DNA of 64,000 nucleotides from Pseudomonas syringae CC1557. GTDB lineage: Bacteria > Pseudomonadota > Gammaproteobacteria > Pseudomonadales > Pseudomonadaceae. Of the stretch, positions 1 through 64,000 are shown in pieces; within the stretch, counting starts at the first letter, position 1, and each line of letters starts with the position of its first letter. Both the position numbers and the translations under genes were made by a program. The DNA lies in the NCBI RefSeq assembly GCF_000452705.1, contig NZ_CP007014.1, forward strand, positions 1,302,001 through 1,366,000, written 5' to 3'. The notes under the pieces are model-generated. The model searched no databases and was not told the DNA's origin. It saw only the letters and a list, made by a program, of their open reading frames with translations.

Positions 1-758
1 ATCGAACCGATACCGCCCAGTACTGCGGCAGTGAACGCTTTCAGACCGACGAGGAAGCCCGCGTTGGGGTTGATCACGCCGTATTGCATGCTCAGCAGCA
101 TCGCAGCGACGGCTGCGAGTGCCGCACCGATCACGAAGGTCAGGGCGATGATGTTGTTGGTGTTGATCCCCAGTAGGTTGGCCATCTTCATGTCTTCGGC
201 GCAGGCGCGGCAGGCGCGGCCCATTCGCGAGCGGGAAATGAACAGGGTCAGGCCGGTCATGGCCAGCAGAGTGACGACAAACACCACGATCTGCATGTAG
301 GAAATCAGCACCTCCTGCGAACCACCTGGCCCGAACGACAGGCTGCCGGGCAGCAGGTTGGGAATGGCAAAGTTGCCGGAACCCTGGGAAAGCTGAACCG
401 AGTTCTGCAGGAAGATCGACATGCCGATCGCAGAAATCAGTGGAATCAAACGGTTGCTGTTGCGCAACGGGCGGTAGGCTACGCGCTCGATGCTGTATCC
501 GTAGGCGCTGGTCACGATAATAGTTGCGGCAAAACCGGCAATCATCAGCAACGGCAGGCTGTGAATCCCCAGCATCGCCAGACCGGCGAGTGCCATGAAA
601 GCAACATAGGAACCGATCATGTACACCTCGCCGTGGGCGAAGTTGATCATTCCGATGATGCCGTAGACCATCGTGTATCCGATGGCGATCAATGCATACG
701 TACTGCCAATGGTCAGGCCATTGACCAGTTGCTGCATGTAGTGGAATAACTCGGGCAT
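1..758 (-). CDS. livH: Branched-chain amino acid ABC transporter permease LivH (3' end cut by window)
   Basis: Inner-membrane permease of the leucine/isoleucine/valine high-affinity ABC importer. Reading the minus strand from the ATG at 756-758, the product begins MPELFHYMQQLVNGLTIGS and continues as a hydrophobic protein, closely resembling the start of Pseudomonas LivH/BraD (family about 300 residues; about 252 codons are visible here). An AGGAG Shine-Dalgarno sequence sits eight bases upstream of the ATG. It lies downstream of the binding-protein gene livK in the same orientation, separated by a hairpin terminator that probably lowers read-through so that the binding protein is made in excess. 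The gene is incomplete because the window begins inside it, not because it is broken. Confidence 0.93.
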   Translation of the reverse strand, partial: MPELFHYMQQLVNGLTIGSTYALIAIGYTMVYGIIGMINFAHGEVYMIGSYVAFMALAGLAMLGIHSLPLLMIAGFAATIIVTSAYGYSIERVAYRPLRNSNRLIPLISAIGMSIFLQNSVQLSQGSGNFAIPNLLPGSLSFGPGGSQEVLISYMQIVVFVVTLLAMTGLTLFISRSRMGRACRACAEDMKMANLLGINTNNIIALTFVIGAALAAVAAMLLSMQYGVINPNAGFLVGLKAFTAAVLGGIGS

Positions 759-930
759 TTACCGCGCTCCTAAAAACCTGATCTGCATTTCTCTGCATCG
801 AGCCGGGTCGCATTCTGTCGATACGTTGCTCGTGACGCTGTCAGAGAACCGCTGGCAACGGTTTTAAGATTTTCAGGGGGCTTCGTTGCGCAGGTCTGTT
901 GTCAGAGGGTGCGAACGGGCCGGGATTTGT

Positions 931-962
931 AAAACAAAGCCCACTGCACAGGCAGTGGGCTT
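931..962 (-). terminator. Intrinsic terminator/attenuator between livK and livH
   Basis: An 11-bp perfect stem (937-947 with 952-962, AAGCCCACTGC) has a 4-base loop. On the minus strand it is followed by a T-rich stretch (TTTGTTTT). It lies just after the livK stop, so it should end most livK transcripts before livH. Confidence 0.85.
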
Positions 963-981
963 CGAGGGTTGACGCAGCAGC

Positions 982-2106
982 TTATTTGGCAGCTTCGGTC
1001 TTGGGCTTGCCGAAGTGCCACTCGTAGACCACGAACTGGAAGTTCTTCAGGTCGCCCTTGGCGTCATAGCTCAGCTCGCCCATTGGCGTCTTGAAGCTAC
1101 CGGCATGGATGGCGGCTGCCACCTTGGCGGTGTCTTCGGACTTGGCGGCAGTGATGCCGTCAGCAATGACCTGCACGGCGGAGTAGGACGGGTACACGAA
1201 CGGGCCGCTCGGGTCCTCCCCTTTGGCTTTGAAGGCTTCGGTCAGCGCCTGGTTGGCCGGGTCCTGGTCAAAGGATTTCGGCAGGGTGACCAGCAAGCCT
1301 TCGGAAGCTTCGCCAGCAATTTGCGAGATGGAATCGTTGCCGACGCCTTCAGGGCCCATGAACTTGGCGTTCAGGCCTTTTTCCTTGGACTGACGCAGGA
1401 TCTGGCCCAGCTCAGGGTGGTAGCCGCCGTAGTAGACGAAGTCGACGTTGGCCTGCTTGAGCTTGGCGATCAGCGACGAGAAGTCCTTGTCGCCAGCGTT
1501 GATGCCTTCGAAAAGTGCAACCTTGACGCCTTTTTTCTCCAGCGTTTGCTTGACTGCCGTCGCAATACCTTCGCCGTATTGCTGCTTGTCGTGGATGACA
1601 GCAACGATTTTCGGCTTGGCGACGTCGGCAATGTAGTTGCCTGCAGCCGGGCCCTGGGCGCTGTCGAGACCGATGGTACGGAATACCAGTTTGTAACCGC
1701 GCGCGGTGATTTCCGGGCTGGTGGCAGCCGGTGTCACCATGATGATGCCTTCGTCTTCATAGACGTCGGACGCAGGTTGAGTGGAGCTGGAGCAGAGGTG
1801 ACCGACAACGTATTTCACGCCGTCATTGACCACTTTGTTGGCGACTGCAACGGCCTGTTTCGGATCGCACACGTCATCATATTCGACGGCCTCAAGCTGC
1901 TTGCCGTCCACGCCGCCTTTGGCGTTGATCTGCTCGATCGCCATTTTGGCGCCGTTGAACTGCATGGTGCCGTATTCGGCAACCGGACCGGTTTTGGGGC
2001 CGGCGATACCGATCTTGATGGTGTCAGCTGCGAACGAATGGCTGGCAACCCCAGCGATAACCAGTGCGGCAAACAGCCTGGACAGCTTATTAGTACCCTT
2101 AGTCAT
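982..2106 (-). CDS. livK: Branched-chain amino acid ABC transporter periplasmic binding protein LivK/BraC
   Basis: Periplasmic type 1 solute-binding protein that delivers leucine, isoleucine and valine to the LivHMGF complex. The ORF can be extended upstream to 2301, but the ATG at 2104-2106 is chosen because it starts a typical signal peptide (MTKGTNKLSRLFAALVIAG, then cleavage near SFAA-DTIKIG), has GGAG just upstream, and gives 374 residues, close to the roughly 373 of P. aeruginosa BraC. The mature start DTIKIGIAGPKTGPVAEYG and the VVGHLCSSSTQPASDVYEDE region are characteristic of the family. It is the first gene of the transporter operon that runs off the left edge, and is separated from livH by a terminator. 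Confidence 0.95.
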   Translation of the reverse strand: MTKGTNKLSRLFAALVIAGVASHSFAADTIKIGIAGPKTGPVAEYGTMQFNGAKMAIEQINAKGGVDGKQLEAVEYDDVCDPKQAVAVANKVVNDGVKYVVGHLCSSSTQPASDVYEDEGIIMVTPAATSPEITARGYKLVFRTIGLDSAQGPAAGNYIADVAKPKIVAVIHDKQQYGEGIATAVKQTLEKKGVKVALFEGINAGDKDFSSLIAKLKQANVDFVYYGGYHPELGQILRQSKEKGLNAKFMGPEGVGNDSISQIAGEASEGLLVTLPKSFDQDPANQALTEAFKAKGEDPSGPFVYPSYSAVQVIADGITAAKSEDTAKVAAAIHAGSFKTPMGELSYDAKGDLKNFQFVVYEWHFGKPKTEAAK

Positions 2107-2434
2107 GATGCTCCACTCTTGCGTTGTAGTTTTTATAATCCTGATGGCCAAAGCTTCAGGACCGGATTCGGTCACCGGTTTTCCCGCACGCCGCCAACTG
2201 TACCGGAACAGTTTAGAGCGCCGCTCGTTGGCTTGGAAAGCCGGGCGTTCAGGGACAAACCGATGCGTGTCGCTTAATCGAAAGAAAGTTACAGAATCCA
2301 ACCACTTGAGTGTCCGAAATCACTTCAGATCCATAAGGTTATCTGCACTTCCCTGCGACGAATCAGCTGCTTCCGGGTTTTTCCCTGAAAGGGTCGGCGC
2401 TATCATTAGGCCGATTTCCTTCCTGGTGAAACCC
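2107..2434. promoter_or_regulatory. Divergent intergenic region between livK and the DUF2288 gene
   Basis: 328 bp without a convincing gene. The livK reading frame stays open through part of it, but this is judged non-coding because the signal peptide starts at 2106. It should hold the livK promoter and that of the DUF2288 gene. I could not assign a specific operator. Confidence 0.5.
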
Positions 2435-2740
2435 ATGACGCAAGAACCTAGCACCCTCTATGCCAAACTGCTCGGCGAAACCGCCTCTATTGCCTGGACT
2501 GAATTGCAACCATTCTTTGCCAAGGGTGCTCTGTTGTGGGTCGAGCTGCCGCTGGATCTGATCGAAGTCGCCGAGGCAGTGGCCGAAAATGATGCAGCCA
2601 GGGTGTCTGCGTGGTTGGCAGACGGGCGCGTGGGCAAGGTGTCTGAAACCAAGGCGCTTGAGCTGGTAGAGACCGATCCGCTGCTATGGGCGGTGGTAGT
2701 GGCACCTTGGGTTTTGATTCAAAACAGGGCGTCAGACTGA
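2435..2740 (+). CDS. DUF2288 family protein
   Basis: Small cytosolic protein of 101 residues, of unknown function. It shows the pattern I associate with DUF2288: an early ETASIAWTELQPFFAKG segment, a central LDLIEVAEAVAENDA helix and the ending LLWAVVVAPWVLIQ. The start at 2435 (MTQEPSTLYAKLLGE) is chosen because the much longer upstream extension of this frame only covers the antisense of livK. The Shine-Dalgarno is weak (TGGTGA). It is divergent from livK and convergent with the downstream MHYT-GGDEF-EAL gene; nothing in the context assigns a role. Confidence 0.82.
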   Translation: MTQEPSTLYAKLLGETASIAWTELQPFFAKGALLWVELPLDLIEVAEAVAENDAARVSAWLADGRVGKVSETKALELVETDPLLWAVVVAPWVLIQNRASD

Positions 2741-2864
2741 AAGCCGCACTTTTAGAGTGCCTGCGGGCGAGCCGGACTGGGTGGGAAGGTAACCGTCGAG
2801 GTGTTTGAGTAGCGCATGACCACACATTGCGTTCAGGCGCGCCCAAGGCCTTGTCGGCTGATAT

Positions 2865-5177
2865 TCAGTCGTTGACTCGTGTTCGCAGCGTACGCGGTGC
2901 CCTGAAAAGGGGTAGGGGATCACTCTCTGACGATTCAGCGAAAAGATCCATCGATTGCTGGTTGTCGATCTCTGCCTCTGGTGTATCGAGCCTCGGCGCT
3001 GATGGCGAGAGTGTGTCCGGGACCAACTGGTTCATTTGCCTGACCAGCGGCAGGATGCGCTCGAGTGGCTGCGGTGTGCTGAACAGATAGCCTTGCACGT
3101 AATCACTGCCAAACTTGCGCAGAAATTCCAGTTGTTCAGGCGTTTCCACGCCTTCGGTAACCACTTTCAGGCGCAGCGTGTGCGCCATGACGATAATCGC
3201 CTGGACGATCTCCATGTCCTGCGGAGACTTGGGGATATCGACGATGAACGAGCGGTCGATTTTCAGCGTGTCCAGAGGCAGACGTTTGAGGTAGGCCAGC
3301 GATGAGTAGCCGGTGCCGAAATCGTCAATCGACAGCGAAACTCCCAGGCTGCGAATCTGCTTGAGCATCAGAATGGTGTTGCTGATATTGCCCATCAGGG
3401 CGTTTTCGGTCACTTCCAGTTCCAGTCGGCCGGGGGCGACGTTGGCGTCGGCCAGTGCGTGTTCGACTTCTTCGACCAGTTCGTCGCGGCCCAGATTGAG
3501 TGCTGAACAGTTCACGGCGATGATTAGCTGTTCGAGGCCTTCCTGGCGCAAGGTGCCCAAGTCATGGCAGGCACGGCGCAGGACCCAGTTATCCAGCTCG
3601 GCAATCAGACCATTGGCCTCGGCGATGCCGATGAACCGATCCGGCACCAGCAGGCCGTGCTGCGGATGATTCCAGCGCACCAGTGCTTCCAGCTTGGCAA
3701 TTTGGCCGGTGCGCAGGTCAACGATAGGCTGGTAATACACTTGCAGACCGGTCTCTTCGCGCAAGGCGCTGCGCAGTTCTTCTTCCAGATGCAGCTCCAT
3801 GCTGGCCTTGGTTTTCAGGTCCGGGCTGAAGAAATTGACCCTATTGCGCCCGGCACCTTTCGACTGATAAAGCGCCAGGTCGGCATGTTTGAGCAGTTCG
3901 TCGCAGGTGACGCCATCACGCGGAAACACGGCGATGCCGATGCTGGTGGTCATGACCATGCGTCTTCCCGCGAGGGCGATGGTTTCCTTCATTTTCTGCA
4001 TGACCCGATGCGCCAGATGCCGCGCCTCTTCGTAATCGGGAATGCTCAGCAAGATGCAGAACTCGTCGCCGCCAAAGCGCGCTACCACGTCCTGCACGCG
4101 CGTCGCACTGCGAATGCGTTCGGCGATGACCTTGAGCAACTCGTCACCGGCATCGTGGCCCAGGCTGTCGTTGATACGCTTGAAGTGGTCGATGTCGAGA
4201 AACATCACCGCGAGCATGCCGTTACCGAGGGTGTGCTCCAACAGTTTCTCGGCAAATATCTGATTGAAGCCGCGGCGGTTGATCAGGTTGGTCAGCGGGT
4301 CGTAATGCGCCACTTGCTGCAGCGAGACGCGAGCCTGATCCAACTGGCTGAGCAGGGTGTTGACCCGTTGCAGGTCATGCTCCTTGCTTTGCAGCTTTTT
4401 GTCGGCCATGGCAGCGCTGATACTCCCGGCGATGATCAGCAGCGTGATGGCGGCAATGGTCAGCCCCAGTTGCTGGCTGTTCCCGGTGCTGGGGGTCAGC
4501 AGTTCCGAGCCTTCGGGCATGACCAGTCGTAATGCTTTCATGCCCATCAGGTGCATGGTCAGCAAGCCGGCACCCAGCAACAGGCTGACGCTGTAACGAA
4601 ACATCTGGTGGAACATGCCACTGTGCTGACGCAGGTGCCGAGCCAGTGTCAGCAGCGCAATACTGGAAAGGACGGCAACCAGTATCGAAAGCGAGAACAT
4701 CCGTGGTTCGTAGTATTGAGTGGCGGCCGAGCGCATCGCAGACATGCCGAGGTAGTGCATGACGCTGATGCCGATGCCCATCACCACCGAACTGAACAGG
4801 CAGTTTTTGATGCTCAGTGTCGGTGAGGTCAATGCTCTCATTGCGATCAATGCAGTCAGCAGCACAATCAGCAATGAAACCAGGGTGACGGTCAGGTCAT
4901 AAGTCAACGCCAGCGGGGCCTGAAAGGCCAGCATGCTGATAAAGTGCATGGCCCATACGCCGCCAGCCAGGCACAGCGCACCCAGGGCTTTCCACAGGCG
5001 ACGGCTTTTCACAGCTTCGACGTGAATGACCCGGTCGGCAATGTCCAGCGTGGCAAAGCACGCAGCGCAGGCCACTCCGTAAGCCAGCGCCACGAGAAAT
5101 ATATTGTGACTACAGTCGATCAGCAGTTGCCCGTCCGCTGGAAAGCCAGCAAACATGTTTAAACCCAGCCACTCCAT
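2865..5177 (-). CDS. Membrane MHYT-GGDEF-EAL cyclic-di-GMP protein
   Basis: A 770-residue inner-membrane protein. The N-terminal part has several hydrophobic helices carrying three MHYT-type motifs (AMHFISM, VMHYLGM and TMHLMGM), a sensor module thought to bind copper and respond to gases or redox. A GGDEF domain follows with an intact GGDEF signature (near residue 367), then an EAL domain with intact EALVRWNHP (near 497) and the downstream DDFGTGYSSL motif. Both catalytic signatures are present, so it could both make and degrade c-di-GMP. The architecture is that of P. aeruginosa MucR and NbdA, which link c-di-GMP to alginate or nitric-oxide dispersal; which one it matches cannot be told by eye. 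It is monocistronic in appearance and convergent with the DUF2288 gene. Confidence 0.93.
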   Translation of the reverse strand: MEWLGLNMFAGFPADGQLLIDCSHNIFLVALAYGVACAACFATLDIADRVIHVEAVKSRRLWKALGALCLAGGVWAMHFISMLAFQAPLALTYDLTVTLVSLLIVLLTALIAMRALTSPTLSIKNCLFSSVVMGIGISVMHYLGMSAMRSAATQYYEPRMFSLSILVAVLSSIALLTLARHLRQHSGMFHQMFRYSVSLLLGAGLLTMHLMGMKALRLVMPEGSELLTPSTGNSQQLGLTIAAITLLIIAGSISAAMADKKLQSKEHDLQRVNTLLSQLDQARVSLQQVAHYDPLTNLINRRGFNQIFAEKLLEHTLGNGMLAVMFLDIDHFKRINDSLGHDAGDELLKVIAERIRSATRVQDVVARFGGDEFCILLSIPDYEEARHLAHRVMQKMKETIALAGRRMVMTTSIGIAVFPRDGVTCDELLKHADLALYQSKGAGRNRVNFFSPDLKTKASMELHLEEELRSALREETGLQVYYQPIVDLRTGQIAKLEALVRWNHPQHGLLVPDRFIGIAEANGLIAELDNWVLRRACHDLGTLRQEGLEQLIIAVNCSALNLGRDELVEEVEHALADANVAPGRLELEVTENALMGNISNTILMLKQIRSLGVSLSIDDFGTGYSSLAYLKRLPLDTLKIDRSFIVDIPKSPQDMEIVQAIIVMAHTLRLKVVTEGVETPEQLEFLRKFGSDYVQGYLFSTPQPLERILPLVRQMNQLVPDTLSPSAPRLDTPEAEIDNQQSMDLFAESSESDPLPLFRAPRTLRTRVND

Positions 5178-5515
5178 AGCGTGCCCTATGTGTTCACTAC
5201 AGGGCGCCGAGGCTTGAAACCCGGCGATCTAAGGTGAAGTATAGAGGCTGTTTTCAACCTGCCAATACAGAAGGTGCCAATTTGGCATCAAAGTGATGGC
5301 CGGTGCTTTTGGCGCCTGAAAAGGGCATGTGCAAATTACGACGCAGAGCGTCCGGAAGGGGGTACCCCTGCTGAGCACTCAGCGTCATACACAAGTCCAA
5401 CTGACTCTTGTGCAGTGCGTCATGCCTCGCCCGTAGCCACTGCACAAAGAAGCGCTTTTTTACCGCGATGGCCCTGGCGACGCAGATTGCGACCTTAGTG
5501 ACGGCTGAGTCCTGG
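5178..5515. other. Intergenic stretch without a supported gene
   Basis: Follows the start of the MHYT-GGDEF-EAL gene and presumably contains its promoter. Short ORFs exist on both strands, but none has a convincing start, domain or codon pattern. It leads into the structured repeat at 5516. Confidence 0.5.
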
Positions 5516-5700
5516 CACTGATCCGGGGGATGCTCGGCAGGACGCCGAGCAAGCCGCACCGGGCCATGGATGGCCCGTTGCGGCGACCTCCGGATCAGTG
5601 ACAGGGCGAAGGAACCCGACGAAGTCGGGCCGGAAACAGGAGCGAGGGGGGTTTGCCTACTTTGGCCCCATCAAAGTAGGTCGCCGAGGGGCGAAAAGGG
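5516..5700. repeat. Structured intergenic repeat with nested inverted repeats
   Basis: An outer perfect 11-bp inverted repeat (CACTGATCCGG at 5516-5526, CCGGATCAGTG at 5590-5600) encloses two further hairpins (GCTCGGC/GCCGAGC about 5532-5550; CGGGCCAT/ATGGCCCG about 5560-5577). A further stem CTACTTTG/CAAAGTAG lies at 5657-5679. The sequence around that last stem is of a kind I remember as dispersed in Pseudomonas intergenic regions. Confidence 0.7.
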
Positions 5701-5740
5701 GGCTCGAGTCGAGCCTGAATCTGTCTGATATCGCAGAGCC

Positions 5741-5868
5741 GTGTGACGCGGAGCGTCACGAAATGCATTACCACGCGGAGTGGGAACGATAAACGCTGCG
5801 TTCAGGCTGCAGCTTTGTTACCCGGAGCTTCACCCCATGCATGCCAACGCGGCGCATTGGCATGATAG
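5741..5868. repeat. P. syringae-type dispersed repeat, two units
   Basis: One unit at about 5741-5790 has the core GACGCGGAGCGTCAC followed by AAATGCATTACCACGCGGAG and TGGGAACGATA. A second unit at about 5836-5868 has ATGCCAACGCGGCGCATTGG and CATGATAG. The same family recurs near 16.2, 28.0 and 33.1-33.2 kb. Small ORFs read through these units are usually called DUF1534; I treat them as non-coding. Confidence 0.8.
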
Positions 5869-5898
5869 GGGGGGAAGAGGTTCAGGCGCTCAGGACCT

Positions 5899-8745
5899 TT
5901 ATCCCGCGACCAGTACCCGGATCGCCTCCAGGCGCAGCGCTGCTTTTTCAAGCATTGCCAGGCCTTGTTCGCGCTGGGTGCGCAGGGCAACCAGTTCACT
6001 GTCGCGTACGGTCGGGTTGACGGCTTGCAGCGCGGTCAGACGGGCCAGTTCCTCTTCGGTATCGGCTGCCAGACGGCGCTGGGCTTCGGCCACACGCTCG
6101 GCATGCTTCGGCGTGATCTTCTCTTCGCCCGCATTGATCCTCGGGGTCAGCAAGTCACGTTGCGCCTGGATAAACTTGTTGGCGCTCGCCCGCGGTACGC
6201 TTTCGAGCTGATCGTTCAGGGTATTGAACGACACACGGCTCGACAGATCATTACCGTTTTGATCAAGCAGGCAGCGCAGGGCAGCAGGCGGCAGGTAGCG
6301 CCCCAGTTGCAACGAGCGCGGCGCGACCACTTCGCTGACATAGATCAGCTCCAGCAGCACGGTGCCCGGCTTGAGCGCCTTGTTCTTGATCAACGCCACG
6401 GCCGTGTTGCCCATCGAACCGGACAGCACCAGATCCATGCCGCCCTGAACCATCGGGTGCTCCCAGGTGATGAACTGCATGTCTTCGCGAGACAGCGCCT
6501 GATTGCGGTCGTAGGTGATGGTCACGCCTTCGTCGTCGCCCAGCGGGAAGCTGGCATCAAGCATTTTCTCGCTCGGCTTGAGGATCAGCGCGTTTTCCGA
6601 GTGGTCTTCGCTGTCGATGCCAAATGCGTCGAACAGGGTTTCCATGTAGACCGGCAGGCTGAACTGATCGTCCTGGTCAAGGATCGCTTCGACCAGCGCT
6701 TCACCCTCACCGGCACCGCCGGAGTTGAGTTCCAGCAGGCGGTCGCGGCCAGTGTGCAGTTCGCTTTCCAGGCGTTCACGCTCGGAACGCGCCTCATTGA
6801 TCAGGTTTTGCCACTCGTCATCGTCACCGCTTTCCAGCAGCGGCAGCAGACGCGGGCCAAACTTATGCTGCAAGGCGTTGCCGGTCGGGCAGGTATTGAG
6901 GAAGGCATTGAGCGCTTCGTGATACCACTGGAACAGGCGGGCCTGCGGGCTGGTTTCAAGGAACGGCACGTGCAGTTCGATGGTGTGCTTCTGGCCGATC
7001 CGGTCCAGACGCCCGATACGCTGTTCCAGCAAATCCGGGTGCGACGGCAGGTCGAATAGAACCAGATGGTGAGAGAACTGGAAGTTGCGGCCTTCACTGC
7101 CTATTTCCGAACAGATCAGTACCTGAGCGCCGAACTCTTCGTCGGCAAAATAAGCCGCAGCACGGTCGCGTTCAAGAATGTTCATGCCTTCGTGGAAGAC
7201 TGTAGCCGGGATGCCGGAGCGAACGCGCAGGGCGTCTTCCAGGTCCATGGCGGTTTCAGCGTGGGCGCAGATGACCAGCACCTTGACGCGCTTGAGCATC
7301 TTCAGCGTATCGATCAGCCAGTCGACGCGTGGATCGAAGCGCCACCAGCGTTCTTCTTCGCTGACCTCCGAATGTGCCTGGAAGCTCACTTCAGGGTAAA
7401 GATCGGCATGCTCGCCCACCGGCAATTCAAGGTACTCAACCGGGCAGGGCAGCGGGTATTCGTGCAGCTTGCGTTCCGGGAAACCCTGCACGGCGGCGCG
7501 GGTATTGCGGAACAGCACGCGGCCAGTGCCATGACGGTCCAGCAACTCGCGAATCAGGCGCGCCTTGGCTTCGTCGTCGCCTGCATTGACAGCCGCCAGC
7601 AGCGTGTCGCCTTCAGCGCCGAGGAAACCATGAATGGTGGCCTGCGCTTCCGGTGACAGCTTGCCCTTGTCGAGCAATTCCTGAACGGCCTTGGCCACCG
7701 GGCGATAGTTCTCGCTTTCGGCACGGAAGGCTTTCAGGTCGTGGAAACGGTTCGGGTCGAGCAGGCGCAGACGCGCGAAGTGGCTGTCCTGACCCAGTTG
7801 TTCCGGGGTCGCGGTCAGCAGCAGTACGCCGGGAATTACTTCGGCGAGCTGCTCGACCAGCGAATATTCGCGGCTGGCCTTGTCTTCGTGCCAGACCAGG
7901 TGATGCGCTTCGTCGACCACCATCAGGTCCCAGCCCGCTGCAAACAAGGCGTCCTGGGCTTTTTCGTCTTCGACCAGCCACTCCAGCGCAATCAGCGCCA
8001 GCTGGGTATCTTCGAACGGGTTGCCTGCATCGCTTTCCATGAAGCGTTCGGCATCGAACAGCGCAACCTGCAGGTTGAAGCGGCGACGCATCTCTACCAG
8101 CCATTGGTGCTGGAGGTTTTCCGGCACCAGAATCAGCACGCGGTTGGCGCGCCCCGAGAGCAACTGACGATGAATCACCAGGCCGGCTTCGATGGTCTTG
8201 CCCAGGCCCACTTCGTCAGCCAGCAATACGCGTGGTGCGATGCGGTCAGCGACCTCGCGAGCGATGTGCAACTGATGCGCGATAGGCTGAGCGCGCACGC
8301 CGCCCAGGCCCCAGAGCGAGGACTGCAATTGGCGACTGGTGTGCTCAAGCGTGTTGTAGCGCAGCGAGAACCATGACAACTGGTCGATCTGGCCGGCGAA
8401 CAGACGGTCAGTCGCCAGGCGGAACTGGATAAAGTTCGACAGTTGTGTTTCCGGCAGCGTGACCACTTCGTTCTGCGCGTTCAGGCCGTGGTAGACCAGC
8501 AGGCCGTCGACATCATCGACTTCGCGAACGGTCATCTTCCAGTTTTCGAAGTGCGTGATCACGTCGCCCGGAGAGAAGCGTACGCGGGTCAGCGGAGCAT
8601 TCCGCAGTGCATACTGACGCGTTTCGCCAGTGGCCGGATAGAGCACGGTCAACAAGCGGCCGTCCTGTGCCAGAACGGTGCCCAAACCCAGCTCGGCTTC
8701 GCTGTCGCTAATCCAGCGTTGCCCCGGTTGATACTGCTGCGCCAT
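5899..8745 (-). CDS. rapA: RNA polymerase-associated ATPase RapA (HepA), SWI2/SNF2 family
   Basis: A 948-residue SWI/SNF ATPase that binds RNA polymerase and helps recycle stalled or post-termination polymerase. The start is taken at 8745 ([20 protein letters not shown]), which matches the usual RapA N-terminus and length, rather than the upstream in-frame ATG at 8805; GGGAG lies about ten bases before it. Visible motifs are Walker A in [14 protein letters not shown] (about residue 180), the DEAH box VDEAHHLVW (about 278), the TATPEQLGQ segment, and helicase motif VI with [17 protein letters not shown]-terminal RapA-specific region follows. It is monocistronic and divergent from the small gene at 8978, as I remember the order in P. 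aeruginosa (PA3308). Confidence 0.96.
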
Positions 8746-8977
8746 GCTGCCTGTCTCCCGCTTGAAAAAGCCGACTATGTTAACGGAACGCGCCCCGAAG
8801 ACCAAAGGTGGCGTGAAAATACCCTGCCAAAACCCTCGATTCGCAGTGGATATTCAGTTCCATGACACTAATTTCACTAAATGCAGTCAGAAAGTTCTTA
8901 TAGATTACCGTAACCCGGTCCATATCGGTTCAAGTTGCCCAGTGCACGGCCGAAACCCCGGTAAGAGGAGAACAACC

Positions 8978-9316
8978 ATGCTGCAACCTATGCTTCCGTT
9001 AAGTGTGGTGCCCGTGACATCACAGATGGACCCGGCCAAACGCGTGCCGGACATCCCGCCTGTCGCGCCGGTGCAAGAGAGTTCAAGCGAGACCTCCATC
9101 GACTTGCACAATCAGGATACTGAACGCAGTGCGTTGCTATTGCGTGAAGAGCAGCAGCGTCAGCAACAGCATCACGGGCGTTCCCATGATGAGGCCGAGG
9201 AGTATCAGGGGCTGGTCGTTCCAGGTGACTCGCTGAATGCCGACAATACCGTACCTGTTGTTCCTCTGATTGATGACGAGCCGCGTCAGGGCCTCTGGGT
9301 CGATATTCAGATCTGA
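8978..9316 (+). CDS. Conserved small protein of unknown function (PA3307-like position)
   Basis: A 112-residue acidic, proline- and glutamine-rich protein beginning MLQPMLPLSVVPVTSQ. It has no signal peptide, membrane segment or recognisable domain and is probably partly disordered; a charged stretch rich in Glu, Gln, Arg and His (EEQQRQQQHH) lies in the middle. The start is well supported by a strong AAGAGGAGAAC ribosome-binding site. Its place next to rapA matches a small conserved hypothetical gene in P. aeruginosa. No function is proposed. Confidence 0.75.
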   Translation: MLQPMLPLSVVPVTSQMDPAKRVPDIPPVAPVQESSSETSIDLHNQDTERSALLLREEQQRQQQHHGRSHDEAEEYQGLVVPGDSLNADNTVPVVPLIDDEPRQGLWVDIQI

Positions 9317-9404
9317 TGGCCCGGTCATCCGGTTCTGCACTGGTCACAGTCGCTGCGATTAAGCATTATTAGTGCTGATTTCCCGTGTTCGAGAACCGCA
9401 AGCC

Positions 9405-9560
9405 ATGAGCGACGACGAAAAACTGATCGATTTGAGCGCCGAACGCGCCAAGCGCGTTCATGATCTGAACGACAAGCGTCTCAATGAAGTGCGCAACGCC
9501 TTCGAGCAGGCGATGCCTTTGGGTAAAAAAAAGCCCAGGAAAAAGCCTAAAAAAAGCTGA
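9405..9560 (+). CDS. Small basic-tailed conserved protein
   Basis: A 51-residue protein, MSDDEKLIDLSAERAKRVHD at the N-terminus, with a charged helical body and a lysine/arginine-rich tail (GKKKPRKKPKKS) that suggests nucleic-acid or ribosome contact. The start ATG is at 9405-9407 with only a weak GAGAA-type ribosome site. It follows the 112-residue gene in the same direction and precedes the small RNA locus. Unknown function; a real gene judging by its coherent composition and its conserved position as I recall it in Pseudomonas. Confidence 0.65.
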   Translation: MSDDEKLIDLSAERAKRVHDLNDKRLNEVRNAFEQAMPLGKKKPRKKPKKS

Positions 9561-9577
9561 TCCGCCCTCTGCTCCCT

Positions 9578-9591
9578 TGATCTGGATCAAC
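9578..9591 (+). promoter_or_regulatory. ANR/FNR box upstream of a small RNA
   Basis: TTGATCTGGATCAA fits the FNR/ANR consensus TTGAT-N4-ATCAA perfectly. Its centre (9584.5) lies about 41 bases before a predicted start near 9625, the classical class II activator spacing. A -10-like TATTCT is at 9613-9618. This predicts induction under oxygen limitation. Confidence 0.8.
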
Positions 9592-9624
9592 TCGCCCCTG
9601 CACGCCTTTACGTATTCTCAATGC

Positions 9625-9706
9625 ATCAAAAAGCGTTGGCGGCCACCCGCACACGCTGGCAATGAGCACGCAAGGCACTTGGGGCGACTTCGGTCGCCCT
9701 TTTTTT
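9625..9706 (+). ncRNA. Probable ANR-dependent small RNA at the PhrS position
   Basis: A promoter with a perfect ANR box (9578-9591) and a -10-like TATTCT (9613-9618) is followed about 90 bases later by a strong intrinsic terminator at 9682-9706, with no substantial ORF between. The predicted RNA is about 80 nt. In P. aeruginosa the ANR-activated sRNA PhrS lies in the same neighbourhood, near the rapA cluster. The present RNA is much shorter than the roughly 210 nt reported there, so it may be a reduced PhrS or a different RNA. A 14-codon ORF (ATG at 9621) overlaps the 5' end. The start site is inferred, not seen. Confidence 0.6.
9682..9706 (+). terminator. Strong intrinsic terminator of the small RNA
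   Basis: A 7-bp GC stem GGGCGAC/GTCGCCC closed by a stable TTCG tetraloop is followed by seven Ts (9700-9706). Confidence 0.92.
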
Positions 9707-9745
9707 CGTCTGCGCCTCAGGTGCTGTGTTGGTTGCCAGGCGCCG

Positions 9746-11347
9746 TCAGTTGACGGGTTTAGCGCCAGCATTGGCCAGGTCATAGGCCTTCGCTTGTTCT
9801 GCCGTCTTGATGTCGCGGTGATAGCTCGGCGTCCAGACGGTTACCGGGGATTTCTGCGTGAAGGTGGCATTGCTGCCGATGTCTTTGAAGTGCGCATCGC
9901 CGTAGTCATCCAGCACGCCTCTGTTACTGGGCTTGTGGGAGGTGTCGACACCGTTTCCGAAGTAGTTGGACTGCGACAGGATGTTCGCATCCCCGGTCGC
10001 GGTGAAGCCGAGATGGAAGTTGTCGATGGAGTTGTTGAACACATCAAAATCTCCATGACGCATCAGACCGGGGGCGCGGACATCAAGGTTGCTGAACACG
10101 TTGTTGGCGATGGTCATCCGCGGGTAGCCCGCATAGGCGGCCTTGGCGGCAGGGGAGTCATCGGGCTGGCCGAGAATCACACCATATTCATTGTTCTTGA
10201 ATTTCGAATTGGTCAGGCTGACGTTATCTGCCGTCCCGCCCACATAAAGCAGCTTATCCAGCCCCTTGGGATTCTGATCCTTGGTGCCGGTATAGGTGTT
10301 GTGGTCGATCCAGTATTTCTGGCCGCTGCTGATGAACATCTGCATGTCACCGTTTTCACGGTAACGGCTGTCGTGGGTGAAATTCAGGTTCTGGAAAATG
10401 TCGTTGCTGGCGGTTTTGCTACTGGCCAGATAAATATTGTGCAGGCTGTTGCCCTTGTCGGAGCCCAACAGGGTTTTATTGGCGCCGAAGTTAATGGTCA
10501 CTTTACTGTCTGCAGACAGATTAGCGCCCAGCTTGACGGTACGGGCTGTGTCGTCCTCCATGTACTTCTTGAGGTCCGCCACAGTATTGACCGTGACAAC
10601 TTTGCCGTTGTTACCGCCAGTGGTGTTCGCCTGCCTGGCGAAACCGACCATGCCGGACATGTCCGCGCCAGGACCGCTGGCATAGCGGGTTGCAGATTTA
10701 GCGACTTTTTCTGCAGCGTCAGACGGCTCTATGGCAGGTGTTGAAGCTTTTGGCGGCAGCAGATCGTGCGTGGCTGGCGTTCCTGCTGCGGTGGGCTTGT
10801 CAGGCGTTTTACCTGCAGGGGGCGAAGTATCAGGCGGTGTCGCTGCGGTATTTTTCTGCAGCGTGACAGGCTTTTCCATCGGGTAGTCGTTCTGCACCAC
10901 AAACGGCTTCTCTGGTTTGCCTTGGGCCACTGAAGGCGATGAGGGTGACGCTGCCGGGGTCGTGGATGACGATTGAGGAGAGGTCGGTGCCTGTTCGCGT
11001 TGCGTCTGTGCAGGGGGAGGTGTCGAACCTTTCTGTTGATTGCTCGACGAACCGGAAAACAGATCCTTGAGGATGTTGCGGATCGCCTCCACCAGCTTGT
11101 TCAGCAATAACTCGACCGGACTTTCAGTTGTGCCTGAAGAAGTATTGCTGGCAGGTGTCTGAGGTCGTGAGCCGAGACTGTTCGGCGGCGATTGCAGACC
11201 CGTTGTCTGTTGCGGCGGGCCGAAGTCGATCAGTTTGCTGTCATGGCCCGACTTCAAGCCGGATGGCGGGGGGCTGTCGGACTGTGGATTGACACCTTGG
11301 GCCGACAGGCCGGAGGCGGGGTAATAGCTTCTGTTGATCGTATTCAT
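9746..11347 (-). CDS. hopAK1: HopAK1-type harpin with pectate lyase domain (type III secreted)
   Basis: A 533-residue protein in two parts. Residues 1 to about 215 are low-complexity, rich in Ser, Pro, Thr, Gln and Gly, without cysteine, and include a short hydrophobic helix (VELLLNKLVEAIRNILKDLF), the profile of a harpin/type III export region. Residues about 225-533 form a PL1 pectate lyase-like beta-helix: WIDHNTYTG matches the vWIDH strand motif and RAPGLMRHG matches the catalytic RxPxxRxG-type motif, so the catalytic arginine appears retained. The family is the HrpW/HopAK1 group, thought to act in the plant apoplast or cell wall to help translocation. An hrp-box lies 66 bases upstream. 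HopAK1 is preferred to HrpW because the gene sits outside the hrp cluster among core genes. Confidence 0.9.
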   Translation of the reverse strand: MNTINRSYYPASGLSAQGVNPQSDSPPPSGLKSGHDSKLIDFGPPQQTTGLQSPPNSLGSRPQTPASNTSSGTTESPVELLLNKLVEAIRNILKDLFSGSSSNQQKGSTPPPAQTQREQAPTSPQSSSTTPAASPSSPSVAQGKPEKPFVVQNDYPMEKPVTLQKNTAATPPDTSPPAGKTPDKPTAAGTPATHDLLPPKASTPAIEPSDAAEKVAKSATRYASGPGADMSGMVGFARQANTTGGNNGKVVTVNTVADLKKYMEDDTARTVKLGANLSADSKVTINFGANKTLLGSDKGNSLHNIYLASSKTASNDIFQNLNFTHDSRYRENGDMQMFISSGQKYWIDHNTYTGTKDQNPKGLDKLLYVGGTADNVSLTNSKFKNNEYGVILGQPDDSPAAKAAYAGYPRMTIANNVFSNLDVRAPGLMRHGDFDVFNNSIDNFHLGFTATGDANILSQSNYFGNGVDTSHKPSNRGVLDDYGDAHFKDIGSNATFTQKSPVTVWTPSYHRDIKTAEQAKAYDLANAGAKPVN

Positions 11348-11413
11348 GGCTTATTTTCCCGCCTGTGGGAATGAACAATTCGTGATCCCGGATAGAAAGT
11401 ACTGCTTGTTTCC

Positions 11414-11441
11414 TGAGTGGAAGGCGCAGGAAAAGAGTTCC
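11414..11441 (-). promoter_or_regulatory. HrpL (hrp-box) promoter of hopAK1
   Basis: Read on the minus strand the sequence is GGAACT, 15 bases, then CCACTCA, fitting the HrpL consensus GGAACC-N15/16-CCACNNA with one change in the first half. It ends 66 bases before the hopAK1 ATG in the correct orientation. Confidence 0.82.
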
Positions 11442-11518
11442 GGTGTGCATCACGAATTTACGTTCAGGCCAGAAGCGGGGGCGGGCGCAGGTGTCTGGGC
11501 GCGCGCCCGTTTTCGGTA

Positions 11519-11989
11519 TCAGCCGAAAGTGATCTCGGGCAGCACGGTCAGGTCGACGGTCTGCTGTTTGCGCGGAGCGAGAATTTCGGCTTCGCCGTCG
11601 ACCACCAGTTCATCGTTCTGGTTGAACACACGAGTGGCGATACGCACGCGGAACTTAGGCAGTTTTTCCAAAATTTCCAGGCGCACAGTCAGGGTGTCAC
11701 CCAGTTTCACGGGTTTCTGGAAGGTCATCTGCTGACCGATATAAATGGTGCCAGGGCCAGGCAACTCGCACGCGACGGCCGCACTGATCAGCGCGCCACT
11801 GAACATGCCATGTGCGATACGCTCCTTGAACATGGTCTTGGCAGCGTATTCGGCATCCAGATGGACGGGGTTGTGGTCACCGGACATTGCGGCGAACAAC
11901 TGGATGTCACGTTCTTCCACCTTTTTGCTGTAGCTGGCGGTCTGACCAACCTCAAGGGCTTCGTAAGGCGTGTTGGTGACTTGAGTCAT
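11519..11989 (-). CDS. phaJ: (R)-specific enoyl-CoA hydratase, MaoC/PhaJ family
   Basis: A 156-residue single hot-dog-fold hydratase. It has the MaoC hydratase motif SGDHNPVHLDAEYA, with the catalytic Asp38 and His43, followed by AHGMFSGALIS. Enzymes of this type convert trans-2-enoyl-CoA into (R)-3-hydroxyacyl-CoA, linking beta-oxidation to polyhydroxyalkanoate monomers. The length equals P. aeruginosa PhaJ1 (PA3302), which I recall lies next to fadD2/fadD1; the same neighbourhood is seen here, with fadD2 divergent. The start ATG at 11987-11989 opens the conserved MTQVTNTPYEALEVGQ region. Assignment to PhaJ1 as against another PhaJ paralogue is by position. Confidence 0.88.
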   Translation of the reverse strand: MTQVTNTPYEALEVGQTASYSKKVEERDIQLFAAMSGDHNPVHLDAEYAAKTMFKERIAHGMFSGALISAAVACELPGPGTIYIGQQMTFQKPVKLGDTLTVRLEILEKLPKFRVRIATRVFNQNDELVVDGEAEILAPRKQQTVDLTVLPEITFG

Positions 11990-12392
11990 GTGGCTGTCCT
12001 GACAATGAATATGGATTAAGCGGGCCGCTAGGTTCAGCCCTGTGTAGCCGCGCCCTTGGGTCGCGCCTGTGGATAGACCCTGATTTGTAACACTTGATGA
12101 CCCGTTGCCGCCAATATACCGACAAGATCAATCAGACGTTTGCTGGCGCTCGCCAGATCACATTGTTATGAATAAATAGCGGCAGGCGCCGGAACACGGC
12201 TGTTTCAGCGTTGACGCGCGGTCACTTGCCGGTCGTGCTTCCGTGCCGGCAAGGCAGTGTATAGCGCTCGGCGGATGGCAGTCTGAACGCAGGCGTGATT
12301 CATGCCGCTAATGACGTTCAGGTGACGATTTTCCTGATGCGCTTTAACTGTTAACGTCGGGCCAGGCATAAGCAGGGAAAAGGATAAAAATA
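11990..12392. promoter_or_regulatory. Divergent promoter region between phaJ and fadD2
   Basis: 403 bp without a supported gene. It should hold the phaJ promoter and the fadD2 promoter. A perfect 8-bp inverted repeat (CTTGCCGG at 12225-12232, CCGGCAAG at 12246-12253) could be a leader hairpin or operator. No PsrA- or FadR-type site could be assigned with confidence. Confidence 0.45.
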
Positions 12393-14081
12393 ATGCAAGC
12401 TGATTTCTGGAATGACAAACGCCCGGCCGGCGTCGACTCGGATGTGGATTTGCGGGCCTATCAATCGGTCATCGACGTGTTTGATCGCAGCTGTAAAAAG
12501 TTTGCGGATCGGCCTGCGTTCAGCAATATGGGCGTGACCCTGACCTATGCCCAACTCGAGCGCCACTCGCTGGCATTTGCCGGGTATCTGCAACAACACA
12601 CAGGGCTGGTGCCTGGCGACCGCATCGCTGTGCAGATGCCTAACCTGTTGCAGTATCCCATCGCTGTTTTCGGTGCGATGCGCGCTGGCCTGATCGTCGT
12701 CAACACCAATCCGCTGTACACCGCGCGTGAGATGCGCCATCAATTTCAGGATTCGGGTGCCAAGGCGCTGGTCTATCTCAACCTGTTCGGCAAGCTGGTG
12801 CAGGAAGTGCTTCCGGACACGGCCATTGAATACCTGATCGAAGTGAAAATGGGCGACATGCAGTCGGCGGCCAAGGGCTGGCTGGTCAACACGATCGTCG
12901 ACAAGGTCAAGAAGCTGGTGCCTGACTACCAGTTGCCTCAGGCGATTGGCTTCAAGCGCACGTTGCGCATCGGGCGTGACTGCCGGGTTCAGGTGGTAGC
13001 GCAGGGCCTGGATGAGGTTGCGGTATTGCAATACACCGGTGGCACCACCGGGCTGGCCAAAGGCGCGATGCTCACCCACGGCAATCTGGTCGCCAACATG
13101 CAGCAAGTCTATGCCTGCATGCGCCAGCGAAGCGCTGACGGCGGTTCGGTATTTGAAGAGGGCGCGGAAGTGATGATCGCGCCGCTGCCGCTCTACCACA
13201 TCTATGCATTCACAGGGCATTGCATGTGCATGATGATTGGCGGCAACCACAACATTCTGATCACCAATCCGCGTGATATCGGGGGCTTCATCAAGGAACT
13301 CGGGAAATGGAAGTTCACCGCCATGATCGGTCTCAATACCCTGTTCGTTGCGTTGATGAACCACCCGGAATTCAAGAATCTGGATTTCTCCGCGTTGAAG
13401 AGCACCAATTCAGGTGGCACCGCGCTGGTCAAGGCCACGGCAGAGCGTTGGGCGCAGATCACCGGCTGCACGATTGTCGAGGGCTACGGCCTGACCGAAA
13501 CATCGCCCGTTGCCAGCACCAATCCTTATGGCGCGCAGGCGCGTCTGGGCACTGTCGGTATTCCGGTGCCTGGCACGGCCATGAAAGTCATCAATGACGA
13601 GGGAGAAGAGCTGGCCTTCGGCGAGCGCGGCGAGTTGTGCATCAAAGGGCCGCAGGTCATGAAAGGTTACTGGAACCGAGCTGACGCGACGGCCGAATCC
13701 CTGGACGCCGAGGGCTGGTTCAAGACCGGAGATATTGCGGTGATAGCCGCCGACGGATTCGTCAGTATCGTGGATCGCAAGAAGGACCTGATCATCGTGT
13801 CCGGTTTCAACGTCTACCCCAACGAAATCGAAGACGTGGTCATGGCGCACCCTAAAGTCGCCAACTGCGCCTGTATCGGCGTGCCGGACGAACGCACCGG
13901 GGAAGCCGTCAAGCTGTTCGTGGTGCCGCGAGAGGCGGGGGTAAGTGCTGAGGAGCTCAAGGCGTTCTGCAAGGAAAACTTCACTGCGTACAAAGTGCCC
14001 AAGTACATCGTGCTGCGTGATTCATTGCCGATGACGCCGGTAGGCAAGATTCTGCGCCGGGAGCTTCGCGACATCGCTTGA
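12393..14081 (+). CDS. fadD2: Long-chain fatty acyl-CoA ligase FadD2
   Basis: A 562-residue ANL-superfamily enzyme that activates fatty acids to acyl-CoA (ATP to AMP and PPi) for beta-oxidation or lipid synthesis at the inner membrane. It has the P-loop-like AMP-binding motif YTGGTTGLAKGAML (about residues 214-227), the GYGLTETSP motif and the fatty acyl-CoA synthetase signature GWFKTGDIAVIAADGFVSIV, with C-terminal catalytic lysine region VGKILRREL. AGGA lies about nine bases before the ATG. It is the upstream member of a tandem pair; by order (fadD2 then fadD1, next to the MaoC gene) it corresponds to P. aeruginosa PA3300. The two paralogues clearly arose by duplication. Confidence 0.94.
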   Translation: MQADFWNDKRPAGVDSDVDLRAYQSVIDVFDRSCKKFADRPAFSNMGVTLTYAQLERHSLAFAGYLQQHTGLVPGDRIAVQMPNLLQYPIAVFGAMRAGLIVVNTNPLYTAREMRHQFQDSGAKALVYLNLFGKLVQEVLPDTAIEYLIEVKMGDMQSAAKGWLVNTIVDKVKKLVPDYQLPQAIGFKRTLRIGRDCRVQVVAQGLDEVAVLQYTGGTTGLAKGAMLTHGNLVANMQQVYACMRQRSADGGSVFEEGAEVMIAPLPLYHIYAFTGHCMCMMIGGNHNILITNPRDIGGFIKELGKWKFTAMIGLNTLFVALMNHPEFKNLDFSALKSTNSGGTALVKATAERWAQITGCTIVEGYGLTETSPVASTNPYGAQARLGTVGIPVPGTAMKVINDEGEELAFGERGELCIKGPQVMKGYWNRADATAESLDAEGWFKTGDIAVIAADGFVSIVDRKKDLIIVSGFNVYPNEIEDVVMAHPKVANCACIGVPDERTGEAVKLFVVPREAGVSAEELKAFCKENFTAYKVPKYIVLRDSLPMTPVGKILRRELRDIA

Positions 14082-14448
14082 GCACAGGAATCGTCTCTAT
14101 TTGTGTACCCACGTACACCTCTGGCCCTGATGCAGTACGTTGCAAACAGGGTCAGATCTCTTGTTAAAATGCCCACACGTCATCTCAACCCCTCTGGATC
14201 AGCGTTTTCGGCGTGTCGAGTCGAAATAAGAGACTCGCTTTAAATGTGACTGATGTCTGGAGTTAAGTCATTTTAGTGACCGGCAAGGCCTCCTTTGCCC
14301 CTAGTCGGCCTTTGGCAAAGCTGCTACTCTCGGCGCGCTTTTTGATCAGTCATAAAGCGGAAAAAGCGTCTACTGCATAATTCCAAACACAAGAAAATCA
14401 TCGCTTCAAGCGATGTGAAGAATTCGCTATCGCTATGGAGCCGGCTGA
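14082..14448. promoter_or_regulatory. Intergenic region upstream of fadD1
   Basis: 367 bp without a supported gene. A 17-bp near-perfect palindrome CATCGCTTCAAGCGATG (14399-14415) ends 33 bases before the fadD1 start and could be an operator or a small leader hairpin. Further upstream, paired CAAGGCC/GGCCTTTG segments occur around 14285-14320. The gap suggests that fadD1 has its own promoter and is not merely co-transcribed. Confidence 0.45.
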
Positions 14449-16140
14449 ATGATTGAAAACTTCTGGAAGGATAAGTACCCGTCCGGTATCCCCGTCGATA
14501 TCAATCCCGATGAGTACCCCAATGTCCAGGCGGTCCTTAAGCAGTCCTGCGAGCGTTTCGCCGACAAACCGGCATTCAGCAATCTGGGCAAGACCATCAC
14601 CTATGGCGAGTTGTATGAGCTGTCCGGCGCATTCGCGGCCTGGATCCAGCAGTACACCGATCTGCAGCCAGGTGACCGTATCGCCGTGCAACTGCCCAAC
14701 CTGTTGCAGTACCCGATCGCCGTTTTTGGTGCCATTCGCGCCGGCTTGATCGTGGTCAACACCAACCCGCTGTACACCGCGCGGGAAATGGAACACCAGT
14801 TCAACGACTCCGGCGCCAAGGCGCTGGTGTGTCTGGCCAACATGGCGCATCTGGCCGAAAAGGTCGTGCCCAAGACCCAGATCAAGACAGTGATCATCAC
14901 CGAAGTGGCCGACATTTTGTCGCCGTTCAAGCGCTTGCTGATAAACAGCGTCATCAAGTATGTGAAGAAAATGGTTCCGGCCTACCACTTGCCGCAGGCC
15001 ATCAGGTTCAACGACATCCTTGCCAAGGGCCGTGGCCAGCCGGTTACCGATATAGCGCCCGCTGCCGCAGATGTTGCTGTGCTGCAATACACCGGCGGCA
15101 CCACCGGGGTTGCGAAAGGGGCAATGCTGACCCACCGCAACCTGATCGCCAACATGCTCCAGTGCCGGGCGCTGATGGCTTCCAACCTCAATGAGGGTTG
15201 CGAAATCCTCATCACGCCGCTGCCGCTGTATCACATCTACGCTTTTACCTATCACTGCATGGCAATGATGTTGCTTGGCAACCACAACGTCCTGATCAGC
15301 AACCCGCGTGACCTGCCGGCGATGGTCAAGGAACTGTCGAAATGGAAGTTCAGCGGTTTTGTCGGCCTCAATACGCTGTTCGTGGCGCTGTGCAATAACG
15401 AGGGCTTCCGCAATCTTGATTTTTCAGCGCTGAAAGTCACGCTGTCCGGCGGTATGGCCTTGCAACAGGCCGCTGCCGAACGTTGGAAGCAGGTCACCGA
15501 CTGCCCGATCTGCGAAGGTTACGGCATGACCGAGACCAGCCCGGTGGCGACGGTCAATCCAATCCAGAACATTCAGATGGGCACCATCGGCATTCCGGTG
15601 CCTTCGACACTGTGCAAAGTCATTGATGATGCGGGCAGCGAGGTTGCGTTCGGTGAGCGCGGAGAGCTGTGCATCAAAGGGCCGCAGGTCATGAAAGGCT
15701 ACTGGCAGCGCCAGGACGCCACTGACGAAATGCTGGATGCCGAAGGCTGGCTCAAGACCGGCGATATCGCGATCATCCAGCCAGATGGCTACATCCGGAT
15801 TGTCGACCGCAAGAAGGACATGATTCTGATCTCCGGATTCAACGTCTACCCCAACGAGCTGGAAGACGTACTCGCCACGCTGCCCGGCGTACTGCAATGT
15901 GCGGCAATCGGTGTGCCGGATGAGAAGTCCGGTGAAAGCATCAAGGTCTTCGTCGTCGCCAAGCCCGGCGTGACGCTGACCAAAGAGAAAGTCATGGAAC
16001 ACATGCGCGCCAATCTGACCGGTTACAAGGTCCCGCGTAGCGTTGAGTTCCGCGATGTATTGCCCACCACCAACGTCGGCAAGATCCTGCGTCGCGAGTT
16101 GCGTGATGAGGAAATGAAAAAGCTGGGTGTGAAGAAGTAG
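14449..16140 (+). CDS. fadD1: Long-chain fatty acyl-CoA ligase FadD1
   Basis: A 563-residue acyl-CoA synthetase, the main long-chain ligase of Pseudomonas by homology with P. aeruginosa FadD1 (PA3299), whose N-terminus MIENFWKDKYP is shared here. Motifs are YTGGTTGVAKGAMLTHRN for AMP binding, GYGMTETSPVA, and the FACS signature GWLKTGDIAIIQPDGYIRIV, ending with VGKILRRELRDEE. GGAG lies eight bases upstream of the ATG. It is the second member of the fadD tandem pair and is followed by a dispersed repeat region. Confidence 0.95.
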   Translation: MIENFWKDKYPSGIPVDINPDEYPNVQAVLKQSCERFADKPAFSNLGKTITYGELYELSGAFAAWIQQYTDLQPGDRIAVQLPNLLQYPIAVFGAIRAGLIVVNTNPLYTAREMEHQFNDSGAKALVCLANMAHLAEKVVPKTQIKTVIITEVADILSPFKRLLINSVIKYVKKMVPAYHLPQAIRFNDILAKGRGQPVTDIAPAAADVAVLQYTGGTTGVAKGAMLTHRNLIANMLQCRALMASNLNEGCEILITPLPLYHIYAFTYHCMAMMLLGNHNVLISNPRDLPAMVKELSKWKFSGFVGLNTLFVALCNNEGFRNLDFSALKVTLSGGMALQQAAAERWKQVTDCPICEGYGMTETSPVATVNPIQNIQMGTIGIPVPSTLCKVIDDAGSEVAFGERGELCIKGPQVMKGYWQRQDATDEMLDAEGWLKTGDIAIIQPDGYIRIVDRKKDMILISGFNVYPNELEDVLATLPGVLQCAAIGVPDEKSGESIKVFVVAKPGVTLTKEKVMEHMRANLTGYKVPRSVEFRDVLPTTNVGKILRRELRDEEMKKLGVKK

Positions 16141-16189
16141 AGCGCTACATAAGCCAACACGACTCTCATGTCAGTACTCTGCGTTGATT

Positions 16190-16345
16190 ATCGTTCCAAC
16201 GCTCCGCGTAGGAATGCCTTTCGGGACGCTCCGGCGTAGGAATGCCTTTCGGGACGCTCCGCGTCACAAGTCTGCGTTGCGCCGCGCATTCAGGATCGGA
16301 CGCATAGCGTCCAGAAATGCATTACCAGAGCGTGGGAACGATAGT
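16190..16345. repeat. P. syringae-type dispersed repeat with internal tandem duplication
   Basis: A reverse-oriented unit (CGTTCCAACGCTCCGCG) is followed by two tandem copies of a 27/28-bp segment (16201-16227 and 16228-16255; each carries GCGTAGGAATGCCTTTCGGG), then CGCTCCGCGTCAC and a forward unit (AAATGCATTACCAGAGCGTG, GGAACGATAG). The whole forms an inverted composite occupying the fadD1-hrpA gap. Confidence 0.82.
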
Positions 16346-16455
16346 TATCCGCTGAAGTAATACCACCTCGACCGATTAAGCACGGTCGCTCCCACGACCC
16401 ACCGCAATCTGCGACAATCCGCACCTGCCATTTGAAAAAAGACCCTGCGCGCCTG

Positions 16456-19400
16456 ATGACCGACGAATCGCCCTCTATCGACCAACTCCTGAAAAACCTT
16501 GACCAAGCGATGATCAGTGAACGCCATCGTCTGCGTCGCCAGTTGCATGAGTTGCGCAAGAAACCCGACGAGGTGAAGCTGGCGCAGTGGGTGGCTCGGG
16601 TTCAAGCGTCGTGCGCACAGGTGACGGCGCGGCGTGAAAGCGTGCCGGCGATTCGTTATGACGACAACCTGCCCATCGCCGCCAAGCGCGATGAAATCAA
16701 AGAGGCGTTGCTCAAGCATCAGGTGCTGATCATTGCCGGCGAAACCGGCTCGGGCAAAACCACCCAGTTACCCAAGATCTGTCTGGAAATCGGTCGCGGG
16801 CAGCACGGTCTGATCGGGCATACCCAGCCGCGCCGGATCGCCGCACGCAGCGTTGCCAGCCGGGTCGCCGAGGAAATCGGTACGCCGCTGGGCGCTCTGG
16901 TCGGTTACCAGGTGCGCTTTGAGGATCAAAGCGACAGCAATACCCTGATCAAGCTGATGACCGACGGTATTCTGCTGGCCGAAACCCAGCATGACCGCTT
17001 TCTTGAGCGCTACGACACGATCATCGTCGACGAAGCCCACGAACGCAGCCTGAACATCGACTTTCTGCTGGGTTACCTGAAAACCCTGTTGCCGCGTCGC
17101 CCGGACCTCAAGGTCATTATCACCTCGGCCACCATTGACCTGCAGCGCTTTTCCGAGCACTTCAACGATGCGCCTGTTATCGAGGTGTCTGGCCGTACGT
17201 TTCCTGTCGACGTCTGGTATCGCCCGCTGACCAGCGAGCAGGACGAAGAGGGCAACAGCGTCGAAGACGACCTGACCGTCGATCAGGCGATTCTGGCCAC
17301 GCTGGATGAACTGGCTGCCTTTGAGCGCAGCGAGCGCAAGAGCCCCGGCGATGTACTGGTGTTCCTGCCCGGCGAGCGCGAAATTCGCGATGCGGCCGAA
17401 ATGCTGCGCAAGGCCCAGCTCAGACACACCGAGATTCTGCCGCTGTACGCGCGCCTTTCGCCTGCCGAACAGCAGCGCATCTTTCAGTCGCATCCCGGCC
17501 GTCGCGTGGTGCTGGCCACCAACGTCGCCGAAACCTCGTTGACCGTGCCGGGCATCCGCTACGTGATCGATACCGGCACGGCGCGCATCAGTCGCTACAG
17601 CTACCGCGCCAAGGTTCAGCGCCTGCCGATCGAAGCGGTTTCCCAGGCCAGCGCCAACCAGCGTAAAGGCCGTTGCGGGCGTGTCGAGCCCGGGCTTTGC
17701 GTGCGCCTGTACAGCGAAGAGGATTTCATCGGTCGGCCGGAATTTACCGATCCCGAGATTCTGCGCACCAACCTGGCGGCAGTGATCCTGCAAATGCTGC
17801 ACCTGCGGCTCGGCGAAATCACTGATTTCCCGTTCATCGAGCCGCCGGACGGCAAGGCGATCAGCGACGGTTTCAACCTGTTGCAGGAGCTGTCGGCGGT
17901 CAATCGCGAGAATCAGCTGACCCCGCTGGGCCGTCAATTGGCGCGCTTGCCGGTGGACCCGCGCATGGGGCGCATGCTGCTGGAAGCCGCGAAGCAGGGC
18001 AGCCTGCAAGAAGTGCTGATCGTCGCCAGCGCCATGTCCGTGCAGGACGTGCGCGAGCGGCCACCCGAGCGCCAGCAGGCTGCCGATCAGGCCCACGCGC
18101 AATGGAAAGACGCCGACTCTGACTTCGCCGGGCTGGTCAATCTGTGGCGCGGCTTCGAAGAGCAGCGCCAGACCCTGACGGCCAGCCCGTTGCGCAACTG
18201 GTGCCGACGCAACTTTCTGAATTACCTGCGCCTGCGCGAATGGCGTGATTCCCATCGACAACTGAGCCTGATCTGTCGCGACCTGCAACTGACGGTCAAC
18301 AAGGAACCGGCCGATTTCCCGAAATTCCACAAAGCCATTCTGTCGGGCCTGCTGAGCCAGATCGGGCAAAAGGCCGACGAGGGCGACTACCTAGGGGCGC
18401 GGCAACGACGCTTCTGGATTCACCCGTCTTCCGGGCTGGGCAAGAAGCGTCCGCAGTGGCTGATGGCTGCCGAACTGGTGGAAACCACCAAGCTGTATGC
18501 GCGCATGGTCGCGAAGATTGATTCAGACTGGATCGAGCCGCTGGCCGGGCACCTGATCAAGAAGAACCATTTCGAGCCGCACTGGGAGAAGAAGCGCGGG
18601 CAGGTGGTTGCGTTCGAGCAGATCACCCTGTTCGGCCTGATCGTGGTCGGCCGTCGCCCGGTGCATTACGGGCCTATCGACCCGGTGGTATCGCGCGAAT
18701 TGTTCATTCGTGAAGGGCTGGTGCGCGGCGACATCTTGTCCCGGGCCAAATGCCTGACTGCCAATACCCGCCTGCTGGAACAACTCGACGAACTGGAAGC
18801 CAAGGCTCGACGTCGCGATATTCTGGCCGACGAAGACACGTTGTACAGCTTCTATGAAGCGCGGATTCCGGCCGAGATTCACCAGACGGCCACCTTCGAC
18901 AGCTGGTACAAGACCGAAAGCCAGAAGAACCCGCAACTTCTGATCATGCGCGAAGAGGACGTGCTGGCCCGCGAAGCCAGTGAAGTGACTGCCGCGCAAT
19001 ACCCGGACACCCTGAGTCTGGGCGATTTGAGCCTGTCGCTGAGCTATCACTTCGAGCCCAATCACCCACGCGATGGCGTGACCTTGCGGGTGCCAGCGCC
19101 CCTGCTGTTGTCGTTACCTGCCGAGCGTCTTGAATGGCTGGTGCCAGGTTTGCTGGAAACCAAATGTATTGCGCTGGTTCGCAACCTGCCCAAGGCCGTG
19201 CGCAAGAATTTCGTGCCAGTTCCGGACTTCATCAAGGCGGCCCTGCAACGCATCACGTTCGGCGACGGCTCGCTGCCCCAGGCGTTGGGCCGTGAGTTGC
19301 TGCGCATGACCGGCGCGCGGGTCAGTGACGAAGCCTGGGCCGAGGCTGCTCAGCAGCTGGAAGGCCACTTGAAGATGAACCTGGAAATCGTCGACGGTAA

Positions 19401-20367
19401 CGGCAAGTTTCTCGGTGAAGGGCGTGATCTGGCTGAACTGACAGCGCGTTTCGCGGAAGCCAGTCAGGCGGCGCTGGCGGTGCCGCAAGGCGCGAAACAT
19501 CAGCAGCCGGTGGAGGCCAAGGTCTTCGCCCCGGTGGCGCAGAAGACTCAGCAAAACATTGCCGGGCTGTCGATGACGGTCTATCCGGCGCTGGTTGAAG
19601 AGGGCGGTACTGTCAAGGAAGGCCGCTTCTCCACTCAGGCGGAAGCCGAGTATCAGCATCGGCGTGCCTTGCAGCGCTTGTTGTTGCAGCAACTGGCCGA
19701 GCCCGCGAAGTTTCTGCGCAACAAGTTGCCGGTGCAGACCGAACTGGCCTTGTTGTATCGCGAGCTTGGGCGCATTGATGCACTGGTCGAAGACATCCTG
19801 CTGGCCAGTCTCGACAGTTGCGTGCTGGAAGGTGAAGCCGAACTGCCGCGTGATGGCGCAGGCTTGCTGTCGCTGGCCGAGCGCAAGCGTGCCGACTGGA
19901 CCGAACACGCCGAGCGGCTCGCGAAGCTGACCCTGGAAATTCTCAAGCTGTGGCACGGTCTGCAAAAGCGTTTCAAGGGCAAGATCGACTTGGCCCAGGC
20001 CGTGGCATTGAACGATATCAAGGCGCAGCTCGGCAAACTGGTGTACCCCGGCTTTGTCCGTGAAACACCGGCTGTCTGGCTCAAGGAGTTGCCACGTTAC
20101 CTGAGGGCTATCGAAATGCGTCTGGAAAAACTGCCGGGTCAGGTGCAGAAGGACCGGGTCTGGAGCATCGAACTGGCCGGCCTTTGGGCGCAGTATCAGG
20201 CGCGGGCCGACAAGCATGCACAGGAAGGCAAGCGTGATCCGGAACTGGCGCTGTATCGCTGGTGGATGGAAGAGTATCGCGTCTCGCTGTTCGCTCAGCA
20301 GTTGGGCACCCGGATGCCGGTGTCTGACAAACGGTTGAGCAAGCAGTGGAGTCAGGTAGAGGGCTGA
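16456..20367 (+). CDS. hrpA: ATP-dependent RNA helicase HrpA (DEAH box)
   Basis: A 1303-residue DExH-box helicase of the HrpA type, acting on structured RNA and, as reported in E. coli, on stalled ribosomes. The start is taken at the ATG at 16456 (MTDESPSIDQLLKNLDQAM), which matches the family N-terminus; an upstream TTG at 16432 is less likely. Motif I GETGSGKTTQLPK is at residues 95-107, motif II DEAH at 192-195, SAT in ITSATIDLQRF, and motif VI QRKGRCGRVEPG. Winged-helix/ratchet and OB-fold regions and the long DUF3418 C-terminal extension specific to HrpA follow. It is monocistronic, after the repeat-rich gap. It is unrelated to the type III pilus gene of the same name. Confidence 0.95.
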   Translation: MTDESPSIDQLLKNLDQAMISERHRLRRQLHELRKKPDEVKLAQWVARVQASCAQVTARRESVPAIRYDDNLPIAAKRDEIKEALLKHQVLIIAGETGSGKTTQLPKICLEIGRGQHGLIGHTQPRRIAARSVASRVAEEIGTPLGALVGYQVRFEDQSDSNTLIKLMTDGILLAETQHDRFLERYDTIIVDEAHERSLNIDFLLGYLKTLLPRRPDLKVIITSATIDLQRFSEHFNDAPVIEVSGRTFPVDVWYRPLTSEQDEEGNSVEDDLTVDQAILATLDELAAFERSERKSPGDVLVFLPGEREIRDAAEMLRKAQLRHTEILPLYARLSPAEQQRIFQSHPGRRVVLATNVAETSLTVPGIRYVIDTGTARISRYSYRAKVQRLPIEAVSQASANQRKGRCGRVEPGLCVRLYSEEDFIGRPEFTDPEILRTNLAAVILQMLHLRLGEITDFPFIEPPDGKAISDGFNLLQELSAVNRENQLTPLGRQLARLPVDPRMGRMLLEAAKQGSLQEVLIVASAMSVQDVRERPPERQQAADQAHAQWKDADSDFAGLVNLWRGFEEQRQTLTASPLRNWCRRNFLNYLRLREWRDSHRQLSLICRDLQLTVNKEPADFPKFHKAILSGLLSQIGQKADEGDYLGARQRRFWIHPSSGLGKKRPQWLMAAELVETTKLYARMVAKIDSDWIEPLAGHLIKKNHFEPHWEKKRGQVVAFEQITLFGLIVVGRRPVHYGPIDPVVSRELFIREGLVRGDILSRAKCLTANTRLLEQLDELEAKARRRDILADEDTLYSFYEARIPAEIHQTATFDSWYKTESQKNPQLLIMREEDVLAREASEVTAAQYPDTLSLGDLSLSLSYHFEPNHPRDGVTLRVPAPLLLSLPAERLEWLVPGLLETKCIALVRNLPKAVRKNFVPVPDFIKAALQRITFGDGSLPQALGRELLRMTGARVSDEAWAEAAQQLEGHLKMNLEIVDGNGKFLGEGRDLAELTARFAEASQAALAVPQGAKHQQPVEAKVFAPVAQKTQQNIAGLSMTVYPALVEEGGTVKEGRFSTQAEAEYQHRRALQRLLLQQLAEPAKFLRNKLPVQTELALLYRELGRIDALVEDILLASLDSCVLEGEAELPRDGAGLLSLAERKRADWTEHAERLAKLTLEILKLWHGLQKRFKGKIDLAQAVALNDIKAQLGKLVYPGFVRETPAVWLKELPRYLRAIEMRLEKLPGQVQKDRVWSIELAGLWAQYQARADKHAQEGKRDPELALYRWWMEEYRVSLFAQQLGTRMPVSDKRLSKQWSQVEG

Positions 20368-20618
20368 TACTGGGGTGTGCAGCAAGTGGCTAGCTGATGG
20401 CTATCGAGGCGATATTCATTGGCCGATAGCGCCAAAACCGGGCTCTATGGCACACTCCGCGCCTGTCTTCACCGTGTCATGAAATGCTGCTCGTTCTTGT
20501 GAGCCGCTTTTATATCGGTACTGGCACGTTGGTCCCAGTCAAGCGTGGGCCTCCAGATGCCTGAGCAGGTCACTGCCTGCCACTCAATAAGATGCAACTT
20601 AATAAAAGAGGAACGACC

Positions 20619-21740
20619 GTGCACAACGTCGTCATCAGCGGCACAGGCCTGTTTACCCCGGCCAACAGCATTTCCAACGAAGAGCTGGTGCAGTCTTTCA
20701 ATGCCTGGGTTGCGCAGTTCAACAGCGAGAACGCAGCCGCCATTGAGCGCGGCGAAGTGCAAGCGCTCAGCGAATCCAGTGCCGCGTTCATCGAGAAGGC
20801 GTCGGGTATCAAAAGCCGCTTCGTCATGGACAAGGAGGGCATTCTCGATCCGCAGCGCATGAAGCCCAACCTGCCGGAACGCAGCAATGACGAATGGTCG
20901 ATCCTCTGCCAGATGGGGGTTGCCGCCGCCGAACAGGCGTTGCAGCGCGCTGGAAAAACGGCCGCAGACATCGATGGCGTGATCGTTGCCTGCTCCAACC
21001 TGCAGCGTGCCTATCCGGCGATCTCCATCGAGATTCAGGAAGCGCTGGGTATTGCAGGCTACGGTTTCGACATGAACGTGGCTTGTTCTTCGGCCACTTT
21101 CGGTATTCAGACGGCCTGCAACAGCGTGCAGCTGGGTCAGGCGCGTGCGTTGCTGGTGATCAGTCCGGAGATCTGCACTGCGCATCTGAATTTTCGTGAT
21201 CGCGACAGTCATTTCATCTTCGGTGATGGCGCGACCGCCGTGGTGGTCGAGCGGGCAGACCTCGCCACCTCGCCTAATCAATTCGATATCGTCAGCACCC
21301 GTCTGCTGACCAAGTTCTCGAACAACATCCGCAACAACTTCGGCTTTCTCAATCGCACCTCGGATCAAGGCCAGAATGCACCGGACAAGCTGTTCGTGCA
21401 GGAAGGGCGCAAGGTGTTCCGTGAGGTGTGCCCGATGGTGGCCGAACTGGTCAGCACGCATTTGCAGGACAACGGCATCAACATCAGTGACGTTCAGCGC
21501 TTCTGGCTGCACCAGGCCAACCTGAGCATGAACCACTTGATTACCAAAAAACTGCTGGGGCGTGATGCCACGGTCGAAGAAGCGCCAGTGATTCTCGACA
21601 CCTATGGCAACACCAGTTCGGCGGGTTCGATCATTGCGTTTCACACGTATCAGGATGACTTGCCCAAAGGTGCGCTGGCGGTGCTCAGTTCGTTCGGTGC
21701 AGGTTACTCGATTGGCAGCGTGATCCTGCGCAAGCGTTGA
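20619..21740 (+). CDS. Beta-ketoacyl-ACP synthase III-like enzyme (PA3286-type)
   Basis: A 373-residue KAS III/FabH-like condensing enzyme. The start is taken as GTG at 20619, which has a strong AGAGGAA site eight bases upstream and gives the family N-terminus MHNVVISGTGLFTP; the ATG at 20592 lacks one. The catalytic triad is visible: Cys156 in NVACSSATFG, His298 in WLHQAN and Asn331 in TYGNTSSAG. P. aeruginosa PA3286, which it resembles closely, was reported to condense octanoyl-CoA with malonyl-ACP, shunting beta-oxidation products into fatty acid synthesis. It has no operon partner; a hairpin follows the stop. The role is inferred from that homologue. Confidence 0.88.
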   Translation: MHNVVISGTGLFTPANSISNEELVQSFNAWVAQFNSENAAAIERGEVQALSESSAAFIEKASGIKSRFVMDKEGILDPQRMKPNLPERSNDEWSILCQMGVAAAEQALQRAGKTAADIDGVIVACSNLQRAYPAISIEIQEALGIAGYGFDMNVACSSATFGIQTACNSVQLGQARALLVISPEICTAHLNFRDRDSHFIFGDGATAVVVERADLATSPNQFDIVSTRLLTKFSNNIRNNFGFLNRTSDQGQNAPDKLFVQEGRKVFREVCPMVAELVSTHLQDNGINISDVQRFWLHQANLSMNHLITKKLLGRDATVEEAPVILDTYGNTSSAGSIIAFHTYQDDLPKGALAVLSSFGAGYSIGSVILRKR

Positions 21741-21753
21741 TGGCGGTCGATGG

Positions 21754-21780
21754 GCAGCGCTTGAGCGGCAAGCGCTGCTT
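21754..21780 (+). terminator. Possible terminator after the KAS III-like gene
   Basis: A perfect 10-bp stem GCAGCGCTTG/CAAGCGCTGC has a 5-base loop and begins 14 bases after the stop. The trailing T-run is poor (TTGTCAT), so it may only stabilise the transcript end. Confidence 0.55.
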
Positions 21781-21860
21781 GTCATATCCCGCTATGTCAT
21801 GGGCGGGCCATAGGGTCTTTATCGTGTTGGCTTTTCAAGAAGCTACCATCGGTACAGACC

Positions 21861-24800
21861 ATGTTAACCACCCAATACAACACGCCGGAAACACAAGCAT
21901 CGCCTGACGAGCCTGCTTCCCTGGCGACCCCGCACCAGCTCGACTCTGCGCCATTCGACGCCGAACATCCAAATGCCGAATTCATCAGGGTCAATTTGCC
22001 TGCCTGGTATTCGAGCGCGCCGGCGGCATTGCGCCAGGCATTGCATGCCAGCCAGCAGAAAGCCCGGCGTTCGGCCCAAGCGCTGGAACCCGTGCGCAAC
22101 CGCCTGTTATCGGCACAGGCGTTCGCCGCACCTGTGCTTTCGCAAGCGTTTTTCGAGCGCTTCAAACTTGCCTTGGATGTTGAAGCCTTCCAACTGATGA
22201 CCTGGCGCTACGACAGCGCCTGGAAACCCGCTCCCCTTGAGCAGACGCTTTTGCAGGCGGCGTTACAGAACTTTGCCCTCAGCAACCGCAGCCGTTTCGA
22301 CCCTTACTCGGCCATTCTGCGCACCGGTGGTTTGCGCTACTGGCTGATCGACGCCGCTCAACGCAGGTACAAGGTGGAATACCATGACCGCCAGGACATC
22401 AGCCTTGAGCAGTTCGCTGATTTTTGCCATGAGCTGGATCTGGGGAGCCAGTACCAGACCCATCTGGACAGCGTATTCAAGCCTGCCAGTCCTGACGCAG
22501 CGAAGGCGGTTGCCAGTGCTTTTATCGACAGTGAGCGTGATGCTGTCGAGGTGCTCGCGCACCTTGCCCTGATGAAGGGCGACATCACCGACGCGGCCTA
22601 TCAGATGCTGCTGAATGCCGTGAAGTCTGCTGTCCAGCCAAAATGGGACGGTAAGGGGTTGCGCTATTGCCAGTTGCACATGCTCGATACCTATGCGTTT
22701 TCGGGTTGCCTGTTACACGGAGCTCTGCTGATCCAGCAGGATGTTCCCGATCCTGACAGTGGGCCTTGCCTTGTCTACATGCCTTCGGAGCCTTCACATC
22801 CGATCAAACAGTACGCTTCGATCAGGGCCTTTAACGCCAGCCTTGTGCAAGCGTTCGACAGCGATACCTACAGGCACTATTTCAGCCGTTTCATCAGTCT
22901 GAGCCAAAGTCCGGAATTCTTCACCAGGCTCGAATCACGGCTCTATCCTGCGAAAAATCGAACGCTGGACGTCAATGCTGACCTGGTGCTGAAGGCGCAG
23001 TCATTTTCGGAGCCGCCTTTTGAATTGCTTTATGAGCACTTGCTGAGCAAAACCTACGGCGATTCGCGGGCAATCGCGGTGCCTTCCGCGCACGTGGATC
23101 AGCAGGCTCAGGATGCATTGCTTGAAAGCCTGAAAAATAACGGTATGAACCTGCTCAATGCCGCGGGGCTCTTTGTGCCGGTGCTGGGTGAAGTCATGGC
23201 CTTGGTAGCGCTCTATCAGCTGGCCAGTGAAGTATTTGTCGCTTACGAAGACTGGACGCACGGCGAGCATGAAGAGGCCATGCAGCATGTTTACAACATT
23301 GGCGAAAACGTTGCCCAGATGCTGGTTGTGGGCACAGTTATCGGCGCGGTGAATGCGCTGGAGCCGTCGATGTTCATTGAAAGCCTTGTGCAAAAGAGGG
23401 TGGATGGCTCCGTTCGTCTCGGGAAGCCGACTGTGGATGCTTTTGCAGATCCGGTCAGGTTGCCAGAGGATTTGAGCCTCGACGCTCTGGGGCTCTACGA
23501 GCACGACGGTAAGATGTGGCTGCCACTCGGCGGCAAGCTGTATCGCGTCGAGCCGGACGCGTCCCGCGCTTACTGGCGTATCAAACACCCATCCAACGAG
23601 CGCTCTTACTCGCCAAGGCTGACGCACAATGGTGCCGGTGCCTGGCGTCATGAATGGGAAAACCCCATGGGGTGGGATGAGGTCACGGCGTTCAAGCGGT
23701 TGAATGCCACGTGTAACGCGTTCACCGAGGATGAGGTCCGAAAGGTCCTGCGTATCACGGGCAGCAACGAGGCATTGCTGCGCCAGATCCACGTCGAAAA
23801 CTACCAGCCTCCGGCTCTGCTGAGGGATGCCATCCAGCGTGTGGAGATCGAGCGGGAGTTGCAAGGCTGCATTGACACCCTCAATGCAGAAGATCTGTCG
23901 GCTGTGTCCGTCTCACACATAGAGCCATGGATGAAGCTGCTGGTGTCGTCGCCGCGCTGGCAGAAGGCGCGAGGGTTGTTATTGATCGACGCAGACGGCG
24001 TCATGCTGGATGCCTGGAACACAGGTTCGCACATGACACTTTCATCCCATGTGGTGGGACCGACAAGCGACCTTTCGCAGGTTCTCGGCCAGTTGCTGGA
24101 CGGGATGACACCGGGTGAGATCACCCTTCTGACCGGGAGTGGCAGCACAGATAAAGCTGTTCAGGTCAGGGCGCTGAAAAATTATCTGGCTGATTACGCC
24201 CAGCGCCATGTGGAACGATTGATTGATGGGGTCTATGCGCTTAAGAGTCGCACCGGCGATCCGCTGGTCGAATTGATCCAGCGTGACTTCAGCAGCCTGC
24301 CGAGCAGCGTTGCCCTTGAAATCATCGACATGGCGAGCGAAGCCGAAAAAACACAAATGGCTTCGACAAAGCGCATTCCTCTGACGCTTGCCGAGCACGC
24401 TCGCGAGTATCAGCAACAATTACGGATAAACAGGGCTAACGAGGGTTTTTACCGTAGCTCGACCGACAATCCGGACACTTATAGGGCAGGTCTTGGCGTG
24501 CTGCAGTACGTACCCGGTTGGCGTGGCGACATTTCAATCGATCTTCTGCGAGACACTCTGGAGGGGGACGAAATATCGAGCATCGGAAGCGACCAGGCCA
24601 CGGCTATGCACCGGATTCTTGTCAAAACCGAAAAAGGATTCCAGTCTTTCAATCCTTCAGGCGATTCTCTCGGTGAAGTCAATCCGCGTTTTTTCAGCGC
24701 CTTGCTGAACATCCTTCCTGATGAGGTGCGCAGCAGTATCGAGCTGCCCTTGAATGCAGACGAGCAGCAACTGCGCAGTCTGTTGAGGCGTATGGCATCT

Positions 24801-26765
24801 GATCGGCGCGACCGGGTAGCTGGCATTCTGCGCATACAGCCTGTCAGGCCAGGTATCAAGTGGCCGCAAAGGTTGCCCGATGGCCGTATTGGCTATCCCT
24901 TGAGCGGGCGTTTGCGTGGTTTCTTTCGCCGGCTCGGTATTGGCGCGTCCAGCCATTCGCCCGAGCTTGCGGTGAGAGGTTTGTACCCGGATTTTTCCGA
25001 TGCAGAGGTCTCAAGCTTTCTTGACCAGTTGCGGGCCGAACACACCGGGCCCGCCTCGCAGTCAGCGAGTTTCGTTCGACAGAAACTACGCCGCCTCACC
25101 GATGAGTTGCATAACCTTCAAACCACTCTGGACGCTTGGGTCGCGGAGGCGGCGTTATCCTCGCAGCGCAGACCGCGAGAGGCGGCGGCGATGCGAATCA
25201 AGAGTTGCTGGAAAAGACTGAGCGCTCGGTGCAGAAACCATCAGGGTGATTTTTTGGGGTACATGCTTGATCTGGATAATCTGCGGGTGGGAAACATGCC
25301 CGATATATCGGCCGACTTCAGCCATGTGGTGGCTCTGAAAGCCGGCAACATGCGGCTCAATTCTTCAACAGTCGACGCTTTTCTGGGTAAATTCAAAAGC
25401 CTGCAGTCGTTGGTTCTGGATTTCAATGACCTGCAAGTCATCCCGGAGTCGGTAGGGAGAATGACCCAGCTCGTAGAGTTGTCACTCAGACATAACCCTC
25501 TTGTCTGGACAGAAGCCTCCAACGCCATTTTGCAGAACCTGCACCAATTGGAGGTTCTGGACCTCAATTTTTGTTCCATCGGGCCAAATTCACGTTTGGC
25601 TGCGGTCAACTCTCTGCGCATGTTGTTTTTACGTGCGACCGGGATCGAAATGTTGCCTCAGTGGAACTGGCGCAGTACTGATCTGATTCGTCTCGACCTG
25701 CGCGATAACCGTATCTCGGAGATAACTGCCCAGGAACTCGCGAATCTGCCTCACTCCCTCAACGAAAATCGTATGCGTATACATTTGAATGGCAACCCGC
25801 TGAGTGCGGCGACGCTTGAGCGGATCAGACTGTTTCGCGAGAGCAGGTTGCGACCTCGCCTGGGTATCAGCCACTCCAACCACAGTCTTCAGGACGCGCC
25901 TGCCAACGCCATCTGGCTTGCTGGTTCGAGTGGGGAACAGCTGGCTGCCCGGATGGAGCTTTGGCAGGGTTTGCTGGCCAGCCCCGGCTCGGCTGATTTC
26001 TTTCAGGTGCTGAGCGACCTGGCCTCTTCTGCCGATTTTCTCAATGATCGTGAAGACCTCACCACGAGGGTCTGGGCGATGATAGAGGCGGCCACTGCAA
26101 ACAGTGAACTGCGCATGCAGTTGTTCGATCTTGCCGCCCATCCTCAAACCTGCGGCGACGGTTTGGCGCTGATATTCGGAGACATGGAAGTTCGTGTCCG
26201 TATGCTCTCGATCATGTCCTCTACGACAGCTATCGCACAGCCTGAGGAAATGTTCAGACTAACCCGGGGGCTGGATCGTCTGGATCAGGTGGAAAAAATT
26301 GCCCGCAGGGACATTGCGCTGCGTCGGGCGAGACACGAACCTGTGGATGAAGCTGAAGTCAGGCTGGCCTATCGCACCGGCTTGCAGAAGCGGCTTGCAT
26401 TGCCCAGTCAGTCCAGAACCATGCTGTTCAGGAATTTGGCAGGGGTGAGCGACGCTAATCTGAACGCTGCCTACAGCGAGATAATTGCACGTGAAGGGAC
26501 TCAGGCGTTTTTCGAGTCACTGATTGAGAGGGAGTTTTGGATCAGCTACCTGGAGGCCCGTTACGATCGCGATTTCGCTCCGGCGAAGGTGCCTTTCCTA
26601 CAGCGCCTCAATGCTCTGGATGAACTGCCGCCGAACGAGCAATCCGATCAGCAGTACCTTGATCAGATTGCGCTGATTTCCGAGGAGCGTCGGCAAGCAG
26701 TCAATGACCTAGCGATCAGTCTTTCCAGGCATATTGCCGAGGCGGTGAACATGACGCCTCAATAA
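21861..26765 (+). CDS. Giant LRR protein with C-terminal NEL-type E3 ubiquitin ligase domain
   Basis: A 1634-residue protein. Residues 1 to about 1100 resemble the large N-terminal region (dermonecrotic-toxin-like, DUF6543-type) of Pseudomonas NEL proteins, with hydrophobic helices near 428-460 and 490-505. About 1136-1324 are degenerate leucine-rich repeats (LQSLVLDFNDLQVIPESVG, LVELSLRHNPL, LEVLDLNFCSIG, LIRLDLRDNRISEI). About 1340-1634 match the NEL fold of the IpaH/SspH2 ligases: the candidate catalytic cysteine is Cys1431 in HPQTCGDGLALIF, aligned with the CxD of IpaH proteins (here Cys-Gly-Asp). Such enzymes ubiquitinate host proteins after secretion. No hrp-box was seen in the 120 bases upstream and the ribosome site is weak, so its export route and regulation are open. 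Confidence 0.88.
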   Translation: MLTTQYNTPETQASPDEPASLATPHQLDSAPFDAEHPNAEFIRVNLPAWYSSAPAALRQALHASQQKARRSAQALEPVRNRLLSAQAFAAPVLSQAFFERFKLALDVEAFQLMTWRYDSAWKPAPLEQTLLQAALQNFALSNRSRFDPYSAILRTGGLRYWLIDAAQRRYKVEYHDRQDISLEQFADFCHELDLGSQYQTHLDSVFKPASPDAAKAVASAFIDSERDAVEVLAHLALMKGDITDAAYQMLLNAVKSAVQPKWDGKGLRYCQLHMLDTYAFSGCLLHGALLIQQDVPDPDSGPCLVYMPSEPSHPIKQYASIRAFNASLVQAFDSDTYRHYFSRFISLSQSPEFFTRLESRLYPAKNRTLDVNADLVLKAQSFSEPPFELLYEHLLSKTYGDSRAIAVPSAHVDQQAQDALLESLKNNGMNLLNAAGLFVPVLGEVMALVALYQLASEVFVAYEDWTHGEHEEAMQHVYNIGENVAQMLVVGTVIGAVNALEPSMFIESLVQKRVDGSVRLGKPTVDAFADPVRLPEDLSLDALGLYEHDGKMWLPLGGKLYRVEPDASRAYWRIKHPSNERSYSPRLTHNGAGAWRHEWENPMGWDEVTAFKRLNATCNAFTEDEVRKVLRITGSNEALLRQIHVENYQPPALLRDAIQRVEIERELQGCIDTLNAEDLSAVSVSHIEPWMKLLVSSPRWQKARGLLLIDADGVMLDAWNTGSHMTLSSHVVGPTSDLSQVLGQLLDGMTPGEITLLTGSGSTDKAVQVRALKNYLADYAQRHVERLIDGVYALKSRTGDPLVELIQRDFSSLPSSVALEIIDMASEAEKTQMASTKRIPLTLAEHAREYQQQLRINRANEGFYRSSTDNPDTYRAGLGVLQYVPGWRGDISIDLLRDTLEGDEISSIGSDQATAMHRILVKTEKGFQSFNPSGDSLGEVNPRFFSALLNILPDEVRSSIELPLNADEQQLRSLLRRMASDRRDRVAGILRIQPVRPGIKWPQRLPDGRIGYPLSGRLRGFFRRLGIGASSHSPELAVRGLYPDFSDAEVSSFLDQLRAEHTGPASQSASFVRQKLRRLTDELHNLQTTLDAWVAEAALSSQRRPREAAAMRIKSCWKRLSARCRNHQGDFLGYMLDLDNLRVGNMPDISADFSHVVALKAGNMRLNSSTVDAFLGKFKSLQSLVLDFNDLQVIPESVGRMTQLVELSLRHNPLVWTEASNAILQNLHQLEVLDLNFCSIGPNSRLAAVNSLRMLFLRATGIEMLPQWNWRSTDLIRLDLRDNRISEITAQELANLPHSLNENRMRIHLNGNPLSAATLERIRLFRESRLRPRLGISHSNHSLQDAPANAIWLAGSSGEQLAARMELWQGLLASPGSADFFQVLSDLASSADFLNDREDLTTRVWAMIEAATANSELRMQLFDLAAHPQTCGDGLALIFGDMEVRVRMLSIMSSTTAIAQPEEMFRLTRGLDRLDQVEKIARRDIALRRARHEPVDEAEVRLAYRTGLQKRLALPSQSRTMLFRNLAGVSDANLNAAYSEIIAREGTQAFFESLIEREFWISYLEARYDRDFAPAKVPFLQRLNALDELPPNEQSDQQYLDQIALISEERRQAVNDLAISLSRHIAEAVNMTPQ

Positions 26766-26805
26766 GAGATATTCTTCACCCCTGTCTGCCTATCGGGGAA
26801 CCTGC

Positions 26806-27933
26806 ATGCCTGTTCACGTAATCGACAGCCTCGGCACCGTCGCGCCAGCCCAGTGGGATGCGCTGGTGCCCGGCAATCAGCCATTCCTGCGGCATGCGTT
26901 TCTCAGCTCGCTGGAGGACAGCGGCAGTCTTGGGCCACGATCAGGCTGGCGTGCCGAGCATGTGCTGCACTACGAAAACGATCAGTTGGTGGCGGCATTG
27001 CCGGCCTACAGAAAGTGGCATTCGTATGGCGAGTATGTGTTCGATCACGCCTGGGCAGACGCCTGCCGTCGTGCCGGAATCGGCTACTACCCCAAACTGC
27101 TGGTGGCCGTGCCGTTCAGTCCCGTCGGCGGCTCACGCATCCTGTCTGCAACACCACAGGGCGGTATGGAGTTGCTCAGCGAGCTGCCTGCTTATCTGCA
27201 GAGCGAAGGGCTGTCGAGTGCGCATGTGAACTTCACCGACCCGGCTGCCGATGCCTTGCTCGAAGCGCAGCCGGGCTGGTTGCAGCGGATCGGTTGCCAG
27301 TTCCACTGGCATAACCGGGGCTACCGGGACTTTCAGGACTTTCTTGATGCATTGAGTTCGCGCAAGCGCAAACAGATGCGCAAGGAGCGTGAGCAAGTGG
27401 CGGGGCAGGGCATCGAGTTTGAATGGCTCGAAGGCGCGCAGATGACTGAGGTGCTGTGGGACTTCGTCTATGCGTGCTACTCCAATACCTACGAGGTGCG
27501 TGGGCAGGCGCCTTATCTGACCCGCGAATTCTTTAGCCTGCTGGCTGAGCGCATGCCCGAGTCCATTCGTGTGGTTATCGCCCTGCAAGGCTCACGCCCG
27601 GTGGCGATGGCCTTCAGCCTGATCGGCGATGACAGTTTCTACGGGCGTTACTGGGGTTGCCTGGCCGAGTTCGACCGTCTGCATTTCGAGACCTGTTTCT
27701 ATCAAGGCATGGACTACGCCATCGCCCACGGCCTGCAGCGATTCGACGCAGGCGCCCAGGGTGAACACAAGCTGATTCGCGGCTTCGAACCGCAGATCAC
27801 CCATTCATGGCACTACCTGATGCACCCTGGCTTGAAGGATGCGGTGAGCGAGTTTCTGGAGCAGGAGCGAGCCGGCGTGCTGGCGTATGCAGAAGATGCA
27901 CGGAGTGCGTTGCCGTATCGGCAGGCGGAGTAG
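26806..27933 (+). CDS. GNAT/FemAB-like acyltransferase (COG3146-type)
   Basis: A 375-residue cytosolic protein of the peptidogalycan/GNAT-like family seen in many proteobacteria (COG3146/DUF482 type). Characteristic segments are NQPFLRHAFLSSLEDSGSLG near the N-terminus, SRKRKQMRKEREQV in the middle, and GRYWGCLAEFDRLHFETCFYQG and DAGAQGEHKLIRGFEP near the C-terminus. The substrate is unknown; the fold suggests transfer of an acyl or aminoacyl group. The ATG is at 26806 with GGGGAA upstream. The last codons and stop lie in the first copy of a 28-bp direct repeat repeated 154 bp downstream. Confidence 0.85.
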   Translation: MPVHVIDSLGTVAPAQWDALVPGNQPFLRHAFLSSLEDSGSLGPRSGWRAEHVLHYENDQLVAALPAYRKWHSYGEYVFDHAWADACRRAGIGYYPKLLVAVPFSPVGGSRILSATPQGGMELLSELPAYLQSEGLSSAHVNFTDPAADALLEAQPGWLQRIGCQFHWHNRGYRDFQDFLDALSSRKRKQMRKEREQVAGQGIEFEWLEGAQMTEVLWDFVYACYSNTYEVRGQAPYLTREFFSLLAERMPESIRVVIALQGSRPVAMAFSLIGDDSFYGRYWGCLAEFDRLHFETCFYQGMDYAIAHGLQRFDAGAQGEHKLIRGFEPQITHSWHYLMHPGLKDAVSEFLEQERAGVLAYAEDARSALPYRQAE

Positions 27934-28109
27934 CAAGTGGATCACTGCCCTTGAATACCTTGCTCGCGAACAGGCTATTGATTGTGCGGGGTGGCGCAGA
28001 CTTGTGACGCGGAGCGTCACGAAATGCATGCCAACGCGGAGCATTGGCACGATAGTCATGGGTACACAGGACCTGCAGCCAGAGTAGCAAGTGGATCACT
28101 GCCCCTGAA
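27928..28109. repeat. 28-bp direct repeat flanking a dispersed repeat unit
   Basis: GAGTAGCAAGTGGATCACTG followed by CCCTTGAA at 27928-27955 recurs at 28082-28109 with a single T-to-C change. The first copy includes the stop codon of the acyltransferase gene. The 126 bp between contain a dispersed repeat unit at 28003-28055. Confidence 0.85.
28003..28055 (+). repeat. P. syringae-type dispersed repeat unit
   Basis: TGTGACGCGGAGCGTCACG, then AAATGCATGCCAACGCGGAG and CATTGGCACGATAG, the same family as the copies near 5.8, 16.2 and 33.2 kb. Confidence 0.82.
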
Positions 28110-28174
28110 GATTTGTGGAGGCGAGCCGGGCGACGCTTCGCCTGCTCGCGAAGAGGCCAGCAGCCTCCCTGTAT

Positions 28175-30007
28175 TCAATCCACCCCTACAAACCCACCCG
28201 TCTGATGCTGCCACAACCTGGCATACAGCCCGCCACGCGCCAGCAGCTCTGCATGAGTACCGGTTTCGGCGATCTGGCCTTTTTCCAGCACTACAAGGCG
28301 GTCCATACGCGCGATGGTCGACAGGCGGTGAGCGATGGCGATGACCGTCTTGCCCTGCATCAACGTCTCCAGACTCTCCTGAATCGCCGCTTCAACTTCA
28401 GAGTCGAGCGCAGACGTGGCTTCGTCCATGATCAGGATCGGTGCGTCCTTGAGCAGCACGCGGGTAATTGCAATGCGCTGGCGCTGGCCGCCTGACAGTT
28501 TGACGCCGCGCTCACCGACATGAGCATCAAAGCCGGTGCGGCCTTCGGAGTCTGACAGCAGAGGGATGAACTCATCGGCACGAGCCTTGTGAATCGACTC
28601 CCAGAGCTGTTCATCGGTTGCGTCCGGGTTGCCATACAGCAAGTTGTCGCGAATCGAGCGGTGCAACAGTGACGTGTCCTGAGTGATCATGCCGATCTGC
28701 GCACGCAGGCTTTCCTGGGTGATTTCGGAGATGTCCTGGCCGTCGATCAGAATCCTGCCGCCTTGCACGTCGTACATGCGCAACAGCAAATTCACCAGCG
28801 TCGACTTGCCCGCGCCGGAAGGCCCGATCAGACCGATTTTCTCGCCCGGTTTTATGTCCAGGTTGAGGTTGTGAATGATCCCGTTGCCATTGCCGTAATG
28901 GAAATCGACGCCATCGAACTTCACGCCACCCTTATCGATCTTCAGTGGCAGGGCGCCGGGTATGTCGTTGACCGTGACCGGTTGCGAAATGCTTTCCAGA
29001 CCGTCCTGCACGGTGCCGATGTTCTCGAAGATGCCATTGACCACCCACATGATCCAGCCGGACATGTTGACGATACGGATTACCAGCCCGGTAGCCAGCG
29101 CAATCGCACCGACCGAAATAATCGACTGGGTCCACAGCCACAATGCCAGCCCGGTGGTGGTGACAATCAGCACGCCGTTCATGGTGGTGATGGTGGTGTC
29201 CATCGAGGTCACGACACGGCCGGCCAGTTGGCTTTTCTCGGTCTGGTCACGCATCGCTTCACGTGCGTACTGCTGTTCATGGTTGGTGTGGGCGAACAAT
29301 TTCAGAGTGGTAATGTTGGTGTAGCCATCGACAATCCGCCCCATCAGCCTGGAGCGCGCATCGGAGGAGTCCACCGAGCGTTGCTTGACTCGGGGTACGA
29401 AGTACATCAGCGACAGTATGAACGCCACGATCCAGGTGCCCAGCGGGATCATCAGGCGCCAGTCTGCTTCAGCGAACAGCACCATGGCGCTGATGGCGTA
29501 GATCAGCACATGCCAGAGTGCGTCCACTGACTGCACCGCCGAGTCACGCAACGAGTTGCCGGTCTGCATGATGCGCTGGGCGATCCGACCGGCGAAGTCA
29601 TTCTGGAAGAAGTTGACGCTCTGCTTGAGTACGTAACTGTGGTTTTGCCAGCGAATCAGGTTGGTCATGCCCGGGCTGATGGTCTGATGCACCAGCAGGT
29701 CATGCAGGCCGACGAATATTGGCCGCAGCAGCAAGGCCACGACGGCCATCCAGATCAGCTCCGAGCCATGAATGCTGAAGAAGTCCTTGGGCGGTGTGCT
29801 TTGTGCCAGGTCGATGATGCGGCTCAGGTAGCTGAACAGCGACACCTCGATCAAGGCACCGATCAGCCCGACTACCAGCAGTGCGGTGAAGGTCGGCCAT
29901 ACCTGACGCAGGTAATACAGGTAGAACGCGAAGACGGTGTTGGGCGGGGCAGCGGTAGGAGCGTCTTTGAAGATGTCGATCAGCTTTTCAAAACGACGAT
30001 AAAGCAT
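28175..30007 (-). CDS. ABC exporter, fused permease and ATPase (MsbA-like half transporter)
   Basis: A 610-residue half-size ABC exporter. The N-terminal region has six predicted membrane helices (from YYLRQVWPTFTALLVVGLIG through about residue 320). The nucleotide-binding domain has Walker A GPSGAGKSTL (about 391-400), the signature LSGGQRQR (about 502) and Walker B ILIMDEATSALD. It should work as a homodimer exporting a lipid, peptide or drug; the substrate cannot be read from the sequence. P. aeruginosa PA3228 is the likely orthologue, next to ppiA as here. In the leader an AAGGAG site is followed by a CCCAC/GTGGG hairpin (30019-30033) before the ATG, which may present the ribosome site. 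Confidence 0.93.
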   Translation of the reverse strand: MLYRRFEKLIDIFKDAPTAAPPNTVFAFYLYYLRQVWPTFTALLVVGLIGALIEVSLFSYLSRIIDLAQSTPPKDFFSIHGSELIWMAVVALLLRPIFVGLHDLLVHQTISPGMTNLIRWQNHSYVLKQSVNFFQNDFAGRIAQRIMQTGNSLRDSAVQSVDALWHVLIYAISAMVLFAEADWRLMIPLGTWIVAFILSLMYFVPRVKQRSVDSSDARSRLMGRIVDGYTNITTLKLFAHTNHEQQYAREAMRDQTEKSQLAGRVVTSMDTTITTMNGVLIVTTTGLALWLWTQSIISVGAIALATGLVIRIVNMSGWIMWVVNGIFENIGTVQDGLESISQPVTVNDIPGALPLKIDKGGVKFDGVDFHYGNGNGIIHNLNLDIKPGEKIGLIGPSGAGKSTLVNLLLRMYDVQGGRILIDGQDISEITQESLRAQIGMITQDTSLLHRSIRDNLLYGNPDATDEQLWESIHKARADEFIPLLSDSEGRTGFDAHVGERGVKLSGGQRQRIAITRVLLKDAPILIMDEATSALDSEVEAAIQESLETLMQGKTVIAIAHRLSTIARMDRLVVLEKGQIAETGTHAELLARGGLYARLWQHQTGGFVGVD

Positions 30008-30108
30008 TGGCTATCAGACCCACGCAATGTGGGCTCTCCTTGATAAGTAGAGGCTGTCCCGTCCGCGCTGCACGAGCCGCGAAGGCGTCGTGCGGCACAG
30101 ATTCCTGA

Positions 30109-30672
30109 TCAGTCGACGCGTTTGGCGGACTTGATCAGGATCGGGTCGACGGGAACGTTCTGCATGCCTTTCTGGTTGCCGGTGCGGGCGTTGACGATGT
30201 TGTCGACGACGTCCATACCTTTGACGACTTTGCCAAACACCGCATAACCGAAGTCCCGGGTGCCGTTGTCGAGCATCGCATTGTCATTGGTGTTGATGAA
30301 GAACTGGCTGGTCGCCGAGTTCACGTCCGAGGTACGGGCCATGGCGATGGTGCCACGCACGTTATGCAGGCCGTTCTGTGCTTCGTTCTTGATCGGGTCC
30401 TTGGTGGGCTTTTGAACCAGTTGCTGAGTAAAGCCGCCACCCTGAACCATGAAGCCCGGGATCACGCGGTGAAAAATCGTGTTGCTGTAGAAGCCGCTGT
30501 CCACGTAACCCAGAAAGTTCGCGGTGCTGAGAGGTGCCTTGGTGTCGGCCAGCTCGATTTCAATCTGCCCGAAGCTGGTGTCGAGTACCACATGCGTGGC
30601 CTTGTCTGGAGCAGCCATCAGGTTGGCAGCAAACAGTACGGTACAGGCGGTGAGAGCGATTTTTTTCAGCAT
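30109..30672 (-). CDS. ppiA: Periplasmic peptidyl-prolyl cis-trans isomerase PpiA (cyclophilin)
   Basis: A 187-residue cyclophilin that catalyses proline isomerisation during folding of exported proteins. The start at 30672 is chosen because it opens a signal peptide ([20 protein letters not shown], cleaved before APDKATH) and gives the family length; upstream extension to 30882 only overlaps the next gene antisense. Cyclophilin motifs are [16 protein letters not shown] and [20 protein letters not shown], with the active-site arginine in FHRV and the catalytic-pocket QGG and SQFFI present. GAAGGA lies about eleven bases upstream. It sits between the ABC exporter and an alpha/beta hydrolase, all on the minus strand. 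Confidence 0.94.
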
Positions 30673-30808
30673 GTGGCAACACGTCCTTCGGTAAGAAATA
30701 TCGACTGTGGCCGGCAAGGAAAACACGTTTGGCTTTTTTTGCCCAGCTTTTGCCTTGCGCAGCGTTCGAAGCTCTGCAATGCAGCGCGCGACCCATCCGC
30801 ACACGGTT

Positions 30809-31597
30809 TCAGACCTCGGTGCTTTCGATGAATTCCAGCAGCGTGCGGTTGAATGGCTCGGGCTGGTCCAGCGGCGCGGCATGCCGGGAGTCGCTGATGA
30901 CCACCAACCGGGCGTTGGGGATGCGTTTCACGTAATCCTCTTTGAGCGATACCGGTGTGTAGTCATGTTCGGCGGCGATGATCAGGGTCGGGCAGGTGAT
31001 GCGCGCCAAACGGTGCTCCACACCCCAGCCGACAATGGCGTCGAAGCTGGCGAGGTAGGCCCGCTTGTCATTTTTGCTCCAGCGCTCGGCCATTTTGCGC
31101 CGCAGTTCGGCCTGCTCCGGCTTGGGAAACAGTCGTTTGCCGAGTGCCTGCCCCAGGGTTGCCATACCGACGACGCGTGACAGGGTCCAGCGTCTGGCCC
31201 ACTGCCACAGGTCACCGGGCGTTCTGACCTTGACCTGCGGGGCACTGTTCACGATGCACAGGCTCTTGAGCAAATTCGGCTGATCGACTGCCAATTGAAA
31301 GCCGACCATGCCACCCATCGATAGGCCGACCACATGCACCGGGCCGAGTCGAAGGTGTTCGATCAGCGCTTCCACGTCGTTGCTCATGCCCTGAATGCTG
31401 TACCGCTCATGAGGCTTGTCCGAACGCCCATGGCCGCGCAGGTCCATGACTATGACGCGGTAATGCGCGGCCAGCGCCGGTATCTGGTATTCCCAGTCCT
31501 GACAGCTGGACCCTAGGCCATGCAGCAGCAGGACCGGTGTGCCCTGACCATATTCCTCGTAATGCAGCGTGCACTCGTCATGCTCGAAAAAAGCCAT
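30809..31597 (-). CDS. Alpha/beta hydrolase
   Basis: A 262-residue alpha/beta hydrolase of unknown substrate. The family elements are visible: LLLHGLGSS oxyanion-hole loop, [11 protein letters not shown], nucleophile Ser93 in GLSMGG, acid Asp212 in AAEHDYTP and His239 in SDSRHAAP. It has no signal peptide, so is cytosolic. It follows the LysR gene by 12 bp in the same direction and is probably co-transcribed with it; P. aeruginosa PA3226 has the same neighbours as I recall. Esterase or thioesterase activity is plausible but not shown. Confidence 0.9.
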
Positions 31598-31610
31598 CTG
31601 CCTACTCCTG

Positions 31611-32534
31611 TCAGGCGTGTTGAGGTGCCGTCAGCGCTGTGGTCAATGGCGCGGTGTCGAAGGTGCGGATCAGGTCGATCAGAATCTGTGTCGCCGGGCC
31701 CAGCGGCCGGTCCTTGCTGGAGTAAAGATAGAACGTCGGGTTGCGGTTGCCACCCTTGTTGAGGGGCAGGGGCTTGAGCAGCCCTTCGCGCAGTTCACGT
31801 TCGATCATGTGCCGAGGCAGCCACGCAAACCCCAGTCCGTTGCTGACAAAGGTCGCTGCGGTACCAAGGCTGCCGACGGTCCAGCGTTGTTCGGCGCCCA
31901 GCCAGCCGAAATCCCTGGGCTGCTGCCTGCCTGAGTCGCGAATCACCACTTGCAACTGGCTTTCCAGGTCTTGAAAGGTCAACTCGCGATTGGCCTGATG
32001 CAGGGCATGGTCCGGATGGGCAACGGCGACAAACTCGACAGAGCTCATTTCTGTACCCAGATGGCCTGCGATGGCGTAGCCGCTGATGGCCAGGTCTGCG
32101 ACGCCTTCGAGCAACACTTCCTCGACGCCGGACAGCACCTCTTCACGCAGGCGAACCCGGCAACCACGGCTTTGCGGCATGAACGCGGTCAGCGCTCTGA
32201 CCAGGCGTGCCGATGGGTAGGCGGCGTCGATGACCAGTCGGACTTCCGCTTCCCAGCCCTGTTCCATGTGATGCGCCAGGTCTTCCAGCTGGCTGGCCTG
32301 CTTGACCAGTTGCCGCGAGCGCCGCAGTAGCACACCGCCAGCCTCGGTCAGGACCGCCTTGCGGCCATCGATACGCAGCAACGGTACGCCGAGCTGTTCC
32401 TGCATGCGAGCCACGGTGTAACTCACGGATGATTGCGAGCGGTGCAAGGCCTCGGCGGCCTGGGCAAAACCACCATGATCGACTACGGCCTGCAAGGTGC
32501 GCCACTGGTCGAGAGTCACGCGGGGCGCTTTCAT
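31611..32534 (-). CDS. LysR-type transcriptional regulator
   Basis: A 307-residue LysR family regulator. The N-terminal winged helix-turn-helix is clear (TLQAVVDHGGFAQAAEALHR and SQSSVSYTVARMQEQLGVPL, about residues 12-55), followed by the substrate-binding domain from about residue 90. It precedes the alpha/beta hydrolase gene by 12 bp in the same direction, suggesting that both are expressed together; it is divergent from the small secreted protein at 32610. The inducer is unknown. Confidence 0.92.
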   Translation of the reverse strand: MKAPRVTLDQWRTLQAVVDHGGFAQAAEALHRSQSSVSYTVARMQEQLGVPLLRIDGRKAVLTEAGGVLLRRSRQLVKQASQLEDLAHHMEQGWEAEVRLVIDAAYPSARLVRALTAFMPQSRGCRVRLREEVLSGVEEVLLEGVADLAISGYAIAGHLGTEMSSVEFVAVAHPDHALHQANRELTFQDLESQLQVVIRDSGRQQPRDFGWLGAEQRWTVGSLGTAATFVSNGLGFAWLPRHMIERELREGLLKPLPLNKGGNRNPTFYLYSSKDRPLGPATQILIDLIRTFDTAPLTTALTAPQHA

Positions 32535-32609
32535 GCGGTCATTCCTCTTTAATTCGCTGGCTGTTGTTCTGTTGTTCTATTCTGACAATTTGGTCCCGGA
32601 GACTGCCAA

Positions 32610-32924
32610 ATGAATCGACTGTGCTGTGTGCTGCTGGCCATGTTCCCGGTTGCCGCCTTTGCCTACCCCATCGAAGTGGAAAAGCAGTATCAGGCGGTGA
32701 AGATTGATTACGTCACGCATGATGTCTATCACGACACAGGGTCCATCACAGTCAATAACTATGGTGACGTAGACGCCAAATGTGCGGTGGTGTTCATTAA
32801 TGGCCCGGAAGCACCACGTACCCGGCGCGTGCAGGTCGGTGCAGGCAAAAGCGTTGACGTTTCATCCAGCTTCAAGCGCAGCATTATCAAACTGCGCATC
32901 AGGCTCACCTGTCAGCCAGCGTGA
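32610..32924 (+). CDS. Small secreted/periplasmic protein
   Basis: A 104-residue protein with a signal peptide (MNRLCCVLLAMFPVAAFA, cleavage before YPIEVEK). The mature part is about 86 residues with alternating beta-like segments (GSITVNNYGDVDAKCAVVFI) and two cysteines that could form a disulphide. No domain is recognised, although similar small proteins are common beside this LysR gene in Pseudomonas. The ATG is at 32610 with GGAG upstream (GTCCCGGAGACTGCCAA). It is divergent from the LysR gene, with a 75-bp shared promoter region. Confidence 0.75.
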   Translation: MNRLCCVLLAMFPVAAFAYPIEVEKQYQAVKIDYVTHDVYHDTGSITVNNYGDVDAKCAVVFINGPEAPRTRRVQVGAGKSVDVSSSFKRSIIKLRIRLTCQPA

Positions 32925-33050
32925 GAGTAGAGCGCTACGATGGATAAAACAAATGTATGAATGGGGTGTGGCGAGGATTGACGGTTTTTGATCGATACGG
33001 TGATTTTTAAGCGAGTTTATGGCGGGTGGAATTCACAAGCGCAGCTGACT

Positions 33051-33245
33051 ATTGTGCCAATGCTCCGCGTGGGCATGCATTCCGTGACGCTCCGCGTCAC
33101 AAATATGCGGCCCGGCGCGGTATCAAGCGCAAAGGAGTCTCAGGCTTTAGCGCTGCCTGTATCTCGGGGCGGGTTGAGTGATGCTCCATGGCTGCGATGT
33201 GACGCGGAGCGTCACTAAATGCATTACCACGCGGAGCGTGGTAAT
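33051..33245. repeat. Large inverted composite of the dispersed repeat
   Basis: A minus-oriented unit (33051-33101: GTGCCAATGCTCCGCG ... GTGACGCTCCGCGTCACA) and a plus-oriented unit (33199-33245: TGTGACGCGGAGCGTCAC, AAATGCATTACCACGCGGAG, CGTGGTAATG) face each other across about 100 bp. The two halves could pair. It occupies most of the 360-bp gap between the small secreted protein and psmE, where I see no gene. Confidence 0.82.
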
Positions 33246-33284
33246 GAGAAGCTGCGTAGTTTCAGTCCCTGAGCATGGACACCA

Positions 33285-36200
33285 TCAAACGATGATGTCG
33301 GCCGCCTGCAGGGTCTGTACGCCGGTCAGCTGGATTTCGAAATCCGCTCCCACGCTGTCGTCGATGTTGCCGTACAGCACGCCGTCGGCGAAGCGCAGCT
33401 CGCCTGTGTTGTTGGCGCTGAAAGCAGCATTGCCGATGAACACGAAGGCGTCCGCGTCATCGGTTAACGGGCGGGCGTCAAAGCCGGAAAAGTCCAGTTT
33501 GTCGCCTTCAGTTACCTTGAAACCGTTGATGATGTCGCGCAATGCGCCCAGGCCCACGTCGCTGGCGCTACTGAATACATAATGATCGGCGCCTGTACCG
33601 CCAACCAGCGTATCTGCACCGGAACCGCCAACCAGCACATCGTCACCTGCGCCGCCAGACAAGCTGTCATTGCCATCGCCACCCACCAGGATGTTGGCGT
33701 TCTTGTTGCCGGTCAGCGAGTCGGCGAACTGGCTGCCAATCAGGTTTTCCGTGCCCTTGATCGTATCCAGCCCGGAGCCGCCGGTGGCCTGTTGAGCGCT
33801 GGTGTTCAGCGCAACCGTGACACCGGATGTGGCGACCTGGTAAGACACCGTGTCATTGCCATCACGGCCGTCGAGAACATTGTCGCCAGCCCCTGCATAC
33901 AGCACGTTGTCGAGCGCATTGCCGATTGCGTTAGCGGCTCCGCTGCTGGTGATTACCAGTTTTTCCAGATTGGCGCCCAAGGTGTAACTCGCCAGTGAGC
34001 TGTACACCGTATCAATGCCGCCGGTTTTGGCGTCCGTCGCGGTTTCGACCACCCGGTCTGCCACGTCATCCACCACGTAGCTGTCTGAGCCATCACCGCC
34101 CGTGAGCAAGTCAGCGCCCGCGCCGCCGTTGAGAATATTGTCGGCCGCGTTGCCGGTGATGACGTTTTTCAGCGCGTTGCCGGTGCCGTTGATGGCAGAC
34201 ACGCCCGTCAGCAACAGGTTTTCCACGTTCGCCCCCAGCATCCAGCTGACGGAAGACACCACGGCGTCGATCTGCGACGCTGAGTCGTTGCTCTCGGTGA
34301 CGGTGTCCAGTGCGTTGTCGACGACATAAATGTCGTTGCCGTCGCCGCCTGTCATGTCATCCGCGCCCTGATCACCGTCCAGAATGTCGTTCCCGGTACC
34401 GCCGACCAGCGTGTCGTCGTCACTGGTACCGAAAATGTGACCCCCTTCGTTCTGGCCGCCGCTGACAATATCGGCCGGATTGTTGTTGTCGGCGGGGTTG
34501 CTGCTGTAGCCCAGGTCATTGGCAATAAAGTCGGCCAGTCGCTGACCGACGATCTCCGCAGATTCTTCATGCAGGTGCCAGACGTCATCGGGATAAACCA
34601 GCGGGTTGACCTCGTAGCGCAACGGCAGGTCGGTATAATCCACCGCCAGTTTGACGTCGGCGCGCTCATTGGCGATGGCTTCCTGAGCATTACGCACATA
34701 ACCCACGCCTTCGACGATGGCGCTGATTTTCTCGTCGGTGTAACCGCGTGCCTTGGCTGCGTCAGCCTGGTAATGGCCGGTTTCAACCATATACACCGTG
34801 AAGTCGCCTATCTGCGCGTGCAGGTAATCGAACACCTTGAGGGTCGACGCCTTGTACAGGTCGGCGGCCGCCTGTTTGTCGGTGGCGCGGGCTATTTCCT
34901 GAGCGCCTTCTTCGCCCTGGCTCCAGACAATGCCGGTGGTGACTTTGTCGACACCATTGAGCGTCGCCAGTTGTGCCTTGAGCAGTTCTGTGGCGCGCAG
35001 CAGTGCCGGCCCCGGCTGATCGGTGTCGGTGAGCCACCACGAAACACGCTGCTCTTCCTGAGTGCCGGTCGAGTAACCCACCACGGTGCTGCCGCCTACG
35101 GCCAGGTCAACGGGATCGCCATTGGCATCGTTGAACTGGCTGCGCACGTCGTAGTCGGTGTAACGGGTCAGGTCCTTGACCATCTCCGAGGTGCCGGACT
35201 GGTTGTCGTCTTCGGTCATGCGCAGCAGTCGTGCGTTGGATTGACCCAACGTCGGCAGGTAGAGAATCTCCTGAGCCTCACGCTGGCCAAACACGAAGTC
35301 CGCTTCGGTCAGAGTGTCGAGCAGATTGCCGCTCAAGGCGATTTCGAAGCGATTGCCGTCGGCATCGGCGATGGCGGACTTGATGTAGGTCTTGTCTCCC
35401 GCCTCATTGAGGGTCATGTACAGCGTGTGGTTTTCACCGTTGCCCAGCCCCAGAAAGCCCAGCGCGGAGACGTCGATTTTGTCCTGGCCGGGGGTAAAGT
35501 CGCAGATCGTGTCGGTGGCTGTCAGGCCGCCAGCCTCATAATTGCGGTAGCTGTCGGTGAGCGCGCTGTAGAGGAAGGTGTCGGCATCGGCCCCGCCGTA
35601 CAAGACGTCGCGGCCCGCTCCGCCGTTGAGGATATCGGCACCGGTGTCGCCACGCAGCGTGTCGTCGCCACCCAGACCCAGAAGGGTGTCATCACCCTCG
35701 GTGCCATACAGTGCTTCGGCGTTTTGCGTGCCTGACAGCGTGCCCGGCGCGACATTGCCCACGTTGATGGCGAAGCTGTCCGCCACCGACGCGCCCGTTG
35801 CGTCGCTGGCTGTCAGCAGCACCGAATAAAGCCCGGATGCCGTGCCGCCTGGTGTGCCGCTGAAGGTCAGGGTCTTGCTGTCGAATTTCAGCCAGTCGGG
35901 CAGGGCACTGTTATCGGTCAGGGTCGCGCTGTAGGTCAGTGACGTGCTGTCCGAGTCGCTGAAACTGCCAGGCTGCACCGCGTAGGAAAACGCCTTCTGT
36001 TCGGTGATGTTCTGATCCATCAGCGGCGTATTGAGTACCGGCGCCTGGTTGGTTGCCGACGCGGTAGAGAAGATGAAACTGGACGCGCCCAGTTTGTCGA
36101 GCAGGTTGCCTTCCAGTGCTATCTCGAAGCGATTACCGGTGCTGTCGACGGCGTTGGTCTTGATGTAGGTCTTGCTGCCGTCGGCGTTTACCGACAGGTA

Positions 36201-38117
36201 AATGGTGTTGGCACTGCCATCGCCCAGCCCGCGCAGGCCGATGCTGGAAAGGTCGATACGGTCCTCGGCGGCGTTGAAATCCGTAATGGTGTCGCTCTGC
36301 TTGGTGCCGCTGGCCGTGTAGTTACGGTAGCTGTCCAGCCGCGAGTTGTAGACGAATACGTCAGCGCCGGCGCCACCGGTGAGGATGTCGGCATCGGCAC
36401 CGCCCGTGAGAGTGTCTGCACCCGCGCCGCCGTTGATGCGGTCCACGCCTGCATTGCCGTTGATGATGTCATTGCCTTCGGTGCCGGTCAGGGTATCGCC
36501 GCCTGCGGTGCCTTCCGTGACACGCTGGAAAACGAAGTGACTGGCATTCAGCGTGTCTTTCAGGTTGCCGCTCAGCCCCAGCTCGAACTGGTTGCCGTTG
36601 GCGTCCGCTTCAAGCGACTTGATGTAGGTGCGGTCGAGGCTGGCGTTGTAGCTGATATTCAGTGTGCCGGCCTTGCCGCTGCCCAGCCCGGTGAAGCCGA
36701 GGTTTGAAAGGTCGATGCGGTCCTGGCTGATGTCGAAGTCAGACACCAGATCGGTAGCGCTGGTGGTGGCCGTTCGATAGCTGTCGGTCAACTGATCGAA
36801 ACGGAAGGTATCGGCACCTGCGCCGCCGCTGAGTTTGTCGGCCCCGGTACCGCCGACCAGAATGTCGTCGCCCGCGCCGCCATTGAGGGTGTCCTTGCCC
36901 GCCAGGCCGAAGATCAGCTCGTTGGCCGCGTTGCCGGTGATGGTGTCGTTTACTTCAGTGCCTTGCACGGTCACTTGCGGAAACGCATCGCCTGCGAAAC
37001 TGCCGTCGCCGTACACCAGGGTCAGGCCTTTGCTGGTGTGGCTGATGGTGTTGCCTACGATGCTGTTGCGGTCGGTACCGTCTTCATTACGCTCGGCAAC
37101 GCCATAGGTGGAATTGTCGCTGCCAGTGATCACGTTGCCGCGAATCAGGTTGTCGCTGCCGTTGAAGAACTTGCCGGAAACGCCCGAAGTGTCATCGTAG
37201 GACTGAATGATGATTTCCGGCACCGGGGCGCCCAGTGAGTTGTTGCTCAGCGTGTTATCGAAGACGTCCACCCCGGTACTGCCGTAAATGCGCACGCCAG
37301 CATTGCCATTGTCATGGATGTCCACGCCGCTGACCGACACCTGGCTGGACAGCTTGATCAGCACGCCTTCGGCACCGTTGCCGTACACCGAGCCGCCGGT
37401 GATGGTGATGTTGGCGGGCGAGGGGATGTTCTCGCTGCCGCGCTGCACCACAATCCCGGTGCTGCCGTTGCCGTAGGCGACGTTGTTGCTCAGGGTGAAA
37501 TCGTGGGTGCTGGTGACCACGTTGAAGCCGTGGCGATCATTGTCATACGCAACGTTGTTTTCAAACACGCTGTCGCTCAGGTAATCGGCCACGAAACCGT
37601 CCAGGCCGTTGCCATGCGATACGCTGTTCTTGATCACCATGTTGACGGTCTGCTCGTGCGGGTCGAACCCGTACCCCGAGCAATCCTTGATTTCGACGCT
37701 GTCGAGAGTGACGTTCGAGTCCTTGCCGTCAGAGCCTGGAATGTAACCGTTGAACCAGCCGTCAACCTTGCCGGTGGTGGCGTCCCGGTTACCGTCCAGC
37801 GTCAGATTCTTCATGCCGAAGTCATGAGTCTCCTCGCCGTAGGCCGAGCGTACGATGCCGGTAACCTTGGTGTCCGAGCCATCTGCGAGCTTGATGATGG
37901 TCTCGCCCATGCCTGCGCCTGACAGGGTAACGTTGCTCTTGAGCATCAGGCAGCCGTCAGAAGGCTCCTCGCCACCGGACACGACGTATGTTCCGGCCCC
38001 CATGACCACTTCCCCGCCGCCTGCCGCAGCGGCTGCGTCGATCGCAGCCTGAATGGCTGCCGTATCGTCAGTGACGCCGTCGCCCAGTGCTCCGAAGTCT
38101 TTTGTGTTGAATATCAT
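33285..38117 (-). CDS. psmE: Bifunctional mannuronan C5-epimerase / alginate O-acetylhydrolase (PsmE type)
   Basis: A 1610-residue secreted, calcium-dependent enzyme. Residues 1 to about 385 are the right-handed beta-helix A module; Lys117, Tyr149, Asp152 and His154 (motif GYGFDPHE) occupy the positions of the AlgE4 active site. RTX-bearing R modules follow (about 390-540, 545-690, 795-945; GGxGxD nonapeptides such as GGAGADTLTGGAD), with a cadherin/Ig-like segment at about 700-790. About 950-1215 is an SGNH-like acetylhydrolase (GQSN near 957, SQGEEGAQ, and DDVWHLHEES with the Asp/His pair). A C-terminal RTX region ends the protein. There is no signal peptide, as expected for type I secretion. 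Homologous P. syringae PsmE removes acetyl groups and epimerises mannuronate to guluronate, strengthening alginate gels. No secretion genes are adjacent. Confidence 0.94.
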   Translation of the reverse strand: MIFNTKDFGALGDGVTDDTAAIQAAIDAAAAAGGGEVVMGAGTYVVSGGEEPSDGCLMLKSNVTLSGAGMGETIIKLADGSDTKVTGIVRSAYGEETHDFGMKNLTLDGNRDATTGKVDGWFNGYIPGSDGKDSNVTLDSVEIKDCSGYGFDPHEQTVNMVIKNSVSHGNGLDGFVADYLSDSVFENNVAYDNDRHGFNVVTSTHDFTLSNNVAYGNGSTGIVVQRGSENIPSPANITITGGSVYGNGAEGVLIKLSSQVSVSGVDIHDNGNAGVRIYGSTGVDVFDNTLSNNSLGAPVPEIIIQSYDDTSGVSGKFFNGSDNLIRGNVITGSDNSTYGVAERNEDGTDRNSIVGNTISHTSKGLTLVYGDGSFAGDAFPQVTVQGTEVNDTITGNAANELIFGLAGKDTLNGGAGDDILVGGTGADKLSGGAGADTFRFDQLTDSYRTATTSATDLVSDFDISQDRIDLSNLGFTGLGSGKAGTLNISYNASLDRTYIKSLEADANGNQFELGLSGNLKDTLNASHFVFQRVTEGTAGGDTLTGTEGNDIINGNAGVDRINGGAGADTLTGGADADILTGGAGADVFVYNSRLDSYRNYTASGTKQSDTITDFNAAEDRIDLSSIGLRGLGDGSANTIYLSVNADGSKTYIKTNAVDSTGNRFEIALEGNLLDKLGASSFIFSTASATNQAPVLNTPLMDQNITEQKAFSYAVQPGSFSDSDSTSLTYSATLTDNSALPDWLKFDSKTLTFSGTPGGTASGLYSVLLTASDATGASVADSFAINVGNVAPGTLSGTQNAEALYGTEGDDTLLGLGGDDTLRGDTGADILNGGAGRDVLYGGADADTFLYSALTDSYRNYEAGGLTATDTICDFTPGQDKIDVSALGFLGLGNGENHTLYMTLNEAGDKTYIKSAIADADGNRFEIALSGNLLDTLTEADFVFGQREAQEILYLPTLGQSNARLLRMTEDDNQSGTSEMVKDLTRYTDYDVRSQFNDANGDPVDLAVGGSTVVGYSTGTQEEQRVSWWLTDTDQPGPALLRATELLKAQLATLNGVDKVTTGIVWSQGEEGAQEIARATDKQAAADLYKASTLKVFDYLHAQIGDFTVYMVETGHYQADAAKARGYTDEKISAIVEGVGYVRNAQEAIANERADVKLAVDYTDLPLRYEVNPLVYPDDVWHLHEESAEIVGQRLADFIANDLGYSSNPADNNNPADIVSGGQNEGGHIFGTSDDDTLVGGTGNDILDGDQGADDMTGGDGNDIYVVDNALDTVTESNDSASQIDAVVSSVSWMLGANVENLLLTGVSAINGTGNALKNVITGNAADNILNGGAGADLLTGGDGSDSYVVDDVADRVVETATDAKTGGIDTVYSSLASYTLGANLEKLVITSSGAANAIGNALDNVLYAGAGDNVLDGRDGNDTVSYQVATSGVTVALNTSAQQATGGSGLDTIKGTENLIGSQFADSLTGNKNANILVGGDGNDSLSGGAGDDVLVGGSGADTLVGGTGADHYVFSSASDVGLGALRDIINGFKVTEGDKLDFSGFDARPLTDDADAFVFIGNAAFSANNTGELRFADGVLYGNIDDSVGADFEIQLTGVQTLQAADIIV

Positions 38118-38384
38118 GGTGTTACTCCAGGCGACGACGAATGTGGATGAATTGAGTCAATATTGCAGCGTCGGGATGATAAGACCTTTTTCTGTGGAAA
38201 AGTTGCCGATATAGGCTATATTTTCGTCGAAACCGACGACATGTACGTCAATAATGCGACTGTCATATTTGTGACGGGTAACGCGGGGCGCGGCGACGGG
38301 TTGGCGTCAAAAAGCGGCGGCCTTCGAGTGGACAGTGAGTGACACAACCGTTAGGGTCGCGCCCTTCAAAAAAGGGGGGCGGGC

Positions 38385-39263
38385 ATGGGTTATTTACTTT
38401 TCGTCACACTGATTCAGGCGTTTTCGTTCAGCCTGATCGGTGTCTATCTGGCCGGGCACGTCGACAGTTACTTTGCGGTACTGGTGCGCGTGGTGCTGGC
38501 CGGGCTGGTGTTCATTCCCCTGACGCGCTGGCGTCAGGTCGAACCGCGATTCATGCGCGGCATGCTGCTGATCGGCGCATTGCAATTCGGCGTTACTTAC
38601 GTCTGCCTGTACCTGAGCTTCAGGGTGCTGACGGTGCCGGAAGTGCTGCTGTTCACCATCCTCACGCCCTTGCACATAACGCTGATCGAAGATGCGTTGA
38701 ACCGGCGCTTCAATCCATGGGCGCTGCTGGCAGCTCTGGTCGCGGTACTGGGGGCGGGGGTGATTCGCTACGACGGCCTGGACGGCGACTTTCTCGGTGG
38801 TTTCCTGCTGCTGCAACTGGCCAACTTCACCTACGCCGCCGGGCAGGTGCTGTACAAACATCTGGTCGCGTGGCACCCCAGCGATCTGCCGCACTATCGT
38901 CGTTTCGGCTACTTCTATCTGGGCGCGCTGGCAGTGGTCCTGCCTGCATTCCTGATGTTCGGCAATCCGCAGCACCTGCCCGAAGCGCCGACCCAATGGA
39001 TCGTGCTGCTGTTCCTCGGCCTGTGTTCGACGGCGCTGGGCATGTACTGGTGGAACAAGGGCGCGTGCATGGTCAACGGCGGAACCCTTGCTGTGATGAA
39101 CAACCTGCATGTGCCGCTCGGGCTGTTGATCAACCTGCTGATCTGGAACCAGCACGAAGACCTCACCCGCCTGCTGATTGGCGGCGGGGTGATCGTGGCG
39201 TCGGTGTGGATCAGTCGTCTGGGTATTCGGAGTAAGCCGGAAGCAGTATCCGGCTCCCGTTGA
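38385..39263 (+). CDS. DMT-superfamily (EamA) membrane transporter
   Basis: A 292-residue inner-membrane protein with about ten hydrophobic helices and two EamA-like halves, beginning MGYLLFVTLIQAFSFSLIG. It belongs to the drug/metabolite transporter superfamily, probably an exporter of an amino acid, amine or carboxylate; no substrate can be assigned. The ATG is at 38385, preceded by a G-rich AGGGGGGCGGGC that acts as ribosome site. It is convergent with the SDR gene, whose stop is one base beyond its own stop, so the two genes probably share terminating sequence. Confidence 0.88.
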   Translation: MGYLLFVTLIQAFSFSLIGVYLAGHVDSYFAVLVRVVLAGLVFIPLTRWRQVEPRFMRGMLLIGALQFGVTYVCLYLSFRVLTVPEVLLFTILTPLHITLIEDALNRRFNPWALLAALVAVLGAGVIRYDGLDGDFLGGFLLLQLANFTYAAGQVLYKHLVAWHPSDLPHYRRFGYFYLGALAVVLPAFLMFGNPQHLPEAPTQWIVLLFLGLCSTALGMYWWNKGACMVNGGTLAVMNNLHVPLGLLINLLIWNQHEDLTRLLIGGGVIVASVWISRLGIRSKPEAVSGSR

Positions 39264-39264
39264 A

Positions 39265-39999
39265 TCAGACGTGTTGCCCGCCGTTGACGTGAATTTCTGC
39301 GCCATTCACGTAGGACGCGCCAGCGGTACACAGGAAATAGATCAACGAGGCGACTTCCTCGGGCTTGCCCAGCCTGTGCATCGGCACCAGCCGCTCGACA
39401 ATCTCTGCGGTGCCGGGTGACAGAATCGACGTATCGATTTCACCCGGCGCAATGGCATTGACCCTTATCCCGTGCGGGCCGAAATCGAAAGCCATTTCTC
39501 GGGTCAGTGCAGACAGTGCTGCCTTGGACGTGGCGTAGGCGACCCCCGCAAAAGGATGCACTTTCGAGCCTGCAATCGAGGTGACATTGATGATGCTGCC
39601 CTTGGCTGCTTTCAGTTCGTCAAACAGGCCGCGTGCCAGCAGCGCGGTGGAGAACAGGTTGACGTTGAACACCTTGATCCAGGTGCTGTAATCCGACTCC
39701 AGCACGCCCATGCGGCCGCCTTCCGGTGTTTTCGGTGAAACGCCTGCGTTGTTCACCAGTGCATCCAGACGCCCGCCAAGCTTGTCCTTGATCGCCGCCA
39801 TGCTCGCGCTGACGCTATCGATGTCTTCCAGATCCAGATGAATATGATTGAGCAGGCCTTCTGCCCACGGACAGTCATCCACCCAGCTCTGTCTGGACGC
39901 CGTGAACACTTCCCAGCCAGCGGCATTGAAGTGCTTGACCGTGGCATGACCGATCCCCCGGCTTGCGCCAGTCAGCAACAGCTTTTTCTTGTCGCCCAT
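39265..39999 (-). CDS. Short-chain dehydrogenase/reductase
   Basis: A 244-residue classical SDR. The NAD(P)-binding motif TGASRGIG is at 10-17, NNAG at 83-86, and the catalytic Ser141, Tyr155 and Lys159 (VTSIAGS, YATSK) are intact; the C-terminus has the GEIDT and VNGAEIHVNGG segments. The Arg in TGASRG hints at NADPH preference. The substrate is unknown. It is convergent with the DMT transporter. Confidence 0.92.
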   Translation of the reverse strand: MGDKKKLLLTGASRGIGHATVKHFNAAGWEVFTASRQSWVDDCPWAEGLLNHIHLDLEDIDSVSASMAAIKDKLGGRLDALVNNAGVSPKTPEGGRMGVLESDYSTWIKVFNVNLFSTALLARGLFDELKAAKGSIINVTSIAGSKVHPFAGVAYATSKAALSALTREMAFDFGPHGIRVNAIAPGEIDTSILSPGTAEIVERLVPMHRLGKPEEVASLIYFLCTAGASYVNGAEIHVNGGQHV

Positions 40000-40163
40000 A
40001 AGTGCGTTCCGGTTTTTGAGGTTGGAGGCATGATGTTTTTTGCCGGGCGGGGTGTCAATGACGGCGCAGTGATTGTGTTGCGTGGTTTATCGACCGACCG
40101 AGGGTATTGTGTTTGCCAGCCAATGACCTACCCTCGGCAACAACCCCACCTACAGGAGGCAGC

Positions 40164-40739
40164 ATGTTCAACAAAGGCATCTGGCTGAACGAACCCCGGC
40201 ACTGGAGCGTGACGGAAGCGCGTCTGACAGTTACCACAGACCCCGAAACTGATTTCTGGCAGCAAACCCATTATGGATTTTGTCGCGACAGCGGGCATTT
40301 TCTGGGGGTATCGGTGAGCGGTGACTTCACCGCGCAAGTGCATGTGCAGGGCGATTTCAAGACGCTTTATGATCAGGCGGGTTTGATGGTCCGGGTCGAC
40401 GAGCGCAACTGGGTCAAAACCGGCGTTGAAGTCAGCGACGGGACACTGATGCTGGGCAGCGTTTTAACCTGCGGACAATCGGATTGGGCCACGGGGGCCT
40501 TCGATGAATCCGCTTTGGGAATCTGGCTACGGGTCACCGTTGCCAAGGGCGTAATGCGTATTCAGCATTCAAGCGATGGCCTGCGTTGGCCCTTGCTGCG
40601 TCTGGCGCCATTTCCAGTGAGCGAACGTTATGCGGTAGGGCCGATGTGTTGCAGCCCTGAGCGGGGAGGGCTGGAGGTGGCGTTTTCCCGCTTCGAGGTC
40701 ATGCCTGCGATGGGCAAGGATCTGCACGACCTGACCTGA
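40164..40739 (+). CDS. DUF1349 family protein
   Basis: A 191-residue cytosolic protein with the concanavalin-like DUF1349 pattern: TDFWQQTHYGFCRDSGHFL, YDQAGLMVRVDERNWVKTGVE, and GVMRIQHSSDGLRWPLLRLAPF. These beta-sandwich proteins may bind carbohydrate, but none of this type has a firm role that I know. The start at 40164 is supported by a strong ACAGGAGGCAGC site; earlier in-frame start codons back to 40107 lack one. It is a single gene, divergent from the SDR. Confidence 0.88.
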   Translation: MFNKGIWLNEPRHWSVTEARLTVTTDPETDFWQQTHYGFCRDSGHFLGVSVSGDFTAQVHVQGDFKTLYDQAGLMVRVDERNWVKTGVEVSDGTLMLGSVLTCGQSDWATGAFDESALGIWLRVTVAKGVMRIQHSSDGLRWPLLRLAPFPVSERYAVGPMCCSPERGGLEVAFSRFEVMPAMGKDLHDLT

Positions 40740-40990
40740 ATCACTCTTCAACTGGCACTTGCCGGCCAGTTGAAAAGCGATACCGCTATCCTGCTGAGTG
40801 GCGTACATAACGGCGTCAAGGTGCGGTCCGCCAGCTTGTCACCCAACAGGTTGCCGATGAACAGCTCCAGGCCGAGATGAACCTGGTGATGGATGGTTTA
40901 TGTGCAGGCAGCCCACAGAGCCTGAAGATGAACAGCCCATGATGTGCTCCATCCATCACACGCTATTGCGCACATCGCGCACCTTGGCGT
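40740..40990. other. Intergenic region after the DUF1349 gene
   Basis: Contains an inverted repeat CAACTGGC/GCCAGTTG about 40748-40771, just after the DUF1349 stop, which may stabilise or end both converging transcripts. The minus strand downstream of the AtuA-partner gene can be read as broken pieces of protein-like sequence in two frames, but no family could be recognised. Confidence 0.4.
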
Positions 40991-41308
40991 TCACAACACG
41001 AGATCGAGCAGTGCTGCCCCAAGCGCCTTGCCATGAGCATCAAGCGCCAGGGAGCGCGTTACTCCGCCGCGCAGGATGCCAGGCAGGACGAAGTTGAGCG
41101 CCCCGACGCCTGGCAATTCGTATCGCCTGATCGGTGGCCCATGCGGCTCCAATAGCTGTGCGAAGTGTTCGGTCACGCGCTCCACTGTCAGCCGCTCAGC
41201 CAAACGCGGGTAATCGTCGATGTGAAAGGCAATGATGGAGATATTGGAAATATCGCCCTTGTCACCGGTACGCGTATGGGCGATTTCGCGCAATTTGGTG
41301 GAGCTCAT
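40991..41308 (-). CDS. AtuA-associated small protein (AtuA C-terminal-like)
   Basis: A 105-residue protein matching the C-terminal AtuA-like domain found either fused to or encoded beside DUF1446 proteins: HTRTGDKGDISNISIIAF at the N-terminus and LNFVLPGILRGGVTRSLALDAHGK at the C-terminus. It overlaps the 454-residue AtuA gene by four bases (ATGA), the sign of translational coupling, so the two products probably form one complex. The enzymatic role is unknown; in acyclic terpene utilisation the fused form is needed for growth. Confidence 0.88.
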   Translation of the reverse strand: MSSTKLREIAHTRTGDKGDISNISIIAFHIDDYPRLAERLTVERVTEHFAQLLEPHGPPIRRYELPGVGALNFVLPGILRGGVTRSLALDAHGKALGAALLDLVL

Positions 41309-42669
41309 GCCAAATCCTCCATGTGCACCTGCAATGCAATTTCGTCTCTTGGCAGAAATAGCGATGCCACCGCGACTACCTGGCGGACGGATTTGCTCGC
41401 GCCGCCGCCCCCGTATGGACCATTGGTATAGAGGGTTTCGACCTCATTGCCGACGCGCACCGCATCGTTTCTGTCGACGCACCGAGCCGCGACTCTGAGG
41501 CGTACCTCCCAGGGCTCTCCTTCGACACGCTTCCCCAGTTCACTTCCATGCAGGGCGTTCATGCCGATCAGTTCAGTTCGGATCTCATCACACTTCACGC
41601 CCGTCAGTTTCAGTCGCTTGAGCACAATCTCCTGCGCCAACTGTCCGCGAGCCACTGCGCCGGGGCCGCCATAGGACATTTGTCCTTCGCCTATCCAGCC
41701 ATCGAGAAATCCTACCGACACCTTCAACGTTTCGGGACGTGCGTGTCCGTCTGCACCCTGAATCCGTACCTGGTCCTTCGCTATTGATTCGAAGGTAGCG
41801 TGGCTGAAATCTGCGCTGACATCAGGAGTGAGGTAGGCGGCAGGATCATGCACTTCGTACAACATTTGCTCGGTGCAGGTGGCGGTATCAATGCGCCCAC
41901 CGGAGCCCGCTACTTTGCTGATGATGGCGTTGCCTGCCTCGTCTATCTCAGCCAGCGGAAAGCCGAGTCGATCAAGATCGGGGACGTCTTTAACACCTGG
42001 ATCTGCGAAATATCCACCGCTGACTTGGCCTGCACATTCGAGCAAATGCCCAACCAGTGTTCCTCTACCCAGCACTGCCCAGTCATCTTCGGCCCAGCCG
42101 AACTCGAATATTTGCGGTGCTAGAAAAAGCGACGGATCAGCGACTCTTCCGGTAACGATCACGTCAGCATCGGCGTGCAGAGCTTGTACGATCCCTTCAG
42201 CGCCCAGGTAGGCATTGGCCGAAATCAGTCTGTCGCCGAGGGATCTCAGGGATTTTCCGTTGTCGAGGGTTTGATCGGGTCCCTTCATCAGTGATGCCAG
42301 CACGTCATCCCCGGTCAGCGCTGCGACTTTCAAACCAGTCAGACCAAGCCCTGCCGCTATCCTGCGTATTTCGCCAGCGGCGGCAAGCGGATTTGCTGCC
42401 CCCATATTGGTGATTATTCGCAGGCGGCGGCGCGTGCCGTCAGCGCCTTTGCCTGCAAAAGGCAGGACTCGGCGCATGCGTTCACTCAACAACGGATCGT
42501 ACCCCGCGTCGGGATCCATTAGCCTCGATTGCTGAGCCAGTGCAATGGTACGTTCCGCCAGGCATTCGAATACCAGGTAATCCAGATATCCATACTCAGC
42601 CAACTCTATCGCGGGCTCGATGCGGTCGCCGGAATAGCCGGCCCCTGAACCAATCCGTATCGTTTTCAT
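41305..42669 (-). CDS. Acyclic terpene utilisation AtuA-family protein (DUF1446)
   Basis: A 454-residue cytosolic protein of the AtuA/DUF1446 family. Conserved segments are IRIGSGAGYSGDRIEPAIEL at the start, the NMGAANPLAAA loop, TGRVADPSLFLAP and YGGPGAVARG. Its neighbours differ from the atu cluster: here it is coupled to a small AtuA-like subunit and a CitMHS transporter and faces a LysR regulator. This suggests breakdown of a carboxylic acid rather than of citronellol. The first base after the upstream transporter gene is the end of its coding sequence, so the operon is tightly packed. Confidence 0.9.
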   Translation of the reverse strand: MKTIRIGSGAGYSGDRIEPAIELAEYGYLDYLVFECLAERTIALAQQSRLMDPDAGYDPLLSERMRRVLPFAGKGADGTRRRLRIITNMGAANPLAAAGEIRRIAAGLGLTGLKVAALTGDDVLASLMKGPDQTLDNGKSLRSLGDRLISANAYLGAEGIVQALHADADVIVTGRVADPSLFLAPQIFEFGWAEDDWAVLGRGTLVGHLLECAGQVSGGYFADPGVKDVPDLDRLGFPLAEIDEAGNAIISKVAGSGGRIDTATCTEQMLYEVHDPAAYLTPDVSADFSHATFESIAKDQVRIQGADGHARPETLKVSVGFLDGWIGEGQMSYGGPGAVARGQLAQEIVLKRLKLTGVKCDEIRTELIGMNALHGSELGKRVEGEPWEVRLRVAARCVDRNDAVRVGNEVETLYTNGPYGGGGASKSVRQVVAVASLFLPRDEIALQVHMEDLA

Positions 42670-43962
42670 TCAGAAAACTCCAATGACCATAGCGGTCAGG
42701 GTCATGATGACCGAGGCCGCAAACAGGAAAGGGATAGTGAAGCGCTGGTGGTCGGCCAGTTCGATCTTGCACAGGCCGACCAGCAGAAAGGTCGCGGGCG
42801 TCAACGGGCTGACCGGGAAGCCGGTGGTGTGCACACCCAGCAGCGACGCCTGCGCGACCTGTATCGGATCAACACCTAGCGCTCTGCCTACTTCGGCGAC
42901 CACGGGCATGATGCCGAAGTAAAAAGAATCCGGATCGAAAAGCAGGCTCAACGGCATTGAGAGGAAACCCACTACTACCGGGATCAGCTTCCCATGCCCG
43001 GCTGGAATCTGGCCCACGGCAACTTCTGCCATGGCCTTCAGCATCCCGGTGCCTTGCATGATTCCTGTGAACACTCCGGCAGCCAGCAAAATGCTGGCCA
43101 TGGTGAGGGCTGTTTTGGCGTGCGCGTCGATTCGTGCCCGTTGTGCGTCCACGTTGGGGTAGTTGAGGCACAAGGCACACACAGTACCGAGCATGAACAT
43201 CACTACTGGATCTACCACCCCCGCGATCATCACGCCCATCACCACCAGCGTCAGCAGCAGGTTGATCCAGAACAACCTCGGCTTGCGCAGTTCAAGCTCG
43301 GCCTCACTGAGCGAGCGCTGATGGGGCTTTACATCGAGATTGTTCGGGCCAAGGCCCAAGCGTCGCTCCTCGCGCCGCCCCAGAAAATAAGCGCAGGCAA
43401 AGACAAATATCAGTCCGACTATCTGCACCGGAATAAGCGGTTGAAAAAGATCTGACACGGGCACATGAAGAGCGGCGGAAGAGCGCAGTACCGGGCCGGT
43501 CCAAGGGAGAAAGTTGACACCCGCAGCCATCGCCGTGACGCAAGCCAGTATCCGTTTATCCATGCCAAGCCGCGTGTACAACGGCAGCATCGCGGGAATC
43601 GTCACAAGAAAGGTCACTGCACCGGAACCGTCCAGATGCACCAGCAACGCCAGCAGAGCGGTGCCCATGACGATACGGGTCGGCCGTGTGCCTACCCTTT
43701 TGAGGATGCGATCAATGATGGGATCGAGCATGCCAGCGTCTGTCATGATGCCGAAGAACAGGATGGCAAACACAAACATCCCCACTACAGGGGCGACGTT
43801 CTTGATACCTGTGATGATGAATCCGCTGGTTTGCAGACCAAAGCCACCCAGCAGCGCGGCGATGATCGGCAGGGCGATCAACGCAACCAACGGGGAAATG
43901 CGTTTGCTCATGATGCTGACGAGCATACAAAGAATGGTGATTACACCGAGCGTAGCGAGCAT
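42670..43962 (-). CDS. CitMHS-family citrate/carboxylate transporter
   Basis: A 430-residue inner-membrane protein with about twelve hydrophobic segments. The family resembles CitM/CitH: LVHLDGSGAVTFLVTIPAMLPLY, LPWTGPVLRSSAALHV, and SLLFDPDSFYFGIMPVV are typical of the citrate-metal:proton symporters. It probably imports the di- or tricarboxylate degraded by the AtuA-like proteins encoded immediately downstream (no gap between the genes). It is divergent from the LysR regulator, with about 130 bp for the shared control region. Confidence 0.9.
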   Translation of the reverse strand: MLATLGVITILCMLVSIMSKRISPLVALIALPIIAALLGGFGLQTSGFIITGIKNVAPVVGMFVFAILFFGIMTDAGMLDPIIDRILKRVGTRPTRIVMGTALLALLVHLDGSGAVTFLVTIPAMLPLYTRLGMDKRILACVTAMAAGVNFLPWTGPVLRSSAALHVPVSDLFQPLIPVQIVGLIFVFACAYFLGRREERRLGLGPNNLDVKPHQRSLSEAELELRKPRLFWINLLLTLVVMGVMIAGVVDPVVMFMLGTVCALCLNYPNVDAQRARIDAHAKTALTMASILLAAGVFTGIMQGTGMLKAMAEVAVGQIPAGHGKLIPVVVGFLSMPLSLLFDPDSFYFGIMPVVAEVGRALGVDPIQVAQASLLGVHTTGFPVSPLTPATFLLVGLCKIELADHQRFTIPFLFAASVIMTLTAMVIGVF

Positions 43963-44093
43963 GAGTGAATCCTCTTTGGCATCCCTGTTCGCGATGGCGA
44001 CGAGACACTCTGTTGTTGTTTTGCAAGAGTAATAGCAACGAAGCTATGCTCTGTGAATTGAAATATTCAGCGGGTCTCGTTCGGAAAAACAAA

Positions 44094-44987
44094 ATGAAGA
44101 ACTCCATTCAACACATCCGCGCCTTCTTGTCGGTGGCTCAGACGGGAAGCTTTTCCAAAGCGGCAGCTGCCCTGAACTTGTCGCCTTCGGCACTGACTGT
44201 ACAAATCCAGCAGCTGGAGGACTGGCTCGGTGTCGCATTGCTGGAGCGCAGCCCGCGTCACGTGTGCTTGACCGGTGCCGGCCAAAATGCACTTTTACCC
44301 ATGGAGAAGCTGCTGCTGGATCTGGACAATATTGTTAACGCTGCCCGAGACATCGCCGCCTCACGTCGCGGCGTAATCACCATCGCTGCGTTGCCATCGC
44401 TGTGTGCTGGAGTGCTGCCCGGCGTGCTGAAGAAATTTCGCGAGCGGTTTCCCGGAGTCGAGGTACGGTTGCGAGATGTCGTCGCGCAGCGGATCGATTC
44501 GCTCGTGATGGAGCGCGAGGTGGATTTTGGATTGGGAGTACAGGCACGGCCCACTCATGGACTGAAGTTCCAAGCCATATTGGAGGATCGGCTATGCCTG
44601 TTCACGCCTAAAGGTCACCCGCTCGCGATGCGTCAAGCAGTGAAGCTAAGCGAGCTCACCGATTTTCCAATGGTCCTGACAGGCAGGGACAGCAGCGTGC
44701 GCGATCTGGTCGAGCGCCTTTTTGCCGACGAGTGTTTGCCTTTGTCAGCAGGCCTGGAAGCCAATTACATGTCGACCGTGCTGGCGTTGGTCAGGCAGGG
44801 GCAGGGTATTACTCTCCTTCCCGAGTCGGCTGACGATGGGCGGGGAGACCTGAACAAGATAGCAGTCGATCATCCAGGTGTTTTGCGTCAAATCGGGCTT
44901 ATAACCCGCGCGGAGCAAACAATGGCTCCGCCCACCCTTGAGTTCATCCACTTGCTGGAGGATCTGCAGACTGCCCACGGATTGTGA
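44094..44987 (+). CDS. LysR-type regulator of the CitMHS/AtuA operon
   Basis: A 297-residue LysR family protein. The start at 44094 (MKNSIQHIRAFLSVAQTGSF) gives the canonical helix-turn-helix at the N-terminus; upstream in-frame starts back to 43965 would add an unusual 43-residue extension lying in the promoter region. The HTH is SFSKAAAALNLSPSALTVQ with IQQLEDWLGVALLER. It is divergent from the CitMHS-AtuA-small subunit operon and is the likely activator, responding to the transported substrate. Confidence 0.92.
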   Translation: MKNSIQHIRAFLSVAQTGSFSKAAAALNLSPSALTVQIQQLEDWLGVALLERSPRHVCLTGAGQNALLPMEKLLLDLDNIVNAARDIAASRRGVITIAALPSLCAGVLPGVLKKFRERFPGVEVRLRDVVAQRIDSLVMEREVDFGLGVQARPTHGLKFQAILEDRLCLFTPKGHPLAMRQAVKLSELTDFPMVLTGRDSSVRDLVERLFADECLPLSAGLEANYMSTVLALVRQGQGITLLPESADDGRGDLNKIAVDHPGVLRQIGLITRAEQTMAPPTLEFIHLLEDLQTAHGL

Positions 44988-45160
44988 TTGGTTTGTAGAG
45001 TTTTCTTTCGGTTTGAAGTGACTCAGCTTCGTATGACCTTAAAAAGCCCAAAGCCCTAAGTCATGAGGGCTCCAGGGCATTTTTTGCCAGACATGGCATG
45101 GAGGTCAATCAAAGCGGCCAGGCTTAAGATGACTCTTTTCGAGGGAATGATCACCTCTGC

Positions 45161-47281
45161 TCAAGGCCCTGCACGCACACCTTTCTCCTGTGCTTCCTTT
45201 ACAAGCCGCTCACGATCTTCGGGAAGCAGCATCCGCGCTTCAACCAGCGAGTCTGCAGCTTTACTCACAGCAGATACATAAGCCTCCTTCGTGGGGTAGC
45301 GTTCCTCCAGGGAAAGGCGAGGATCTCCGGCCACGATTCGCTCTTTCTTCGTCGCGGCAAACGGGAGGAAGCTGCCTTGGAAGTTACAAAAGCCGCCATC
45401 AAAAAACTCGGGCCGAAAGGTGTTCCAACCCGTGTAAGTCCCGATGGGAGCACCCAGATACACATCCCGAACGCCACCAATATCAATTCCGTCTGCATCC
45501 ACCTGAGGTACCAGGAGGCCGTAGCTACCAGTCCCCGATTTCGGCGGCTCGTTTGTAAGAATGCCAGAGCTGTCTTCGGGACGGAAATCAGGACCAAAAT
45601 CAAGCACCTGTAGACTATTCACAGCACCGGTGTAGCGGAGCGCGGGGCGCGAAACACCAGCATAATTGGTCGCGGGGATGAGCGGGAAACTCACCCTGTC
45701 CGCCGGCACGAGGGTGCCGTCCGCCACAGAAGGCTTTATCGAAGCTGGGGGCGTTGTCTCATCACGAACCCAGTCAACGAGATTGATGAACGCTGCGCGC
45801 ATTGTCCAGGTGTGTGGATTTGGATTTGATTGAACCTGGCAAAGCCCAAAGGGTGGGTTAGCCGGGAGTGGCAAAGACGGCGGTGCATGCTGCGTACTTG
45901 CCATAATAAAAGTGCGGACGTTTTCCGGTTCAGGTGCATCGCGCAAGCCGAGTGGATCGGTAAGGCCAAGCGACTGGCGTCCTTCCCAAAGCTCGAGGGC
46001 CGTTGCCATGTGGAATATCAGAGGGCAAGTATTGTTATCGTTGCAGCGATCCAGCAAACCCTGCGAGCGTCCAGTAACAGGATCGGTTTCCCGGCCATAG
46101 GTAAACGGAAAATCGTAAGCAGGGTAGTCATGATCGACCTGCTGGCCCCACGCCCGACCAGGTTGAGCAAATCGGATGTTGAGCGGCATCAGGCCGCCAC
46201 CAATATGTGGCATCGCACCATCGTAGACCCGGTGACCTTCCTCGCTGCGGTTGAAACCAAGCGCGATCATGCTGCGAATGAATCGCCCAGCTTGTGATGA
46301 GCCAGTGATAATCGACTTGACCTTAGGCCCATGCACTACGGGGTTGGGCACACCTGTATCGTCATGCTCAGCCTGTTGGAAAAAAGCACCAACATCCCGT
46401 GCGATAGCAAAACCAATACCCATTACCATCGGCTCCTTGGCCCGGTAAATCAGCTCGTAAAGCTTGCCGGGCTGAAAACCAGCGGGTAGGCATATCTGGG
46501 TTTCGCTCGGCGTATTGCAATCGCCAAAACTCCAGTCATTCACTGGAATTTCCTGCCTGGGCGCATTTGCCCGCGAACGTACCGTCAATGTCGGACGAAA
46601 GCCATTCGAGAGCACTTTGGTATTGTCGGTTTCAACCGATTTGTAGCTTGTGTGAGGCGGCGTGGAGGTGAACCAACCTGCAGACAGGTTAAGGCTGACG
46701 TTCGGTGAGAGCGTGGTCAACTCACTCCGCACTACACCTGTTACCGGCGACCCATCAGTATTTATTGCCGTCGGCAATTGCACCATCATGCGGTTGTCAC
46801 CCGGGGCAACATCTCCCTGCCAGGCAAAGGCGATCAGCGTCGTCCCCAGACGCTGCAGAAAACCGTCCCCAGCGACTTCGAAGTTGTTGAACGCTGCTGG
46901 ACCACCCCGCATATCAGCATTGAACAACAACATCGCGCGCTTAGAGCCTCGATTTGGCACGTCAAACAGAAGAATGTCATTCGATTTAGCCACATCAGCG
47001 GGACGCAGGATTGCAACATCAGTTGTGTATTCAACCATCCCACGACCGTTACGGGGTGCAAGTTCGATGTCTTGAATAATCTTGTTTTCAGAAGCGCCTG
47101 GGTCTAATTCACCATGAGCGCGCGCAAAGACGCGTTCGTAAGTTCCTGTATTCCCGAAGCTTTCGCCTCCGAAAGCGGGTTCGGTCCGCAGGATCTCCAA
47201 TTGTGTAATACGGGCTTGGGCGGGTGCTGCAACGATCATCATGGTGCTTACAAGCACTGCAGCATGAAATAGGCGATTCAT
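45161..47281 (-). CDS. Secreted alpha/beta hydrolase domain protein
   Basis: A 706-residue exported protein. The start at 47281 (MNRLFHAAVLVSTMMIVAAP, cleavage after AQA) opens a signal peptide; GGGGGTAAAG lies just before it. The body matches the large alpha/beta hydrolase domain family (Abhydrolase_10 type): FDVPNRGSKRAML early, FAWQGDVAPGDNRM, and the nucleophile motif IITGSSQAGRFIRSM, with HIGGG and STQHAPPS later. It may hydrolyse an ester outside the cytoplasm. It lies beside the CitMHS/AtuA module but on its own transcript, so a shared catabolic role is only a possibility. Base composition is somewhat lower in GC than the core genes. Confidence 0.85.
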   Translation of the reverse strand: MNRLFHAAVLVSTMMIVAAPAQARITQLEILRTEPAFGGESFGNTGTYERVFARAHGELDPGASENKIIQDIELAPRNGRGMVEYTTDVAILRPADVAKSNDILLFDVPNRGSKRAMLLFNADMRGGPAAFNNFEVAGDGFLQRLGTTLIAFAWQGDVAPGDNRMMVQLPTAINTDGSPVTGVVRSELTTLSPNVSLNLSAGWFTSTPPHTSYKSVETDNTKVLSNGFRPTLTVRSRANAPRQEIPVNDWSFGDCNTPSETQICLPAGFQPGKLYELIYRAKEPMVMGIGFAIARDVGAFFQQAEHDDTGVPNPVVHGPKVKSIITGSSQAGRFIRSMIALGFNRSEEGHRVYDGAMPHIGGGLMPLNIRFAQPGRAWGQQVDHDYPAYDFPFTYGRETDPVTGRSQGLLDRCNDNNTCPLIFHMATALELWEGRQSLGLTDPLGLRDAPEPENVRTFIMASTQHAPPSLPLPANPPFGLCQVQSNPNPHTWTMRAAFINLVDWVRDETTPPASIKPSVADGTLVPADRVSFPLIPATNYAGVSRPALRYTGAVNSLQVLDFGPDFRPEDSSGILTNEPPKSGTGSYGLLVPQVDADGIDIGGVRDVYLGAPIGTYTGWNTFRPEFFDGGFCNFQGSFLPFAATKKERIVAGDPRLSLEERYPTKEAYVSAVSKAADSLVEARMLLPEDRERLVKEAQEKGVRAGP

Positions 47282-47560
47282 CTTTACCCCCAAGTTGTCA
47301 TTTTTTTATGGATGGTTTTTGATGCTCTGATAGCAATGACTTGTACAGATCAAAGGACTTCAAGCATAGCCCGCAGTTAGCTCAGTTATTATGAATTCGT
47401 AAGCGTTCCGAGAGCACAGCTTGCCAGTTTCAGCATTCAGGAGGTCATGCCATGTGAGGAATGTACCTATGGCCTATTCCAGGATTACGCGCTGAGCCTG
47501 AATGTAGTGGTCAACTGATCCCGGACACGACCACGCCAGGCGTCTTAGAGGCTAAGGATT
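47282..47560. other. Promoter of the secreted hydrolase and possible insertion-sequence scar
   Basis: The first about 120 bp are AT-rich and presumably hold the hydrolase promoter. At 47499-47535 the segment AGTGGTCAACTGATCCCGG followed by ACACGACCA resembles the end of an insertion sequence. No intact gene is present. Confidence 0.4.
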
Positions 47561-47718
47561 TAGGTTCTGTACGAAAAGTCAGCGAGCGAAGGTCAGGCAA
47601 GGCAAAAACAGGCGAGGAACGGTCGGAGTCGCGGCCGACTTTACTGGAGTAAATGAGCATTCCGAGCCGGTTTTTAACGCAGCATGACCGAGCGCAGGCA
47701 CTTTACGTACAAAACCTA
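47561..47718. mobile_element. MITE-like element with 17-bp terminal inverted repeats
   Basis: The left end reads GGTTCTGTACGAAAAGT (from 47563) and the right end, reverse-complemented, GGTTTTGTACGTAAAGT (to 47716), with two mismatches in 17. TA flanks both sides. The interior of about 120 bp has no ORF. The ends suggest mobilisation by an IS5-like transposase encoded elsewhere. Confidence 0.75.
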
Positions 47719-47757
47719 GCCTGCCAATCTACTCGTTAAACCTTCGGAGACCCGCTA

Positions 47758-49191
47758 TTGAACACCCTCGCACGGACGCTGACCACCCTGCTGCTCACCT
47801 GCCTGCCACTGCTTGCCCATGCCAGCAATGCCGAGACCCTGATCGCCCGCCACGACTGGCATCAGGCGGCCCGTGCCGTCCTGCTTGAGGCCGGCCAGGA
47901 GAAAAATATCGATTCATCACTGCCGCTGGTCCAGGCCAGGGCCGGTTTTGTCGATGACGCCCTCAAGACCATCGCCGGTCTTTATGCTGGCTCGCAGCCC
48001 TATCGGCTGGTGGAAGTGGCAGAGCTGCCACAGGTAAGCGCGGCGCGCCGTGAAGCGTTGCTGGGTCAGGCGCTGGACATTGCCCGGCAACAGGCCGAGC
48101 GCGACAGCACCGCCAGCACCGGGGCCTTCATGTGGCTGGCACTGCACTACTGCGGCGCGGGCGACGAAACTCAGGCCCGTGCCTTGCTTGCTTTGGCGCT
48201 GGAGTATGCGCACAAGCTCGACAGTTACGACCGGATGATCTACGCGATGCAGCGCAGCCCGCAGCATACCCGCAGTTGGATGATCAGCCCGGTGACCCAG
48301 GCCCTTGCGCGCGAGCGGGAAAATGCCGCCTTCAACTGGCTCGGCCTGGCCGAGCTGGCCTTGAAAATGGGCGACAAGACCCAAGCTCTGGGTTTTATCG
48401 ACCAAGGGATCGAGGCCACCGGTCAACTGCGCGACTCGCGCAAAGGCTACGTCCTCAGCCAGCTCAACCTGCTGGCGCTCAAGGCCGGCAGAGCCTCGCT
48501 GCCAGAGCCCTTGACGCCCTATCTGAACATGACCCGCCTGGCTATCACTGGCGTCCCGGACCAAGCCTATGCGCTGCTCGCCGCCGCGCCCCAGGACGGC
48601 AATACCCATTACGGCGCCCGCCTGTGGCCAAAGCTCATCAAGGATGCCAGCGAGCGTAATGACCTGCCCACCGCGCGCTATTTAGCTGAACGCCCGATCA
48701 AGCAATCTGCGCTGGAACAGGCCAGCGCCTGGCAGCAGGTGGCTCAACTGCAGTGGCAAGCCCACCAAGACTTCAGCGCCAGCTACCGGCAGGCATTCCA
48801 GGCCCTGGAACCCGCCGCCGGCACGCCGCGCAGCCTTGAAGACATCAGCACCCTGGTCAAGCTTCTGGACCTGGCCCGGCAAGCGGGCCTGAAACAGCCC
48901 GAGCCAGCACTGCTGCCCCAAGCGGTGGCCATGATCGACCATCTGCCGGCCGACCGCCCCTCTGACCGGATCAAGGCACGGTTGCAGTTGCTGCCCTGGC
49001 TATGGCGCCAAGGGACAAGGGATCTGGCCACAACCCAGGCGCTGACGGCATACCGTGACCTGAGCGGTTACCGCGACTCTTCGGCCGCCACCCGCGCCGA
49101 GTTGCTGACCGAGATGGGGGTGGTGTTCAGTGAGGTAGCGGCGCTCTCGCCCGGCGTCAGGACACCAGCGCCCGCTCCCGCAAGGCCATGA
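47758..49191 (+). CDS. Periplasmic helical-repeat protein of unknown function
   Basis: A 477-residue protein starting with TTG at 47758 and a signal peptide (MNTLARTLTTLLLTCLPLLA, cleavage after HAS). The rest is almost entirely alpha-helical and alanine/leucine-rich, with TPR-like spacing (for example FNWLGLAELALKMGDKTQAL), suggesting a solenoid scaffold. No catalytic motif was seen. It is high in GC, unlike the following island, and is bracketed by two miniature inverted-repeat elements (47561-47718 and 49394-49517), so it may have arrived or been kept as a mobile fragment. CTTCGGAG lies about nine bases upstream of the TTG. Confidence 0.7.
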   Translation: MNTLARTLTTLLLTCLPLLAHASNAETLIARHDWHQAARAVLLEAGQEKNIDSSLPLVQARAGFVDDALKTIAGLYAGSQPYRLVEVAELPQVSAARREALLGQALDIARQQAERDSTASTGAFMWLALHYCGAGDETQARALLALALEYAHKLDSYDRMIYAMQRSPQHTRSWMISPVTQALARERENAAFNWLGLAELALKMGDKTQALGFIDQGIEATGQLRDSRKGYVLSQLNLLALKAGRASLPEPLTPYLNMTRLAITGVPDQAYALLAAAPQDGNTHYGARLWPKLIKDASERNDLPTARYLAERPIKQSALEQASAWQQVAQLQWQAHQDFSASYRQAFQALEPAAGTPRSLEDISTLVKLLDLARQAGLKQPEPALLPQAVAMIDHLPADRPSDRIKARLQLLPWLWRQGTRDLATTQALTAYRDLSGYRDSSAATRAELLTEMGVVFSEVAALSPGVRTPAPAPARP

Positions 49192-49410
49192 TGTCGCGCT
49201 CAGGCCCAGGCAAGGCTGCTCCGGGATGGCCAGGGTGACTTCGGAGTTGGCCGGCAGGTCCAGCGACGTCACCAGAAAACGGCCCGTGTCGTAGGGGAAA
49301 CCCTCGCCGCCCGCCCACATCTGCTTGGCCCCTTGGGCCACCAGCACGATGCTCGGCGGCACCAGGCATATCACCGGCGGTGCGACTTCGTCGGTAACCG
49401 TCCGGCCAAG
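49190..49410 (-). pseudogene. Remnant of an AraC-family regulator (N-terminal domain)
   Basis: On the minus strand the frame reads PPSIVLVAQGAKQMWAGGEG, then FPYDTGRFLVTSLDLPANSE and PEQPCLGLS, the pattern of the AraC_N (YqhC-like) cupin domain. There is no valid start, the frame breaks near 49200, and the DNA-binding domain is missing. It is cut on one side by the inverted-repeat element at 49394 and on the other by the end of the helical-repeat gene. Confidence 0.75.
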
Positions 49411-49517
49411 TCATTTACCCAACCCCGCAAAGACAAGACATGGTGTCCACTTAAATTTAGGTGGACACCATCGCCTCAAGCGACGGTGTCAGGAAGGTGT
49501 GTTGGCCGGACGGTTAC
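49394..49517. mobile_element. IS66-like miniature element with perfect 16-bp inverted repeats
   Basis: GTAACCGTCCGGCCAA (49394-49409) and its exact reverse complement TTGGCCGGACGGTTAC (49502-49517) bound 124 bp without an ORF. The ends resemble IS66-family termini (GTAAGCG-type). Inside lies a second strong inverted repeat, TGGTGTCCAC/GTGGACACCA (49441-49470). No 8-bp target duplication was found. Confidence 0.72.
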
Positions 49518-49681
49518 AGAGGTTATGCAGCCCGTTACGTCCCGCCAATACAATGCGGCGTAAATGCCTGGCCATCCTCCAACCTTGGTTTCGGGCAATA
49601 GATCGTCGATACCCTATCATCGCCGCATAACGTCTTAGGCAAATATTGCCTTAGCTAAACCTCTGCGAGTGGTACCCACTT
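49518..49681. other. Left border of the accessory island
   Basis: Non-coding as far as can be seen. A perfect small hairpin AGGCAA-ATA-TTGCCT (49637-49651) lies about 31 bp past the stop of the following minus-strand gene and may act as a weak terminator. Confidence 0.4.
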
Positions 49682-50668
49682 CTAGTTTGGTCCTTTAGCA
49701 ATCCTAACCAGCTGCCCTGCGCCTTCGTCTAGTAGCACTAGGTCAAGGTGATCAAACGACCAGACAAATTTTGACTTGGCTGGAATGTTACCTTCGCTGT
49801 AAAGCGTCTTAGCAAATTCAAAGTCCACCAGGCTCTTTTCGTAATGCTTTATCCTCCGGATATAATCGAAAGCCATGTTAACAATCGCCACTGGTGCACA
49901 GGATCCAGTCACCCCCATGCCAGCCATGCCACCGATATAGGTCTCACCTGGCAAACGTCCTTGAGAGAGTCTTTTCTCGTGTGCAGCCCATAGGCTGCGT
50001 CTCTCCAAGGTCATTTCTCCGTTGTCATCATGTTCAAATGCATCGTGAGTGAAGAGCCCAATGACCTCAAACTCTTCCCTGCTTACCAGCGCAAAGAGAA
50101 CATCGTCTGTGCGTTTATAGTGCCCTGCTGGTTCTTTTGCCAAGCCCAGATGGAAATGATGAAATCCCATAATATTCAGCAGAAAATCTTTGTCTGCCCA
50201 CAACCCCTTCGGGTGATTTCGGTCAGCGGGTGTAAACCCTTCAGATTTTGCAGACAGAGACAGATAATGGGTTAGATCGCCTCCTGATCTCACTGCATCG
50301 AGAAATGCTTCGATGTTTGGTCTGAGGGCTGCAGCTCTAGAGTCGAAGTTTAGGATGTCAGCTTGTTTGACGCGACGAGGCCTACTCCCAACCAGCCTTA
50401 CCTTCCAGTTGAGAAAAACAACCAGTAAATCAGTGAGATTCATTGCCTGAAGTGCCAGCAGGGTTGTTTTGTTATTAGGGAATCTGGGAATAGCCTCTAT
50501 CAAATCTTTCTTCAGTCTTCTGAGGCGCTTTGATTCAGTTTCTCTCTGATCCATCAGTTTTACATCCAGGCTAATTTTAAGAGATTTTTGGGACTCGTTG
50601 TTTATGGATGACGATATTCGATTATGCTTAGAAGGGCGATTCCTCTCCAAAGAGAATCTTAATCGCAT
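49682..50668 (-). CDS. Unknown protein with HxFHLG...H motif, third gene of the GHKL operon
   Basis: A 328-residue protein if the ATG at 50668 is used; this has AAGGA eight bases upstream and overlaps the preceding gene by 41 bp. An internal ATG at 50554 (290 residues) is the alternative. The N-terminal half is charged and helical; the C-terminal half carries GFHHFHLGLA, then RTDDVLFALVSREEFEVIGL and FTHDAFE, a spacing of conserved histidines and an arginine that suggests a metal site or a small nuclease/toxin-like fold. I do not recognise the family. It is the last gene of a three-gene operon with a PRTase-like protein and a GHKL ATPase, and would be the most likely effector or accessory of that system. 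Confidence 0.7.
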   Translation of the reverse strand: MRLRFSLERNRPSKHNRISSSINNESQKSLKISLDVKLMDQRETESKRLRRLKKDLIEAIPRFPNNKTTLLALQAMNLTDLLVVFLNWKVRLVGSRPRRVKQADILNFDSRAAALRPNIEAFLDAVRSGGDLTHYLSLSAKSEGFTPADRNHPKGLWADKDFLLNIMGFHHFHLGLAKEPAGHYKRTDDVLFALVSREEFEVIGLFTHDAFEHDDNGEMTLERRSLWAAHEKRLSQGRLPGETYIGGMAGMGVTGSCAPVAIVNMAFDYIRRIKHYEKSLVDFEFAKTLYSEGNIPAKSKFVWSFDHLDLVLLDEGAGQLVRIAKGPN

Positions 50669-52850
50669 CGGTGTGGTCCTTGAGAGCTATTTTGATATTG
50701 TTTCGAAGCTTCTCACCCACCTCTTTGTGAAGCCGGATTTTACCAATGGCTAGTGCAGTGATGAACTCCATGGAGGCATCACCCCGCTCAAACCCATGGC
50801 CCCGAACAACGCGCAGGATGATGTCGGCCATAGATGCGCTGTGAGTTTCATGGGCGCTGTAATCAAGCTCGGTGGGCAGCGCAGCTCTGAGAAACGCTCC
50901 TTGGATGATCCCGTCGTCGTAGCGAGAGAAGATCTCGGGAGAGAGCAGTACCTGTTGAAGCTCACCCGACTCCAATCGTTTAGATTGATCAATTTTGGCG
51001 CTTTCGCGGGCGTTCTGCAGAATCCACAGAATCGTCAGGAAGATATCAGTGCACGCGGCCACCGTGACATCGCTGTCCCCACTCACAAACGCGAAGCCTT
51101 TTGTCAGCTTCATTTGTCCAGGCTGATAGCTGCTCGGCCAGAATGCATCGTTTGAAAGTCCCTCTGTAGTCGATTTATCGAAAGCCTGGATGCGTGCTTT
51201 CATGACATCCGATACGTCTGCTTCTTCAAAAGTGAGCAAGCGGCTAAGTAGCTTATGTTCTTGGTGCCAGTGGTTGTTGCAAGCCAAGCTAGAGGCCGGG
51301 ATCTCGATGAAGGGTTTGAACACGTATTTTCGACTGCCTTTTGGCGGCTGCGTGAGGTTCGAAGCAAGCTCTGCCATCAATTCATACGAACGGCCTAAGA
51401 GAGCGCCTACAAGGTAAACCCGTGTGCCGGACTCTTGGGTAGACCTGAGGCGGCGACTGATGCTCAGGAGCAATGTGCCTCGTTCTGCAGCAGCGGCAAC
51501 GATGATCACCGACCCGTTGAATCTGGTCTTAGGATCGAAGGCTGAAGCGCTTACTACCTCACATTTAAGACCCTTGGCCTCAAGGAAGGCCAAGGCGTCC
51601 ATGGCCATCTTCTTACTGGCACCATCGTTGTCATGGATGATGAGCGACGTTGAGGCAGGAGACTCCTCCAAGAGCATTTTCTTGAACCACTTTTCGAAAT
51701 CTCCAGTACGGACAAGTTTGTCCTTGTCTACTTGGACAGTTCTGTAGCGTTCTCTTTCGGGAATTTGGCTGAAGCACGTGAACAAACCTTTGCCCATGAA
51801 CGAGAAGAACTTGGTTTGAAGCCCTTCTGGCAGATGCCCCATACCAATGTTCAGCACCCGGGTTTCGGTGTGCTGTGCAATAAATCGTTCGCCATGGATG
51901 CGAATAAGCTTACGACCGTCGGTTGACTCACTCTCGGTTACAGATTCGAAATCCTCAGGTTTCTCAATAGCATGGAGTACGGTGCACGAATCAGATTGTT
52001 TGATGAACGACAGAAAAGTTGCGACTCGGGTGGGTGGAGCGCCGTTGACCTTAACCCACTCCTTGGCGAGTCCACAGTTGGTGGATGCCGAGATCAGGCA
52101 TAGTGATGCGGCAGCATCGACCAGGCTACCGTCGTTCAAACCATCGTGTGAGTGAAATGACTTGATGCTGAAGATCGTTTGGTTGCCGAATTTCGTTTGG
52201 AACAGCTGGATTGAGAGTGCCACTGGCAGGAACGCCATCGTGTCCAGGTAAATTGTCTCAGGCTCACGCATGCCGTCGCCGGAGGCATCTTTGATCACTT
52301 TGAGGCAGCAGAACGCCAAGAAGTGTGAGTGCAGCATTTCAGTAAGCAGGTTCTCCGCGCGGATGAAATAGTTGGAAGCGCGTGAGGAGGGTTTAGAGAA
52401 CAAGAAGCCCGCCGGTGCTTTTGTCAACACAGCTGTACATTTGACGAGCTTCCGCATTCCAGCTTGGACAAAATTCTCGGTGGCTCGGGTGATGAGTTTG
52501 CCGATGCCTTTGTCGGCGCCGGCGACTTTTACGTACTTTGAGATTTCTCCGTGCTCGTTGAAAAAGGAGAATCCATAAGATGGTGTCCCGCCGTTGGAGC
52601 GTCGCTCCAGAGCAATCGCTACAGCAGACGACTTGTCAGCACACTGTTCCTTGATCCATGCTCGATGACAATCGGGCACTAAGAAAGTTACATGATCCGG
52701 TAGGATGTAGTCGTTTAGCCTATTTTGCAGGGCTTCGGTGATATGAGCATCTGTGATTCGTTCTGGCCCGATGAAAAAAACCACCACGTGCGCTGGTTCA
52801 GCGGCAGGGGAAGGCGTCAGGGTCACTTCAAAATCGAACAAGTCAGGCAT
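50628..52850 (-). CDS. Large protein with degenerate phosphoribosyltransferase-like regions
   Basis: A 740-residue cytosolic protein. Around residues 140-285 the order of segments resembles an orotate phosphoribosyltransferase: GFLFSKPSSRASNYFIRAEN in place of the usual sGr.SpYyf start, then TIYLDTMAFLPVALSIQLF, and LCLISASTNCGLAKEWVKVN where the PRPP loop (vDDvitTGgs) would be. The acidic pair of the loop is replaced, so catalysis is doubtful. A second segment, SVIIVAAAAERGTLLLSISR (about residues 450-490), looks similar. The C-terminal third is unrecognised. The stop of the GHKL gene is two bases from its start, and the third gene overlaps its end, so the three are translated together. The PRTase assignment is mine, by eye, and needs a profile search. 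Confidence 0.6.
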   Translation of the reverse strand: MPDLFDFEVTLTPSPAAEPAHVVVFFIGPERITDAHITEALQNRLNDYILPDHVTFLVPDCHRAWIKEQCADKSSAVAIALERRSNGGTPSYGFSFFNEHGEISKYVKVAGADKGIGKLITRATENFVQAGMRKLVKCTAVLTKAPAGFLFSKPSSRASNYFIRAENLLTEMLHSHFLAFCCLKVIKDASGDGMREPETIYLDTMAFLPVALSIQLFQTKFGNQTIFSIKSFHSHDGLNDGSLVDAAASLCLISASTNCGLAKEWVKVNGAPPTRVATFLSFIKQSDSCTVLHAIEKPEDFESVTESESTDGRKLIRIHGERFIAQHTETRVLNIGMGHLPEGLQTKFFSFMGKGLFTCFSQIPERERYRTVQVDKDKLVRTGDFEKWFKKMLLEESPASTSLIIHDNDGASKKMAMDALAFLEAKGLKCEVVSASAFDPKTRFNGSVIIVAAAAERGTLLLSISRRLRSTQESGTRVYLVGALLGRSYELMAELASNLTQPPKGSRKYVFKPFIEIPASSLACNNHWHQEHKLLSRLLTFEEADVSDVMKARIQAFDKSTTEGLSNDAFWPSSYQPGQMKLTKGFAFVSGDSDVTVAACTDIFLTILWILQNARESAKIDQSKRLESGELQQVLLSPEIFSRYDDGIIQGAFLRAALPTELDYSAHETHSASMADIILRVVRGHGFERGDASMEFITALAIGKIRLHKEVGEKLRNNIKIALKDHTDAIKILFGEESPF

Positions 52851-52851
52851 C

Positions 52852-54009
52852 TCAGTTCACCGGAATGCAGATGGTGAATATAGTGCCTTCAGCTGCAACC
52901 AGCTCACGGTCACCGCTCCAATTTTTGGGGTTAAACTCTACAACTTGGTCTTGGCCTTGAAATGCCTGATACAGGCAAACCCTTCCAGTGCGGAGACGTA
53001 CGTATGCCTTCAACTTGTTCAGCGCCTGGACTGCATTGTGCAGGCCCATACCAGAGGTCACGGAAGCTTTGGTCGTGACATGTTTTTTGAAGCATTCCAA
53101 GGTTGCCTCGAGCTCCACTGCCAAGGGGAGATCGTTGAGAGCCTCGACGGGAACGCCTTGTTTAGCCGAGAGCCAGCGTCGTGCTAGGCCTGGGCCGCTG
53201 TCGATGACTGAGATCTCAATGAATTCGAGATAATCCGCGTCCTTAAGCATGTTTCTTATCACGAACAGGGCAAACTGCGGCTCCTTGTCCGAAACCAAAT
53301 GGATGTCTTCCTTCTTGATCCTCCCGGATTTTACTGAAGTGCCTCTGAGACCCTTCTTGTACTTCACTCCATGCACATCCGTGACTGAGTGCTGATCTGC
53401 GTTGGCGATCAGTTCGGCAAGCACACTGCCCAGAGCAGGTAGACCGCCCTTATAAAGTGATCTCTTGTCCTGCTTGCTATGCATCAGCGCGGATGACATT
53501 TCCAAGAGGCTTGCGAATGAGGAGTGGGAGTGAATCTGAGGGTTCGTCGCTCCGTAGTAGAAGGGCTTGATGAACTCCATCTTCGCGAAATTAATGCTGA
53601 AGAGGTTAATGGCGGTAGGGCGCGCTCCTCGTTCGCTAGAGGTGTTACGAAGGTCGCCGTCGTACATTGCTTCGATCAAGGGCCTGATCACAGTAAGCGC
53701 TGCGCGCTTTTCTATCGTTTCATGCGCCTCGGTCTCGATGCGAGAAGACATAATTAAAGCCGCGAGACCAGCGGCAGTCTGGCCGAGTTGCATAATCCGA
53801 TCAGGAGCGCTATCAGCACCCGCATACAGGTGTAAGACGCTTTGCTCATGCGCGCGGGCCCAACTGATCACCAACTGGGCAAGCGCCGCATCAACCCCAA
53901 ATAAGCCGCCGTGACTCATGGTTTTTGGGAGACGCAGGGACGAATCCTCTTGGCAAAGCGGATATAGGTCTTCGATTTCGTATGTATTCAGATTCTTTGC
54001 GATTTTCAT
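52852..54009 (-). CDS. Stand-alone GHKL (HATPase) protein, first gene of the operon
   Basis: A 385-residue protein with a C-terminal GHKL ATP-binding fold: N-box ELIANADQHS (about 199-208), G1 box SVIDSGPGLARR (about 266-277), and G2 box GMGLHNAVQAL (about 319-329). No kinase dimerisation/phosphoacceptor, topoisomerase or MutL domain is evident; the N-terminal about 180 residues are unrecognised and helical. Such solitary GHKL ATPases usually act as ATP-gated switches. GAGG lies five bases before the ATG. It is the first gene of the minus-strand trio, separated by 292 bp from the ABC-3C operon upstream. Confidence 0.8.
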   Translation of the reverse strand: MKIAKNLNTYEIEDLYPLCQEDSSLRLPKTMSHGGLFGVDAALAQLVISWARAHEQSVLHLYAGADSAPDRIMQLGQTAAGLAALIMSSRIETEAHETIEKRAALTVIRPLIEAMYDGDLRNTSSERGARPTAINLFSINFAKMEFIKPFYYGATNPQIHSHSSFASLLEMSSALMHSKQDKRSLYKGGLPALGSVLAELIANADQHSVTDVHGVKYKKGLRGTSVKSGRIKKEDIHLVSDKEPQFALFVIRNMLKDADYLEFIEISVIDSGPGLARRWLSAKQGVPVEALNDLPLAVELEATLECFKKHVTTKASVTSGMGLHNAVQALNKLKAYVRLRTGRVCLYQAFQGQDQVVEFNPKNWSGDRELVAAEGTIFTICIPVN

Positions 54010-54301
54010 CAGCGCCTCAAACAGTCCGTCGTACGAGTGCTGAACCAGATTTCTGGATACACCCAGTCAAATCATATCGCCAGCCTCATTGGAGCGATAG
54101 GCGATTTAGGCTTCAGCCGGCCTTAATACTTGGGATTAGATCACGCCTGCCCCAGCGTAATCAGAATCTCCAGGACGCTGCTAGGAATGCCTGGATCCAG
54201 AAGGATGCGGCTCGCTCCCTTCAGGGCCGCTTTACACCTTCTCAATTCAAAATTTGCGCACCCGTGTAAACGAGCATGCTCTAACCAATGGTCTTCCGGC
54301 T
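54010..54301. promoter_or_regulatory. Gap between the two island operons
   Basis: 292 bp with no supported gene; it should contain the promoter of the GHKL operon. A 68-codon ORF crossing it on the minus strand (54347-54141) overlaps the end of the DUF3732 gene and has no ribosome site or recognisable content. Confidence 0.45.
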
Positions 54302-56287
54302 TCAACCCTCGAAGCGTGGCGGCACTAGTTTTTCTCCATCCCGCCACTCCTCGGCCAAGCTCACACCTTCAATGCCCTCCCAAACTTCGCTGCCTGCGTG
54401 GTCGAGGACAATGATTTGTAGGCGGCCTTTAGCTTTCTTGACTCCTCTGGCAAGTACACTAAACACCTTACGAACTGCATCGCGATCTTCATCGTCAAGG
54501 ATAGGTTCAATGTCACCGCCGTCGTCGACGGCTTGTTCTCTGCGTACCGCACTTTTAACGGGGAAGTAGACCTGGCTAGGCTGGTCGAAGATCAACAGAT
54601 GGGGAACCGAGTGATCCGGTTTCTTTAAGAAATAGAGTTGGAGTGCGAGCAGCATGGCGATGTGATACGCCAGCCAGTTGGCTCCGCTCCCTACCTCCCA
54701 AAGGAAATCGTCGCGCCCGTCATGTCTTACCTTGATTGCCAGGTCAGCGATGGACAGAGTGATCTTCGCGTCGGCCCACTCCGCATCAAGGTGGGGAGTG
54801 ATCAGCGCGCAGATCTTGCTGATCTCTTCTAGGATTTGCGTAGTTTTCAGTTTTACTGTCCCGTCCGAGACTTGGGGCTCCAACAACGTGATGCGCTCCT
54901 CAAGAGCTTTCACTCTCTCTGTGAGCGTCGAGTCTTTGAGTGCCTCCGTGTAGGTCTTGATGGACTGCTGCATGCTGCCCAGAAACTGGTCGATTTCGGT
55001 CATGCGCAATGAGTGTTTGGTGATAAGTTCGTCGCGGGTTTCGATGCCTTTAATCTCTGTCCTGATAGCAGTTAGCGTATCGCTGTCCTGACGGATGAGG
55101 TTTCGAATCCGAACGATTTCGCTCTCAACAGATGCCGACACTTTTGGTGTCGAACTGGCCACTTTCTCAATCTCCTTTAGGGCATTGCACAGTTCAGTGA
55201 GCTGGCTTGATGGAGTAAGAGTGGGAAACACCAGGGGATTCGTGTCCGAGCTATTATCAGCGAGTTCTTTGAGCCATGTAGACAGAGAGAGGCGCTGCCC
55301 GATTTTTTCAAGCGAAGAGGAATAATGTTTCGCCTCAGCTTTAATTTCCTTGAGATCTTCCAGCTTTTGCTTGGCGATGAAGATATTGTCACCAATTAGC
55401 GTCTCGCGCTCCCGCAGCACTGTGAGAACTTCTGATGATGACTCGGCAGCAGCGGGGGTAATGACAGCATCACGGGACGATTTTTGGGCGATTCCCTTCA
55501 ACTGCATAAGAAGATCTGACCAGTCACGCTGGGGCTGGACGGTTGCGTCCACTAATCCGTATTCCCGGGAGCGGTAAAACCAGACGTTCGCTTCAGCTTT
55601 CCACTGCTTCGACACCGTTTCAATCGCCGTTAGCTCGCCTTGCAGCGTTTTGAGCTGTTTCCTTAGCTCTTTAAGCTCCCAGACAACTACTAATAACTTT
55701 GAGTCGATTGCCCCAAGAATGAACGGGAAAATACTTTTCAGCTTTTCACGGTTACCATAGCTATCCGCCTTGTAAAAAAGGACGTCAGGGTTCGCTACGA
55801 TATTCTGGGGTTGGAAAGTAAATGCCATCAAATCGCGAAAGCTTGGTCGATTTTTGAAGCCGAACTCAGCCGGGTCATCGCCGAAGCCGAGGTTGGGCAA
55901 GCCTGACAATCGATTGAAAATTTCCTTCACGTTGTCACGATTGGTGTTTTTGCTGTCAATCGCTTCAGGAATTTCGATTGAATGCCCCTCAATGACGAAC
56001 ATGTCATCTGTGGAGCGTTGGTTACCAGGTTCAATTCTGGCGAGAAGCTTTTGACCCTCGTCAGTGTCAATGAGGATCCCGAACCACTTACAGGTCTTAC
56101 GGATGGTACCTACCGGGATGGCACAGCGCTCGGAGCCTAGGCAATAATCGATTATAGGGATGACCGCTGACTTGCCTGCTTTTGACGAGCCGCTGATGAT
56201 GTTGACCTTACCCGGCTCGAACTCAAGTTCTCTATAGGCTCCGCCGTTTTTTGGCCAAAGGATGAGCTTGCGAATTTGTAGTTTCAT
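54302..56287 (-). CDS. DUF3732 SMC-like ATPase of an ABC-three-component system
   Basis: A 661-residue ABC/SMC-type ATPase. The N-terminal lobe has Walker A GSSKAGKS (33-40) directly after FEPGKVNIIS, and FTFQPQNIVANPDVLFYK (Q-loop region). A long coiled-coil arm spans about 205-480. The C-terminal lobe has a signature-like EVGSGANWLAYH, Walker B HLLIFDQPSQVYFP (about 565; Asp-Gln instead of Asp-Glu), and the LQIIVLDHAG H-loop. This is the pattern of DUF3732 proteins, the ATPase component of ABC-3C conflict systems. The start overlaps the stop of the middle-component gene (TAATG). It is probably the sensor or motor that licenses the effector encoded two genes upstream. Confidence 0.9.
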   Translation of the reverse strand: MKLQIRKLILWPKNGGAYRELEFEPGKVNIISGSSKAGKSAVIPIIDYCLGSERCAIPVGTIRKTCKWFGILIDTDEGQKLLARIEPGNQRSTDDMFVIEGHSIEIPEAIDSKNTNRDNVKEIFNRLSGLPNLGFGDDPAEFGFKNRPSFRDLMAFTFQPQNIVANPDVLFYKADSYGNREKLKSIFPFILGAIDSKLLVVVWELKELRKQLKTLQGELTAIETVSKQWKAEANVWFYRSREYGLVDATVQPQRDWSDLLMQLKGIAQKSSRDAVITPAAAESSSEVLTVLRERETLIGDNIFIAKQKLEDLKEIKAEAKHYSSSLEKIGQRLSLSTWLKELADNSSDTNPLVFPTLTPSSQLTELCNALKEIEKVASSTPKVSASVESEIVRIRNLIRQDSDTLTAIRTEIKGIETRDELITKHSLRMTEIDQFLGSMQQSIKTYTEALKDSTLTERVKALEERITLLEPQVSDGTVKLKTTQILEEISKICALITPHLDAEWADAKITLSIADLAIKVRHDGRDDFLWEVGSGANWLAYHIAMLLALQLYFLKKPDHSVPHLLIFDQPSQVYFPVKSAVRREQAVDDGGDIEPILDDEDRDAVRKVFSVLARGVKKAKGRLQIIVLDHAGSEVWEGIEGVSLAEEWRDGEKLVPPRFEG

Positions 56288-56781
56288 TACAGCTTAATCC
56301 TTAGAATTGCTTGAACTTCCTGTATCGTCAGATTTTTGCACCATTGACCTAGCTTTTCAGAAGATCTAAGCATTTCTTTGATTTTTTCGTTTAGGTCGTT
56401 AGGTGCTTTGGATCTTAAGCTCGCTACCTCAGCGGTCGCTGTATTGAGAGAAATAAATCCACATTGGATAGCAATGGAAATCGAGGCTAAAGTCACCTCT
56501 TTGAGCTTTAATATTCGTCCTTGAATGCCGTATAGAATTTCCTGCTCCCCCTTAAACTTTCCTGCAAATACGCGCAACCCCGAGGAGGGGAAAGTCGACT
56601 TGGCCGCCTCTCGAAGTTCTTGGTGGTATAAAATTGGTAGCACTACGAAGAGCAAAGGCATGCAAGGAAGTGCGCTGTTACCTTTTGGGGCATAACCTTC
56701 TGCAAATCGCCAAACTAGCGAAGCACCTAAAGCAGGATTCTGCATCAAGTAAATTTCGTCGAGGTCTTGATTAGGCCGCAT
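56287..56781 (-). CDS. ABC-3C system middle component
   Basis: A 164-residue protein between the effector and the ATPase. The sequence follows the middle-component pattern as I know it: YLMQNPALGASLVWRFAEGY near the start, LPCMPLLFVVLPILYHQELR, a central GKFKGEQEILYGIQGRILKL, and a C-terminal SEKLGQWCKNLT helix. These small helical proteins bridge the ATPase and the CTD/effector. It starts 40 bp after the effector gene ends and overlaps the ATPase start by one base. No enzymatic residues are visible. Confidence 0.88.
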   Translation of the reverse strand: MRPNQDLDEIYLMQNPALGASLVWRFAEGYAPKGNSALPCMPLLFVVLPILYHQELREAAKSTFPSSGLRVFAGKFKGEQEILYGIQGRILKLKEVTLASISIAIQCGFISLNTATAEVASLRSKAPNDLNEKIKEMLRSSEKLGQWCKNLTIQEVQAILRIKL

Positions 56782-56821
56782 CCTTGAGCTCCATCTTGTT
56801 TTCCTTTGTCCGATTTTCGTG

Positions 56822-57994
56822 TTACGAGATACTATTAAGCTTCTTTTCTAGCAGTTCTTTGTATTTGGGGTGCCAGCCAATAAGCTGCTTGTCAGCTAAG
56901 TAATGAAAGGTGCCCCTGGGAAAGTAGTCTGGTGCGCTCTTGCCATTTATCGGAGGGTTGAGCGCGTGGCACCTCAAGAATAAGAACTCGCCTTTTTCCA
57001 CATGGGTAAGCTTTGATGTGGAACCCTTTATATCTAAGTAGTTGCTTCGCCAAAGCTTTTTCAGGTCGTCTACATAATTTTCAAACTGCGATTCGACAAT
57101 GAATCCGACCTCTGCCCAGCGAGTTTTGCCAGTTTTGGATCGCATGAAATCCGCCATGGCCCTTAGCTTTTCTCTCTGGCCTTGTTCGATCAGTTCAAGC
57201 TGATACATCATTACAGGGTGCTTACTGATGTTGGCTTCGACCTCCAAGTGCTCGGGAGTAGGGATAGTATAGGTAAGTAGGTATTCGTAGGAGAATTTCG
57301 AGCAATAGGTAGACAGCCAGTCAGCGAATAAATTTTTTTCCAGGGCTGCATGTTTTCGTGCGCCAATCAGTTCATCTGAACGTAATTTTACCCAGCCTAT
57401 GACAGTGCAGCAGACCTCGTCTAAAGATATATCGGCAACAGTATTTCGCAGTATGTCTTTAATTGGCTTTATTGGGTCACTGTCTCCGCAGTCATAGCTA
57501 AATCTGACAATTAATTGATGTAGTTTATGAGGGTCGTAGTTTAAGAATTTTTTTAAATATTTTTCGCAACCGGTTGGTTTTTCTTTCTTGACACGTTTTT
57601 TGATTTTCTCGACGGCTTCACGAGCATACTCAATCGAGTGCGCGAATTTTAGAAGATCTGCGATATCACCCTGCTTCTGCTGTACCACGTACAAGTGAAA
57701 CCGGGTATGAGCTAGGTCAATGTGGCCGGCCTCAATTGTATCGATCCAGTTGGCGAAGGTTTTCCAGAGGTCGATTGACCAATCTGATATGGGGTTAGTT
57801 ACCAGTCCGCTTTTAGACTGCTCGACTAAGACCTCGCCGTCGGGCTGAACGACATCAGTGTCATCTAAAATCTCAAGGGCGACGTGTGAGCCTGCAGGTG
57901 CTAGCAGCAGATGAAGGCATTGTCTAGTCGGTTGGATCGAAAATCCGAAATACTGCCCAGGTACTGAGGATTTGATCAATGGCTGGGTTTGCAT
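56822..57994 (-). CDS. ABC-3C effector/CTD protein with nuclease-like N-terminus
   Basis: A 390-residue protein, the first gene of the ABC-3C operon. The N-terminus has the restriction-endonuclease-like pattern of DUF4297-type effectors: Glu41 and Asp44-Asp45 in VALEILDDTDV, then Gln59-x-Lys61 in VLVEQSKS, followed by ISDWSIDLWKTFANWID. The middle and C-terminal parts (CCTVIGWVKLRSDELIGARK and WAEVGFIVESQFENYVDDLK, with FLRCHALNPP) match ABC-3C C-terminal domain proteins. It probably cleaves DNA when the DUF3732 ATPase signals invasion. The coding sequence is conspicuously AT-rich compared with the flanks, a sign of recent transfer. The ribosome site is poorly placed, so the start may be slightly different. 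Confidence 0.85.
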   Translation of the reverse strand: MQTQPLIKSSVPGQYFGFSIQPTRQCLHLLLAPAGSHVALEILDDTDVVQPDGEVLVEQSKSGLVTNPISDWSIDLWKTFANWIDTIEAGHIDLAHTRFHLYVVQQKQGDIADLLKFAHSIEYAREAVEKIKKRVKKEKPTGCEKYLKKFLNYDPHKLHQLIVRFSYDCGDSDPIKPIKDILRNTVADISLDEVCCTVIGWVKLRSDELIGARKHAALEKNLFADWLSTYCSKFSYEYLLTYTIPTPEHLEVEANISKHPVMMYQLELIEQGQREKLRAMADFMRSKTGKTRWAEVGFIVESQFENYVDDLKKLWRSNYLDIKGSTSKLTHVEKGEFLFLRCHALNPPINGKSAPDYFPRGTFHYLADKQLIGWHPKYKELLEKKLNSIS

Positions 57995-58708
57995 GCCTCT
58001 TTGCTATTCCTTTGCGAGTCGCGGCTTGTCCAAGGAGCTATGTAGCCCAATGAGAGTGCTGTCAGCGCTAAGGATGATATCAGATTGCTGCCTTGGTGTG
58101 GTGAGGGCGTACATGGGGTCCTGCCCTGCTACATCGGCGATTAGCTATCTTCGTCGGTCAGCTTCCAAGCGCGCCCTAACTGGACTTATAAATGAGAGTG
58201 ATAATTTGGTCCGACCCGCTTTTTTGGTCGGATAAGCAATGTTATTTACAATCCATTGTGTAAAAAATTAGGATTCAGGAGGTTCGTTCTATCACTCGTT
58301 CAAGGAATGCGTGTGAGAGTGGCTGGAAACGAGATTGTAGGTGTTAATGTAATATGTGCAGCCTTCGCTGGACGAAAGGATCGTACACGCTTTTGGTTAT
58401 GAATTATTAACGATTGATATACATGTACCGATAGTTATCTGAATAATTTATGATCTTTGATGCATGCCGGGGCACTCACATTATCTCTGTCTTTGGTGGC
58501 CAAGCTGTGGAAAATGGCATACAGCGGTCTTGTGGGTAAGTGGGTTCCTACAGAGCGTTTAAGCTGTATGGGCTTATCCACAGACAGCGAGAGTAATATT
58601 GAAAATACCCGCATCCCCTTTGTATAAGCGGAGGTTTCAGGTTCGGCTGGCTTTGAGCCATTCGCTAACACTACGGCGCGTCTCCTGCCTTGCCCAAGCC
58701 TTAACTGT
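57995..58708. other. AT-rich non-coding right border of the island
   Basis: 714 bp with no supported gene. The first part must hold the ABC-3C promoter on the minus strand. A hairpin TCCGACC/GGTCGGA with a T-rich loop is at 58210-58232 and a small palindrome ACAATCCATTGT at 58248-58259. The last about 270 bp can be read as an out-of-frame C-terminal extension of the channel gene on the minus strand. No tRNA or attachment-site repeat was found. Confidence 0.5.
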
Positions 58709-60013
58709 CTAAAGTATGTGGCGCCCCTTTTTGTGCGGATAAAGTGCCAACCGACCCCCCCCCCCCCCCCGCAACCCCACCCGCATATCCGCCCCACTAG
58801 GCTGCTGATACAAACTCAACCCAAACTCCGGCATCACCGTAATCAGATAATCGAAAATATCCCCCTGTATCCGCTCGTAATCCACCCACACCGTCGTGCG
58901 GGTGAAGCAGTAGATTTCCAGCGGAATGCCTTGCGAGGTGGGTTCGAGCTGGCGGACCATGCAGGTCATGTTTGGGTTGATGTCGACGTGGCTCTTCACA
59001 TACGCCAGGGCGTAGGCGCGAAAGGTGCCGATGTTGGTCATGCGCCGACGGTTGGCGGACATTTGTGCGACGTTGCCTTGCGCTTCGTTCCACGCGCGGA
59101 GTTCGGCCTGCTTGCGGCCGATGTAGTCGGTGAGTAAATGGATTTGCATGAGTTGCTGCTCTTCATCGTCGCGCACGAAGCGCACGCCGCTGGCGTCGAT
59201 GAACAGGCTGCGTTTGATGCGTCGTCCGCCTGATTGCTGCATGCCGCGCCAGTTGCGGAAGGACTCGGACATCAGGCGCCAGGTCGGGATGGAGACGATG
59301 GTTTTGTCGAAATTCTGCACCTTGACGGTGTGCAGGGTGATGTCCACCACGTCGCCATCGGCGCCCACCTGCGGCATTTCGATCCAGTCGCCGACGCGCA
59401 GCATGTCGTTGCTGGTCAACTGCACGCTGGCGACAAACGACAGCAGGGTGTCCTTGTAGACCAACAGGATGACCGCCGACATGGCACCGAGGCCGGACAG
59501 CAGCAACAGCGGCGAGCGGTCGATCAGTGTGGCGACGATGATGATCCCGGCGAACACATACAGGATCATCTTCGACAGTTGCACGTAGCCTTTGATAGAG
59601 CGGGTGCGGGCGTGTTCGGTGCGGGCGTAGATGTCCAGCAGGGCGTTGAGCAGCGCGCCGATGGCCAGGGTCATGAACAGGATGGTGAAGGCCATGGCGA
59701 TATTGCCGATCACGTTCCTGCCCGCAGTACTCAGGCCGGGTACCAGCGTGAGGCCGAACTGGATGACCAGCGAAGGCACCATCTGCGCCAGTCGGTGGAA
59801 AACCTTGTTATGGCGGAAATCGTTGACCCAGTGCAGGGAAGGCTGACGGCCCAGCATCCTGACCGCGTGCAGAACCAGAAAGCGCGCCACACGGCCGAGT
59901 ACCAGCGCGGTGGTCAGCAGCAGGATCAGGGCCAGCCCGGTGCGTACCCACGGATGCTGGTCGAGCATGTCCCAGAGTTCCTGAGCGCGAAGCCAAAGCG
60001 ATTGAATATCCAT
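58709..60013 (-). CDS. Mechanosensitive ion channel, MscS family (YbdG-like)
   Basis: A 434-residue inner-membrane protein with about five hydrophobic helices, then the MscS pore and beta domain: LSGLGAMSAVILLVYKDTLL, SNDMLRVGDWIEMPQVGADG, and VVDITLHTVKVQNFDKTIVS. The long cytosolic domain and length fit YbdG-type channels, which protect against osmotic stress. The last codons run through a 16-base G tract (58755-58770 on this strand) encoding a Gly run, then RLALYPHKKGRHIL and stop. Change of the tract length by one base would swap this tail for one of about 110 or about 18 residues. The gene follows the AT-rich island border. Confidence 0.9.
   Translation of the reverse strand: MDIQSLWLRAQELWDMLDQHPWVRTGLALILLLTTALVLGRVARFLVLHAVRMLGRQPSLHWVNDFRHNKVFHRLAQMVPSLVIQFGLTLVPGLSTAGRNVIGNIAMAFTILFMTLAIGALLNALLDIYARTEHARTRSIKGYVQLSKMILYVFAGIIIVATLIDRSPLLLLSGLGAMSAVILLVYKDTLLSFVASVQLTSNDMLRVGDWIEMPQVGADGDVVDITLHTVKVQNFDKTIVSIPTWRLMSESFRNWRGMQQSGGRRIKRSLFIDASGVRFVRDDEEQQLMQIHLLTDYIGRKQAELRAWNEAQGNVAQMSANRRRMTNIGTFRAYALAYVKSHVDINPNMTCMVRQLEPTSQGIPLEIYCFTRTTVWVDYERIQGDIFDYLITVMPEFGLSLYQQPSGADMRVGLRGGGGGRLALYPHKKGRHIL
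58755..58770. repeat. 16-base poly-C homopolymer inside the channel gene
   Basis: Sixteen uninterrupted Cs on the plus strand (Gs in the coding strand) within the last codons of the MscS-family gene. Tracts of this length slip during replication and are also prone to sequencing error. Confidence 0.9.
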
Positions 60014-60169
60014 GAAACCCGAGGCCCGAGAATGAAGTGGGGGCGTGATTAGAACATTTACCGGGTCGGACGGGGCGGCCAGTGAGCAGGAAGTGTCCGT
60101 TTGGCCGCGATTTCAAATTGTATCGATTGCTGAAGTAAACTCATCGCTCATTATCAAAGGAGTTGCGTC

Positions 60170-61282
60170 TTGCACCTATCCATAGTTCAACGCTGTGCAT
60201 CACGTTTCGGGTTGCAGGCCTTGTTGGTACTGGTCGGCCTGGCATCGTCGACACTGGTCAGTGCCGCCGGTGCGTCACCGACCTACGGTGAAATGGACGC
60301 AGCAGGGTTCGCGAGTACCCCTCGGGAGAACTACGCCCTGCAGGACTTTTCCGATAAATACCGTGCGACGTTGGATATTTCCGCCAAAGACGATGTGTTT
60401 CGTCCTGGCGTCATCAACGTGTACGACAAGGCCAGCGGTGCGGCTTTGATCCGCGTTCAGTCCGATGAACTGGTGCTCGGCACTGACCCCAAAACCGGCA
60501 AGGTCAAAACCAACGTGCACGAGTTGCCCTATGGCGAACAGAGCGTCCTGATCTATCAGGATTTCAACTTCGATGGCATCAAGGATCTGGCCTTGATGGA
60601 CGGGCAGAACAGCTGTTATCACGGCCCCTCGTATCAGGTCTTTCTCGGCACGGCCGATGGTTTCCGGCACAGCGATTCGTTTACCGAACTGGCGCAAAAC
60701 AACTGCGGCATGTTCAGCGTGGATGAGAAGAAACGCGAGATCACCACGATGACCAAGAGCGGCTGTTGCTGGCACCAGGTGTCTACGTACAGCGTCCGTA
60801 ATGGAGAGCCGGTTCTTGAAACGCAGACGGTCATTGAGCATACCGGCGGCTCGGGATTGCCGACTGAAACAGTCAGTCGCAACCAGAATGGCAAGATGAC
60901 TCACACCACCAGCATTGTCTGGGAGGAAGACGAGCAGCGGGAGATTCTTCTGTCGTTCAGGCTCGCGCCGTCCGGTAAACGAATTGTTCTGTTCCGTTCA
61001 GGGGCTGCAAGCCCGGTCTTCTACGCGGCCGTAGACAGTAAGAAGCAGGTCGGGCTGTTGTTCCCCCAGGCTGAGGGAGAACAACTGAAGTACGACGATG
61101 CCAGTCATACATTGAGCTTCGTGCGCGGTGACACTGTTTACCGGATTGTGGCCGACGCCAAGGGTTCGCCCAAAGGTATGCAAGTGGTGGTGCGTGGCAA
61201 AACCACCGACCTGAAACTGCTTGCCGAGCCCGCTCAAGGTTCGCTGAACAAGGTTGCTGATGCGTTGAAAACTGCGCAGTAA
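60170..61282 (+). CDS. Secreted XAC2610-like / FG-GAP-like protein
   Basis: A 370-residue exported protein starting with TTG at 60170, supported by AAAGGAG seven bases upstream. The signal peptide is RFGLQALLVLVGLASSTLVS, with cleavage near SAAG. The segment VLIYQDFNFDGIKDLALMDG is a calcium-binding FG-GAP/EF-hand-like loop as in XAC2610-related proteins, followed by four clustered cysteines (SCYHGPS, NNCGMF, SGCCWH). The family function is not known to me; it may bind a ligand in the periplasm. It is divergent from the channel gene. Confidence 0.82.
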   Translation: MHLSIVQRCASRFGLQALLVLVGLASSTLVSAAGASPTYGEMDAAGFASTPRENYALQDFSDKYRATLDISAKDDVFRPGVINVYDKASGAALIRVQSDELVLGTDPKTGKVKTNVHELPYGEQSVLIYQDFNFDGIKDLALMDGQNSCYHGPSYQVFLGTADGFRHSDSFTELAQNNCGMFSVDEKKREITTMTKSGCCWHQVSTYSVRNGEPVLETQTVIEHTGGSGLPTETVSRNQNGKMTHTTSIVWEEDEQREILLSFRLAPSGKRIVLFRSGAASPVFYAAVDSKKQVGLLFPQAEGEQLKYDDASHTLSFVRGDTVYRIVADAKGSPKGMQVVVRGKTTDLKLLAEPAQGSLNKVADALKTAQ

Positions 61283-61297
61283 TCAGGCGGCGGGGTA

Positions 61298-62191
61298 CTA
61301 GCCCCGATACCTCACCGCCTCGACAAACGCACTGAACGCCGGCGACGCCTGTCGCCGGTTCGGGTAGTACAAGTGAAAGCCTTCAAAATACGGACTCCAG
61401 TCGACCAGCACTTCTTGCAGGCGGCCGCTGGCAATGTGCGGCTGGGCCATGGAGTCCGGCACGTAGGCCAGGCCCACGCCGTCCAGTGCAGCGTTGAGGA
61501 CGTGGATCATGCTGTTGGACGTGAATTGCCCGTTAACCCGGATGTTCAGTTTGCGACTGTCTTTTTCAAACTCCCAGGCGTAGCAACTTCCGTTCGAGGA
61601 ATGGCGGATGTTGATGCAGGTGTGCTGAGTCAGGTCTTGCGGCTGCACTGGCAGCGGATGTTTCTCGAAGTAAGCAGGAGAGCCAACTACTGACAAGCGC
61701 CAGTCCGGGCCGAGGCGCACGGCAATCATGTCCTTGCTGATGGATTCACCCAGACGGATACCCGCATCGAAACGTTCGCTGACAATGTTGGTGAAGCCGT
61801 AGTCGATGCAGACCTCGATCTGTATATCAGGGTACTGCGCCAGAAACCCTGCAAGCATCGGCCGAATGATGCCATCAGCGGCGTCATCGGAGCAGGTGAT
61901 ACGGATCGTACCGGCGGGCTTGTCGCGCAGTTCGCCCAATACTTCGACTTCTGCCGTGATCTGGTCCAGCAGCGGCCCTATCGAACGCATCAGTCGTTCG
62001 CCCGCTTCGGTCGGCGCCACGTTACGTGTGGTCCTCGCTAGCAGGCGCAGGCCCATGCGCTCCTCAAGCGCTCTCATCGTGTGGCTCAGGGCGGATGGCG
62101 TGATGCCCAGTTTGGTGGCTGCCTTGGTAAAGCTCTGCTCCCGGGCCACCAATAGAAAAGCGTGCAGGTCGTTGAGTTTGGGCGTGCTCAT
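61298..62191 (-). CDS. LysR-type regulator divergent from the MFS transporter
   Basis: A 297-residue LysR family protein. The helix-turn-helix is at the N-terminus (HAFLLVAREQSFTKAATKLG, then ITPSALSHTMRALEERMG), followed by the effector-binding domain with QIEVCIDYGFTNIVSERFDAG. It faces the MFS exporter gene across 106 bp, the usual arrangement for local control, and ends 16 bp from the stop of the converging secreted protein. It belongs to the CrgA/YafC-like group by appearance. Confidence 0.92.
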   Translation of the reverse strand: MSTPKLNDLHAFLLVAREQSFTKAATKLGITPSALSHTMRALEERMGLRLLARTTRNVAPTEAGERLMRSIGPLLDQITAEVEVLGELRDKPAGTIRITCSDDAADGIIRPMLAGFLAQYPDIQIEVCIDYGFTNIVSERFDAGIRLGESISKDMIAVRLGPDWRLSVVGSPAYFEKHPLPVQPQDLTQHTCINIRHSSNGSCYAWEFEKDSRKLNIRVNGQFTSNSMIHVLNAALDGVGLAYVPDSMAQPHIASGRLQEVLVDWSPYFEGFHLYYPNRRQASPAFSAFVEAVRYRG

Positions 62192-62297
62192 TGCTGAGTC
62201 TTCCTCACAAGCGCGTGGAAATTGCGGCGTCTAATCATCCTAATGCGTTTGCCATAACCTGTGCCGACTATTTTGATAACCGGCAGGCCAGTGACGC

Positions 62298-63518
62298 ATG
62301 AGTGCATTCGATTCAACTACCGTGAAGCCGACAACAGCCTCACCTCCACCGGCCTGGGGCGCCGTATTCTCGATGGCGCTGTGTGTGGTGGTGCTGATTG
62401 CCTCGGAGTTCATGCCGGTCAGCCTGCTGACCCCTGTCGCGCAGGATCTCGGCATCAGTCAAGGGCAGGCAGGGCAGGCGATTTCGGTGTCCGGTTTTTT
62501 TGCAGTACTGACCAGCCTGCTCAATACGCCATTGACCGGTCATATTGATCGCAAGAAAGTCCTGCTCGGTTTCAGCCTGCTGTTACTGGTATCCGGTGTG
62601 ACCGTCACGCTGGCACCCAACGGCTGGGTGTTCATGACCGGTCGGGCGCTGCTTGGGGTAGCCATCGGCGGCTTCTGGTCGATGTCGACAGCGACCGTGA
62701 TGAAGCTGGTGCCACAGGAGTCTGTCGCCAAGGGCCTGGCGCTGATCAATGGCGGTAACGCCTTGGCTGCCACGGTGGCTGCGCCGTTGGGCAGTTTCAT
62801 GGGGCAATACATCGGCTGGCGTGGCGCTTTTTTTCTGGTGATTCCGCTCGCGGCGCTGGCGTTCGTCTGGCAGTGGCTGAGCCTTCCGGCGATGAGCAAC
62901 TCGCCGAACAGCCGGGCGCGCAATCCGTTTCGACTGCTGCACGATCCGCAGGTGGCCATCGGCATGACCGCCATCCTGTTGCTGTTCATGGGCCAGTTCG
63001 CCGTCTTCACCTATTTGCGCCCGTTTCTGGAAGAGATCACTGGCGTGAGCGTCAGCGCCTTGTCCCTGATGCTGCTGTTGCTGGGTGCCAGTGGGCTGCT
63101 CGGCACTTACCTGATTGGCGCGCTGCTGCAAAACCGCCTTTATGCCTGCCTGATCGCGATCCCACTGGTAATGGCGGTGCTTGCTGGGGCGCTTACCGGT
63201 CTGGGCCATTCGCCTCAGGCCGTTGCCATCGTTCTTGCCGCCTGGGGGCTGATTGCCACGCCAGCGCCGGTCGCCTGGGGCCTGTGGCTGAGCAGGACGC
63301 TGCCCGACGATGCGGAGGCCGGTGGCGGCCTGATGGTGGCGACCATTCAATTGGCAATCACGGCCGGAGCCGGTATCGGCGGCGCGCTGTTCGACCACCT
63401 CGGCTGGTGGAGCCCGTTCGCATTCGGTGGCGTGGTGCTGGCCGGCTCAGCAGCACTGGCCGGTGCCGCCCGACACAACGCTCAGCCCTCGACCAACGAA
63501 GCTTTAAGTCATCGCTGA
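62298..63518 (+). CDS. MFS transporter (DHA1-like, drug or sugar efflux)
   Basis: A 406-residue major facilitator with twelve predicted helices. It has the motif-A-like loop LTGHIDRKKVLLGFSLLLLV, and the DHA1 features GRALLGVAIGGFWSMSTATV and NGGNALAATVAAPLGSFMGQ. It resembles arabinose/sugar-efflux and multidrug DHA1 proteins (AraJ/YdhP-type). Control by the divergent LysR gene is likely. The following gene, a secreted hydrolase, starts 41 bp later in the same direction and may be co-transcribed. Confidence 0.9.
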   Translation: MSAFDSTTVKPTTASPPPAWGAVFSMALCVVVLIASEFMPVSLLTPVAQDLGISQGQAGQAISVSGFFAVLTSLLNTPLTGHIDRKKVLLGFSLLLLVSGVTVTLAPNGWVFMTGRALLGVAIGGFWSMSTATVMKLVPQESVAKGLALINGGNALAATVAAPLGSFMGQYIGWRGAFFLVIPLAALAFVWQWLSLPAMSNSPNSRARNPFRLLHDPQVAIGMTAILLLFMGQFAVFTYLRPFLEEITGVSVSALSLMLLLLGASGLLGTYLIGALLQNRLYACLIAIPLVMAVLAGALTGLGHSPQAVAIVLAAWGLIATPAPVAWGLWLSRTLPDDAEAGGGLMVATIQLAITAGAGIGGALFDHLGWWSPFAFGGVVLAGSAALAGAARHNAQPSTNEALSHR

Positions 63519-63559
63519 ACCCTACAACGCGGGTCAATCATTCAATGAGGAAGTGCTCC

Positions 63560-64000
63560 ATGAAAACGTTTCTTTTGATGCTTGGGCTTTTAATTAGCTC
63601 ATATTCTGCGATAGGAGCAGACATGTCCCACGGTGCCGATAATTTCTACACAAGCGGCAAGGTCTTTGCGCAAAAAGTACTGTTCAACAATCAGTACAAG
63701 ATGAAAGTCGCGGGCAATCTCTTTATCCCCAAGGACTCGAACCCGAACGTCAAAGCGCCTGCAATTATCGTCGGCCATCCGATGGGGGCGGTGAAGGAGC
63801 AAAGCGCCAATCTCTATGCGCAGAAACTGGCCGAGCAGGGATTCGTCACCCTGTCGCTGGACTTGTCGTTCTGGGGCGAGAGCGAAGGGCAGCCGCGTAA
63901 CGCCGTTTCACCCGATCTCTACGCCGAAGACTTCAGCGCCGCAGTAGACTTCCTCGGCACCCAGACATTTGTGGACAAGAACCGCATTGGTGTTGTGGGC
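63560..64000 (+). CDS. Secreted alpha/beta hydrolase, truncated by the window end
   Basis: The first about 147 residues of an exported alpha/beta hydrolase. The ATG at 63560 with GAGGAAG upstream opens a signal peptide (MKTFLLMLGLLISSYSAIG, cleavage before AD). The early segments match dienelactone-hydrolase-like enzymes: PAIIVGHPMGAVKEQSANLY is the oxyanion loop and SLDLSFWGESEGQPRN follows. The nucleophile elbow begins at the end (NRIGVVG). It lies directly after the MFS gene. The gene is cut by the window, not broken. Confidence 0.88.
   Translation, partial: MKTFLLMLGLLISSYSAIGADMSHGADNFYTSGKVFAQKVLFNNQYKMKVAGNLFIPKDSNPNVKAPAIIVGHPMGAVKEQSANLYAQKLAEQGFVTLSLDLSFWGESEGQPRNAVSPDLYAEDFSAAVDFLGTQTFVDKNRIGVVG

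Follow-up and report, generated by a model that had tools for sequence, protein, structure and literature searches.

A GHKL ATPase and a PRTase-like protein encoded as a gene pair matching the PADLOC candidate PDC-M65 in a variable region of Pseudomonas syringae CC1557

The 64,000-nucleotide stretch of the Pseudomonas syringae CC1557 genome analysed here (the window) carries two adjoining minus-strand genes, A and B, which gene order and sequence comparison across genomes identify as an obligate pair. We have good confidence in calling these two genes an obligate defence module. Our reading, held with moderate confidence, is that they make up a two-gene anti-phage module which represents PADLOC's candidate PDC-M65 and is carried by a variable defence region, with the neighbouring gene C and a Lamassu operon independent of it. 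An original prediction, made on this DNA alone, had joined A, B and C in one undescribed system; a trio in that sense does not exist. The A-B pair is ordinary in being catalogued and interesting in its anatomy. What is new here concerns B, with its clear and its probable PRTase-like domain, neither of which has the acidic pair of the PRPP loop, and a highly conserved helical C-terminus after them.

Locus layout and composition

Open frames lie exactly where three minus-strand genes had been predicted: A (52852–54009, 385 aa, a GHKL ATPase matching PDC-M65A), B (50628–52850, 740 aa, matching PDC-M65B) and C, whose longest frame runs over 49682–50668 (328 aa) and which is a PD-T4-7-like neighbour outside the A-B unit. 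The junction between A and B, given in the prediction as 2 bp, is a single base (52851). The 41-bp overlap between B and C stands for the longest C frame, which starts at 50668 with AAGGA eight bases upstream of its ATG, and is abolished if C starts at the ATG at 50554. Of the two, 50668 is preceded by the better ribosome-binding site, and 50554 fits most of the listed homologs (about 290 aa). Promoter and terminator scans of the locus gave no excess over shuffles.

The ABC-3C operon expected beside these genes is found at 54302–57994 on the minus strand, where PADLOC matches identify LmuB (54302–56287, E 6.5e-123), LmuC (56287–56781, E 8.9e-14) and LmuA (56822–57994, E 2.5e-40), and Pfam matches are to DUF3732, MC3 and CTD7; we treat this Lamassu/ABC-3C operon as an independent neighbour. 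Together with C, B and A it lies in a region delimited by gap comparison with congeneric regions (39235–58770, no strand assigned). Since the flanking genes at 38.35–39.23 kb and 58.77–60.0 kb are only 0.06–2.0 kb apart in all seven congeneric regions read, out of 29 genomes searched, the interval of 39.2–58.8 kb is a variable region. The DNA is AT-richer, as predicted: 2-kb steps starting at 49–57 kb have 46–53% GC, and the rest of the window 54–62%. The left half of the variable region (about 19.5 kb in all) is near the average in GC, so the whole may represent more than one insertion event. The genome measures 5.8 Mb in two contigs, and protein searches place its close relatives in Pseudomonas. 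Elsewhere in the window, the product of 33285–38117 is 1610 aa long and has GGxGxD-like stretches that recur, to the eye a secreted protein of the RTX type.

Pairing, distribution and defence context

An alignment of 18 B sequences was used for a profile scan of genome contigs, in which 147 stretches encoded a B relative; the best 80 of the 147 were kept and led to 79 loci. With the window (L001), a relative (L002) and a viral contig (L084) added, and L039, a fragment without a B call, dropped, the set comprises 81 B loci, or 80 distinct places, since L002 coincides with L013. In 77 of the 81, A is the gene directly upstream of B and shares its strand, and in the remaining four (L033, L046, L049 and L054) B starts 2–310 bases from the end of a contig, which is the ground on which the two genes are called an obligate pair. 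Of the 77 loci, 22 have a spacing of −4 and 15 one of +1, and 68 fall within −20 to +40; larger overlaps stem from the choice of the longest frame. Pairwise identities of A and of B are closely correlated (r = 0.93 over 72 loci; highest of 1000 permutations, 0.09), which at the level of sequence comparison shows joint inheritance of A and B and is not evidence of contact.

According to record titles, the hosts of the pair include alpha-, beta- and gammaproteobacteria, Flavobacteria, Planctomyces, Verrucomicrobiales, Acidobacteria and Obscuribacterales, and B occurs on 11 of 72,556 plasmid records. Carriage is patchy in Pseudomonas, where 18 of 298 genomes have B and 15 have A at E ≤ 1e-12, all 15 being also B-positive. 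The two matches are at most 10 bases apart in 13 of these 15 and 0.2–0.4 kb apart in G215 and G251, where they are partial. Matches to B are also partial in the B-only genomes G096, G162 and G166, and A is broken into two frames in L010 and L034; such incomplete or broken genes, in G101 as well as in these five, suggest decay. A second, distant clade of B (L038, L067, L069 and L071; 27–28% identity) is also present in Pseudomonas, which suggests separate acquisition.

The surroundings of the pair are rich in defence families. The 117 proteins adjoining it in other loci (L001 and L002 left out) matched 318 PADLOC families at E ≤ 1e-10 against 3 for a control of 117 frames drawn from 20 stretches of 8 kb chosen arbitrarily in genomes of the same order, a rough comparison, not taxon-matched, in which tallies count redundant models and not proteins. 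Ten flanking proteins were taken from recurrent clusters and from genes close by. PADLOC gave a name to eight of them (the methyltransferase, specificity and restriction subunits of type I systems, GajA, two GajB proteins, HamB and QatA) and had no match for the other two. Neighbours of the pair include proteins of type I restriction, Gabija, Hachiman and Qat systems, and on the P. aeruginosa plasmid pBJ86 the Qat genes come after it. In a P. marginalis locus (L005, 1814–5447), three genes near the pair are ABC-3C-like, a label given by resemblance, with a weak LmuB match. Gene order, distribution and neighbourhood support the view that A-B is a conserved, mobile, defence-island-associated pair. 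That part of the system logic in the original prediction is retained, and the membership of C is not.

Anatomy and catalogue status of A and B

The GHKL superfamily boxes reported for A are intact, and conserved throughout an alignment of 72 sequences. In the N box, E199-x-x-x-N203 (53401–53415), N203 is invariant and E199 is present in at least 90%, while the G1 box, D270-x-G272-x-G274 (53188–53202), and the G2 box, G320-x-G322 (53044–53052), are invariant; all three are encoded on the minus strand. The AlphaFold2 model of A (pLDDT 91.0, pTM 0.92) predicts an ATPase domain at residues ~130–385, preceded by a helical N-terminal region (1–130). HATPase_c of Pfam was matched by 22 of the 72 family members at E ≤ 0.1 (best 4.8e-5) and not by the window protein itself at E ≤ 1. 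With the model as query, Foldseek returned nothing at E ≤ 1e-3, its weaker rows mixing histidine kinases with GyrB/ParE; VIA-align placed SpoIIAB and CckA in a tie for first, with protein kinases among the top. Neither search listed a fold for residues 1–130, a part that they barely covered. A glutamate at −4 from the N-box asparagine is common to ATPases and Ser kinases, and E199 could be the catalytic base of a SpoIIAB-/BCKDK-like protein kinase or of an ATPase.

The original prediction of a GHKL ATPase with a PRTase-like partner holds good for B as well, as its second domain (residues 342–529; 51264–51827, minus strand) has the type I PRTase fold. The first domain (140–315; 51906–52433, minus strand) is probably PRTase-like, to judge from the order of strands and helices in the AlphaFold2 model (pLDDT 88.5, pTM 0.68) and from profile comparison. 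Aligned with each other, the profiles of domains 1 and 2 scored 26.2, and 100 column shuffles scored at most 18.7; the hhalign probability was only 19%, and segment 1–180 scored 20.3 in the same comparison, likewise above the shuffles. The acidic pair in the PRPP loop is a standard motif of ordinary PRTases, and it is absent from both loop positions of B throughout the family (75 sequences). At the first, ISASTNCG (253–260; 52071–52094, minus strand), part of the degenerate loop ISASTNCGLA noticed in the window, all 75 members have S254-A255. At the second, VAAAAERGT (451–459; 51474–51500, minus strand), position 452 is A, G, S, V or T in 75 of 75 and never acidic, and no acidic residue is among the letters listed for position 453. 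Profiles of housekeeping PRTases gave a clear match to neither domain of B, in a comparison whose reference set came from a motif rule that yielded a sequence in 15 of 30 loci, at least 3 of the 15 being non-PRTase by motif. The C-terminal region (531–740; 50631–51260, minus strand) consists of helices in the model. Residues R615, R643, D646, G647, Q650, E661 and E695 within it are invariant in 75 of 75, and neither Foldseek nor VIA-align, which barely covered this part, listed a fold for it.

Neither Pfam nor NCBIfam assigned any of the three window proteins to a usable family, and PDB sequence searches with them gave nothing convincing (best E 0.055 with single queries and 0.015 with profiles). 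PADLOC models were far more informative. A matches PDC-M65A at E 3.1e-24 (residues 2–350, profile 5–347 of 398), as do all 72 of its relatives, and B matches PDC-M65B at E 6.8e-77 (best stretch 383–722, profile 396–743 of 763). With the same models and the same adjacent gene order, the pair is, by sequence, already catalogued as PDC-M65, itself a database candidate only. The system can therefore not be called undescribed as far as models go, those of A and B being joined by a PD-T4-7 match for C; the term still applies in that no paper naming or describing PDC-M65 was found in a search of 5.39 million openly available journal papers.

According to the accessible parts of the sources, PADLOC candidates of this kind are mostly without validation (PMC12988326); the sister candidate PDC-M63AB and PDC-S04 had no defence activity in one host, and deletion of PDC-M63AB in its own host showed no defence (PMC12409345). 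The nearest parallels are drawn by description. The DprA-PRTase defence pair (PMC9122126) and type III-A retrons (PMC12548924) likewise combine a sensor with a PRTase-like protein, proposed to be the effector, and the excerpts available describe no GHKL ATPase in them, unlike A-B. VcSduA, a Shedu protein with a GHKL domain (PMC12137116), couples such an ATPase to defence as A-B may do; there the ATPase and a DUF4263 nuclease are parts of a single protein. The domains of GrwAB are DUF262/DUF1524. A PRTase-like partner is not described for either in the text at hand, and both were rejected as the identity of A-B on account of these other domains. In the figure legends of DefensePredictor, also available in part, a PRTase belongs to a system that was validated and a HATPase to a prediction that was not, and the relation of either to the A-B family is not stated (PMC13092281). 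The combination of a GHKL ATPase with a PRTase fold without the acidic pair was not met in the defence literature searched.

Alternative readings and implications

C carries the predicted conserved His motif, as HHFHLG (50144–50161, minus strand), of which HHFHL is invariant in 75 C-family sequences. All 75 match the PADLOC model of PD-T4-7, a single-gene defence protein, partially. The match of the window protein (E about 2e-11 to 3e-11) covers profile positions 34–164 of 337 only, and its C-terminal part is divergent or unrelated. PD-T4-7 itself is counted among toxin-like abortive systems in the accessible part of one study (PMC9519451). Sequence matches and gene neighbourhoods identify C as a PD-T4-7-like neighbour, separate from the A-B unit. 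The original view that A, B and C act together, with C as effector, draws on the position of C as the next gene downstream of B, on the same strand and with a possibly coupled start. A profile of C nevertheless found it beside the pair in the window only (1 of 81 loci), and 77 of the 81 have room for it, with at least 1.2 kb downstream of B; it also found C in L082 and L083, two viral contigs without A or B. In Pseudomonas, C occurs in 4 of 298 genomes, and in 5 of 398 in a wider set (three weakly). The window genome is the sole C-positive one that is also on the A/B list; G225, where C is at a contig end, is absent from the B-positive genomes. The 19-kb surroundings of C hold neither A nor B in three other Pseudomonas genomes (G081, G179 and G416), in two viral contigs or on a Vibrio plasmid. 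One counter-case is kept, Pseudomonas sp. CFBP 8771, in which a B relative (P0017, IFT80_21230) and a C relative (P0109, IFT80_21245), with locus tags 15 apart, share a contig of 21,655 bases. The trio was rejected on co-occurrence, and joint action of the three genes is very improbable.

The pair might instead be a regulatory or metabolic one (for example in nucleotide sensing) that is merely sited in variable regions. PRTase-like and SpoIIAB-like folds are frequent in metabolism and regulation, and B had no match in 50,697 phage records; it is carried by one viral contig, and the link to phages is thin. Patchy carriage, the decayed copies in G096, G101, G162 and G166, and neighbours rich in defence families speak against such a role, which we consider unlikely. 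A toxin-antitoxin-like switch would explain the obligate pairing, the leading position of A and the near-fused spacing. B alone would be toxic and A would restrain it by binding or phosphorylation, until shut-off of A by a phage frees B; the effector role proposed for PRTase proteins in type III-A retrons and the DprA-PRTase pair is in keeping with this (PMC12548924, PMC9122126; both available in part). A is, however, conserved and large like an enzyme, not a small antitoxin, and B is without the acidic PRPP pair that ordinary PRTases need; we rate this switch as rather unlikely.

Within the preferred reading of A-B as an anti-phage module, we tentatively propose a mechanism in which A would be an ATP-driven regulator of B. 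The PRTase-like domains of B would bind a nucleotide or phosphosugar and not carry out PRPP transfer of the ordinary kind; the invariant residues of its C-terminal region may form an active site or a contact with A. On infection, the ATP cycle of A would release or activate B, and phage growth would be stopped, perhaps at the cell's cost. A bolder version, which we think quite unlikely, makes PDC-M65 a mechanistically new class: A, as a SpoIIAB/BCKDK-like kinase, would switch B, perhaps by phosphorylating one of its invariant serines (S234, S254). B would be a double pseudo-PRTase that senses a nucleotide signal with its dead PRPP sites and has a new effector as its C-terminus.

The analysis replaces a vague trio with a testable two-gene unit that spans several phyla, and C merits separate treatment as a relative of PD-T4-7. 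If the pair protects against phage, it would combine ATP switching by a GHKL protein with a PRTase fold that lacks the acidic PRPP pair.
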